Origin: Gammaproteobacteria bacterium
GTDB taxonomy: Bacteria; Pseudomonadota; Gammaproteobacteria; DSM-19610
Assembly (NCBI GenBank): GCA_011374975.1
Contig: DRNU01000175.1
Coordinates: 1-36,380, forward strand
Length of the DNA stretch: 36,380 bases
Reading direction: 5' to 3'
Positions 1-36,380 of this stretch are shown piece after piece. Numbering within the stretch: the first letter of the stretch is position 1; each line of letters begins with the position of its first letter. The position numbers were made by a program, and so were the translations under genes. The notes below the pieces were generated by a model, which worked only from the letters and a program-made list of their open reading frames with translations, did no database searches and had not been told where the DNA came from.

Positions 1-693
1 CAGCACGTACTCGTCGACCATGCGCTGCATGGCGCTGCGCCGCTGCGCCGCCATGCGTTCCTGTTCCGCGGCCAGGCGGGCCTGCAACTCCTGCTCGGCC
101 GCCTTGCGGCGCGCTTCTTCCTTGCGCTTGCGTTCCGCTTCTGCCTTTTTCCTGGCCTCGGCCTTCTTCTTCGCCTCGGCGTCAGCCTTTTTCTTTGCCT
201 CCGCCTCGGCTTTCTTTTTTGCCGCGAGCTCAGCCTTGCGCTTTTTCTCCGCGGCCGCCTTTTTCTCGGCCTCGGCTTTTTTCTTCGCGGCGAGCTGCGC
301 CTTGCGCTTTTTCTCGGCCGCGGCCTTTTTCTTTGCCTCTACCTTCTTCTTTGCTTCCTGCTGTTCCTTGCGCTTCAGGTCGGCCAGGCGCTTCTCCTCA
401 CGCTTGAGCTGCTGCTCGGCCTGTTTGGCTTTCTGCTCGATGCGCTTGAGTTTCTCCTGCGCCTCGCGCTGCTTTTTGTCTTTCAGCTGCTGCTGGCGTT
501 TGATCTCCGACTCCAGTTTACCGGCATCGATCACCACTGCCTGCACCGGCGCCTTTTTACCTGACACGCCGGGCTTCACCGTCGGCGTCCAGTCCAGGCT
601 GAACGCCAGCAAGACCAGCAGGGCCACATGCACCAGCAGCGCATAGATAAAGGGCCGCGGCCGTTCCCGTATCAGACTGAGCAGTTCGCGGAT
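1..693 (-). CDS. tolA: TolA, Tol-Pal envelope protein (3' end beyond window)
   Basis: TolA is the inner-membrane protein that links TolQR to TolB/Pal across the periplasm and supports outer-membrane constriction. The open frame runs without interruption from the codon after the tolR stop to the window edge (231 codons). It has a short basic N-terminus, one membrane segment (about residues 16-32, FIYALLVHVALLVLLAF) and then a long Ala/Lys/Glu-rich helical domain full of AEAKKKAE-type repeats, as expected of TolA domain II. Domain III lies outside the window. Oddly, no ATG, GTG or TTG precedes the membrane segment. The first codon after the tolR TAA is ATC (691-693), with a GGAGG motif 8 nt upstream. 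The start is therefore either a rare ATC or a single-base change from ATG. Identity is firm from order and composition; the start is uncertain. Confidence 0.85.
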   Translation of the reverse strand, partial: MRELLSLIRERPRPFIYALLVHVALLVLLAFSLDWTPTVKPGVSGKKAPVQAVVIDAGKLESEIKRQQQLKDKKQREAQEKLKRIEQKAKQAEQQLKREEKRLADLKRKEQQEAKKKVEAKKKAAAEKKRKAQLAAKKKAEAEKKAAAEKKRKAELAAKKKAEAEAKKKADAEAKKKAEARKKAEAERKRKEEARRKAAEQELQARLAAEQERMAAQRRSAMQRMVDEYVL

Positions 694-1125
694 TTACCCA
701 CCCTCCCCGAACGGTTCCGTGATCAACCCGACCCGCGCCGCACCCGCCTGCTGCAACAGTGACATGGCCGCCACCACCTGGCCGTAATCGACACTGGCGT
801 CGCCACGCACCAGCACCGTGGCGCGCGGCCGCTGGCGCAACACCGCAGCCACCCGCAGCACCAGCGTTTCGGCGTCGATCGCCTGCTCCGGGTCGCCGCC
901 CACGTTGAGGAAATACTGCCCCTCGGCATCCACCGTCAGCACCAGCGGGTCCTGCTGCGTTTCATCCACCGGTTCGGCGTCGGCCTGCGGCAGGTCCACC
1001 TCGATGCCCTGGTTCAGCAGCGGTGCGGTGATCATGAAAATGACCAGCAACACCAGCATGACATCAATGTAGGGAACGACATTGATCTCTGACATGGGCC
1101 GTTTACGGGCGCGCTGTCTTGCCAC
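694..1125 (-). CDS. tolR: TolR, Tol-Pal proton-channel subunit
   Basis: TolR is an ExbD/TolR family protein that, with TolQ, uses the proton motive force to energise TolA. The 143-residue product has the expected layout: a short cytoplasmic N-terminus, one membrane helix at about residues 15-37 beginning with the family motif VPYIDVMLVLLVIF (the Asp is the proton-carrying residue), then a periplasmic domain. The start follows tolQ by 15 nt, and the stop (TAA, 694-696) is immediately followed by the tolA frame, so translation of the three genes is likely coupled. Length and order are typical of gammaproteobacteria. Confidence 0.95.
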   Translation of the reverse strand: MARQRARKRPMSEINVVPYIDVMLVLLVIFMITAPLLNQGIEVDLPQADAEPVDETQQDPLVLTVDAEGQYFLNVGGDPEQAIDAETLVLRVAAVLRQRPRATVLVRGDASVDYGQVVAAMSLLQQAGAARVGLITEPFGEGG

Positions 1126-1140
1126 GGCTATAACTCCTGT

Positions 1141-1815
1141 CTAGTCGTGCGCCTGGCGCTGCAGGAGACTGGAAAACTCTTCCAGGAAGTTGTCATAACG
1201 GTTTTCCAGGCGCTCGACGTCATTGGAATAACGGTTGTAGGCAATAACGGCCGGTATCGCTGCGAACAGGCCCATGGCAGTGGCGATCAGCGCTTCCGCG
1301 ATACCGGGCGCAACCATCGCCAGTGTCGCCTGGTGCACGTTACCCAGGCCGCGAAACGCATTCATGATGCCCCACACAGTACCGAACAGGCCGACGTAGG
1401 GACTGGTTGAACCTACCGTGGCGAGAAACGACAGGTGCGTCTCCAGCTCGTCGATTTCGCGCGACAGCGCCACGCGCATGCGCCGCTGCGCACCTTCCAC
1501 CACTGCCATCGGGTCACTGCCGCTCTGCTTGCGCAGGCGGGTGAACTCCCGGAAGCCGGTGATAAAGATATTCGCCAGGCCGCACGCCTCGTCTTCATGT
1601 TGCGAGACCTGGTGGTAAAGCGTGGCCAGGTCGCCGCCCGACCAGAAGCGTTCCTCGAACTCTTCCGCATTCGCGCTCGCCTCGGCCAGCGCGCCGCGTT
1701 TGCGGAAAATCATGGTCCAGGACATGACCGATACCGAGAGCAACAACAACATGACCAGCTGCACCATGACACTGGCGCCGGTAATCAGACTTATAAACGA
1801 CAAATCAGCTGACAC
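1141..1815 (-). CDS. tolQ: TolQ, Tol-Pal proton-channel subunit
   Basis: TolQ is the MotA/TolQ/ExbB family inner-membrane protein forming the stator channel with TolR. The product has 224 residues. It has an N-terminal membrane helix (about 15-35), a cytoplasmic stretch with the typical FWSGGDLATLY and VVEGAQRRMR segments, and two C-terminal helices carrying SPYVGLFGTVWGIM and APGIAEALIATAMGLF. These are close to the TolQ signature. The start is GTG (1813-1815), 11 nt inside the end of ybgC, with GGAG upstream. The overlap implies translational coupling to ybgC. Identification is secure. Confidence 0.96.
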   Translation of the reverse strand: MSADLSFISLITGASVMVQLVMLLLLSVSVMSWTMIFRKRGALAEASANAEEFEERFWSGGDLATLYHQVSQHEDEACGLANIFITGFREFTRLRKQSGSDPMAVVEGAQRRMRVALSREIDELETHLSFLATVGSTSPYVGLFGTVWGIMNAFRGLGNVHQATLAMVAPGIAEALIATAMGLFAAIPAVIAYNRYSNDVERLENRYDNFLEEFSSLLQRQAHD

Positions 1816-2221
1816 GGGTTAACTCCGAGCGAATGACATCCGGGATGGGGACGGGTTTGAAAGAGACCGCATCGACACAGGCAATGCGGATATGGCCGCT
1901 GCACAGCACTTCGCTTTCACCGCTGCGGCGGACCTGCTGTGAAAAAGTGAGACTGGCACGACGCTGTTCGCAGATATCCGCACTGACTTCGAGTGCGTCG
2001 TTAAATCTGGCGGGTCGTATGAAGTCGACCTGAACTGAATGCACGGTAAACAAGACCCCCTGGTCCTGACGCAAACGATCCTGTTCAAACCCGAGTGCAC
2101 GTAAACACTCGGTACGGGCGCGTTCCATGAATTTAAGATAATTGGCGTAATACACCACGCCACCGCTATCGGTATCTTCGTAATACACGCGTACCGGCCA
2201 CACAAACTGCGTCAACTTCAT
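1805..2221 (-). CDS. ybgC: YbgC, hotdog-fold acyl-CoA thioesterase
   Basis: YbgC is a hotdog-fold acyl-CoA thioesterase whose gene heads the tol-pal cluster in most gammaproteobacteria; it has been linked to phospholipid metabolism. The 138-residue product begins MKLTQFVWPVRVYYEDTD and shows the 4-hydroxybenzoyl-CoA thioesterase-like motif YYEDTDSGGVVYYANYL, including the catalytic Asp, followed by FMERARTE. The frame stays open much further upstream, but ATG 2219-2221 is chosen because an AGGGG motif lies next to it, the family begins here, and the upstream part has no protein-like character. The end overlaps tolQ by 11 nt. Confidence 0.94.
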   Translation of the reverse strand: MKLTQFVWPVRVYYEDTDSGGVVYYANYLKFMERARTECLRALGFEQDRLRQDQGVLFTVHSVQVDFIRPARFNDALEVSADICEQRRASLTFSQQVRRSGESEVLCSGHIRIACVDAVSFKPVPIPDVIRSELTRVS

Positions 2222-2315
2222 CCCCTGCAAAGACCACAACGCGGCCTGATAATTCCCGTGGCGCAAGCTTACCGATGCACGCCATGCTTTGCATCCCGCC
2301 AGGCACCGCAGCACC

Positions 2316-2342
2316 AAAAAAAAACGCGGCCGGGCGGCCGCG
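2316..2342 (-). terminator. Rho-independent terminator, minus strand
   Basis: On the minus strand a 7-bp GC stem (CGCGGCC / GGCCGCG, loop of 4) at 2325-2342 is followed by nine T residues (2316-2324). This is a textbook intrinsic terminator. It lies after the EF-hand gene (2433-2705) and before ybgC, so it separates that gene from the tol operon, whose promoter must lie between about 2222 and 2315. Confidence 0.9.
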
Positions 2343-2367
2343 TAAAATCCCGTAGGCGGGAGGTGCC

Positions 2368-2392
2368 CCCTTGCCGGCAAAGCCGGCAAGGG
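2368..2392 (-). other. Perfect 11-bp hairpin in the 3' region of the EF-hand gene
   Basis: The segment is CCCTTGCCGGC, AAA, then GCCGGCAAGGG: an 11-bp perfect stem with a 3-nt loop. It lies between the stop of the EF-hand gene (2433) and the terminator at 2316-2342. No T tract follows it on either strand. It may stabilise the transcript 3' end or be a repeat remnant. Confidence 0.6.
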
Positions 2393-2432
2393 AACCCGGA
2401 CCGCATGGCAGCCCGGACACACAACGACGTGC

Positions 2433-2705
2433 CTATAAGTTCCTGGCCTCCCTGGCCAGGCGCGCCGATGTATATTCTTTGCGATCCAGCAAACCGTCCC
2501 GGTTGAGATCGGCTTTTTCAAACACCGCCTCGACCGAGCCCACCGAACGTGCCTCGACACGACTCACATATCCGTTGCTGTCACTGTCAATCTGATTGAA
2601 GGCAACAAAGCCCTGGGCATCCACCGACAAGGTTGCTTCCGGCAACTCTGCCCGGGCGGTACCGGTTATCAACCCGGCCAACATCACCAGGGTCAGACTT
2701 TGCAT
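2433..2705 (-). CDS. Small exported EF-hand protein
   Basis: This 90-residue product has an N-terminal signal peptide (MQSLTLVMLAGLITGTARA) and two classical EF-hand loops: DSDSNGYVSRVE (about residues 39-50) and DLNRDGLLDRKE (about 70-81). Both have Asp/Asn/Ser at the calcium-coordinating positions, Gly at position 6 and Glu at 12. It is therefore likely a secreted or periplasmic calcium-binding protein; the partner is unknown. The frame is open further upstream. I chose ATG 2703-2705 because it directly starts the signal peptide and has GAGAG upstream; ATG 2724-2726 is the alternative. The gene stands alone between two hairpins and has its own terminator. Confidence 0.82.
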   Translation of the reverse strand: MQSLTLVMLAGLITGTARAELPEATLSVDAQGFVAFNQIDSDSNGYVSRVEARSVGSVEAVFEKADLNRDGLLDRKEYTSARLAREARNL

Positions 2706-2898
2706 GGCTAGACTCTCAATTCGCATAGCCGTGTCTTGAGCAAGGGCTGTGCCAGCTCCCCGAAAAAGTGTGAAAACAGCGGTTTTAACGAACCTGGTCG
2801 CAACAGCAAACGGGCAGCCCGTCCGAAAACCGGGCAAAACCGTCCCCAGATCACGACATTAATCGCGGAAAAGTTACAAAAGGATTGTTTTACAGGGA

Positions 2899-2930
2899 GA
2901 TAGACTGTCGCCAATCGGCGACAGTCTATC
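2899..2930 (-). terminator. 14-bp hairpin after glrR
   Basis: GATAGACTGTCGCC pairs perfectly with GGCGACAGTCTATC around a 4-nt loop, starting 6 nt after the glrR stop on the minus strand. There is no strong T tract (TCCCTGT follows), so it could be a weak intrinsic terminator or a 3'-end stabiliser. Its position marks the end of the glrK-qseG-glrR transcript. Confidence 0.6.
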
Positions 2931-2935
2931 AGCGA

Positions 2936-4306
2936 TCAGGAGAGCCGCATGCCCTTGAACTGCGAAGGATTGAGGTGGTGCTTGTGCAATAGCTTGTAGA
3001 ACTCGGTCCGGTTGCGCTTGGCGATACGTGCCGCCTGGCTGACATTACCGTTGGTGATCTGCAACAACTGGGTCAGGTACTCACGCTCGAAGCGGGCACG
3101 CGCATCGGCGAAAGCCGGCATCTCGCCGTCCGCCTCATCGCGCAGCGCACGCTGCACCAGGCTGGCCGGGATCAGCGAGGTGGTGGTGAAGGCTACCGCC
3201 TGCTCGACCACATTGAACAGCTGACGCACGTTGCCCGGCCAGGGCGCCGACAGCAACCCTTCCATGGCATCCGGTGCAAAACCGCGCACCGATTTCTTGG
3301 TCGCATCGTCCAGTTGCGCGAGGAAATGATTGGCCAGCAGCGGGATATCCTCGCGCCGGTCAACCAGCGAGGGAATATCCAGCGCCACCACATTGAGCCT
3401 GTAATACAGGTCTTCGCGGAAGCTGCCGCTCTTGCGTAGCTCGTCCAGGTCGCGGTGGGTGGCGGAAATAATGCGCACATCCACCGGCACCGAACGCGTG
3501 CTGCCCACCGGGCGCACACCGCGCTCCTGGATCGCACGCAGCAGTTTCACCTGGAAGGTCATCGGCATATCGCCGATCTCGTCCAGGAACAGGGTACCGC
3601 CATTGGCGGCCTGGAACAGGCCCTCGTGGTCGCGCGTGGCGCCGGTGAAAGAGCCCCGGGCGTGACCGAAAAATTCCGATTCGAACAGGGATTCCGGGAT
3701 GGCGCTGCAGTTGACCGCGATAAACGGGCCTTCAGCGCGCGGGCTGGACTTGTGGATAGCGCGCGCCAGCACTTCCTTGCCGGTACCGCTCTGGCCGTGG
3801 ATGAACACGCTGGCCTCACTGGAAGCCACCAGCCGCGCCTGTCCCAGCAGGTCTTCCATCAGCGGACTGCGCGTTACAATACCCTGACGCCATTCTGCGA
3901 CGTTTTCTTCCTCGCGCCGCTCGTGTTGCTCGCCGGTGACCCGCAACGCGCGCGTCACCTGCTCCAGCAGATCCTTGCTGTCGAACGGCTTGGTCAGGTA
4001 GCCGAACACGCCGCGACTGGTCGCATCGACCGCGTCGGGAATGGAGCCGTGTGCGGTCAAAATGATCACCGGGAGCGCCGGACTGCGGCGGCGGATCATG
4101 TCGAACAGCGCCATGCCGTCCATGCCACCCATACGTAAGTCCGTGATTACCAAGTGAGGTTGGAAGGTTGGTATCTGCGCGATCGCCTTTTCACCACTTT
4201 CCACCGCGGCCACTTCATAGCCCACTGCAGACAGCCGCATAGACAGCAGCCTCAGCAGGGCCGGATCATCGTCTACTACCAGAACCCGATAACGACAGGC
4301 ACTCAT
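2936..4306 (-). CDS. glrR: GlrR-type sigma-54-dependent response regulator
   Basis: The 456-residue product has three domains. The receiver (1-120) carries VVDDD near residue 11, the phospho-acceptor Asp56 in ITDLRMG and Lys106 in LTKPFD. The sigma-54 AAA+ domain (about 143-375) has Walker A GQSGTGK (171-177), a GSFTGA loop (218-223, Ser replacing the usual first Ala) and Walker B TLFLDE. A Fis-type helix-turn-helix sits at the C-terminus (GNVSQAARIAKRNRTEFYKLL). The C-terminal segment and the neighbours, a QseG-like lipoprotein and a GlrK-like kinase, match GlrR/QseF of enterobacteria, which activates sigma-54 promoters in the envelope-linked glmY/rpoE regulon. Regulated genes in this organism cannot be read here. 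The start ATG follows the lipoprotein gene by 15 nt. Confidence 0.92.
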   Translation of the reverse strand: MSACRYRVLVVDDDPALLRLLSMRLSAVGYEVAAVESGEKAIAQIPTFQPHLVITDLRMGGMDGMALFDMIRRRSPALPVIILTAHGSIPDAVDATSRGVFGYLTKPFDSKDLLEQVTRALRVTGEQHERREEENVAEWRQGIVTRSPLMEDLLGQARLVASSEASVFIHGQSGTGKEVLARAIHKSSPRAEGPFIAVNCSAIPESLFESEFFGHARGSFTGATRDHEGLFQAANGGTLFLDEIGDMPMTFQVKLLRAIQERGVRPVGSTRSVPVDVRIISATHRDLDELRKSGSFREDLYYRLNVVALDIPSLVDRREDIPLLANHFLAQLDDATKKSVRGFAPDAMEGLLSAPWPGNVRQLFNVVEQAVAFTTTSLIPASLVQRALRDEADGEMPAFADARARFEREYLTQLLQITNGNVSQAARIAKRNRTEFYKLLHKHHLNPSQFKGMRLS

Positions 4307-4321
4307 TCCTACTCCTTCCGA

Positions 4322-4831
4322 CTAATTCGGCGTTTCTCGTTGTTGAATGTTTTGTTCGATAGTTGTGAGCTCCTGCAACTGTCGTTCCAACTCTTCAACA
4401 CGCGCCTCCGATTGCTTCAGTTTGGCCCGTATTTCGCTGATTTTATCACCAGACCAGTACTGTTCGCCGATAATTTGCACGAGCAGCGCCGCCAGCGCCT
4501 GGGCGCTGTCGCTGGCCTTGGAAGTATCCAGCCCTTTCAATAGCTTAAGTGCTTCACTCTGGTTCCGCACGGCTTTTGGCCCCTCCGCCAGCAACAGCGC
4601 AAGGCGCAGCCGGGTACGCGGGTTGGCCGCGCGCTCGAATTCCTGCTTGCGGGCTTCCAGCGTCTGTTTCAGCTGCTCATCCGGCAGGGCAATCACCCGG
4701 TGCCACTCTTCCAGCCAGTAGGCCGCATCGTCCACCCGGACCGACACAGGCACACCCTCGTCGTGTTGCAGGGCCATTTGCTGGCACGCTGCCAACGGCA
4801 GAATCATCATTAAAAACAGCAGTCTTTTCAC
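4322..4831 (-). CDS. QseG/YfhG-like outer-membrane lipoprotein
   Basis: The 169-residue product starts MKRLLFLMMILPLAAC, a lipoprotein signal with the lipobox LAAC (acylated Cys16; the following Gln-Gln favours outer-membrane sorting). The rest is mostly helical, ending in a coiled-coil-like stretch (KLKQSEARVEELERQLQ). Between a GlrK-like kinase and a GlrR-like regulator, E. coli has qseG (yfhG), whose lipoprotein binds and stimulates the kinase from the outer membrane. Position, length and lipobox support the same role; sequence similarity alone would be weak. It lies 18 nt after glrK. Confidence 0.8.
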   Translation of the reverse strand: MKRLLFLMMILPLAACQQMALQHDEGVPVSVRVDDAAYWLEEWHRVIALPDEQLKQTLEARKQEFERAANPRTRLRLALLLAEGPKAVRNQSEALKLLKGLDTSKASDSAQALAALLVQIIGEQYWSGDKISEIRAKLKQSEARVEELERQLQELTTIEQNIQQRETPN

Positions 4832-4849
4832 TTTAAATCCCGGTCATTA

Positions 4850-6331
4850 TTACTGTACCTGTGCCACAGAGTCAGCCTGATGGTTGCCCCTGACCTCACC
4901 TGAAGGTTCGACGGGCAGCACCACACGCAAACACGCGCCCTGTTCCTCGGTATCTATCACTTCAATGTACCCCCCATGCGCCTGGGCATACTCACGAGCA
5001 ATCGACAATCCCAGCCCGGTGCCGCGCACCTGGCCGCCGGAGGCCGACTCACCCTGGTAAAAGGCATCGAAAATACGCCGCCGCTCGGATTCCGGGATAC
5101 CCGGTCCGGAGTCGGTCACTTCGACCAATACCTGCTCACCCTGTGCTTCTAGACGCACGCGCAGGCTTCCTTGTTCCGGTGAAAACTTGATGGCGTTGGA
5201 AAACAGGTTATCCACCAGCGTGCGCAGCTTGGCCCGGTCACCCTGCATTTCAACGGGCTGCAAGGATAACTCCAGTTGCAGCTGGCGGGCCAGCAGTGCG
5301 ACCTTGTGGTCATCCAGCACCGATTCAATCAGGCTGCGCAGCTCGATACGCTCCACCCGCAGCTGGGATGCGCGCGAACTGGCCACGTTGAAATCCAGCA
5401 GGTTTTCGATCAGCTTCTGCAGCTGCAAAGTGTTATCGCGCAAAATTGCCGCAATTTCGCGTTGCTGGGAGTTCAGGCTGCCGACAATCCCTTCGTTGAG
5501 GAGTTCCGCGCCCTCGCGGATGGCGGTCAGGGGCGTCTTGAGCTCATGCGAGATGTGGTGCAGAAAACGGTTCTTTTCCTGCTCCACCTCCAGCAGGCGG
5601 GTACGCATCCAGTCCAGCCGCTCACCCAGCTGCTCCAGGTCGCGCGGGCCTACGATCTGCGCGGGCCGGGAGAAATCACCGTCGCCAAGCCGCCGGATGG
5701 CGCGGTCCATCTGCCGGATCGGGCGCGTAATCAATACCGTGAAGAGGGCAGCCAGGATCAGCGCGCCCGGCACCAGCGCCATGGCCTGCACCACCAGCCG
5801 GCGCTGCAGGCGGCCGCCGTTGGCATCCAGCCGCTCGACCTCGCCCTCGACCAGCTTGCGGTTATCCACCAGCATCTTGCGCGCATCGCGCGCCAGGCCG
5901 CCAAAGCCGTCCACCGCGGTGGCGGTTTCCGGTGCGTCAGGCGGAAAAGTAATCAGCGCATCGTTGATGCTGTCCTCCACCTGGCGAATCATGCCCAGCC
6001 GCTCGCGCTGCAGATCGGACAGGTTCAGCGCCGCCAGCCGGTTGGCCGTCTCGAGAAACTTCTGGTGGTTCTCCTGGTACACCTCCAGCAGTGCGATATC
6101 CCCCAGCACCTTGTACTGGCGTGCGTTACGTTCCATACCGGTAATACTTTCCACCAGCACCTGCACGTTCTGGGTGGCGCGCACCGTGGCGAACAGGGCG
6201 CGCTGCCCCTGCGCCACCAGCTGATCGACCGACAGAGTGGCATGAATCAGCGCCACCATCAGCGGCAGGACCACCAGCACAAAGCCGACCAGCAACAGGC
6301 GGCGAATGGATTTTGGGCGATACAGGCGCAC
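4850..6331 (-). CDS. glrK: GlrK-type sensor histidine kinase
   Basis: This is a membrane histidine kinase of 493 residues. Membrane helices at about 11-31 and 183-203 bracket a roughly 150-residue, helical periplasmic sensor. A HAMP linker (204-256) leads to the HisKA domain with phospho-His262 in HHISHELKTPL. The ATPase domain has the N box DNLFSNAIKFSP, the G1 box DSGPGIP and the G2 box GTGLGLSIA. Together with the downstream lipoprotein and GlrR genes it forms the glrK-qseG-glrR arrangement, in which the kinase senses envelope state and phosphorylates GlrR. No glmY-like small RNA could be recognised in the 142-nt gap upstream, which is shared with a divergent gene. Confidence 0.92.
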   Translation of the reverse strand: MRLYRPKSIRRLLLVGFVLVVLPLMVALIHATLSVDQLVAQGQRALFATVRATQNVQVLVESITGMERNARQYKVLGDIALLEVYQENHQKFLETANRLAALNLSDLQRERLGMIRQVEDSINDALITFPPDAPETATAVDGFGGLARDARKMLVDNRKLVEGEVERLDANGGRLQRRLVVQAMALVPGALILAALFTVLITRPIRQMDRAIRRLGDGDFSRPAQIVGPRDLEQLGERLDWMRTRLLEVEQEKNRFLHHISHELKTPLTAIREGAELLNEGIVGSLNSQQREIAAILRDNTLQLQKLIENLLDFNVASSRASQLRVERIELRSLIESVLDDHKVALLARQLQLELSLQPVEMQGDRAKLRTLVDNLFSNAIKFSPEQGSLRVRLEAQGEQVLVEVTDSGPGIPESERRRIFDAFYQGESASGGQVRGTGLGLSIAREYAQAHGGYIEVIDTEEQGACLRVVLPVEPSGEVRGNHQADSVAQVQ

Positions 6332-6473
6332 AGGAAATACTCTTTACCGGAGCAGACAGACACACAGGAAACATCCCGACCCCCACGGCACCAGGATGAC
6401 GGGGATTCTAGCAGAAATACACCTGCATGATTTTCCTGGCACACCCGGCGGTTTGATCGTATAGAATCCCTGC

Positions 6474-7001
6474 ATGCGCACGCTACTCACATCCCTGTTC
6501 CTGGCCGGCCTGCTGCTGGTCACCCGGACCGGTGTCGCGGACCCGGTGAAACTCAAACTGACCCCCCGCACGCCCGAACAAATGAGTGCGTTCTACGAGG
6601 CGCGCGGCTTTCCCCCGCAGATGATCGAACTGCTGTCACACCAGTGTTTTATTACCGTGGGCATCCATAACACGGGCAAGGATATTATCTGGCTCGACCT
6701 TGCCAACTGGCGCTTTACCACCGCCGACGGCAAGCAACTGCACCGCCCGCACCGCGATGACTGGAAACAGAAGTGGCAGGCCATGGGTGTGCCGCTCGCC
6801 AAACAATCCACCTTCCGCTGGACCCTGCTGCCGGAAGCGCTGGACTATCAGCCGGACGAAGCCGAGGGCGGCAACATTATCCTGCCGCGGGTCAAAGGCC
6901 CTATTACGCTGTACGCGGAATTCGCGTCCGGCGCCGACAAACGCGGCCCGCTGATCAAGGTCATACATAAAAACCTGCGCTGCGCGGAGAACCCCGAATG
7001 A
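6474..7001 (+). CDS. Exported protein of unknown function
   Basis: I do not recognise this family. The 175-residue product has a signal peptide (MRTLLTSLFLAGLLLV, likely cleaved after VA-D near 22) and two cysteines (about 58 and 170). The body is beta-rich, with ITVGIHNTGKDIIWLDL and LYAEFASGADKRG, and resembles a small immunoglobulin-like or carbohydrate-binding fold. Its end overlaps the next gene by 4 nt (ATGA), so it is translationally coupled to a TlpA-like thioredoxin. This suggests that thioredoxin may act on its cysteines, an inference from context only. A TATAGAAT element just before the ATG could be its -10 box, giving a very short leader. Confidence 0.7.
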   Translation: MRTLLTSLFLAGLLLVTRTGVADPVKLKLTPRTPEQMSAFYEARGFPPQMIELLSHQCFITVGIHNTGKDIIWLDLANWRFTTADGKQLHRPHRDDWKQKWQAMGVPLAKQSTFRWTLLPEALDYQPDEAEGGNIILPRVKGPITLYAEFASGADKRGPLIKVIHKNLRCAENPE

Positions 7002-7522
7002 CCTGTCGAAGCCTGCCGCTGCTGGCCGTACTGTTTGCCTTACTGGTCGGCGCCACCCCGCTCAGCGCGGATAACGCCCTGCCCAAAGGCCTGCGCAACT
7101 ACACGCCCGGCCCGGCGCCGAACTTCAGACTGACGGATATCGACGGGGAGTCCTTCAACCTCAAAGACGCACGCGGCGGCTGGGTGTTCGTGCATTTCTG
7201 GGCCAGCTGGTGCGGCCCCTGCCGCAAGGAAATGCCGGCCGTGGAGCGCATGACAACGCTGCTGGCCGACGATGCAGTGACCGTCGTGCTGGTGAACACC
7301 GCCGAAGACGAGGACACGGTATTCACTTTTCTCGCCGGCGTGGCGCCCGAGATGAACAGCCTGCTGGACCGGGACGGAAGTGTGACAGAAGCCTGGCAGC
7401 CACGCGGACTGCCGGCCACCTACCTGGTCGACCCACAGGGCATCATCCGCTACCAGGCACTGGGCGGACGGCCCTGGGATCAACCCCTTTACCTGGATTT
7501 CCTGCGCAACCTGCCGCGCTAG
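6998..7522 (+). CDS. TlpA-like periplasmic thioredoxin
   Basis: The 174-residue product has a signal peptide (about 1-24, ending LSA-D) and a TlpA/ResA-type thioredoxin domain. The redox motif is WCGPC (Cys72 and Cys75) in HFWASWCGPCRKEMP, and the cis-proline segment is GLPATYLVDPQG near residue 143. It likely reduces or exchanges disulfides of exported proteins, for example cytochrome c maturation substrates or its coupled neighbour. It overlaps the upstream exported unknown by 4 nt. It lacks the extra residues that would identify a dedicated CcmG/DsbE, so no gene symbol is given. Confidence 0.9.
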   Translation: MTCRSLPLLAVLFALLVGATPLSADNALPKGLRNYTPGPAPNFRLTDIDGESFNLKDARGGWVFVHFWASWCGPCRKEMPAVERMTTLLADDAVTVVLVNTAEDEDTVFTFLAGVAPEMNSLLDRDGSVTEAWQPRGLPATYLVDPQGIIRYQALGGRPWDQPLYLDFLRNLPR

Positions 7523-7531
7523 ACGCGGCGG

Positions 7532-7867
7532 CTATACGACGCTGCCGAAACCCGAATCAATCGCCCCGGCGGGCGGCTCCAGCCCGGCGAGCCGGCAACC
7601 CTGCGCAATCGGGCCTTGCGGAAACAGCCGGTAGAGATATTTATACCCACCCTGATTGTGGAATTTCTCATCCAGGGCATCGTGCAATTCACGCACACTG
7701 TACTTGCCGCAATCGTGATGGGCGCAGTATTCCTGCAGGGCGCGCAATTCCGCCCAATGGTCCGGGCCCAGTTCCAGGCCCTCCTGCCGCGCAAGATTCA
7801 GCGCATCGTCTTCATCCCAATGCTCGGGGGCAAAAGGGAAATTACCTGCTCGGTCTAACATTGCCAT
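7532..7867 (-). CDS. DsrC/TusE-family protein lacking the terminal cysteine
   Basis: The 111-residue product has the DsrC/TusE fold signature: HWDEDDALNLARQEGL and HWAELRALQEYC in the N-terminal half, then YLYRLFPQGPIAQGCRLAGL near the C-terminus. DsrC ends in a mobile arm with two cysteines, CysB then CysA eleven residues later as the penultimate residue; these carry sulfur or form the disulfide used in sulfite metabolism. Here Cys91 sits at the CysB position, but the CysA position is Ala102 and the chain continues for nine more residues (IDSGFGSVV). Trisulfide or persulfide chemistry of the normal type is thus unlikely. It may be a regulatory or adaptor paralogue. AAGGAGAG precedes the ATG. 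No dsr or tus genes are adjacent. Confidence 0.82.
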   Translation of the reverse strand: MAMLDRAGNFPFAPEHWDEDDALNLARQEGLELGPDHWAELRALQEYCAHHDCGKYSVRELHDALDEKFHNQGGYKYLYRLFPQGPIAQGCRLAGLEPPAGAIDSGFGSVV

Positions 7868-8074
7868 GTCTGCTCTCCTTGTTTCACGGTTCCCGCCGCA
7901 TGAAAAACGAGCCCGTCATAAAAAACGCGGGCCCTGAGAAAAGCATAGCAGCTATTTTTTATTCTGCTGTACCACCCGCCAATCCCGGCCCGAGGGAATA
8001 TTTTCCACCGGCAGCACATCCGCTACAGGGAACAATCACAAACAACCACCAGGCCATAAAAAAGAGGGTGAAAC

Positions 8075-9052
8075 ATGAAAGGCATCAAAAAACTATGGGG
8101 CGGCTGCCTGCTGCTGGCACTTGCGCTCCCCACCGCCGGCTTCAGTGCCGACAAAGCCGGGCAAGGCCACGACTACCGGACTTTCCACAGTGACGGCAAG
8201 ATCGACTACGGGAAAATCAGCGACTCCTACAACTCGGACCTGGTCATGTACCTGGCCGGCAACCAGTTCATGGTCATGGAAGACCTGATCAAGGACTTCC
8301 AGGGCAAAAACCCGGATATCAAGACGGTCTACGTGGAAACCATCCCGCCCGGCCAGATTCTCAAACAGCAGATTCTCAAACAGGGCCAGATCAACGGCGA
8401 AAACACCTCGCAGACCCCGGACCTGTTCGCCAGCGTGAACCTCGGTCACCTGAAGAAACTGCACGGCAAAGACATCATGTCCGACTACATCATCTACACC
8501 CACAACAAGCTGGAACTGATGGTCGCGGAAGGCAACCCGAAGAAGATCAAGGGCCCCAGAGACCTGGGTCGCGATGACCTGGTGCAGTCGCACCCCAACC
8601 CGCTGACAGAAGGCATCTTCAAGTTCTACGGTTCGGAAATGCTGAAAGACATGGGCCTGTATGAAAAGGTCACCGGCAACGCCAAGTGCAAGAGCTGCTG
8701 GGCGGTACCCGGCAAGACCTGGTTCACCTCACGTCATCACCGCGAAACGCCTTACCGCATCGAACACGGTGAAGCCGATACCGGCATCGTCTGGACCACG
8801 GAAGTGGTTTACGCGAAAAAGAGCGGCCGCAAGATCGACGGCGTTTCCATCCCCGCCCCCCTGAACAAACAGGACAAGGTCGGCTATGCCATCGGTGCGC
8901 TGAACAAGGCCAAAAACCCGAAGAACGCCAACCGTTTCCTGGCCTACCTCGGTACTGACGCGGCACAGGACATCTACGCCAGCCACGGTTTCATCAAGGC
9001 CAGCGCAGCTGAACTGAAAGTGAAGCCGATTCCGGAAGCGAAGAAGAAATAA
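8075..9052 (+). CDS. Periplasmic solute-binding protein, type 2 (orphan)
   Basis: The 325-residue product has a signal peptide (MKGIKKLWGGCLLLALALPTAG, cleavage near FSA-D) and the layout of SBP_bac_11/ModA-like periplasmic binding proteins, with segments such as SDLVMYLAGNQFMVMEDLI, TPDLFASVNLGHL, LMVAEGNPKKIKGPRDL and GEADTGIVWTTEVVYA. Such proteins bind oxyanions or small organic ligands; the ligand cannot be deduced here. A Cys-x-x-Cys (KCKSCW, about 208-211) is unusual for the family and may form a disulfide or bind metal. No permease or ATPase gene is adjacent, so it either partners with a distant transporter or acts as a sensor. GAGGG lies upstream of the ATG, and a strong hairpin follows the stop. 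Confidence 0.78.
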   Translation: MKGIKKLWGGCLLLALALPTAGFSADKAGQGHDYRTFHSDGKIDYGKISDSYNSDLVMYLAGNQFMVMEDLIKDFQGKNPDIKTVYVETIPPGQILKQQILKQGQINGENTSQTPDLFASVNLGHLKKLHGKDIMSDYIIYTHNKLELMVAEGNPKKIKGPRDLGRDDLVQSHPNPLTEGIFKFYGSEMLKDMGLYEKVTGNAKCKSCWAVPGKTWFTSRHHRETPYRIEHGEADTGIVWTTEVVYAKKSGRKIDGVSIPAPLNKQDKVGYAIGALNKAKNPKNANRFLAYLGTDAAQDIYASHGFIKASAAELKVKPIPEAKKK

Positions 9053-9073
9053 CAAGCTACAACCTGCAACAAC

Positions 9074-9103
9074 AACGGCCGGCATCATTTGATGCCGGCC
9101 GTT
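9074..9103. terminator. Bidirectional hairpin terminator
   Basis: A perfect 14-bp stem (AACGGCCGGCATCA with TGATGCCGGCCGTT, 2-nt loop) lies 22 nt after the solute-binding protein stop and just before the stop of the converging lipoprotein gene. The plus strand continues TTCATTT and the minus strand continues GTTGTTG. It likely serves both convergent genes. Confidence 0.85.
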
Positions 9104-9112
9104 TCATTTCCG

Positions 9113-9331
9113 CTACTGCGACTGTTGATCGATTTCCTGTGCCTGGCGCTGGTAGGCATCCATCACATCCTTCTCGACATTCTTTGCCTTGTCCAGCGCT
9201 TCCACCTGGCTTGACCAGGGGTGTTCTGCACCGCCGGTCCTGTCAGCTTTTTCCGTGACATCATCCTCGCTGGAACAGGCAACCAGCCCCGTTGCCAGCA
9301 ACACGGCCAGTACTAATCCTTGTCTGTTCAT
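9113..9331 (-). CDS. Tiny lipoprotein of unknown function
   Basis: The 72-residue product begins MNRQGLVLAVLLATGLVACSS, a lipoprotein signal with the lipobox LVAC (Cys19). The remainder is short, polar and helical (EALDKAKNVEKDVMDAYQRQAQEID), similar in style to small membrane-tethered helical lipoproteins. ATG 9329-9331 is chosen over in-frame upstream codons because GGAGG lies 8 nt before it and the signal peptide starts there. The function is unknown. The gene faces the solute-binding protein gene and shares its terminator. Confidence 0.8.
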   Translation of the reverse strand: MNRQGLVLAVLLATGLVACSSEDDVTEKADRTGGAEHPWSSQVEALDKAKNVEKDVMDAYQRQAQEIDQQSQ

Positions 9332-9379
9332 TAATATATCCTCCATTGAAAAATCCCGTGGACCCCTGACCAACCCGTC

Positions 9380-9399
9380 ATTCCGGCGAAGGCCGGAAT
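9380..9399. repeat. REP-like palindrome (ATTCCGGC / GCCGGAAT)
   Basis: An 8-bp perfect stem with a GAAG loop lies within CGTCATTCCGGCGAAGG and its continuation. It sits in the gap between the HIT gene and the tiny lipoprotein gene, both on the minus strand. The form resembles extragenic palindromes that occur in many copies in proteobacterial genomes. Only one copy is visible in this window. Confidence 0.6.
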
Positions 9400-9405
9400 C
9401 CAGCA

Positions 9406-9834
9406 CTACAAAACATCCAGCGCATCCCCGAACCACTCACAGGCCATCCCCACCCGCTCGGTAATCCCGTGCTTGGCATAAGGCTCCGGCGCACTGTGCC
9501 CCCACACAGGCCCCGGCCAGGCCGGGTCAGTACTGAAACGCGCAATATGATGCACATGCAACTGCGGCACCAGGTTCCCCAGCGCGCCGATATTGATCTT
9601 GTCCGCATGAAACCCCTGCATCAGATGACGCGCCAGCTGCGCCGACTCACGCCACAACTGCTGCTGATCGTCATCGGACAACTGGAACACTTCGCTGACA
9701 TCGCTGCGCTGCGGCACCAGCACAAACCAGGGATAACGCGCATCATTGAGCAGCAACAACAGGCTCAGCGGCAGGCGGCCGACACGGATACAATCCGCAG
9801 CCAGGCGTGGATCGAGTTCAAATGAGGAAGTCAT
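9406..9834 (-). CDS. HIT-family nucleotide hydrolase/transferase
   Basis: The 142-residue product belongs to the histidine triad superfamily. It has NDARYPWFVLVPQR in the first half, GALGNLVPQLHVHHIARF with the His-x-His-His active-site cluster (about residues 92-95), and DPAWPGPVWG after it. This branch of short HIT proteins hydrolyses or transfers nucleotide phosphates, but the substrates of the bacterial group are poorly defined. ATG 9832-9834 is the natural start; the frame is open 12 codons further upstream without family similarity. It follows a REP-like palindrome on the way to the small lipoprotein gene. Confidence 0.85.
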   Translation of the reverse strand: MTSSFELDPRLAADCIRVGRLPLSLLLLLNDARYPWFVLVPQRSDVSEVFQLSDDDQQQLWRESAQLARHLMQGFHADKINIGALGNLVPQLHVHHIARFSTDPAWPGPVWGHSAPEPYAKHGITERVGMACEWFGDALDVL

Positions 9835-9905
9835 AGAGTGACTTTTACTCCCGGAACCCTTTGACTTCAAGCCCGGCTAATATCCCTGCGCATTGAAATC
9901 CCCTT

Positions 9906-9983
9906 GTCATTGCAAGCGTAGCGCGGCAATCTCTTAACATGGCCGCAGTCGTCAGGAGATTGCCGCGCTACGCTCGCAATGAC
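9906..9983. repeat. Dispersed inverted repeat, copy 1
   Basis: Two 28-nt arms, 9906-9933 and 9956-9983, are inverted copies with one mismatch around a 22-nt spacer. The arm core is GTCATTGC-AGCG-AGCGCGGCAATCTC. The same arm sequence recurs at 17589-17616 and 21143-21229, so this is a repeated element rather than a local hairpin. It ends 16 nt before the start codon of the FGGY kinase gene, inside the gap between divergent genes. Confidence 0.85.
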
Positions 9984-9999
9984 GGGGTACTTAGCACCC

Positions 10000-11409
10000 A
10001 TGGACTACATACTGGCACTCGACCAGGGCACCCACGCCAGCCGTGCGCTGCTGCTGGACCAGGACGGCCAGGTGCTGGCGCGCAGCCTGCACCCGGTGGC
10101 GCTCGCACGCCCGCAACCCGGGCATGTCGAGCAGGATGCCGAACAACTCGTCAGCTCCCTGCAGGCGGCCATAGACGACGTGCTGCATACCTTGACCCGC
10201 GCACAACGTGACGCCGTGCGCGCCTGCGGCATCGGCACCCAGCGTTCCACGGTACTGGCCTGGCAACGTAACGGCGTGGTGCAGTCCGATGCGATCAGCT
10301 GGCAGGACACACGTGGTGCCGCACAGATCGAGGCATTACAGAAACACGCCGACAGCATCCGCAAGCTCTCCGGCCTGCCGCTATCCCCCCACTACGGCGC
10401 CAGCAAACTGCACTGGCTGCACCAATTGCTGGGCAACGACCCGCAACTGCACATCGGGCCGCTGGCCGCCTTCCTGCTGCACCGACTGTGCGGCGCGGAC
10501 AGCTGTGCCGTGGACCACAGCAACGCACAACGCATGCAACTGCTGGACATCCAGCGCCTGGCCTGGTCACGGCAACTGGCCGGCTGGTTCGAGGTGCCGC
10601 TCGACCGGCTGCCACCCTGCAAGCCCGTGCAACACGACTACGGCGTGCTGTCAGAGCACGGCATCCCCGTCACTGCCCTGTGCGGCGACCAGAACGCGGC
10701 CTGGTTCGGTTGTAGCGGACAGGAGACGCACAGCGCACTGGTCAACCTCGGTAGCGGTGCCTTCATACTGGCCGCGCAGACCGACACCGCGCCGGACGTA
10801 CTGCTCACCAGCATCGCCCGCAGCGATGCCCGGCCCTTCTGCGAATACCTGCTGGAAGGCACCGTCAACGGCGCCGGCACCGCCCTGCACTGGCTGCAAC
10901 AGCAGTATCCGCAACAGGACATCAAGGCCGGCCTGTCGGACTGGCTGGAACAGGTCAGCAGTCCCCCGTTATTTATCAACACCGTCGGCGGCCTTGGCTC
11001 ACCCTGGTGGCAACAGGGCCCGCCACCGGCATTCCTGCCCGACGACGACAGCGCAAGCGTGACGGAACGCGCCGTGGCGGTCGCCGAGAGCATCCTGTTC
11101 CTGGTGCAGCACAACCTCGACCACATCCAGCAGCGCCAGCCCCTGACCCGGCTGCGCGTCAGCGGCGGCCTGTCGCGCGTCGATGCCCTGTGCCGCAAAC
11201 TGGCCAACCTCAGCGGCCTGCCCGTGCAACGTGTCGAAGACGCAGAAGCCAGCGCCCTCGGTGTCGCCTGGCTGGCAGCAGGTGGCCCGTCTCACTGGCA
11301 CATGGCCGGCGAAGTACAGCAATTCGAGCCACAGACCGATACAGGCTTACAGGCACGCTACACGCGCTTTATCGAACAACTCCAACAACGGCTGAACAGC
11401 GACACATGA
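10000..11409 (+). CDS. FGGY-family kinase, glycerol kinase-like
   Basis: The 469-residue product has the FGGY kinase layout. The N-terminal phosphate-binding motif is ALDQGTHASRALLL (GlpK has DQGTTSSRA), followed by GIGTQRSTVLAW and AISWQDTRG for sugar/polyol contacts, GDQNAAWFGC mid-chain, NLGSGAFIL, and a C-terminal ATP region with LRVSGGLSRVDAL. These are closest to glycerol kinase, though it is somewhat shorter than the usual 500 residues. The likely reaction is ATP-dependent phosphorylation of glycerol or a related polyol. ATG 10000-10002 is preferred; an in-frame ATG at 9979 lies inside the inverted repeat. No good ribosome site is visible. The end overlaps the next gene by 4 nt (ATGA). 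Confidence 0.85.
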   Translation: MDYILALDQGTHASRALLLDQDGQVLARSLHPVALARPQPGHVEQDAEQLVSSLQAAIDDVLHTLTRAQRDAVRACGIGTQRSTVLAWQRNGVVQSDAISWQDTRGAAQIEALQKHADSIRKLSGLPLSPHYGASKLHWLHQLLGNDPQLHIGPLAAFLLHRLCGADSCAVDHSNAQRMQLLDIQRLAWSRQLAGWFEVPLDRLPPCKPVQHDYGVLSEHGIPVTALCGDQNAAWFGCSGQETHSALVNLGSGAFILAAQTDTAPDVLLTSIARSDARPFCEYLLEGTVNGAGTALHWLQQQYPQQDIKAGLSDWLEQVSSPPLFINTVGGLGSPWWQQGPPPAFLPDDDSASVTERAVAVAESILFLVQHNLDHIQQRQPLTRLRVSGGLSRVDALCRKLANLSGLPVQRVEDAEASALGVAWLAAGGPSHWHMAGEVQQFEPQTDTGLQARYTRFIEQLQQRLNSDT

Positions 11410-12173
11410 CCGCTTCCAACATCCCGCAACTGGTCGCCCACCGCGGCTTCATGCAGCACTACCCGGAAAACAGCTGGAGTGCACTGGAGGCTGCGTTACA
11501 GGCCGGCGCCTGCTGGCTCGAATTCGACGTGCAGATGTGTGCCGACGGGCGTTTTATCCTGCTGCACGATGCCGACTTTATGCGTACCGCCGGCAACCCG
11601 CAGTCCGTGTTCGACGCCGACCTGAACACCCTGCAAAGCATCAGCGTTCACGAACCGGAGCGCCTCGGCGAACAGTTCGCACCGCAACCTGCACCTGCGC
11701 TCGACCGCGTGCTGCAACGACTGGCGCGCTACCCGGAAGCACGCGCCATGGTCGAGATAAAAGACGAAAGCCTGGATCAGTGGAAACTCCCAACCGTCAT
11801 GGACGGCCTGCTGAAAATACTCGCCCCGTTCCGCGACCAGTGCATCCTGATCGCCTACAGCGACGCCGCTATCGAATACACTCAACAACACAGCGACCTG
11901 GACACCGGCTGGGTACTGCGCCACTATGACCAGTCTCACCATGAACGTGCAACCGCACTGGCGCCACAGTTCCTGATCTGCAACGAACGAAAAATACCCG
12001 ACGGAGAACACCCCTGGCCCGGCGACTGGCAATGGATGCTCTATGACATCTGCGATCCGCAACGCGCCCTGCACTGGGCGCAACGCGGCGTGGCCCTGAT
12101 CGAGACCGGCGACATCGGCGCCATGCTGCAACACCCGCAACTCGCCACCCGGGCCTGCCGGCATGACCTATGA
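11406..12173 (+). CDS. Glycerophosphodiester phosphodiesterase, cytoplasmic (UgpQ-like)
   Basis: The 255-residue product has the GDPD TIM-barrel signature: VAHRGFMQHYPENSWSAL at the N-terminus (catalytic His with the Arg-Gly), EFDVQMCADGRFILLHD with the metal-binding Glu and Asp and the second catalytic His, and MVEIKDESL for the third strand. There is no signal peptide, so it acts in the cytoplasm, releasing glycerol-3-phosphate from deacylated phospholipid headgroups. The start overlaps the kinase stop and the end overlaps the GlpD-like gene by 11 nt. The three enzymes are therefore made together and their products meet at glycerol-3-phosphate. Confidence 0.92.
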   Translation: MTASNIPQLVAHRGFMQHYPENSWSALEAALQAGACWLEFDVQMCADGRFILLHDADFMRTAGNPQSVFDADLNTLQSISVHEPERLGEQFAPQPAPALDRVLQRLARYPEARAMVEIKDESLDQWKLPTVMDGLLKILAPFRDQCILIAYSDAAIEYTQQHSDLDTGWVLRHYDQSHHERATALAPQFLICNERKIPDGEHPWPGDWQWMLYDICDPQRALHWAQRGVALIETGDIGAMLQHPQLATRACRHDL

Positions 12174-13344
12174 CGTCGTCGTCATCGGCGCCGGCATCCA
12201 CGGCGCCGGCGTCGCCCAGGCTGCCGCAGCCGCCGGTTACTGCACCCTGCTGCTGGAACAGTACGACCGGCCCGCACAGGGCACCTCCAGCAAATCCTCC
12301 AAACTCATCCACGGCGGCCTGCGCTACCTGGAAAGCGCCCAGTTCGGCCTGGTGCGTGAATGTCTGGTGGAACGCCGCCGCCTGCTGGAAAACGCGCCGC
12401 AACTGGTGAAGCTGGTCCCGTTCCACATCCCCGTCTACCGCAACACCCGGAGACGCCCCTGGCAGATACGCCTCGGCCTCAGCCTGTATGCCCTGCTGGG
12501 CGGGAAAGGTTTTCAGAAGATTCCTGAAAGAGACTGGAACACACTCGACGGCCTGCGCAACGACGGACTCGATGCCGTGTTCCGCTACTATGACGCGCAG
12601 ACCGACGACGCACTCCTGACACAGGCCGTACTCGCTTCCGCACAATCACTCGGCGCCGAGATACGTTATGGCTGTGAACTGCAACAGGCCCGCTGCGAAG
12701 GCAACGCGTGCATACTGAACTGCCACACACAGGGCAAGAGCGAAGAAATCCACACCTGCACCCTCGTCAACGCTGCCGGCCCCTGGGTGAATACGGTTGC
12801 TGCCCGCATCCAGCCTGCACCCGAACAACTCGATATCGACCTGGTGCAAGGCACCCACCTGGTTCTCCCCGGACAACTGCAACATGGCATGTACTACCTG
12901 GAGGCACCGCAGGACCAGCGCGCTGTGTTTGCCATGCCCTGGCAGGATAATATCCTGCTTGGCACTACTGAGTTCCTGTACCAGGGCGATCCGGGTGAAG
13001 TCACACCACGGCAGGAAGAAACAGACTACCTGCTGACAGTCTGGAATCACTACTTCAAAAACAAGATGGGAGCCGACGACATCATCGACAGCTTTGCCGG
13101 CCTGCGCGTACTACCACGCAGCAGAGGAAAGGCCTTTCATAGGACACGCGAAACGCTGCTGCACATCGACACAACCCGATGCCCGCGGGTACTCAGTATC
13201 TATGGAGGGAAACTGACTTCATACCGTTCTACGGCGGAAAAGATTATTCGGCAACTACAGCCCTTGCTACCGACTCGAACACCATGTGCAAACACCCAAA
13301 CACAAGCACTTGAAGCACCGCAACAATCGCAAAGGGGGCGGTGA
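12163..13344 (+). CDS. FAD-dependent glycerol-3-phosphate dehydrogenase-like oxidase (short form)
   Basis: The 393-residue product has an N-terminal FAD-binding Rossmann motif (VVIGAGIHGAGVAQAAAAAG), then SSKSSKLIHGGLRYLE, typical of GlpD/GlpA, and further GlpD-like segments (LVNAAGPWVN, ILLGTTEF, FAGLRVLPRS, SIYGGKLTSYRSTAEK). It would oxidise glycerol-3-phosphate to dihydroxyacetone phosphate, passing electrons to the quinone pool. It lacks the roughly 100-residue C-terminal helical domain of GlpD; the chain ends shortly after the GGKLTSYR motif with a low-complexity tail. It overlaps the GDPD gene by 11 nt, and its stop overlaps a micro-ORF. Whether the short form is native or has lost its end cannot be settled here. 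Confidence 0.88.
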   Translation: MTYDVVVIGAGIHGAGVAQAAAAAGYCTLLLEQYDRPAQGTSSKSSKLIHGGLRYLESAQFGLVRECLVERRRLLENAPQLVKLVPFHIPVYRNTRRRPWQIRLGLSLYALLGGKGFQKIPERDWNTLDGLRNDGLDAVFRYYDAQTDDALLTQAVLASAQSLGAEIRYGCELQQARCEGNACILNCHTQGKSEEIHTCTLVNAAGPWVNTVAARIQPAPEQLDIDLVQGTHLVLPGQLQHGMYYLEAPQDQRAVFAMPWQDNILLGTTEFLYQGDPGEVTPRQEETDYLLTVWNHYFKNKMGADDIIDSFAGLRVLPRSRGKAFHRTRETLLHIDTTRCPRVLSIYGGKLTSYRSTAEKIIRQLQPLLPTRTPCANTQTQALEAPQQSQRGR

Positions 13345-13436
13345 CAATTAAAGGGCACGAGGCCATGCTTCACCAGATCGACGCGAACGGTAGTGGCATC
13401 ATCAACCAGCCGGAACACGCCGCCCTACGCCCATGA
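13341..13436 (+). CDS. EF-hand micro-ORF coupled to the GlpD-like gene
   Basis: GTG 13341-13343 overlaps the TGA of the preceding gene (GTGA), with GGGGG just upstream. The 31-residue product contains one complete EF-hand loop, DANGSGIINQPE (about residues 14-25), with Asp, Asn, Ser, Gly and Glu at the expected positions. It is too short for a stable EF-hand pair. It may be a genuine micropeptide, or the last fragment of a lost EF-hand gene. ATG 13365-13367 in the same frame is an alternative start. A strong palindrome follows the stop directly. Confidence 0.4.
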   Translation: MTIKGHEAMLHQIDANGSGIINQPEHAALRP

Positions 13437-13458
13437 CGGGCCGGGGTACCCCGGCCCG
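13437..13458. terminator. Perfect palindrome between convergent genes
   Basis: CGGGCCGGGG, TA, CCCCGGCCCG is a perfect 22-nt palindrome directly after the EF-hand micro-ORF and 7 nt before the stop of the converging PEP-CTERM gene. There is no T tract on either strand. Its placement suggests a shared terminator for the glycerol-3-phosphate operon and the PEP-CTERM gene. Confidence 0.65.
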
Positions 13459-13465
13459 CCTGTAG

Positions 13466-14170
13466 TCAACTACCCCTGCTGCTACGTTTTCGCAGCCCCG
13501 CACCCGACAGCAATACCAGCCCTGATCCCAGCAGGTATAGGGCCGCCGGCAAGGGTACCGCAGAGACCTGCGTAAAGCTGGTGAAAGAACCTGTGATCGT
13601 TTCATCTATGCTGTTGCCATTAGCATCCAGGTAAAAGTCCAGCGAGAACTGCGACAGGGTGCTCTGCTGGAAATCCGGCAGGTAATCGGCCAGCGTGGAT
13701 GAACTGTCCAGGTTGAAGGTGGTGAAAGGGAAATCGAGCGCCAGCGTAAAGCGGGATGGCGAAAACCCGCTGATCGTACCGGATGCAAATTTTGCGTCGG
13801 CCAGATAACGGTCGTTACCACTTCCTGCTGCATCCACGTCGAGCAGCGTGATGATCTGGCTGCCAGGGCCTGGCCTGACATCAGTGAGGATGTCAGCGCC
13901 AAGCCGTAGCTCAAAATCGGTCATGGCCCGACCATAGACCTGATCGATATAGGGCGGTGTCGAGGGGGGCTGGTAAGTAACAGATACGCTGGTGTCATAG
14001 GTGTAGTGTCCTGTCAGGCTGCTGCCTACGGGAATGCTGCCGGCAACCCCGGACGTTGCCGAGTCAATAGTTCCGGAAAAGGTATAGGTAACAAGTTCGG
14101 CATGGCTTGCCGGGCCCCAGGAGAGCATGGCTCCCCAGATAATGGCGGGCACAATTACACGCAGTCTCAC
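13466..14170 (-). CDS. PEP-CTERM exported protein
   Basis: The 234-residue product has a signal peptide (about 1-24, ending ASHA-E), a beta-rich Ser/Thr/Asp body (for example YTFSGTIDSATSGVAGSIPVG) and a C-terminal sorting tail: VPLPAALYLLGSGLVLLSG followed by the basic cluster RKRSS. This matches the PEP-CTERM variant recognised by exosortase (EpsH-type), in which the tail is removed during export to the surface or biofilm matrix. Short predicted proteins of this group often act in exopolysaccharide-associated envelopes. No exosortase gene is in the window. The upstream region (14171-14593) is non-coding. Confidence 0.85.
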   Translation of the reverse strand: MRLRVIVPAIIWGAMLSWGPASHAELVTYTFSGTIDSATSGVAGSIPVGSSLTGHYTYDTSVSVTYQPPSTPPYIDQVYGRAMTDFELRLGADILTDVRPGPGSQIITLLDVDAAGSGNDRYLADAKFASGTISGFSPSRFTLALDFPFTTFNLDSSSTLADYLPDFQQSTLSQFSLDFYLDANGNSIDETITGSFTSFTQVSAVPLPAALYLLGSGLVLLSGAGLRKRSSRGS

Positions 14171-14258
14171 TGGTATTCCCCCTTGGTGAATTATTATCGT
14201 TTTCCTGTTTCACGGCCAATTATACGGGGCCAGGGAGATAATGGGAAACTCCCCTCTC

Positions 14259-14343
14259 CGCGCCCGCTCAGCTGGCGGCAACCTTTCTGCCGTCTGGGAC
14301 GTAGCCGAGGTTGGGCGCAAGCCAGAGCACCCGGTTTCCTCCC
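14259..14343 (+). ncRNA. Possible structured RNA, weakly GEMM/c-di-GMP-I-like
   Basis: Within the 423-nt gene-free stretch 14171-14593, this part is strongly structured. CGGCA and TGCCG pair around ACCTTTC; this is followed by TCTGGGACGTAGCC, a GCAA-capped mini-hairpin (GGCGCAAGCC) and CCGGTTTCC. The order recalls the c-di-GMP-I riboswitch elements (GGGACGCAAAGCC, then a tetraloop hairpin, then CCGGGTT-CC), but the core differs by missing bases. The nearest plus-strand gene is the broken parD at 14594. The match is by eye only. The rest of the stretch holds an AACCGG/CCGGTT inverted repeat around 14380-14413 and nothing else I can identify. Confidence 0.22.
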
Positions 14344-14549
14344 TTTTCCCTATGAACAGTCCGCGAAACGATTAAGCTAACCGGCACGTTATTTTTTGGT
14401 GCGACCGGTTGAGTGTTTTGTTACAGGTTTCCGATGCGATGTTGAATACACATCTATATGTATTTTAATTCAGCGCATGCCGAAAATCACAGGCAATGAA
14501 TAGCTCGCGCCTGTTCTCCGGTTGACTTATCATAAACTCACACCTGTTT

Positions 14550-14565
14550 TACCAACTATATGGTA
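14550..14565. promoter_or_regulatory. Candidate ParD operator (TACCA-N6-TGGTA)
   Basis: A 5-bp inverted repeat with a 6-nt AT-rich centre lies 28 nt before the parD start, and a further TGGTA occurs at 14571-14575. A TTGACT at 14522-14527 could be the -35 box. parDE operons are normally autorepressed by ParD binding palindromes at this position, so this is a plausible leftover operator. Confidence 0.4.
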
Positions 14566-14593
14566 TTTATTGGTACATTCGAGGTATATATCC

Positions 14594-14833
14594 ATGGCCA
14601 GAAACACCAGCATCACCCTCGGCCCTCACTTCGATGAATTTATCGCCGAGCGCGTAAAAGATTGACGCTATGGTTCTGCAAGCGAGGCAGTCAGAGCGGG
14701 ATTAAGACTTCTTGAAACCAGCGAAACAAAGCTGGAAACACTCCGAACCCTGCTTGCTGAAGGCGAAAAAAGCGGATTCGCTGATTACTCTTATGAAAAG
14801 ATGATCAGGGAACTCGACGATGAAACTCAATAA
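14594..14833 (+). pseudogene. parD: parD antitoxin gene with one nonsense codon
   Basis: Translated through one stop, this is a typical 79-residue ParD antitoxin of the CC2985 type. It starts MARNTSITLGPHFDEFI (ribbon-helix-helix DNA-binding part), has RYGSASEAVRAGLRLLE in the middle and an acidic toxin-binding tail. Codon 24, at the position where the family usually has Gly (SGRYGSAS), is TGA (14663-14665); GGA to TGA would be a single change. The rest of the frame is intact, so inactivation looks recent. The gene ends TAATG, overlapping parE. Base composition is less GC-rich than the neighbours, as expected for an acquired module. Confidence 0.85.
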
Positions 14834-15198
14834 TGCCGACCTACAAGGTCACCAGGAAAGCGCAGGCAGACCTGATTGAAACAGGGCGGCACACTACGAG
14901 AAAATAGGGAACAACCCAGCGAAACGCCTACCTCAAAGAACTGGATAATTGCTTTGCGCGGATTGCAAGGAATCCTGAGCTTGGTATGGCGTGTGAATAT
15001 ATTGCAAAGTGCTACAGGAAATTTCCGCAGGGCAGCCATCTTGTTTTTTACAGGCAGGATGACGAAAACGTAGTTGAGATTATCAGAATTTTTCATAAGG
15101 CCATGGATGTTTCGGCTGTCGCGAACAATTTACTGGGTGATTTGCCTGAGCTTGGGCAACTCAATAACAAACAGAGCGCGCCAAGCGCTTATCTTTGA
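14833..15198 (+). pseudogene. parE: parE toxin gene with one nonsense codon
   Basis: Read through one stop, this is a ParE/RelE-superfamily toxin. It starts MPTYKVTRKAQADLIE and has GRHTTRK, then TAG at codon 25 (14905-14907) in place of the conserved Trp (family pattern RYT..RWG), followed by AYLKELDNCFARIARNPELG, YRKFPQGSHLVFYR and VEIIRIFHKAMD. TGG to TAG is one base change. The frame continues for about 15 residues beyond the usual ParE end. Loss of the toxin would relieve the need for the antitoxin, consistent with parD also carrying a stop. An internal ATG cannot restore the lost N-terminal helix. Confidence 0.85.
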
Positions 15199-15429
15199 GC
15201 GAAAAAAGCTCTGCTAAAAATTACTTTTCATGAATCGGTCAGTAATACCGGAAAAATTACTTCAAATGTCTTTTACAACGAAGATCCAGGCAGGATTACG
15301 GCTTCAGGCAGGAAGAGGAGAGGAAGGAGCAGGAAGGGTGTCACCAGCATGGCGCAAAAAGGCTTTTGACGGAGAGACGGTGTTACATATTGTGAGCCGG
15401 TATGACGGTTTATATATAGGGTGGTTGAA
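15199..15429. other. Gene-free gap between parE and ruvB
   Basis: These 231 nt hold a weak GAGC/GCTC hairpin right at the parE stop and purine-rich runs around 15305-15340. I see no convincing promoter or terminator. A plus-strand open frame starting at 15230 runs antisense into the end of ruvB and has no protein-like features. Confidence 0.5.
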
Positions 15430-16476
15430 TCAGTTTTCTTTGTTGTCGATCAGGGGTAAGGTCTGTCCTTCACCCTCAGGCGGCTGCAAGCCAATCTGCA
15501 AATATGCATTGCGCGTAGCCATCCGCCCTCGCGGCGTCCGAATAATGAACCCCTGCTGAATCAGGTAAGGCTCCAGCACATCCTCGATGGTGCCCTTCTC
15601 TTCTCCGATTGCCGCCGCCAGGTTATCCACTCCTACCGGCCCACCATCGAACTTCTCGATAATCGTCCGCAACAAGCGCCGGTCCTGGCTGTCGAAGCCC
15701 TGCCCATCCACATCCAGCATAAGCATGGCCGCCTCCACGACTACCGCCGTCACCACACCGGAAGCCTTGATCTCCGCGTAGTCACGCACTCGCCGCAACA
15801 AGCGATTGGCGATACGCGGTGTGCCGCGCGAACGCTGCGCCAGCGCAACTGCACCGGCATCATCCATCTCGATACCCAGGATATGCGCCGAACGCCGCAG
15901 GATGGTGGCCAGGTCCTTGCTGTTATAGAACTCCAGTCGCTGCACGATGCCGAAACGGTCACGCAGCGGCGAGGTCAGCAAGCCGGCGCGCGTGGTGGCG
16001 CCCACCAGCGTGAAAGGCGGCAGATCCAGCTTGATGGAACGCGCCGCCGGTCCCTCACCGATGACGATGTCCAACTGGTAGTCTTCCATCGCCGGGTAGA
16101 GGATTTCCTCGACCACCGGGCTGAGGCGGTGGATTTCGTCCACGAACAGGACGTCGTGCGGTTCGAGGTTGGTGAGCAATGCTGCCAGGTCGCCCTGTTT
16201 CTCCAGCACCGGCCCGGCGCTGTGGCGCAGGTTGGCGCCCATCTCGTTGGCGATGATATGCGCCAGGGTGGTCTTGCCCAGCCCGGGCGGGCCGAAGATG
16301 AGCACGTGGTCCAGCGCTTCCTCGCGCCGCCGCGCCGCCTCGATAAATATCTCCATCTGCCCGGTGACCTGCGGCTGGCCCACGTAGTCGCCCAGTGATT
16401 TGGGGCGGATGGCGCGGTCCAGAGCTTCATCCTCGCGGGAGGCGCTGGCGGTGACGATGCGGTCGGGTTCGATCAT
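15430..16476 (-). CDS. ruvB: RuvB, Holliday junction branch-migration ATPase
   Basis: RuvB is the AAA+ motor that drives Holliday junction branch migration with RuvA. The 348-residue product has the N-terminal [11 protein letters not shown] segment, Walker [10 protein letters not shown], Walker [10 protein letters not shown], sensor-1 GATTRAG, the arginine finger region SPLRDRFGI, and a C-terminal winged-helix domain ending with the PRGRMAT motif. Length and motifs are standard. It is separated from ruvA by a DUF3179 gene of the same orientation (16521-17507), which breaks the usual ruvC-ruvA-ruvB run. Confidence 0.97.
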
Positions 16477-16520
16477 GGGACTCAGGATACAGGCTGCGGG
16501 GAAGCCGGTACAGGGTGCGC

Positions 16521-17507
16521 TCAGGGCGCTGTGTAGACCTCGGAATCCGGGTGAAATGCCTGCCAGGCGAACCAGTAGCCGATGGTGCTGGGCAGTTCCC
16601 TGCCTGTGGCATCGAATACGTTGCCACTGCGGTTTTCCGCATCGAAGCGGATGCGCAGCTCACGGCCGGCGAAACGGTCGTGCAGCTCACCGTCGGTGCG
16701 CGATAACTCGCTGAAGGGGTAGACCTTGCTGGCGCCATCGAGGGTCAGGCCGATGACCCGTTCCTTGGGGTGGTAGCGCGGGTCCACGGCGTTGCGCATC
16801 GGGAAATACAGCGCCCTGCTGCTCTCGTAACCGGCGTACGGGGTGCGCCGGTAGTCGCGGCGATAGCCGGTATCCGTGGACAGTACCCGGGTATCCGGAT
16901 GGCGGCGGCGCCAGTCACCCCAGATGGTGTGGGACATGGCGATCTGTTGCAGGCGGCTGCCGCGTAACGGGCCGCTGATGGCCTGGCGCATCAGTTGTGA
17001 CCAGAGTGAGTCGGTGGCGCGGTCGTAGAGCAGGACATCGTTGTTGTACAGCAGGCCGGAGACGCCGAAACGGTGGTCTTTTCCGTCCACGGCGGCGATG
17101 AAGGCCATGCCGGTGCCGCACAGGGGACAGTAGCTGACTACGACGGACTCGCGGTTGAAACGGTCGTTGACGATTTCGTGGTAGTTGAGGATTTTGACCG
17201 GGTAGGCCTTGCGGGTGCCGTTGCGGTCGATGCCCAGGACGGGATCGTTGTCTTGCAGGAAATCAGCCTTGCCTGCGGCGATGAAAAGCGGTTTGTCGAT
17301 GGCCGGGATGCCGTCGCGGGGTGGGCCGCCGTGGTGGATTTCTGTAGCTGGAACCAGGGAGTTGCTCAGGTCGAAGCCATTGGTGGGGCCGGCGTAGAGG
17401 TAGGTTGGACCGAAATACCAGGCCACGCCGACCAGGAATAGCGGGTAGATCACCCAGCGGGCCCGGGGTGTGGATATTAGGCGGGTTTTCCACCATGCCT
17501 GCGGCAT
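16521..17507 (-). CDS. DUF3179 membrane-anchored protein
   Basis: The 328-residue product has an N-terminal membrane anchor (about residues 16-33, [20 protein letters not shown]) and the DUF3179 domain. Hallmarks are [26 protein letters not shown], the Cys pair in [31 protein letters not shown] and a second copy-like segment [18 protein letters not shown]. The biochemical function of the family is not known. The frame is open to 17612, but ATG 17505-17507 is chosen because AAGGA precedes it and the upstream residues come from the dispersed repeat. Its place between ruvA and ruvB is atypical and suggests insertion. Confidence 0.85.
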
Positions 17508-17588
17508 ACAGTACCGTCCTTCGTGGTTTTCGCCACGCTCATGGGCTGATTTGACAGGGGGGATGGGGGCAAGTTCGATGGTGTACCT

Positions 17589-17616
17589 GTCATTGCGAGC
17601 GCAGCGCGGCAATGAC
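17589..17616. repeat. Dispersed inverted repeat, short copy
   Basis: GTCATTGCGAGCGCAGCG followed by CGGCAATGAC is one arm of the element seen at 9906-9983, joined directly to the start of the opposite arm end (AATGAC), so the spacer and most of one arm are missing. It lies between ruvA and the DUF3179 gene. Confidence 0.75.
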
Positions 17617-17651
17617 GGGGGAGTTCGGGTCAGAAGGTGGTGGTGAGGGGG

Positions 17652-18257
17652 TTATTTTCTGACAGTGGCCTGCAAGGCGGTTCTGATGATTTCTTCGGTG
17701 CCAACATTGCGAGTCTCGACGGCGCGCACCATGCGGCTGGCATCCTGTGGCTTGTAGCCCAGTGCCACCAGGGCGCTGACGGCTTCCTCGACCGGGTTGA
17801 CGACATCCGGCTGTGCTGCCGCCGCGGCGCCCGGCACGCTGTCGCCGGTATCCCAGTCAGCCAGCCGGTCGCGCATTTCCACCACCAGCCGTTCGGCGGT
17901 TTTCTTGCCGACGCCGGGCAGTTTGACCAGTGTTGCGGTATCACCGGCCTGCACGCAGGCGGCGAAACTGCCGGCTTCCATCCCGGACAGGATGGTCAGC
18001 GCCATCTTGGCGCCGACACCGTTGACCTTGATCAGGGTGCGGAACAGGGTGCGGTCGGACAGTTTGCTGAAACCGTACAGGGTATGGGCGTCTTCACGCA
18101 CCACGAGGTGGGTGAACAGGGTGACGGTCTCGCCCAGCGCCGGCAGGTCGTAGAAGGTGGTCATGGGCGCGTTGACTTCGTAGCCGATGCCCTGCACGTC
18201 CAGCACCAGGCCGGGGGGCTGTTTTTCACGCAGTACGCCGCGCAGGAAGCCGATCAT
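17652..18257 (-). CDS. ruvA: RuvA, Holliday junction-binding subunit
   Basis: RuvA binds four-way junctions as a tetramer and loads RuvB. The 201-residue product begins [19 protein letters not shown] (OB-fold domain I) and contains two helix-hairpin-helix motifs ([16 protein letters not shown] and [19 protein letters not shown]). It has a flexible acidic linker and a C-terminal RuvB-binding domain ([18 protein letters not shown]). It overlaps ruvC by 4 nt (ATGA). Confidence 0.97.
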
Positions 18258-18772
18258 CGCAGCCGCCCCCCGCGTAATTTCGTGGCGGCATCGACGCGCT
18301 GCAGGGCCCGGTTCTGAAAACTGTGGCAGAGCGCGATGGCCAGCGCATCGGCGGCATCCGCCTGCGGGGTGTCGCTCAGGTTCAGCAGGACGCGCACCAT
18401 GTGCTGTACCTGTTCTTTGTCGGCGCCGCCCTTGCCGACCACCGCCTGTTTGATTTCACGCGGGGCGTACTCGGCGACGCTCAGGCCGGAGGTGACCGCG
18501 GCGCAGATGGCCGCGCCGCGCGCCTGGCCCAGTTTCAGGGCGGAACCGGCGTTGCGGTGCATGAAGACGCTTTCGATGGCGAACTGTGCAGGGCTGAACT
18601 CGCCGATCAGTTCATTCAGCTCGCGGAAGATGAGGCCCAGTTTTTCAGGCAGGGTATCGCCCGTGACCTGCAGGCAGCCACTGGTGACGTAGCGCGACTG
18701 GCTGCCCTCGCAGTCGATCACGCCATAACCGGTGAGGCGGGAGCCGGGATCGATGCCCAGGATGCGGGTCAT
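18254..18772 (-). CDS. ruvC: RuvC, Holliday junction resolvase
   Basis: RuvC is the RNase H-fold endonuclease that cleaves Holliday junctions. The 172-residue product starts [20 protein letters not shown] (first catalytic Asp), has [23 protein letters not shown] (catalytic Glu) and a C-terminal Asp pair in [14 protein letters not shown]. Length is standard. It lies 11 nt after yebC and overlaps ruvA, forming the common yebC-ruvC-ruvA order. Confidence 0.97.
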
Positions 18773-18783
18773 GGGATGCCGGT

Positions 18784-19527
18784 CTACAGCTCGGCCAGTA
18801 TTTCCGCGGAAATATCCGCGTTGGAATACACCTCCTGCACGTCGTCGAGGTCCTCCAGTCGGTCGATCAGGCGCAGCATTTTCTCGGCGTCATCCTTGCT
18901 CAGCGACAGGGTGTTCTCGGCGCGCATGGTCACTTCCGCTTCCTGCGGTTCGAAACCGGCCTCGGTCATGGCGTCTTTCACGCTGACAAAATCTTCCGGC
19001 GTGGTCAGTACGTCGATGGAGCCGTCGTCGTTGGTGACGATGTCCTGGGCGCCCGCTTCCAGCGCCGCTTCCATGATGGCGTCCTCGTCGCTGCCCGGCG
19101 GGTAGCTGAGAATCCCGGTCTGCTCGAACTGGAACGCCACCGAGCCGCTGGTGCCGAGGTTGCCGCCGGCCTTGGTGAAGGCGTGCCGCACCTCGGACAC
19201 GGTGCGGTTGCGGTTGTCTGTCATGCAGTCGACGATCACCGCGACGCCGCTCGGGCCGTAGCCCTCGTAGCGGATCTCGTCGAAGTTCTCGCCGTCCTGC
19301 GCACCCGAGCCGCGCTTGATGGCGCGCTCGATGGTGTCTTTGGTCATGTTGGCGCCGAGCGCCTTGTCCACCGCCAGCCGCAGCCGCGGGTTGGACGCCG
19401 GGTCGGCATCACCGGAACGCGCGGCGACCGTTATCTCACGGATCAGCTTGGTAAAAATCTTGCCGCGCTTGGAGTCCTGCGCCTTTTTGCGGTGTTGGAT
19501 ATTGGCCCATTTACTGTGTCCGGCCAT
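18784..19527 (-). CDS. yebC: YebC/TACO1-family protein
   Basis: The 247-residue product begins [25 protein letters not shown], the invariant YebC start, and carries [24 protein letters not shown] and FEQTGILSY segments. YebC-family proteins were long described as transcriptional regulators; more recent work links them to relieving ribosome stalling at proline runs. It heads the ruvCA run and is divergent from ubiT. Confidence 0.95.
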
Positions 19528-19620
19528 GCCTGCCTCGCTACTGGTTGAAATCTGTCAGGATTCTAGCATTGACGGGCCAGCGGCGTAAGGCGGCGGCACG
19601 GCGGGCTGTCTGCACAGGCC

Positions 19621-19634
19621 TTGATCTGGATTAA
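19621..19634 (+). promoter_or_regulatory. FNR/CRP-family box before ubiT
   Basis: TTGATCTGGATTAA matches the FNR consensus TTGAT-N4-ATCAA at nine of ten positions. Its centre is about 43 nt before the ubiT start. A TAGACT element at 19656-19661 could be the -10 box, which would put the box near -41.5, the usual activating position. This fits a gene for oxygen-independent ubiquinone synthesis being switched on without oxygen. Confidence 0.6.
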
Positions 19635-19670
19635 GGTTCCGGCGCGGCGAAACGCTAGACTGGCCTGCCT

Positions 19671-20159
19671 ATGAATCTGCCTGCTCCGAAAAACACCCCC
19701 AGCCTGCCGCGCCTGCTGGCAGCCCCCCTGGCCCGCCTGCCCGACCCGCTGCATTCGCGCCTGCTGGCGCTGGCGCTCACGCGCACGCTGGATGAATCGC
19801 TGCGCGAGGGGGAGCTGGATTTTTTACAGGACAAGTCGCTGTCGATCCGGGTGCGCGATGCCGGTATCGATTTCCGGCTGACGCTGGGTAACGGGCGACT
19901 AGTGGCGGCGAGCCACGTCGGCAAGTGTGACCTGGTGATCGAGGGGACGGTTTATGACTTCATGCAAATGCTGGGGCGCCAGGTGGATCCAGATACGCTG
20001 GTATTCCAGCGCCGGCTGGTGATGCAGGGAAATACCGAGCTCGGGCTGGAGGTGAAGAATTTTCTTGACGGGCTGGATATGGAGGCGCTGGCATGGCATC
20101 GGCACCTGGAGCCGGTGTTGTTGAAGATATTGCCGGTGTATAAAAAGTTATTCAGTTAG
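19671..20159 (+). CDS. ubiT: UbiT, SCP2-domain factor for anaerobic ubiquinone synthesis
   Basis: The 162-residue product has an SCP2-type lipid-binding domain with the UbiT (YhbT) signature: LRVRDAGIDF-like beta strand, DLVIEGTVYDFMQML, then DTLVFQRRLVMQGNTELGLEVKNFLDGLD. UbiT is thought to bind ubiquinone intermediates and works with UbiU/UbiV in the oxygen-independent pathway. Both partners are encoded about 13 kb away in this window (33630-35604), on the other strand; in many genomes they are adjacent and divergent. No ribosome site is visible and, if the -10 element at 19656 is used, the leader would be almost absent. Confidence 0.88.
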   Translation: MNLPAPKNTPSLPRLLAAPLARLPDPLHSRLLALALTRTLDESLREGELDFLQDKSLSIRVRDAGIDFRLTLGNGRLVAASHVGKCDLVIEGTVYDFMQMLGRQVDPDTLVFQRRLVMQGNTELGLEVKNFLDGLDMEALAWHRHLEPVLLKILPVYKKLFS

Positions 20160-20189
20160 ACCCGCTCTAATCCAGACCTCAGCCGTCAC

Positions 20190-21119
20190 TCAGGCACTGT
20201 AGGCCGACTCCGGCCAGCGCCGTTTCATGCACAGCCATTGTTCCGGGCGCGCGCGTATCCATTCCTCAAACAGCCGGTTCAGCTCAGCCGTCGCCCTGAT
20301 CATGCGTTCCGGGTCCGCAGGCTCGCAACCGGTCAGCAGCGGTGCGTGGAAAGTCATCCGGTAACGTGCATCTTCGATGCGCTCGACCTGCACCGGGATC
20401 AACGGGCAATTCAGTTTCATCGCCAGCCAGGCCGGACTGGTGGTGGTCGGTGCCTGCCGGCCGAAAAAATCTATCGCCTCCCCGCTATCGACGCGCTGGT
20501 CCGGCAACAGGCCGATCGAGCGGCCGGCACGAATCTCGCGGATTACCTGTTGCAGGGCATGTGTCTTGGCTATGAACCGGCAACCGGAGGCACGACGCTG
20601 CGCCTGGAGCAGGGATTCCAGCACCGCGTTGCCCTGCGGCCCGTAGACAGCACTCAAGGGAATCCCCCTGGCTTTCAGCGTGGGCGCAACCAGTTCCCAG
20701 TTGCCGAGGTGTGCGCCGGCGTAAATCGCCGGTCGACGGTCTTCGAGTATCGGGCGCGACGCGCTGTTGATCACAACATCGATACGCGGTTCTGCGCCGG
20801 TAGCGCGGATCTTTTCCAGGTGCGGGTACTCGGCCAGCACCGCGCCGAAGTTTTCCCAGATGCCACAGGCGAGTGTGTCGGTCTCGTTTTCGTCGAGGTT
20901 GTCGAACGCCAGCCTGAGGTTGCGTTTTATGCGCTGGTGCTTGTGTGTTTTTGGCCCGAGCCGGCGAAACAGTTTTCTGCCGGTGGCCGATGCACGCGCC
21001 GGAGACATATGCCCGACCAGGAACCAGAACAGGCGCAACATCCAGCCCTCCATCGAGCGACTGATGTTGCGTAACCACAACAAGTGTGCGGATTGTTGCC
21101 GAAACAGGATACGTCCCAC
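20190..21119 (-). CDS. LpxL/HtrB-family lipid A acyltransferase
   Basis: The 309-residue product is a lysophospholipid acyltransferase-superfamily member of the LpxL/LpxM type, which adds a secondary acyl chain to lipid A at the inner membrane. The catalytic His-x4-Glu motif is in AGAHLGNWELVAP. Downstream come SAVYGPQGNAVLE, GRSIGLLPDQRVDSG (typical of the family) and FFGRQAPTTTSPAWLA. The start is taken at GTG 21117-21119 with AAAGG upstream; ATG at 21051-21053 (MEGWMLRLFWFLVGH) is closer to the usual start of the hydrophobic anchor but has no ribosome site. It converges on ubiT, and a dispersed repeat ends 24 nt upstream. Confidence 0.88.
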   Translation of the reverse strand: MGRILFRQQSAHLLWLRNISRSMEGWMLRLFWFLVGHMSPARASATGRKLFRRLGPKTHKHQRIKRNLRLAFDNLDENETDTLACGIWENFGAVLAEYPHLEKIRATGAEPRIDVVINSASRPILEDRRPAIYAGAHLGNWELVAPTLKARGIPLSAVYGPQGNAVLESLLQAQRRASGCRFIAKTHALQQVIREIRAGRSIGLLPDQRVDSGEAIDFFGRQAPTTTSPAWLAMKLNCPLIPVQVERIEDARYRMTFHAPLLTGCEPADPERMIRATAELNRLFEEWIRARPEQWLCMKRRWPESAYSA

Positions 21120-21142
21120 GTGTCTTTACCTTTGATACACCT

Positions 21143-21229
21143 TCATTGCGAGTACTGCGCGGCAATCTCTTTAATCACTCTGGCATGACACCAGGCGCAA
21201 GAAAATTGCCACGCTGCGCTCGCAATGAC
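21143..21229. repeat. Dispersed inverted repeat, copy 2
   Basis: Arms at 21143-21169 (TCATTGCGAG-TGCGCGGCAATCTC type) and 21203-21229 (ATTGCC-CGCTGCGCTCGCAATGAC type) are inverted copies around a spacer of about 33 nt, the same family as 9906-9983. The element lies in the 316-nt gap between divergent genes, close to the start of the lipid A acyltransferase gene. Confidence 0.8.
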
Positions 21230-21322
21230 GGATCACTAAAACAGGTTACGCAGCATATGTCAGATCATCTGCAGCTGTCGCTCGACATGGGGGGACGATT
21301 CAAGCGAGCGTTATATACAACA

Positions 21323-21328
21323 TATACT
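21323..21328 (+). promoter_or_regulatory. Possible -10 element for the glycan operon
   Basis: TATACT at 21323-21328 sits in an AT-rich patch (TTATATACAACATATACT) within an otherwise GC-rich gap, 107 nt before the NeuB-like start. No convincing -35 box is found at 16-18 nt spacing. It is the best promoter candidate for the nine-gene unit but remains weak. Confidence 0.25.
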
Positions 21329-21435
21329 GCGTCGCCAGTGAAGTTACATTTATTCAATCGCTTCCGCCAACAGGTCATTGATGAGCTGTTGCAGCGGGAG
21401 CTGTTTGTGTACAGGCACAAAGGAGAACATGGTCA

Positions 21436-22515
21436 ATGCGCAGTCTCTCGATCAATGGAACAACCATTCACGATAACAGCCCCTGTTATGTCATCGCCGA
21501 AATAGGGAACAACCACCAGGGCAAGCTGGAAACGGCCATGGAGATGTTTCGCGTGGCCAAGGAGTGCGGTGCTGACGCGGTAAAGTTGCAAAAAAGAGAC
21601 AATCGCAACCTGCTGACCCGTGCCGGCTTCGACAAGCCTTACGACCATGAAAACAGCTTTGGTACAACCTACGGTGAACACCGTGAGTTCCTGGAGTTTG
21701 GCTGGAGTGAGTACCGGACACTGATGGAGTATGCACAGGAGATCGGTGTCACCATGGTGGCCACCGCCTTCGATATGCCCAGTGCCGATTTTCTTGCCAA
21801 GCTCGATATACCGGCGTTCAAACTCGCCTCGGGCGACCTGAAAAATATTCCGTTACTGAAGCATATCGCGGAATTCGGCAAGCCGATGGTCATCAGTACG
21901 GGTGGAGGTTCGATGGATGACGTCAACCGGGCCTACGATGCGATTATGCCGATCAACCAGCAACTCGGGATTCTGCAGTGCACCGCGGGCTACCCGGCCG
22001 AGTTCAGCGAACTGAACCTGCGTGTCATCACCACCTTCCGCGAACGTTTCCCTGATGTCACGGTCGGCCTCTCCTCGCACGACAACGGCATTGCCATGGC
22101 TATCGCCGCCTATATGCTGGGTGCGCGCATTGTCGAAAAGCACTTTACCTTCAACCATACCTGGAAAGGTACCGACCACGCTTTCTCGCTGGAGCCGTCA
22201 GGCTTCCGCAAGCTGGTGCGCGACCTGAGCCGGCTCAACGTGGCGATTGGCGACGGCGTCAAGCGTACCTATCCCAGCGAACGCGCGCCCATCGTCAAAA
22301 TGGGCAAGAAGCTGGTCGCGGCACGCGACCTGCCGCAGGGACACACTATCCGACCCGAGGATATCGCCATTAAATCTCCCGGCGACGGTCTGGCACCTTA
22401 CGAAATCGACAAGGTGGTCGGGCGCGTTACGCGCCAGGCACTGAAAGCGGATGACGACATTCTGTTTGAAGTCCTGAACGGCGCCGAATACTGGCAGGAG
22501 CTGGCCGTCTCTTGA
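21436..22515 (+). CDS. NeuB-family ulosonic acid synthase
   Basis: The 359-residue product has the NeuB layout: a TIM-barrel condensing domain (about 1-280) and a C-terminal SAF/antifreeze-like domain (about 290-345, KKLVAARDLPQGHTIRPEDIAIKSPG). Motifs include YVIAEIGNNHQGKLE, ADAVKLQKRD, FKLASGDLKNIPLL, STGGGS, LSSHDNGI and EKHFTFNHTWKGTDHAFSLEP. The family condenses phosphoenolpyruvate with an aldose or aldose phosphate to give a 2-keto-3-deoxy acid. The aldose here is unknown; a separate KdsC-like phosphatase in the cluster hints at a phosphorylated substrate. ATG 21436 follows AGGAG (21421) by 11 nt. It opens a nine-gene unit. Confidence 0.9.
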   Translation: MRSLSINGTTIHDNSPCYVIAEIGNNHQGKLETAMEMFRVAKECGADAVKLQKRDNRNLLTRAGFDKPYDHENSFGTTYGEHREFLEFGWSEYRTLMEYAQEIGVTMVATAFDMPSADFLAKLDIPAFKLASGDLKNIPLLKHIAEFGKPMVISTGGGSMDDVNRAYDAIMPINQQLGILQCTAGYPAEFSELNLRVITTFRERFPDVTVGLSSHDNGIAMAIAAYMLGARIVEKHFTFNHTWKGTDHAFSLEPSGFRKLVRDLSRLNVAIGDGVKRTYPSERAPIVKMGKKLVAARDLPQGHTIRPEDIAIKSPGDGLAPYEIDKVVGRVTRQALKADDDILFEVLNGAEYWQELAVS

Positions 22516-23324
22516 AGGAACTGTTCGACCTGACATCTGAAACAGCTGTTGTCACCGGTGCGCTTGGCAGGCTGGGCAGTGTCTGGATCGAAGCCCTGCT
22601 GGGCGCCGGCGCCTCGGTGTATGCGCTCGATTTGCCGGGTATGCCGGTCTCCAAAGCCTTTGCCGAGCTGCAGACGCGCTACGACGATGACCGCCTGCGC
22701 CTGGCGCGGGCCGATGTGCGCAATCGTCCGGCACTGGAAAAGGCCTGCCTTGAGTGTGAAGAGAAACACGGTGTACCGGGCATCCTGGTCAACAATGCCG
22801 GTATCGACCGGCCACCCGCCAGCAACGACGAAAGCTATCGCCTGGAAGATATTCCGCTGAAGGAAAACCGTGAAATTTTCGAAATCAACACACTGGGCCT
22901 GTTTCAGACTGCGCAGGTATTCGGCAGCCGTATGACCAAAGCCGGCTACGGTTCGATTATCAACATCGGTTCGCTGTATGCCGGTGTGTCGCCGGACGCC
23001 CGCTTTTACGATCACATCCAGGATGACCCGCCGTTCCTCAAGCCACCGGCCTATGGCGCTTCCAAAGCGGCTGTGGTCAACCTGACCAAATACCTGGCCA
23101 CGCACTGGGCCGCGCAGGGTGTGCGCGTCAACGCCCTGTCGCCCGGCGGTGTACTGGGCGACCAGGACGAGCAGTTTAAAGAAAAATTCTGCGCCCGGGT
23201 GCCGATGGGCCGGATGGCTGTCAGTGACGACCTGTACGGCCCGTTACTGTTTCTCGCTTCACGCGCCTCGACCTACGTCACCGGCACCGAGCTGATTGTC
23301 GACGGCGGCTTCACCGCCTGGTAA
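22512..23324 (+). CDS. Short-chain dehydrogenase/reductase of the glycan cluster
   Basis: The 270-residue SDR has a Rossmann start (TAVVTGALGRLGSVWIEALLGAG), the NNAG motif (LVNNAGIDRP), the catalytic Tyr-x3-Lys in YGASKAA and an SPGGVLG loop. The C-terminus YVTGTELIVDGGFTAW is typical. It presumably oxidises or reduces a hydroxyl or keto group of the sugar precursor or product; the position is unknown. The start codon is TTG (22512-22514), overlapping the NeuB-like stop as TTGA, so the two are translationally coupled. Confidence 0.88.
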   Translation: MKELFDLTSETAVVTGALGRLGSVWIEALLGAGASVYALDLPGMPVSKAFAELQTRYDDDRLRLARADVRNRPALEKACLECEEKHGVPGILVNNAGIDRPPASNDESYRLEDIPLKENREIFEINTLGLFQTAQVFGSRMTKAGYGSIINIGSLYAGVSPDARFYDHIQDDPPFLKPPAYGASKAAVVNLTKYLATHWAAQGVRVNALSPGGVLGDQDEQFKEKFCARVPMGRMAVSDDLYGPLLFLASRASTYVTGTELIVDGGFTAW

Positions 23325-23343
23325 CCCTTGCCGAGTTGATTGC

Positions 23344-24816
23344 ATGACACCTGATTTCATTCCCGATTGCATACCGAACTGGATTGGCGGCAAGCAGGCC
23401 GCGGCGGCCGGTGGCGAGGATTTTCCCAAGCTGTCACCGCACAGTGGCGCTGAATTGTATGGCGTTGCGCGGTCGGGTGCGGCGGATGTCGGGCGTGCCG
23501 TGCAGGCCGCAACGCAGGCCCAGCCGGCCTGGGCCGGGCTGACCCCGGTGCAGCGCGGCGAAGTCCTGCATGAAATCGCCCAGGGCCTGCGCCATGAGCG
23601 TGACAACATGGCCGCTGTGGTGGCCCTTGAAACCGGCATGTCGCACCAGGCGGCGCTGGGCGAGACCGCCGCCGCCATTGCCCAGGGCGAGTTCATGGCC
23701 GGCGAAGGACGCCGCTTTTACGGGCGCACCAGCACCAGCGCCGTGGCCAATAAATCCGCCATGACAGTACGCCAGCCGCTGGGCGTGGCCGGCCTGATCA
23801 TTGCCGCCAATACTCCGATTGCCAATCTTGCCTGGAAAGTTTTCCCGGCACTGATCTGCGGCAATACCGCGGTGCTGAAAGCCGCCGAAGACACCCCGGC
23901 CAGCGCCTGGCTGTTCGGCAAAATCGCCGCCGAGGCCGGGCTTCCCGCCGGGGTGCTGAATATTGTGCAGGGTTACGGCCTGGAAGCCGGCGCCCCCCTG
24001 GTGGACGACCCGCGCGTGGCGATTATCAGTTTTACCGGATCAACTGCCGTGGGCAAACGTATCGCGGCCACGGCCGGCGAGCGCCTGGCGCGCCTGTCGC
24101 TGGAACTGGGCGGCAAGAATCCGCTGATCGTGTGCGACGATGCCGACCTGGACAACGCGATCCACTGGGTGCTGCTGGCCGCCTTCAGCAATGCCGGTCA
24201 ACGCTGCGCGGCAGCAAGCCGGATTATTATTTTCGACAGCATCTATGACGAGTTCCGCGAGCGGCTGGTAGCGCGCACCGGGCAGCTGAAAGTCGGCCCC
24301 ACCGATGACGATGACTTCGGCCCGGTCATCAATGAAAGACAACTGAACAATATGCTGCTGGCGATCGAGCGCGCCCGGCAGGCCGGCGCGACCATCCTGA
24401 CCGGCGGTACCCGCCTGAACGACCCGGCACACGCCGGCGGCTTCTACCTGGCGCCCACTATTCTCGAAAATGCCGCGCCCGATGCCGAGATATCCACCAC
24501 CGAGCTGTTCGGCCCGATCACCTGCCTGTACCGGGCCGGTGATTTCCAGCAGGCGCTGGACATGGCCAACGACTCGCCCTACGGCCTGACCGCCAGTATC
24601 CACACCCGCAGCATTCATCGCGCCACGGTGTTTACCCAACGCATCCAGGCCGGCGTGGCGGTGGTCAACGGCGGTACCCACGGCAGTGAACCGCATATGC
24701 CGTTCGGTGGTTTGAAACAGTCGGGTAACGGTACGCGCGAACCGGGCACCGAGGCGCTCGATGTGTATTCCGAGTTGAAAGACATTTATATCAACATCGA
24801 CCCGGGGCAACTCTGA
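23344..24816 (+). CDS. Aldehyde dehydrogenase of the glycan cluster
   Basis: The 490-residue NAD(P)-dependent aldehyde dehydrogenase carries the general-base Glu254 in LSLELGGKNP, the catalytic Cys288 in NAGQRCAAAS, Lys179 in AVLKAAEDTP and FTGSTAVG for cofactor binding. The segment that is usually PWNFP reads AANTPIAN, though the expected Asn is retained. It would convert an aldehyde to an acid; within this cluster the substrate may be a sugar aldehyde. ATG 23344 is chosen, since the frame is open upstream only into the end of the SDR gene. Confidence 0.9.
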   Translation: MTPDFIPDCIPNWIGGKQAAAAGGEDFPKLSPHSGAELYGVARSGAADVGRAVQAATQAQPAWAGLTPVQRGEVLHEIAQGLRHERDNMAAVVALETGMSHQAALGETAAAIAQGEFMAGEGRRFYGRTSTSAVANKSAMTVRQPLGVAGLIIAANTPIANLAWKVFPALICGNTAVLKAAEDTPASAWLFGKIAAEAGLPAGVLNIVQGYGLEAGAPLVDDPRVAIISFTGSTAVGKRIAATAGERLARLSLELGGKNPLIVCDDADLDNAIHWVLLAAFSNAGQRCAAASRIIIFDSIYDEFRERLVARTGQLKVGPTDDDDFGPVINERQLNNMLLAIERARQAGATILTGGTRLNDPAHAGGFYLAPTILENAAPDAEISTTELFGPITCLYRAGDFQQALDMANDSPYGLTASIHTRSIHRATVFTQRIQAGVAVVNGGTHGSEPHMPFGGLKQSGNGTREPGTEALDVYSELKDIYINIDPGQL

Positions 24817-24818
24817 GC

Positions 24819-25598
24819 ATGGACAGTAAACCCTGCCGCACCGTCGCCCTGATACCGGCACGTTCGGGCTCCAGCCGGGTCCGGGACAAAAATATCCGTC
24901 GCCTTGGCGAGCACCCGCTGATCAGTTACACGATTTCCGCGGCGCGCGAAAGCGGCGTCTTCGACGACATTATCGTTTCAACGGACTCGTCGCACTACGC
25001 CGATATTGCGCGACACTACGGTGCCGAGGTGCCTTTCCTGCGCCCGCCGGATCTCGCCGGTGACGTGTCGCCCGATATCGAATGGGTGGCCTACACCCTG
25101 GACCGGCTGCGCGAGGCCGGTCGTGAGTTCGCGTGTTTCAGCATTCTCCGCCCTACCAGTCCGTTCCGTCTGCCGGCCACCATCCGGCGTGCCTGGCAGG
25201 AATTCCGGGCACATGACAACGTCGACTCGCTGCGCGCGGTTGAAAAATGCCAGCAACACCCCGGCAAGATGTGGGTGGTGCAGGGGCAACGCATGGTGCC
25301 GCTGCTGCCGTTGCAGACCGGCGGGCAACCCTGGCACAGCAGCCAGTACCAGTCATTGCCGTCTGTGTACATCCAGAATGCCAGCCTGGAGATCGCCTGG
25401 ACGCGTGTGATCGACCAGACCGAAACGATTGCCGGCAACACACTGGTGCCGTTTTTTACTCAGGGCCATGAAGGTTTCGACATCAACAGTGAGTATGACT
25501 GGAAGCTGGCCGAACACCTGCTCGACAGCGGGCAGGCAGAGCTGCCACCGGTCACTCATTTCCCTTACCTATTAGAGGTGCAACAGGAACAATGCTAG
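24819..25598 (+). CDS. CMP-sugar synthetase (NeuA/KdsB-type cytidylyltransferase)
   Basis: The 259-residue product has the nucleotide-binding start ALIPARSGSSRVRDKNIRRL, then VSTDSSHYADIARHYGAEV and the SILRPTSPFR motif that in NeuA-type enzymes contacts the sugar acid. It would activate the ulosonic acid as a CMP-sugar. It has no C-terminal phosphatase domain; a stand-alone KdsC-like enzyme is encoded at 29899. It follows the ALDH gene by 2 nt and overlaps the transketolase by 7 nt. Confidence 0.9.
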   Translation: MDSKPCRTVALIPARSGSSRVRDKNIRRLGEHPLISYTISAARESGVFDDIIVSTDSSHYADIARHYGAEVPFLRPPDLAGDVSPDIEWVAYTLDRLREAGREFACFSILRPTSPFRLPATIRRAWQEFRAHDNVDSLRAVEKCQQHPGKMWVVQGQRMVPLLPLQTGGQPWHSSQYQSLPSVYIQNASLEIAWTRVIDQTETIAGNTLVPFFTQGHEGFDINSEYDWKLAEHLLDSGQAELPPVTHFPYLLEVQQEQC

Positions 25599-27568
25599 AT
25601 ATCCGGCTCATCCCTGAAAACGAGTTTCGCCGCGTGCGCGAAACACCCATGGACGATAACGACAGGCTGAAGCTCATCTCCGCCATGTGCTGCGCCAACA
25701 CGCTGGCCACGGTCAAGCGTGCGGGCTCGGGGCACCTGGGGTCGAGCCTGAGCTCTCTGGATATCGTGATCTACCTGTATCACTGTGAAATGAACAGCAT
25801 CGAACTGGGGTTCACGCACCCGGACCGCGATATTTATTTCTCTTCCAAGGGACATGACGCTCCCGCCTACTACGCGGTGCTCTACTCGCTGGGCGTTATT
25901 TCAAAACAGCAGTTCATCAACCTGCGCCGGCTTGGCGGCACGCACGGCCATCCCGATGTCGGGATTCCCGGCATTGAAACCAACTCGGGCTCGCTGGGCA
26001 TGGGTATCTCCAAGGCCAAGGGCATGGCGCTGGCCAAGAAAATGAAGGGCGCGGGTGGCCAGGTGTTTGTGATGACCGGCGACGGCGAACTGCAGGAAGG
26101 CCAGATCTGGGAGTCGCTGCAAACCGCGGCGCACCAGTTGGCGGACAACATCACCGCCATTGTCGACATGAACAAGATCCAGTCTGACAAGCCGGTTTCC
26201 GAAATCATCGACCTCGGTGACCTGGAACAGAAGTTCAGCGACTTCGGCTGGCATACCGCGCGCTGCGACGGCCACGATTATGACCAGCTGGCACAGGTAT
26301 TCGCCGAGTTCCGCAAGGTAACCGACCGGCCGAAGATACTTATTGCCGATACCATCAAGGGCAAAGGTGTGTCGTTCATGGAAGGCCCGGCGGCACTGGA
26401 AGCGGGCCAGGGCCTGTATCCCTGGCATTCCGGCGCGCCGGACGATGAAACATTTGAAGCCGCCTACAGCGAAATTTTTGCCCGGGTCACGGCGCAGTAC
26501 GCGCAACTCGGGCTGGGCGAACCGGGCACGGAAATCATCGAAAGCCGGGAAAGAAACCGCACCAGCCTGAAATCGCGCGCCGAAAAGGTGGTAACCGCCT
26601 ACGGTGAGGCGCTGCTGGAACTGGGCGGCGAACGGGATGACCTGGTGGTACTCGATGCCGACCTGTCGGCCGACTGTGGCCTGCGTCCGTTTGAACATGC
26701 CTACCCGCAACGCTTTATCGAAAGCGGCATTGCCGAGCAGGACATGGTCTCTACCGCGGGTGGCCTGGCCCTGCAGGGCTTTCTGCCCATCGTGAATTCC
26801 TTTGGCGTGTTTCTCGCTTCACGCTCCAACGAGCAGATCTATAACAATGCCACCGAGCAGACCAGGATCATCTATGTCTGCCACTACGCGGGCGTGATCC
26901 CGGCCGGCCCCGGCAAGTCACACCAGAGCCTGCGCGATATCTCCCTGTTCACCGCCCTGCCGGACTGCACCGTGCTGCAACCGGGCAATGCACAGGAAAC
27001 CCGTCAGGTGCTGGAATGGTGTGTCGACAATGCCGAAGGCAACTGCATGATACGGCTGGTGATCGGCCCTTCGCCGCGCACCATTACGCTGCCGTTGAAC
27101 TACCAGCTCACCCCGGGCCAGGGTGTGGTGCTCAACGAGGGCAGCGATGCAGTACTGTTCGCTTACGGACCGGTGATGCTCAACGAGGCGCTGAAAGCCG
27201 CCGAACTGCTTGAGCAGCAGGGCCTTTACCTGAAAGTCGTCAATATGCCCTGGCTCAACCGGGTCGACAATGAATGGTTGCAGGAAACCCTCGGCGCCTG
27301 CGAAACCCTGTTTGTGCTCGATGACCATGCCCCTGCCGGCGGCCTCGGCGATACACTGCTGAATGCGCTGACACGGCTGGAATCACCGCGCAGCACGCGC
27401 CTGGTCAAGTTTGCCGTTGAAGGACAACCCGCCTGCGGTACACCGGCGGAAGTGCTGGACTATCACCGCTTGAGTGGCGAAAAACTGGCCGAACGCATCA
27501 ATGTCACGTTACAGGACGAGGCGGACCGCCAGATGGAAACAGCAGCCTACCTGTTGTCACGGGCCTGA
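25592..27568 (+). CDS. Full-length transketolase of the glycan cluster
   Basis: The 658-residue thiamine-diphosphate enzyme has the N-terminal half with RAGSGHLGSSLSSLD, KGHDAPAYYA, THGHPD and the TPP/Mg motif GDGELQEG (163-170) with Asn194. The C-terminal half has ESGIAEQDMVSTAGG, including the cofactor-activating Glu382. Both halves are fused and complete, unlike the split forms often found in sugar clusters. Transketolases move a two-carbon ketol unit between a ketose and an aldose phosphate. Placement between the CMP-sugar synthetase and glycosyltransferase genes argues for a dedicated role in building the sugar precursor, not for central metabolism. ATG 25592 is used; ATG 25649 is an alternative. 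Confidence 0.92.
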   Translation: MLDIRLIPENEFRRVRETPMDDNDRLKLISAMCCANTLATVKRAGSGHLGSSLSSLDIVIYLYHCEMNSIELGFTHPDRDIYFSSKGHDAPAYYAVLYSLGVISKQQFINLRRLGGTHGHPDVGIPGIETNSGSLGMGISKAKGMALAKKMKGAGGQVFVMTGDGELQEGQIWESLQTAAHQLADNITAIVDMNKIQSDKPVSEIIDLGDLEQKFSDFGWHTARCDGHDYDQLAQVFAEFRKVTDRPKILIADTIKGKGVSFMEGPAALEAGQGLYPWHSGAPDDETFEAAYSEIFARVTAQYAQLGLGEPGTEIIESRERNRTSLKSRAEKVVTAYGEALLELGGERDDLVVLDADLSADCGLRPFEHAYPQRFIESGIAEQDMVSTAGGLALQGFLPIVNSFGVFLASRSNEQIYNNATEQTRIIYVCHYAGVIPAGPGKSHQSLRDISLFTALPDCTVLQPGNAQETRQVLEWCVDNAEGNCMIRLVIGPSPRTITLPLNYQLTPGQGVVLNEGSDAVLFAYGPVMLNEALKAAELLEQQGLYLKVVNMPWLNRVDNEWLQETLGACETLFVLDDHAPAGGLGDTLLNALTRLESPRSTRLVKFAVEGQPACGTPAEVLDYHRLSGEKLAERINVTLQDEADRQMETAAYLLSRA

Positions 27569-27585
27569 CCGGACAAGTAGCGGAT

Positions 27586-28983
27586 ATGGAAAACCGTCAA
27601 TCATTGTTGCTGATCCCGGTCGAGAACCAGGTGCGCGAGCTTGACCCGAAGCTGCTGCTGGCCTGTATCGCCGCGCAGCACGGTTTTTCCTCGGTCATCG
27701 GTTCACGCCGGGAGATGGAATTCAATATTGACGCGTTCCCGAGTGCCATCTATTTATCCAAAAGCATGACCATACGCAGCCTGCTGTTCTTCAGGATCGC
27801 ACGCCGCTTCGGGCATCGCATCGTCGCCTGGGACGAAGAAGCCCTGGTGCACCTGCCGCCGGAGACCTATTTTTCACGCCGCCTGCACCCTTCAGCAATC
27901 CGCCAGGTGCTGAACCTTTTTGCCTGGGGCCAGGACAATGTGGAACTGTGGCGCCAGTACCCGGAGTTACCCGAGAACACGCCGATCCATGCCATCGGCA
28001 ACCCGCGCGGTGACATGCTGCGCAAAGAGATTCGCAGCTTTTATGCCGATGATGCCGCCGCGCTGCGCGAACGCTATGGCGACTTTATCCTGGTCAATAC
28101 CAACTTCAATCATGTCAACGCCTTTGGCCCGGACATCAATCTGTTCATACCGCCCAAAAGACCCGGCGGGAAGGCCCGCTTCGGCCGTGCCGCGCGCGGC
28201 ATGAGCCGCGAATATGCCAGCGGCCTGCACAACCACAAGCTGGCTATTTTTGAACATTTCAAGGCGCTGATCCCGCAACTGCAACAGGCCTTCCCGCAAC
28301 ACACCGTGGTGGTACGCCCGCACCCGACGGAAAACCACCAGGTCTATCGCGAGATTGCGGCCGGCTGCCCGGGCGTGGAAGTCTGCAACGAGGGCAATGT
28401 GGTGCCCTGGCTGATGGCAACCCGGGCACTGATTCATAACGGCTGCACAACAGCCGTAGAAGCCTACGCGATGAAAGTTCCGGCCATCAGTTACCGGCCG
28501 GTGGTGAATGAAGACTACGACAGCGGTTTCTACCGCCTGCCAAACGGGCTCAGCCACGAATGTTTCGATATCCCGGAGCTGACCGGCCTGTTACAGAAAA
28601 TACTCAGCGGAGAAGTGGGTGCCGCCAACAGTGCGCGGCGCCAGGCACTTATCGACCGCTACCTGGCGGCACAGGATGGCCCGCTGGCCTGCGAACGCAT
28701 GGTCGATGTGCTGGCAACCCTGCAACAGAATCCTGCCGGCCTGGCACAGCCCTCGGTCCTGCAACGCTGGCTTCTGTCCCGGGGACTGCAACTGGCCCGC
28801 CGCATCAAATCCTCGCTGCCGGGCTCGCACAACAAACCGGAATACCAGTTACACCGTTTCCCGGCACTGAAGCTGGGTGAAATGCGCAGCCGCCTGGCGC
28901 GCTTTCAAGCACTGCTGGGAATACAGCACAAGCTGGAAATACACCCTCTATCCGATGTCATGTTCCGGGTGGAGGCGCAATGA
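27586..28983 (+). CDS. GT-B-like surface carbohydrate biosynthesis protein
   Basis: The 465-residue product belongs, as far as I can judge, to the large surface-carbohydrate family related to CDP-glycerol and CMP-sugar transferases of GT-B fold. It has an acidic motif WDEEA (82-86), a conserved VVRPHPTENHQ (His-Pro at 245-246) and LIHNGCTTAVEAYAMKVPAISYRP (282-305), which recall the D/E-D/E-G, HP and S/T motifs of bacterial CMP-sialic and CMP-Kdo transferases. A role in transferring the CMP-activated acid made by this cluster fits, but it is an inference. No signal peptide or membrane helix is seen; it likely works at the cytoplasmic face. Confidence 0.7.
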   Translation: MENRQSLLLIPVENQVRELDPKLLLACIAAQHGFSSVIGSRREMEFNIDAFPSAIYLSKSMTIRSLLFFRIARRFGHRIVAWDEEALVHLPPETYFSRRLHPSAIRQVLNLFAWGQDNVELWRQYPELPENTPIHAIGNPRGDMLRKEIRSFYADDAAALRERYGDFILVNTNFNHVNAFGPDINLFIPPKRPGGKARFGRAARGMSREYASGLHNHKLAIFEHFKALIPQLQQAFPQHTVVVRPHPTENHQVYREIAAGCPGVEVCNEGNVVPWLMATRALIHNGCTTAVEAYAMKVPAISYRPVVNEDYDSGFYRLPNGLSHECFDIPELTGLLQKILSGEVGAANSARRQALIDRYLAAQDGPLACERMVDVLATLQQNPAGLAQPSVLQRWLLSRGLQLARRIKSSLPGSHNKPEYQLHRFPALKLGEMRSRLARFQALLGIQHKLEIHPLSDVMFRVEAQ

Positions 28984-29032
28984 TTTTTGTTATAACCAAC
29001 ACAGGAACCGAGGCTGACAGCCGGAGGAACAC

Positions 29033-29896
29033 ATGAAAATCATGATACTGGGCCTGGGTAAATCAGGCACCACCGCGCTGCTGTACAAAATGGCCGCGGG
29101 CCTGCCCGATTGCCATGCCTTTTCAGGCGGCAAGCCGGGCAAACATGCCGGCGAATACGCCAACGCGGTCTACAAGCACACTTATGAAGCGCGCAAGGGC
29201 AAGGGCTTTGAGCTCTACCGGGAACACCTGGAAAATAATGACTATGACCGCAAGGTCTGGATTTCCCGCGATCCACGCGATGTCGCTGTCAGCCGCATGC
29301 TGTACCGCTGGCACCGTGGCCGCATGGGACACAAGCAGCAGTTCCAGGCGCACCTGGACCTGGTGCTCAAAAAGGAACGGGACCCTGCCTCGGTTACGTT
29401 CACTGAGATATGCCGCTACACCGGTTTTGACGACTGGCCGAGAAACCTGCAGGACGTGCTGGAAGAGGAACGCCTGCGCTATGAAGAAATGACAGAGTTC
29501 ACCGGCAGCCTCGGCGATGACTGGTTCCTGTTCAGTTTTGAAGACATGGTGCAACAGAACTACGACACCCTGAACGCGCACCTCGGCTTCGAGGTACAAA
29601 AAGACACCGAGGTCCCCGAATCCACCGGCAAAGCCAAGGTTATCCGCAAGAAGGCCAGCGGTGACTGGCGGCACTGGTTCACCGAGCAGGATATCGAACT
29701 GCTCAAACCGGTTTACACGCCTTACATGCAGCTGATGGGTTATGACTGCGACGACTGGACACTCAGCGACAAGCCCTGCATCGAGCCGGCCTATTCGTCC
29801 GAGTACATGCAGCGCCTGCCGGAACGCATTACCCAGGACGTGGTCCGCAAGCTCAAGAACCAGACCTTGCAGCTGTTCGGCAGAAAGGCCGGCTGA
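29033..29896 (+). CDS. PAPS-dependent sulfotransferase-like protein
   Basis: The 287-residue product shows the sulfotransferase pattern: an N-terminal phosphosulfate loop GLGKSGTTALLYKM (about 7-20), the 3'-phosphate-binding segment ISRDPRDVAVSRML (about 82-95), FSFEDMVQQNYDTL and a C-terminal KASGDWRHWFTEQDIE, which in the family lines the cofactor pocket. It would transfer sulfate from PAPS to a hydroxyl of the glycan or its precursor. A 49-nt gap with GGAGG precedes the ATG, the longest gap in the unit, so it may have been added to the cluster later. Confidence 0.8.
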   Translation: MKIMILGLGKSGTTALLYKMAAGLPDCHAFSGGKPGKHAGEYANAVYKHTYEARKGKGFELYREHLENNDYDRKVWISRDPRDVAVSRMLYRWHRGRMGHKQQFQAHLDLVLKKERDPASVTFTEICRYTGFDDWPRNLQDVLEEERLRYEEMTEFTGSLGDDWFLFSFEDMVQQNYDTLNAHLGFEVQKDTEVPESTGKAKVIRKKASGDWRHWFTEQDIELLKPVYTPYMQLMGYDCDDWTLSDKPCIEPAYSSEYMQRLPERITQDVVRKLKNQTLQLFGRKAG

Positions 29897-29898
29897 CA

Positions 29899-30411
29899 AT
29901 GTCTGTTGACGCTCTTGTCCGCAATATCCGTTTTGTGGCGTTTGATTTTGACGGTGTCTTTACCGATGACAAGGTGTATGTCATGGAAGACGGCCGCGAG
30001 GCGGTGCGTTGTTTCCGGGGTGATGGTATCGGCCTGCAGAAACTCCGCGCCCTGGGGATAGAAACCGCCATTATCTCCACCGAGGCCAACCCGGTGGTAT
30101 CGGCGCGCGCGAAAAAACTGAAAATCCGCTGTATACAGGATTGCAGCGATAAACGCGCGACTCTGGAAAGCCTGATCCACGAACTGGGTATCAGCCTGGA
30201 CCAAACCGCGTTTGTCGGGAATGACATCAACGATCTTTCCTGCCTGCGCTGTGTCGGCCTGCCCATCATTGTCAGCAATGCCCACAGCGATATTATCCAG
30301 TACGCGGCCTATCGCACCAGAACACCGGGCGGGCATGGCGCGGTACGTGAGATCTGCGACTGGATAGAACAGTCGATGCAGGCACCGGCCGTACTCTCGG
30401 GCCGTATGTGA
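29899..30411 (+). CDS. KdsC-like HAD phosphatase
   Basis: The 170-residue HAD phosphatase of the KdsC/YrbI subfamily has catalytic Asp16 and Asp18 in FDFDGVFTDD, a Ser/Thr motif in IISTEANP, a Lys (SDKRATLESL) and GNDINDLSCL with the metal-binding Asp pair. KdsC removes phosphate from Kdo-8-phosphate, and relatives act on other 2-keto-3-deoxy-acid phosphates. In this cluster it would dephosphorylate the NeuB-like product before CMP activation. It starts 2 nt after the sulfotransferase stop. Confidence 0.88.
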   Translation: MSVDALVRNIRFVAFDFDGVFTDDKVYVMEDGREAVRCFRGDGIGLQKLRALGIETAIISTEANPVVSARAKKLKIRCIQDCSDKRATLESLIHELGISLDQTAFVGNDINDLSCLRCVGLPIIVSNAHSDIIQYAAYRTRTPGGHGAVREICDWIEQSMQAPAVLSGRM

Positions 30412-31745
30412 ACGCTCACCTGCCCTGTGCCGACGCTGCCGGCAGGTCGGCATTCAGTCACCTGTACGCCCTCGCCTTACCCGGCATAGCGGCGCTGCCG
30501 GTCTGCCTCTTGCTGCTGCCGGACCTTGCGGAAGTTATTTACACGCTTGTGACGATGGCCGGCCTGGCCTGTCTGCTGCACCACGGCCTGTCTGACGATG
30601 AGCGCCAGAGGCTTTTCCTGGTCAGTTTTCTGCCACTGTTGTTTTTCGGTGTTGCGGCACTGTCCGTTGCTGTATCGGGTGACTACAACAACTGGCTCCG
30701 GCCGCTGAAAAAACTGGCCGAGCTGCTGGCAACGCCACTTGTCGCCGTGCTGGTGATGCGCGCGAACATCCATCCACGCCATTTTATAACCACGGCCAAA
30801 CTCAGCGCGCTGCTGCTCCTGGCGGCCGCGCTGTACCAGTTCCTTGTCCTGCATAGCCCCAGGCCGGGCGGAGCGATCAGCCCCTTCCCGTTTGCGCATA
30901 TTGCCCTGCTGCTGGGCTTTTTCTCACTCATCCACCTGCCACTGGAAAGCACCCGGCAGAAATTATTTTCACTCACCGCCTTCAGCGCGGGTTTCCTTAC
31001 CACATTGATTTCACAAACCCGTATCGAGTGGATCAACGCACTCATTCTGATGGCCGCCTTATTGCTGGTCTGGCGCCGCGCCGGGTTACTGAGTAAACGT
31101 ATTATGCTGGTGATTGGCTGCACTGTCCTGGCACTGTCGCTGCTTTCGGTCAGCACGCCCTTTGTACACAAACGGGTTTCCGCGGCGCTTGACCAGTACC
31201 AGGCTTTCCAGAACCACCAGGGCTGGCACAACTCGGTCGGACAGCGCTTTCTCATGTGGCGGCATGGCCTGGAAGCGGCCGCCGCAAAGCCGGTATTCGG
31301 CTGGGGTATCCACCGCAGCCAACAGGCCGCGGTTGCCGGTCTGAGTGACCCGCAAATGAAGAAGACCCTCGGCAAGCATCACAATCTGCACAGTGAATAC
31401 GTGAATACACTGGCGGCGAAAGGTGCTGTCGGGCTGGTCAGCCTGCTTGCGCTGCTGTTTGTGCCCCTGTCGGTATTTTATACCCGTTCTGCCAACCGGG
31501 AGCAGCTGGTCTACACGGCCAGCGGTGTCCTGTTGTGTACTTCCTATGCCGTTTCCGGCATCGCCTTCCAGGCATTTGGCGATGACACCATGAATATTTT
31601 CTTTGTTATTGTCCTCTCGTATACGCTGACTGCCGTTGCGGGGGAACCTGCCAGGGCGCGAAGCACCCATCAATCACTGCCGTTACCTCAGAACAGTGAC
31701 GGGTCGACCGTGATATGCCGTATGCGGGACAGGTTCCAGCTATAG
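30408..31745 (+). CDS. O-antigen ligase/polymerase-like membrane protein
   Basis: The 445-residue product is very hydrophobic, with about ten predicted membrane helices. It carries the Wzy_C/WaaL-type periplasmic motif HHNLHSEYVNTLAAKGAVGL (about 325-344). Members either polymerise O-units or join O-antigen to lipid A-core. The start is GTG (30408-30410), overlapping the KdsC-like stop (GTGA). Its last 58 nt overlap the end of the BNR gene on the other strand, so the C-terminal tail is probably not conserved. It closes the nine-gene unit. Confidence 0.82.
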   Translation: MNAHLPCADAAGRSAFSHLYALALPGIAALPVCLLLLPDLAEVIYTLVTMAGLACLLHHGLSDDERQRLFLVSFLPLLFFGVAALSVAVSGDYNNWLRPLKKLAELLATPLVAVLVMRANIHPRHFITTAKLSALLLLAAALYQFLVLHSPRPGGAISPFPFAHIALLLGFFSLIHLPLESTRQKLFSLTAFSAGFLTTLISQTRIEWINALILMAALLLVWRRAGLLSKRIMLVIGCTVLALSLLSVSTPFVHKRVSAALDQYQAFQNHQGWHNSVGQRFLMWRHGLEAAAAKPVFGWGIHRSQQAAVAGLSDPQMKKTLGKHHNLHSEYVNTLAAKGAVGLVSLLALLFVPLSVFYTRSANREQLVYTASGVLLCTSYAVSGIAFQAFGDDTMNIFFVIVLSYTLTAVAGEPARARSTHQSLPLPQNSDGSTVICRMRDRFQL

Positions 31746-32725
31746 GTGATGTGCACCAGCCCGTCTTCCGTCTGTATAACCGCCGGGTAAGAGTATTCCC
31801 CGCGCCCCTGTTCCAGGACCAGCACATCCCGCCAGCGCCGGCCATCCACGGACAGCCCCACATTCAGTGGCGAGCGCCCGCGTGACGAATGGTTATACAC
31901 CAGCAGGTGCCGGCCATCGGCCAGGGTTACCGCGTCAGTGCCCGAGTTGGGGTTGGGCAGGTCCGTCAGCTCCAGCTCCGACCAGGTGACACCGTTATCA
32001 CCGGACCAGCTCTCGGCAATACGGTGGTGTTTGCTGCGGCACAGCAACTGCAACTGCCCGTCCCTGTGTACCAGTATGCTGGGCTGAATGGCGGCGATCG
32101 AATCACCATCGCCGATCGGCATGGTGCGCCACCACGATTCACCCCGGTCGCAGCTGTGTTCCAGGTGCACCCGCCAGCCGTCATGCTCGGCACTCGATGG
32201 ACATAACACTTCGCCGCCGGCCAGCTGTACCGGTTTGTTTTTGATGGGGCCAAGAATACCGTCCGGCAGGTGTCGCGGCGGGCTCCAGCTTTTCCCGCCA
32301 TCCTCGGACGTGGTCAACATCCCCCACCAGGTTCTCGGGTTTTTACCGACTTTATAGAACAACAGCAACGGCCCCGCAGCAGGCTGGAACAGGACCGGGT
32401 TCCAGCAGGCGTAACGCCCCCCGTTGTCCTGCTTGCCGGTCGCCACTTCACGCGGACCAGACCAGCCATTGCCCGTATTTCGTGCAACAAAAACAGCCAC
32501 ATCGGGCCGCGATTCCAGCGAGCCGCCGAACCAGGCAGCCACCAGGCCATCGCCACTGGCGGCAATGCTCGAGGCATGACTCATCGCAGTCGGGGCGGGA
32601 TCGACAATAAACTCGTCGTAGACGATGGCCGGGTGCGCCGTGCGTTGCGGTCCGCCGGCGTAACGGGAAGCCGTTTCTACAAACCAGCTGTTCAGCCTTC
32701 TGAACAGCAGACGATTGGTGACCAT
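31688..32725 (-). CDS. Sialidase-like BNR beta-propeller protein
   Basis: The 345-residue product is a sialidase-superfamily (BNR_2-like) six-bladed propeller. Asp-box-type repeats include SEDGGKSWS, SCDRGESWW and SGDNGVTWS, and family segments include SHASSIAASGDGLVAAWFGG, GPLLLFYKVG, GPIKNKP, AIQPSIL, LPNPNSGTDAV and SYPAVIQTEDGLVHITYSWN. No signal peptide is evident, so it may act inside the cell. Whether it is a true glycosidase is not shown by sequence. It is the last gene of the yhcC-ubiU-ubiV-dioxygenase run (14 nt after the dioxygenase) and overlaps the convergent O-antigen ligase gene by 58 nt. A substrate related to the neighbouring ulosonic acid is attractive but unproven. Confidence 0.8.
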   Translation of the reverse strand: MVTNRLLFRRLNSWFVETASRYAGGPQRTAHPAIVYDEFIVDPAPTAMSHASSIAASGDGLVAAWFGGSLESRPDVAVFVARNTGNGWSGPREVATGKQDNGGRYACWNPVLFQPAAGPLLLFYKVGKNPRTWWGMLTTSEDGGKSWSPPRHLPDGILGPIKNKPVQLAGGEVLCPSSAEHDGWRVHLEHSCDRGESWWRTMPIGDGDSIAAIQPSILVHRDGQLQLLCRSKHHRIAESWSGDNGVTWSELELTDLPNPNSGTDAVTLADGRHLLVYNHSSRGRSPLNVGLSVDGRRWRDVLVLEQGRGEYSYPAVIQTEDGLVHITYSWNLSRIRHITVDPSLF

Positions 32726-32739
32726 GCCCTGCAGGATAC

Positions 32740-33642
32740 TCAGCTACCGGCTTCTATGCGATCGAAATAACGCAGCCGGTACAACAGCCGTGGGCGGTCA
32801 GGGTTATCTTCAAAACGGCTCCGGTCATGCAGGACGTTGCTGGAGATCAGCCCCCAGCCCGGCTGCAGTGTCAGGCGGAAGATGTACGGGTCATCGGAAG
32901 ACAGCAACGTCTCAAGGGCATGCACCGCGGCCTGCGTAACCGCATCCTGTTTCCAGACGATGCTGTGGGTGCGCGCTGTATATCGCATATGCAGGCGCCG
33001 CCCTCCGTTCACCGAGAACACCGGTCCGCTGCGCGCCGGCCGGATTTCAACGCCCTGCTCGACGTTGGCCGGGATGGTCATGGCATCGGGCGCCATCAGG
33101 GCTTCTATGTAGGCCGGCTTTTCGTCACGCAAACGGATGTAGGCAATTTCATGGTCCAGCACGGCATTTTCCCCACCGCTTTCCGCCGGCCGTACACAGT
33201 GCAGTAACAGGGAGAAGATCTGCTGGTCGAGGGCATTATAGTAACCGTCGGTATGCCAGTGGATGGTGCGGTCCGTGTAGGGGATATAACGCCCGCGCCA
33301 CTCGCTGTTCACTACCTGCAGCGCGGTAATCCCGTCGTCATCGGAGCCCATGTTGCGGTCAAGGTTACGCAACCCGAACTGGGCGCCGAAGGTGGCGGGG
33401 ATGCGTTTGTCCGGGTCTGTCCCGGTCGGGCCTTTGTACACGGCCATATTGGCCCGTGCGCAGCATTCGAGTATGGCTTCGCGCTCGTCCTGGCTGAGCT
33501 TGCAGGGGTCCTTGACTTCAACAATCAGAGACTCGGCCTGTTGCGGATGTTGCGCCAGCTTTTTCTCGCGCCACGCGGCATACGCCGCCGTGTTTTCCAG
33601 TTCAAACGGGTTGTCCGGGGATACTGTCTTTAATGGGAGCAT
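32740..33642 (-). CDS. TauD/TfdA-family Fe(II)/2-oxoglutarate dioxygenase
   Basis: The 300-residue product has the TauD/TfdA double-stranded beta-helix. The iron ligands are His130 and Asp132 in TIHWHTDGYYN and His272 in SSNVLHDRSRF, with a 2-oxoglutarate-binding Arg in RLLYRLRYFD. The substrate is unknown. It overlaps ubiV by 13 nt, and AGGAGG lies 5 nt before its ATG, so it is translated together with the oxygen-independent ubiquinone genes, although its own chemistry needs oxygen. It may serve a low-oxygen step or a quinone-related hydroxylation; this is speculation from position. Confidence 0.85.
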   Translation of the reverse strand: MLPLKTVSPDNPFELENTAAYAAWREKKLAQHPQQAESLIVEVKDPCKLSQDEREAILECCARANMAVYKGPTGTDPDKRIPATFGAQFGLRNLDRNMGSDDDGITALQVVNSEWRGRYIPYTDRTIHWHTDGYYNALDQQIFSLLLHCVRPAESGGENAVLDHEIAYIRLRDEKPAYIEALMAPDAMTIPANVEQGVEIRPARSGPVFSVNGGRRLHMRYTARTHSIVWKQDAVTQAAVHALETLLSSDDPYIFRLTLQPGWGLISSNVLHDRSRFEDNPDRPRLLYRLRYFDRIEAGS

Positions 33643-34562
33643 GCCGCCTCCTGGTCAAAACAGGCATCCATGCCGGGTTCATTGTGCCAGTAACCATTAC
33701 AATGGCCGCCGGGGGTGATAAGTTCCAGCGCGGTTTCGGCATCGGTAGCCGATAGCTCGCCACGCAAACGCTGATCGAATATGCGGATTACCTTCCCGGT
33801 GTGCATGGACTGCGGGCTGATCCTTAAAACATCAACACCCAGGCCAACGATATCGTCACATTCCCCGAGCAGGTTGCAGGCTTTGGCGGACTGGGTCTGA
33901 ATACCGTTGAGCACCAGGAACTGTTCTTTCTCGCGCGTGTCCAGCAGCAGGCCGTCCGGGTAATCCAGGCAACGGAACTGGCAGTCGTCCTTGGGCAGGT
34001 TATGCGCACGCGCCGTAAAACAGCGTGCGGAATAGGCCAGCGGCAGGCGCCCGTAGACAAATACTTCGGTTTCCACACCGGCAGGGCGCAGCTTCTGCAT
34101 ATCTGCCAGGGTGTCGCGCGAAAGTTCCACCGGCAGCACCCAGCGCTTCAGTCCCTGGTCGGCAAGCACTTGCAGGGTGCGGTGGTTATAGACATTGACG
34201 GACGGACCGGTGACAAAAGGCTGCTGGCCGGCCAACAGGTTGACTGCACCGATATCGTTGGCCTCGATGTTGAAGCCGCGATTCTCGCACAGCCGCTTCA
34301 TGGCACCCAGCTCCGAGCCGGCCTCTATCAGAGTCAGGGTGGACAGCAGCACTTCTTTTCCGGCAGCAGCCAGACCGTCCGCCAGTTCGATCCAGTCTTC
34401 CAGGCGCAGGGTACGGCGTTTCGAACAGACGGTTTCACCCAGGTAGACGATGTCCACCGCTGTCTCGGCGACTTCCGCATAGAAGTCGATGACCTGCTCG
34501 CGGGGCCAGAAATACAGTATCGGGCCAAGTGACAGCCGGGGCGAAGTGTGAAGCATATTCAT
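33630..34562 (-). CDS. ubiV: UbiV, oxygen-independent ubiquinone hydroxylation factor
   Basis: UbiV is a peptidase U32-family protein that forms a complex with UbiU and carries a 4Fe-4S cluster needed for ring hydroxylation of ubiquinone without oxygen. The 310-residue product has Cys46 (ETVCSKRR) and Cys181, Cys194 and Cys198 (SARCFTARAHNLPKDDCQFRC). The 13- and 4-residue spacings are the same as for the four cluster ligands of the E. coli protein. Other family segments are SVNVYNHRTL, ELSRDTL and VFVYGRLPLAYSAR. It lies 25 nt after ubiU and overlaps the dioxygenase gene. Confidence 0.94.
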   Translation of the reverse strand: MNMLHTSPRLSLGPILYFWPREQVIDFYAEVAETAVDIVYLGETVCSKRRTLRLEDWIELADGLAAAGKEVLLSTLTLIEAGSELGAMKRLCENRGFNIEANDIGAVNLLAGQQPFVTGPSVNVYNHRTLQVLADQGLKRWVLPVELSRDTLADMQKLRPAGVETEVFVYGRLPLAYSARCFTARAHNLPKDDCQFRCLDYPDGLLLDTREKEQFLVLNGIQTQSAKACNLLGECDDIVGLGVDVLRISPQSMHTGKVIRIFDQRLRGELSATDAETALELITPGGHCNGYWHNEPGMDACFDQEAACSH

Positions 34563-34587
34563 AGAAGATAAACCGCGGGTTTGAACA

Positions 34588-35604
34588 TTATTGCCATGGC
34601 CGGTGGTAGGCGCCGAGTGTGGTTTGTGCCCCCTCGGAGACTTCCTGCAGGGCGGCCATCCAGCCCGGCTGCGGCTGGTAGCCGTCCGGGTTGCTGTAAC
34701 AGTTGTCTATCGCCGCACGCCACACCTGTGCAACCTGTCTGACGTAAGCCGGGCTGCGCTGACGGCCTTCGATCTTCACCGCCGCAATACCTATCGCCTG
34801 CAGCTCCGGCAACACCGCCAGGGTATTCAGGCTGGTCGGTTCCTCGATGGCGTAGTAGGTATTGCCACCCACCTCGAAGCGCCCCTTGCACAGCGTGGGA
34901 TAGGCGGCGGACTCGCCGGCATCGTAACGGTCGATCAATACGTTGTTGAGGCGCGACTCCAGGCCTTTTGGTGTCTCCACCCACTGTACCGCGGAAGCCG
35001 GCGAGCAGGCGCCGAAGCTGTTGGGTGACTGGCCGGTCACGTAGGAGGACAACAGGCAACGTCCTTCCACCATGACACACAGGCTGCCGAAGCCGAACAC
35101 TTCCAGCGGCACCGGGCTTTGCTCGGCTACCTGCTGCACCTGTTTCAGCGACAGCACCCGTGGCAGCACCACGCGCTGCACATCGAAATTTTTGTGGTAG
35201 AAGGCAATCGCCTCCGGGTTGGTGGCGGAACCCTGCACCGACAGGTGCAGGCGCACCTCCGGCCAGCGTGTGGCGGCATAGTCCATCACGCCGATATCGG
35301 CCAGTATCAACGCATCCACACCCAGTTCCGCCGCGAGGTCGACCGATTCCTGCCAGCGCTGCCAGCCGGACGGCTGGGCAAAGGTATTGATAGCGACAAA
35401 GACTTTTGCGCCGCGGCGACGGGCGTACTCGATGCCCTCCTGCGCACGCTTGCGGTTGAAGTTCAGTCCGGCAAAATGCCGGGCATTGGTATCGTCCCGG
35501 AAACCGATATAGACCGCATCGGCACCGCAATCCACCGCTGCCTTGAGCGCCGGCAGGTTACCTGCCGGACAGACCAGTTCCATTTTGGCGCCGGTTACAG
35601 ACAT
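34588..35604 (-). CDS. ubiU: UbiU, oxygen-independent ubiquinone hydroxylation factor
   Basis: UbiU is the U32-family partner of UbiV. The 338-residue product starts with MELVCPAGNLPALKAAVDCGADAV-type sequence, typical of U32 barrels, and has four cysteines (176, 183, 200 and 239) spaced 7, 17 and 39 residues apart, matching the 4Fe-4S ligands of E. coli UbiU. FGFGSLCVMVEGRCLLSSYVTG surrounds the first two. It follows the YhcC-like gene by 4 nt and leads ubiV. Confidence 0.95.
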   Translation of the reverse strand: MSVTGAKMELVCPAGNLPALKAAVDCGADAVYIGFRDDTNARHFAGLNFNRKRAQEGIEYARRRGAKVFVAINTFAQPSGWQRWQESVDLAAELGVDALILADIGVMDYAATRWPEVRLHLSVQGSATNPEAIAFYHKNFDVQRVVLPRVLSLKQVQQVAEQSPVPLEVFGFGSLCVMVEGRCLLSSYVTGQSPNSFGACSPASAVQWVETPKGLESRLNNVLIDRYDAGESAAYPTLCKGRFEVGGNTYYAIEEPTSLNTLAVLPELQAIGIAAVKIEGRQRSPAYVRQVAQVWRAAIDNCYSNPDGYQPQPGWMAALQEVSEGAQTTLGAYHRPWQ

Positions 35605-35608
35605 GGCG

Positions 35609-36380
35609 TCACCTCGTTATCTCATGTGTGCTGTCAGTGCCGGTACGGTACAGGGCGCTGTCAGTCGCAGTGTCTTCCAGCCCCGCCTTCGATCCCTGGC
35701 GTGTATTGCGCCGTTCGAGCTCGGCACTGATGCGGTTGATGACCTGCCATTTGGTCGAGCACCACGCCGGCGCCAGCACCAGGTTGGCGGCAGCGGTGCC
35801 CGTAACGCGGTGGTAAATCACCTGCGGGGGCGTCAGTTCAATTAAATCGGCGGCGGTCGTGACGTAGCTGTCCAGTGACAGCGGCTGGTACTCACCGCGC
35901 CGCCACTGGTTGGCGAGCACGGTACCTTTCACCACGTGCAGGGGGTGCAGCTTCAATCCCTCGACGCCCAACTCCAGTACGCGCAGCAGGCTGGTTTTAC
36001 ACTCACGCCCCTGCTCACCCGGCAGGCCGATGATCAGGTGCGTACAGACCCGCAGGCCGCGGGCATGCGCGCGGTGCACCGCGCTTTTGTATTCCGCGAA
36101 GCCGTGGCCGCGGTTTACTTTATCCAGGGTTTCATCAAAGCTCGATTGCAGGCCCAGTTCCAGCCACACGTCGACACCATCGTTCTGGTAACCGGCCAGC
36201 AGGTCCAGCACTTTGTCCGGCACGCAGTCCGGCCGGGTGCCTATCGACAGGCCGATAACGTCGGGCTCGGCAAGCGCCAGGTCGTACAGGAGGGCAAGCT
36301 CTTCCACGGCGGCGTAGGTGTTGGTGTAAGCCTGGAAATAGGCGATATATTTACGCGCGCCGGTGCGCTTGCGAATCACG
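35609..36380 (-). CDS. YhcC-like radical SAM protein (5' end beyond window)
   Basis: The visible 256 residues are the C-terminal part of a TIGR01212/YhcC-family radical SAM protein, with KYIAYFQAYTNTYA, GLSIGTRPDCVPD, WLELGLQSSFDETL, RGHGFAEY, VCTHLIIGLPGE and GLKLHPLHVVKGT. The cluster-binding Cys-x3-Cys-x2-Cys motif lies upstream, outside the window. The exact function of the family is not established. It is upstream of, and very close to, ubiU, so it is probably cotranscribed with the anaerobic ubiquinone genes. The Met near the window edge is internal, not the start. Confidence 0.88.
   Translation of the reverse strand, partial: VIRKRTGARKYIAYFQAYTNTYAAVEELALLYDLALAEPDVIGLSIGTRPDCVPDKVLDLLAGYQNDGVDVWLELGLQSSFDETLDKVNRGHGFAEYKSAVHRAHARGLRVCTHLIIGLPGEQGRECKTSLLRVLELGVEGLKLHPLHVVKGTVLANQWRRGEYQPLSLDSYVTTAADLIELTPPQVIYHRVTGTAAANLVLAPAWCSTKWQVINRISAELERRNTRQGSKAGLEDTATDSALYRTGTDSTHEITR

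Follow-up and report, generated by a model that had tools for sequence, protein, structure and literature searches.

A six-gene module joining a NeuB-type synthase to a divergent transketolase, and a tentative route to C7 ulosonic acids

In the window, a bacterial contig of 36,380 nucleotides (DRNU01000175.1), we identified a gene cluster built around six genes that recur together in other genomes: a NeuB-like synthase, a KdsC-like phosphatase, an SDR, an ALDH, a CMP-transferase and a transketolase. We consider it very probable that these six genes represent one conserved ulosonic-acid pathway which needs the transketolase. We give an even chance to the reading that the cluster uses this six-enzyme module to produce, and then polymerise, an undescribed type of CMP-activated ulosonic acid. 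Mild periodate trims the glycerol side chain of sialic acids in the laboratory, and our most specific proposal, made tentatively and at somewhat less than even confidence, is that the divergent transketolase, whose sugar-phosphate pocket is remodelled, does the same to a sialic-acid-like nonulosonic acid. Many phyla would then obtain C7 ulosaric acids through an ALDH, or 7-amino-ulosonic acids through a class III aminotransferase interchangeable with it, and a sugar of the Dha class would for the first time have a genetic route.

The cluster and its recurring core

A sequence-only reading had described nine genes on one strand, and the ORF check of the window recovered all nine in the same places and order (Table 1). 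Their junctions consist of overlaps of 4, 7 and 4 nt and otherwise gaps of 2 to 49 nt. The ATG start of the ALDH has an open alternative, TTG at 23296, and the ALDH queries started at 23341, one codon upstream of the ATG. Profile searches with Pfam and curated models upheld the families proposed for the nine genes. None of the proteins was best matched by epimerase, aminotransferase or acetyltransferase families, in agreement with the reported lack of these enzymes; the SDR gave also a weak match to the PF01370 Epimerase family (23.2 bits, cut-off 20.9), ranked behind the SDR models.

Table 1. Genes of the cluster and the neighbouring sialidase-fold gene, with profile scores
Feature	Coordinates	Strand	Remarks
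NeuB-like PEP-dependent ulosonic acid synthase, module type	21436..22515	+	core; PF03102 252 bits + SAF
SDR oxidoreductase	22512..23324	+	core; PF13561 133 bits; predicted oxidation of penultimate hydroxyl
Aldehyde dehydrogenase (ALDH)	23344..24816	+	core; PF00171 499 bits; predicted oxidation of chain-end aldehyde
CMP-ulosonic acid synthetase	24819..25598	+	core; CTP_transf_3 PF02348 77 bits
Full-length transketolase, divergent subfamily	25592..27568	+	core; PF00456 112, PF02779 94, PF02780 58
TIGR04396 surface-carbohydrate GT-B protein, putative sugar transferase	27586..28983	+	375 bits, cut-off 125
Sulfotransferase, lineage-specific	29033..29896	+	Sulfotransfer_1 PF00685 38 bits
KdsC/YrbI-type HAD phosphatase	29899..30411	+	core; TIGR01670 107.3, cut-off 106.95
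Wzy_C-domain O-antigen ligase/polymerase, outside conserved module	30408..31745	+	PF04932 60 bits
Sialidase-fold BNR_2 protein, convergent with cluster	31688..32725	-	PF13088 302 bits

Searching other genomes for the same gene set by tblastn, we examined 80 related loci. NeuB, ALDH and transketolase co-occur in 32 of them, which carry about eleven phylum-level names, and the complete six-gene set is present in 24 when weak CMP-transferase matches are counted. The order NeuB-(KdsC)-SDR-ALDH-CMPT-TK is kept in half (16) of the 32 loci with NeuB and ALDH, and one named strain, Magnetospirillum fulvum DSM 13234 (locus L089), has all six genes. G603, G631 and L025 keep NeuB-ALDH-CMPT-TK, but their SDR and KdsC do not adjoin NeuB. 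Because the core recurs in so many other genomes, its co-location exceeds chance. The claim of a cluster therefore holds for these six genes, whereas the glycosyltransferase, sulfotransferase and ligase are add-ons of the source lineage, with relatives in 15, nine and just one of the 80 loci by tblastn, and the nine genes as one conserved unit were rejected. Protein clustering gives other counts than tblastn because thresholds differ; there, the next commonest family after the six was a GT (14 loci), and all others were present in at most 10 of the 80.

With NeuB as the only bait, the transketolase subfamily was present in 13 of 14 genomes with module-type NeuB and in none of 26 with other NeuBs only, the latter being hand-picked, non-randomly, from the listed matches (Fisher p 1.2e-9, uncorrected for relatedness of the genomes). 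The 14 genomes overlap the 80 loci, as G164, G110 and G487 are in both and G802 is probably the genome of L033. Across genomes, the presence of transketolase and ALDH is supported as a specific accompaniment of module-type NeuB.

Regarding the add-on genes, the TIGR04396 protein is predicted by AlphaFold (pLDDT 88) to have a GT-B fold, moderately similar (TM 0.42-0.52) to UDP-GlcNAc 2-epimerases and TagF. The sulfotransferase had no sequence relative in the PDB at E 0.01, and its motifs GLGKSGTT and RDPRDV, spotted by eye, we take to be of the PAPS type; from this single gene the glycan may be sulfated. The BNR_2 protein (AlphaFold pLDDT 83), with sialidases as its top PDB matches at TM 0.7-0.77, possibly acts on the glycan of the cluster. 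Its gene was found in five of the 80 loci and in G205, and it is absent from a genome of the same genus without NeuB (G080) and also from the module-bearing G164, G110 and G259.

Comparison with known ulosonic acid pathways

The suggestion of an uncharacterised ulosonic acid stands, as the proteins pass none of the Neu5Ac, Pse, Kdo and Kdn equivalog cut-offs examined. By profile search the synthase is of the NeuB type and not of the KdsA type, but it reached only 290.3 bits with the Neu5Ac equivalog TIGR03569 (cut-off 399.65) and 229 with the PseI equivalog (cut-off 340), and no Kdn synthase model matched among the curated models searched with the nine proteins. Arg314 of sialic acid synthase positions the N-acetyl group. 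At the position of Arg314 of the N. meningitidis NeuB, in the SAF domain, the window NeuB has Ser, and Arg was found there in none of 52 aligned module-type NeuB rows. The phosphatase, which passes the KdsC subfamily model narrowly (Table 1), scored 119 with the KdsC equivalog NF007019 (cut-off 208) and 96.6 with the Kdn-9-P phosphatase equivalog NF058599 (cut-off 180); the CMP-transferase scored 135 bits with the PseF equivalog (cut-off 206). The catalytic Asp residues of the phosphatase are present in 40 of 40 rows, although the rows of all our residue alignments are partly non-independent, some genomes having entered twice. A KdsC-like phosphatase occurs in 31 of the 80 loci, including all 24 complete six-gene sets; its presence implies that NeuB starts from an ordinary phosphorylated aldose.

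The usual reading of a NeuB-type cluster is a sialic, legionaminic, pseudaminic or Kdn pathway. With the sialic (NeuB/NeuA), legionaminic and pseudaminic acid clusters the module shares a NeuB-type synthase and a CMP-transferase, both of the same superfamilies, but it differs in its scores below the NeuB and PseI cut-offs, in the loss of Arg314 and in that dehydratase, epimerase, aminotransferase and acetyltransferase families are the best match of none of the nine proteins. From Kdo biosynthesis (KdsA-KdsC-KdsB) it is distinguished by the NeuB-type synthase and by the phosphatase score below the KdsC equivalog. The Shewanella KdnA/KdnB route to 8-amino-Kdo acts on Kdo, which is oxidised and the aldehyde aminated; this resembles the aminotransferase variant of our module, but proceeds without transketolase and without carbon loss. 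For Bacteroides thetaiotaomicron and Prymnesium parvum a route from Man-6-P to CMP-Kdn via synthase, phosphatase and CMP-transferase is established (PMC6200933). The module agrees with it in the NeuB-type synthase, the HAD phosphatase (as in Bacteroides), the CMP-transferase and the dispensable epimerase and aminotransferase, but it adds SDR, ALDH and transketolase, and its phosphatase falls under the Kdn-9-P phosphatase cut-off. As transketolase and ALDH accompany the module-type NeuB, and neither is present in the fetched stretch of seven loci with a 39-46% NeuB (discussed below), a plain Kdo or Kdn cluster was rejected as the whole answer.

In the module, the synthesis of an ulosonic acid is linked with C-C bond chemistry of the ThDP type. 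Among the papers listed by transketolase-directed literature searches, subscription journals and preprints aside, there was no description of the module transketolase with a ulosonic acid pathway; they appeared unrelated, one dealing with the ordinary metabolism in Clostridium butyricum. The word transketolase is absent from a Vibrionaceae survey of nonulosonic clusters.

Transketolase, SDR and ALDH

Like human TKT, the module transketolase is a ThDP enzyme with catalytic His and Glu, retained in 89 of 89 rows in our check of ThDP-binding and catalytic residues. The canonical substrate pocket, as outlined for human TKT, involves Ser345, His416, Asp424, Arg318 and Arg474 (PMC8016368). Unlike the human enzyme, all 89 rows have Asp at the Ser345 position, Pro at that of Asp424 and Tyr, Phe or Leu at that of His416. 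The positions of Arg318 and Arg474 lie beside alignment gaps, with one Arg retained near the place of Arg474, and judging from the alignment both equivalents are likely lost as well. The replaced positions are those which hold sugar phosphates in ordinary transketolase. The best curated transketolase model, NF004559, gave 417 against an equivalog cut-off of 488. An ordinary transketolase is present elsewhere in the source genome (G000:C55); for this reason, and because the pocket residues differ in every row, we rejected a displaced housekeeping transketolase.

The best curated model for the SDR was D-mannonate oxidoreductase, with gluconate 5-dehydrogenase ranked fourth and KduD seventh, all below cut-off, and its catalytic Ser, Tyr, Lys and Asn are present in 69 of 69 rows. 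The ALDH, with catalytic Cys, Glu and Asn in 50 of 50 rows, matched best the models of alpha-ketoglutarate semialdehyde DH and 2,5-dioxovalerate DH, also below cut-off; these best curated relatives act on keto-acid semialdehydes. In six of the 80 loci the ALDH is replaced by a class III aminotransferase, and the two were never found in one locus. Both consume aldehydes. Their exchange suggests that an aldehyde arises downstream of the synthase. About 20 Ignavibacteria-type loci showed no NeuB within the DNA stretch examined; all three of these genomes that were checked have an aminotransferase cluster without transketolase, yet carry the transketolase elsewhere. G274, G650 and G802 contain the module NeuB and transketolase and had no ALDH genome-wide at E 1e-130, and in L030 and L036 GDSL-lipase-like proteins occupy the ALDH position.

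A candidate route and its alternatives

From the gene set, the co-occurrence and the residue patterns, which are observed, we infer every reaction and product of the following route. NeuB would join PEP to a hexose phosphate, most simply mannose-6-phosphate, and the KdsC-like enzyme would take the phosphate off the resulting C9 ulosonate phosphate. The SDR would then oxidise the C8 hydroxyl to give a CH2OH-CO-CHOH end resembling a transketolase donor, the divergent transketolase would take off C8-C9 as a two-carbon ketol, and the remaining C7 aldehyde would be turned by the ALDH into a carboxylate, so that a 3-deoxy-hept-2-ulosaric (Dha-like) acid results; in sister clusters the class III aminotransferase would produce a 7-amino sugar instead. 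The CMP-transferase would activate the C7 acid, and the TIGR04396 GT, sulfotransferase and ligase may put it into a surface glycan. To the three steps from SDR oxidation to ALDH oxidation, as written, we give a chance just short of even. In favour of the route are the co-occurrence of transketolase with NeuB, seen also in a Streptomyces plasmid record (below), the ALDH/aminotransferase exchange, the altered transketolase pocket, the NeuB Arg314 loss, the kinship of the SDR to D-mannonate oxidoreductase and of the ALDH to enzymes of keto-acid semialdehydes, and, for its start from Man-6-P, a bifunctional mannose-6-phosphate isomerase gene in the source genome. Against it speak that the ALDH is not universal, that SDR and KdsC are sometimes apart from NeuB and that the Streptomyces record has neither CMP-transferase nor ALDH beside its trio. 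Our estimates follow from the co-occurrence and the ALDH/aminotransferase swap; the uncertainty of the two Arg residues and the ALDH-less genomes left them unchanged.

The sequence-only reading favoured a chain-extended or oxidised sugar-phosphate precursor. This is less likely than tailoring after the synthase because of the changed transketolase pocket, the phosphatase and the ALDH/aminotransferase swap. A different order of steps to the same end product, in which SDR, transketolase and ALDH first shorten free hexose to the C4 uronic semialdehyde and NeuB joins this with PEP directly to a C7 ulosaric acid, would fit the altered pocket and the Arg314 loss, but it leaves the KdsC-like phosphatase of all complete sets without a job, and we regard it as quite improbable. 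Transketolase is reversible and its normal synthetic direction is ketol transfer onto an aldehyde, so it could add a two-carbon unit to give a larger or branched ulosonic acid, with ALDH or aminotransferase working on another group. This seems unlikely, as Kdn or Kdo in ring form offers no free aldehyde after NeuB and the ALDH/aminotransferase alternation would be unexplained.

Alternatively, the sugar might be a plain one of Kdn or Kdo type, with transketolase and ALDH serving solely to supply its precursors or keep them in balance (pentose phosphate flux), given that a NeuB-type synthase, phosphatase and CMP-transferase suffice for CMP-Kdn (PMC6200933). Seven loci with a 39-46% NeuB would fit, with KdsC in six, CMPT in six and both TK and ALDH absent from the fetched stretch (two contigs being <5.1 kb); two of the seven belong to G802 and G650, in which the module NeuB and its transketolase are encoded at another place. 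Such supply is distinctly unlikely, however, since the genome already has an ordinary transketolase and the module enzyme, with its changed pocket in every row, tracks one NeuB type. Transketolase-type enzymes can also form two-carbon glycolyl units, and SDR, ALDH and transketolase could make an acyl group (e.g. glycolyl or carboxylate) on a known ulosonic acid. This we consider the least probable, as neither an acyltransferase nor any other family is as frequent as the six.

If the chain-shortening route is true, it would be the first gene-level route to heptulosaric acids, and module transketolase plus NeuB would be a simple marker for them in genomes and polysaccharide data. Dha is reportedly found in Rhizobiaceae LPS, in work of Russa from 1991. 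This sugar, 3-deoxy-D-lyxo-hept-2-ulosaric acid, also occurs in plant RG-II, for which PMC12168206 lists its biosynthesis as unidentified. The predicted module product is likewise a C7, 2-keto-3-deoxy acid with two carboxylates, but if derived from Kdn it would be a different stereoisomer, L-arabino and not the D-lyxo isomer called Dha. A link to the Dha of Rhizobiaceae is unsupported so far, as no rhizobial plasmid matched in searches of 72,556 plasmid records at E 1e-90 (transketolase) or E 1e-70 (NeuB). Each search gave one match, to the same Streptomyces record, in which NeuB, SDR and TK, without CMP-transferase or ALDH, are neighbours amid NRPS-like genes.

Recurrence of the module

There is good support for a conserved ulosonic-acid module that includes a divergent transketolase and is apparently undescribed. 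ORF and family checks agreed with the sequence-only reading of all nine genes in the cluster; six of them, encoding the NeuB-like synthase, KdsC-like phosphatase, SDR, ALDH, CMP-transferase and transketolase, are considered here as the core module. The window is the entire contig C175 of its own assembly (3.33 Mb), in which, at 88.8 % completeness, no Kdo-8-P synthase (TIGR01362) was found above the cut-off. By transketolase, the nearest named relatives in the genome contig scan are Thiogranum and Thiohalobacter MAGs. Coordinates are collected in the table.

Coordinates of features in the window and in compared loci
Sequence	Feature	Position	Strand	Location
Window	Acyltransferase gene, presumably LpxL-like	20190-21119		upstream of cluster, opposite orientation
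Window	CMP-transferase gene	24819-25598	+	within cluster
Window	BNR_2 gene (family search)	31688-32725	-	downstream of cluster, convergent
Window	Gene presumed to be TauD-like	32740-33642		downstream of cluster, convergent
L027	Module locus	14261-21030		
L030	GDSL-lipase-like	6694-9940		
L036	GDSL-lipase-like	8159-9958		
L136 (G274)	NeuB-SDR-CMP-transferase and KdsC	7406-12184		
L141 (NZ_CP108509.1)	NeuB, SDR, transketolase	10959-14750		

Scanning genome contigs with the window transketolase gave 213 confirmed stretches, the best 80 of which were taken as loci and queried with proteins of the window plus some from other loci, using identity thresholds of 48 % for NeuB, 40 % for ALDH and 38 % for CMP-transferase. 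These best 80 loci contained NeuB in 34 cases, SDR in 42, ALDH in 38, CMP-transferase in 45 (4 weak) and KdsC in 31. NeuB and ALDH were both present in 32, and the complete six-gene set in 24 when weak CMP-transferase matches are included. Where at least 8 kb of sequence precedes the transketolase (49 loci), we found NeuB in 30, ALDH in 30, both in 28 and the complete set in 23. Other genes of the best 80 loci were the TIGR04396 putative glycosyltransferase (15), sulfotransferase (9), BNR (5), TauD (3) and ligase (1); a separate clustering of 1084 ORFs placed the TIGR04396 family in 14 loci and any other further family in at most 10. The commonest one-strand order, NeuB-(KdsC)-SDR-ALDH-CMP-transferase-transketolase, occurs in 16 of the 32 loci with NeuB and ALDH, KdsC being second in 10 and absent in 6. 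Judged from record titles, in which single cases may be MAG binning errors, these 32 loci belong to Gammaproteobacteria, Magnetospirillum fulvum, Desulfobacterota/Deltaproteobacteria, Chloroflexota, Planctomycetota, a Gemmatimonadaceae, Verrucomicrobia, a Cyclobacteriaceae, Nitrospirae, Acidobacteria, a Patescibacteria MAG and a Methanoregulaceae archaeon MAG. One module locus, L027, carries two additional NeuB-type synthases along with more CMP-transferases and may thus make several ulosonic acids side by side.

The association also emerged when the window NeuB replaced the transketolase as bait, in a search of 274 genomes of the window's class and of 297 and 301 genomes of the phyla of a Desulfobacterales and an Anaerolineales genome, respectively; the window's genome and these two centre genomes were excluded from the count. 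NeuB of at least 50 % identity was found in 14 genomes, the next best matches reaching at most 46 %. The transketolase subfamily was present in 13 of the 14 (45-64 % identity; in G205, from the window's genus, as two pieces on two contigs with 69 and 80 %) versus none of 26 hand-picked genomes whose NeuBs are all of other kinds and whose best transketolase is 30-33 % identical (Fisher p 1.2e-9, uncorrected for relatedness). In G424, the sole miss, NeuB lies on a 3269-base contig alongside SDR and ALDH. Neighbours of NeuB in the 14 genomes included ALDH in 12 and SDR in 11, and seven loci with 39-46 % identical NeuB had neither transketolase nor ALDH in the retrieved stretch. Ten transketolase loci without a local NeuB were checked genome-wide: seven genomes have a NeuB of the window-like (module) type elsewhere (57-79 %), and the remaining three, all Ignavibacteria, have only a short NeuB (33-38 %). 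Among 72,556 plasmid records, NeuB and transketolase each match a single one, in both cases that of Streptomyces sp. NBC_01237 (L141), where they adjoin an SDR.

Active-site residues of the transketolase and NeuB

Active-site residues of human transketolase, as listed in PMC8016368, were mapped onto the module transketolases by alignment, and 89 rows were scored. Every row keeps the thiamine-site His residues, the catalytic Glu and the His of WHSGAP. The positions of Ser345, His416 and Asp424, all within gap-free stretches, are occupied in the 89 rows by Asp (89/89), by Tyr (41), Phe (28) or Leu (20) and never His, and by Pro (89/89), respectively. No row has Arg at the position aligned with Arg474, and Arg318 falls in an alignment gap; with gaps next to both positions and an Arg retained close to that of Arg474, loss of the two equivalents is only likely. 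The role of the listed residues in the human enzyme is to bind phosphate and hydroxyls of the substrate. The ordinary transketolase of the window's genome retains the canonical motifs.

Arg314 of NeuB positions the N-acetyl group of ManNAc, according to PMC6795526. Its place is taken by Ser in the window NeuB and by Ser, Thr, Cys or Ile in all 52 module-type rows; Arg is present in three other NeuBs covering the region (L012, L023 and the L027 copy at 16509), and the metal His residues are invariant across the aligned rows. This replacement makes an N-acetylated hexosamine an unlikely substrate, consistent with the nine genes including neither an aminotransferase nor an acetyltransferase.

Proposed route and observations for and against it

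The best curated model for the SDR is D-mannonate oxidoreductase, with gluconate 5-dehydrogenase fourth and KduD seventh of 200 families, all below cut-off and interspersed with generic SDRs and glucose 1-dehydrogenase. D-mannonate oxidoreductase, gluconate 5-dehydrogenase and KduD each act on a sugar acid, turning its penultimate hydroxyl into the keto group of a CH2OH-CO end. By analogy, the SDR would oxidise C8 of Kdn to a ketol, whose C7/C6, read from the C9 end, would be threo as in fructose (in Fischer projection, mannose C4 right and C3 left, inverted on rotation), as transketolase requires. The transketolase could then cleave C7-C8 with the pyranose ring intact; on Kdo the equivalent cleavage would fall at a ring carbon. 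The ALDH, for which the best curated models are enzymes of keto-acid semialdehydes, would oxidise the resulting aldehyde to a 3-deoxy-hept-2-ulosaric acid. From mannose-6-phosphate (a bifunctional mannose-6-phosphate isomerase is encoded in the window's genome) the product would have L-arabino configuration, whereas plant Dha is D-lyxo and would need an altro-configured hexose. We infer the whole route from sequence and chemistry, and rank chain shortening first among several readings. NeuB-type pathways are already known; the reaction logic here is possibly new.

Several observations count against this route. At three loci (in G603 and G631, and L025) NeuB, ALDH, CMP-transferase and transketolase occur without an adjoining SDR or KdsC, and G274, G650 and G802 have NeuB and transketolase with no ALDH genome-wide at E 1e-130. 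In G274 (Desulfobacterales) the transketolase lies elsewhere than the other clustered genes. At L030 and L036, large GDSL-lipase-like proteins occupy the usual ALDH place between CMP-transferase and transketolase. Lastly, the Streptomyces plasmid has no CMP-transferase or ALDH relatives beside its trio of NeuB, SDR and transketolase. If the chemistry of this trio is the same, the C8 oxidation and removal of C8-C9 would need no CMP activation. Nearby are an FMN dehydrogenase, a glyoxalase-superfamily protein, a P450, a methyltransferase, another class III aminotransferase and, by eye, NRPS-like genes; the cluster perhaps makes a natural product of which one building block derives from an ulosonic acid.

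In favour of chain shortening are six loci where a class III aminotransferase, an SDR and a short NeuB accompany the transketolase (L038 and L076, Kapabacteria; L066 and L068, Bacteroidetes; L063; L071), most also carrying an SpsF/KdsB-like CTP transferase and a glycosyltransferase. Families were assigned on L071, which the others match at 58-69 %: its aminotransferase belongs to PF00202, with glutamate-1-semialdehyde aminomutase the nearest curated model, below cut-off. Among the best 80 loci, ALDH and this aminotransferase never occur together, ALDH being missing from all six. Since both enzymes use aldehydes, an aldehyde-ended transketolase product would explain the alternation. Three Ignavibacteria genomes have the aminotransferase cluster without the transketolase, which is encoded elsewhere. 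Ten more short-NeuB loci (six Chloroflexota, four from the desulfobacterial set) had neither this aminotransferase nor transketolase in the retrieved stretch; G640, one of those without module NeuB, gave no transketolase match genome-wide, and in G603, G631 and G487 the transketolase is beside module NeuB. In a FastTree tree, transketolases of the aminotransferase type and Ignavibacteria cluster with one ALDH-type sequence (L072).

Downstream proteins

The BNR_2 protein was modelled as a propeller of the sialidase type (pLDDT 83), with a TM of about 0.75 to sialidases. The protein is strongly conserved across six sequences, has no obvious signal peptide by eye, and its gene lies beside the cluster in close relatives. 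Both cluster-bearing genomes of the genus (the window's own and G205) have it, and it was not found in G080 of the same genus, which has no such NeuB; nor was it found in the more distant G164, G110 and G259, where the module is present. As a guess, its role in the window's lineage may be the trimming or recycling of the same ketosidic sugar.

The TIGR04396 protein gave a confident GT-B model (pLDDT 88) that moderately resembles UDP-GlcNAc 2-epimerases and TagF, a polymerase (TM 0.42-0.52), which fits a glycosyltransferase without proving it. Its gene is single in the window and in two tandem copies in close relatives. The window's genome has a second KdsC-like gene on contig C138. In the window CMP-transferase, residue 19, within an apparent nucleotide-binding motif, is Ser; 40 of 55 relatives have Lys there.
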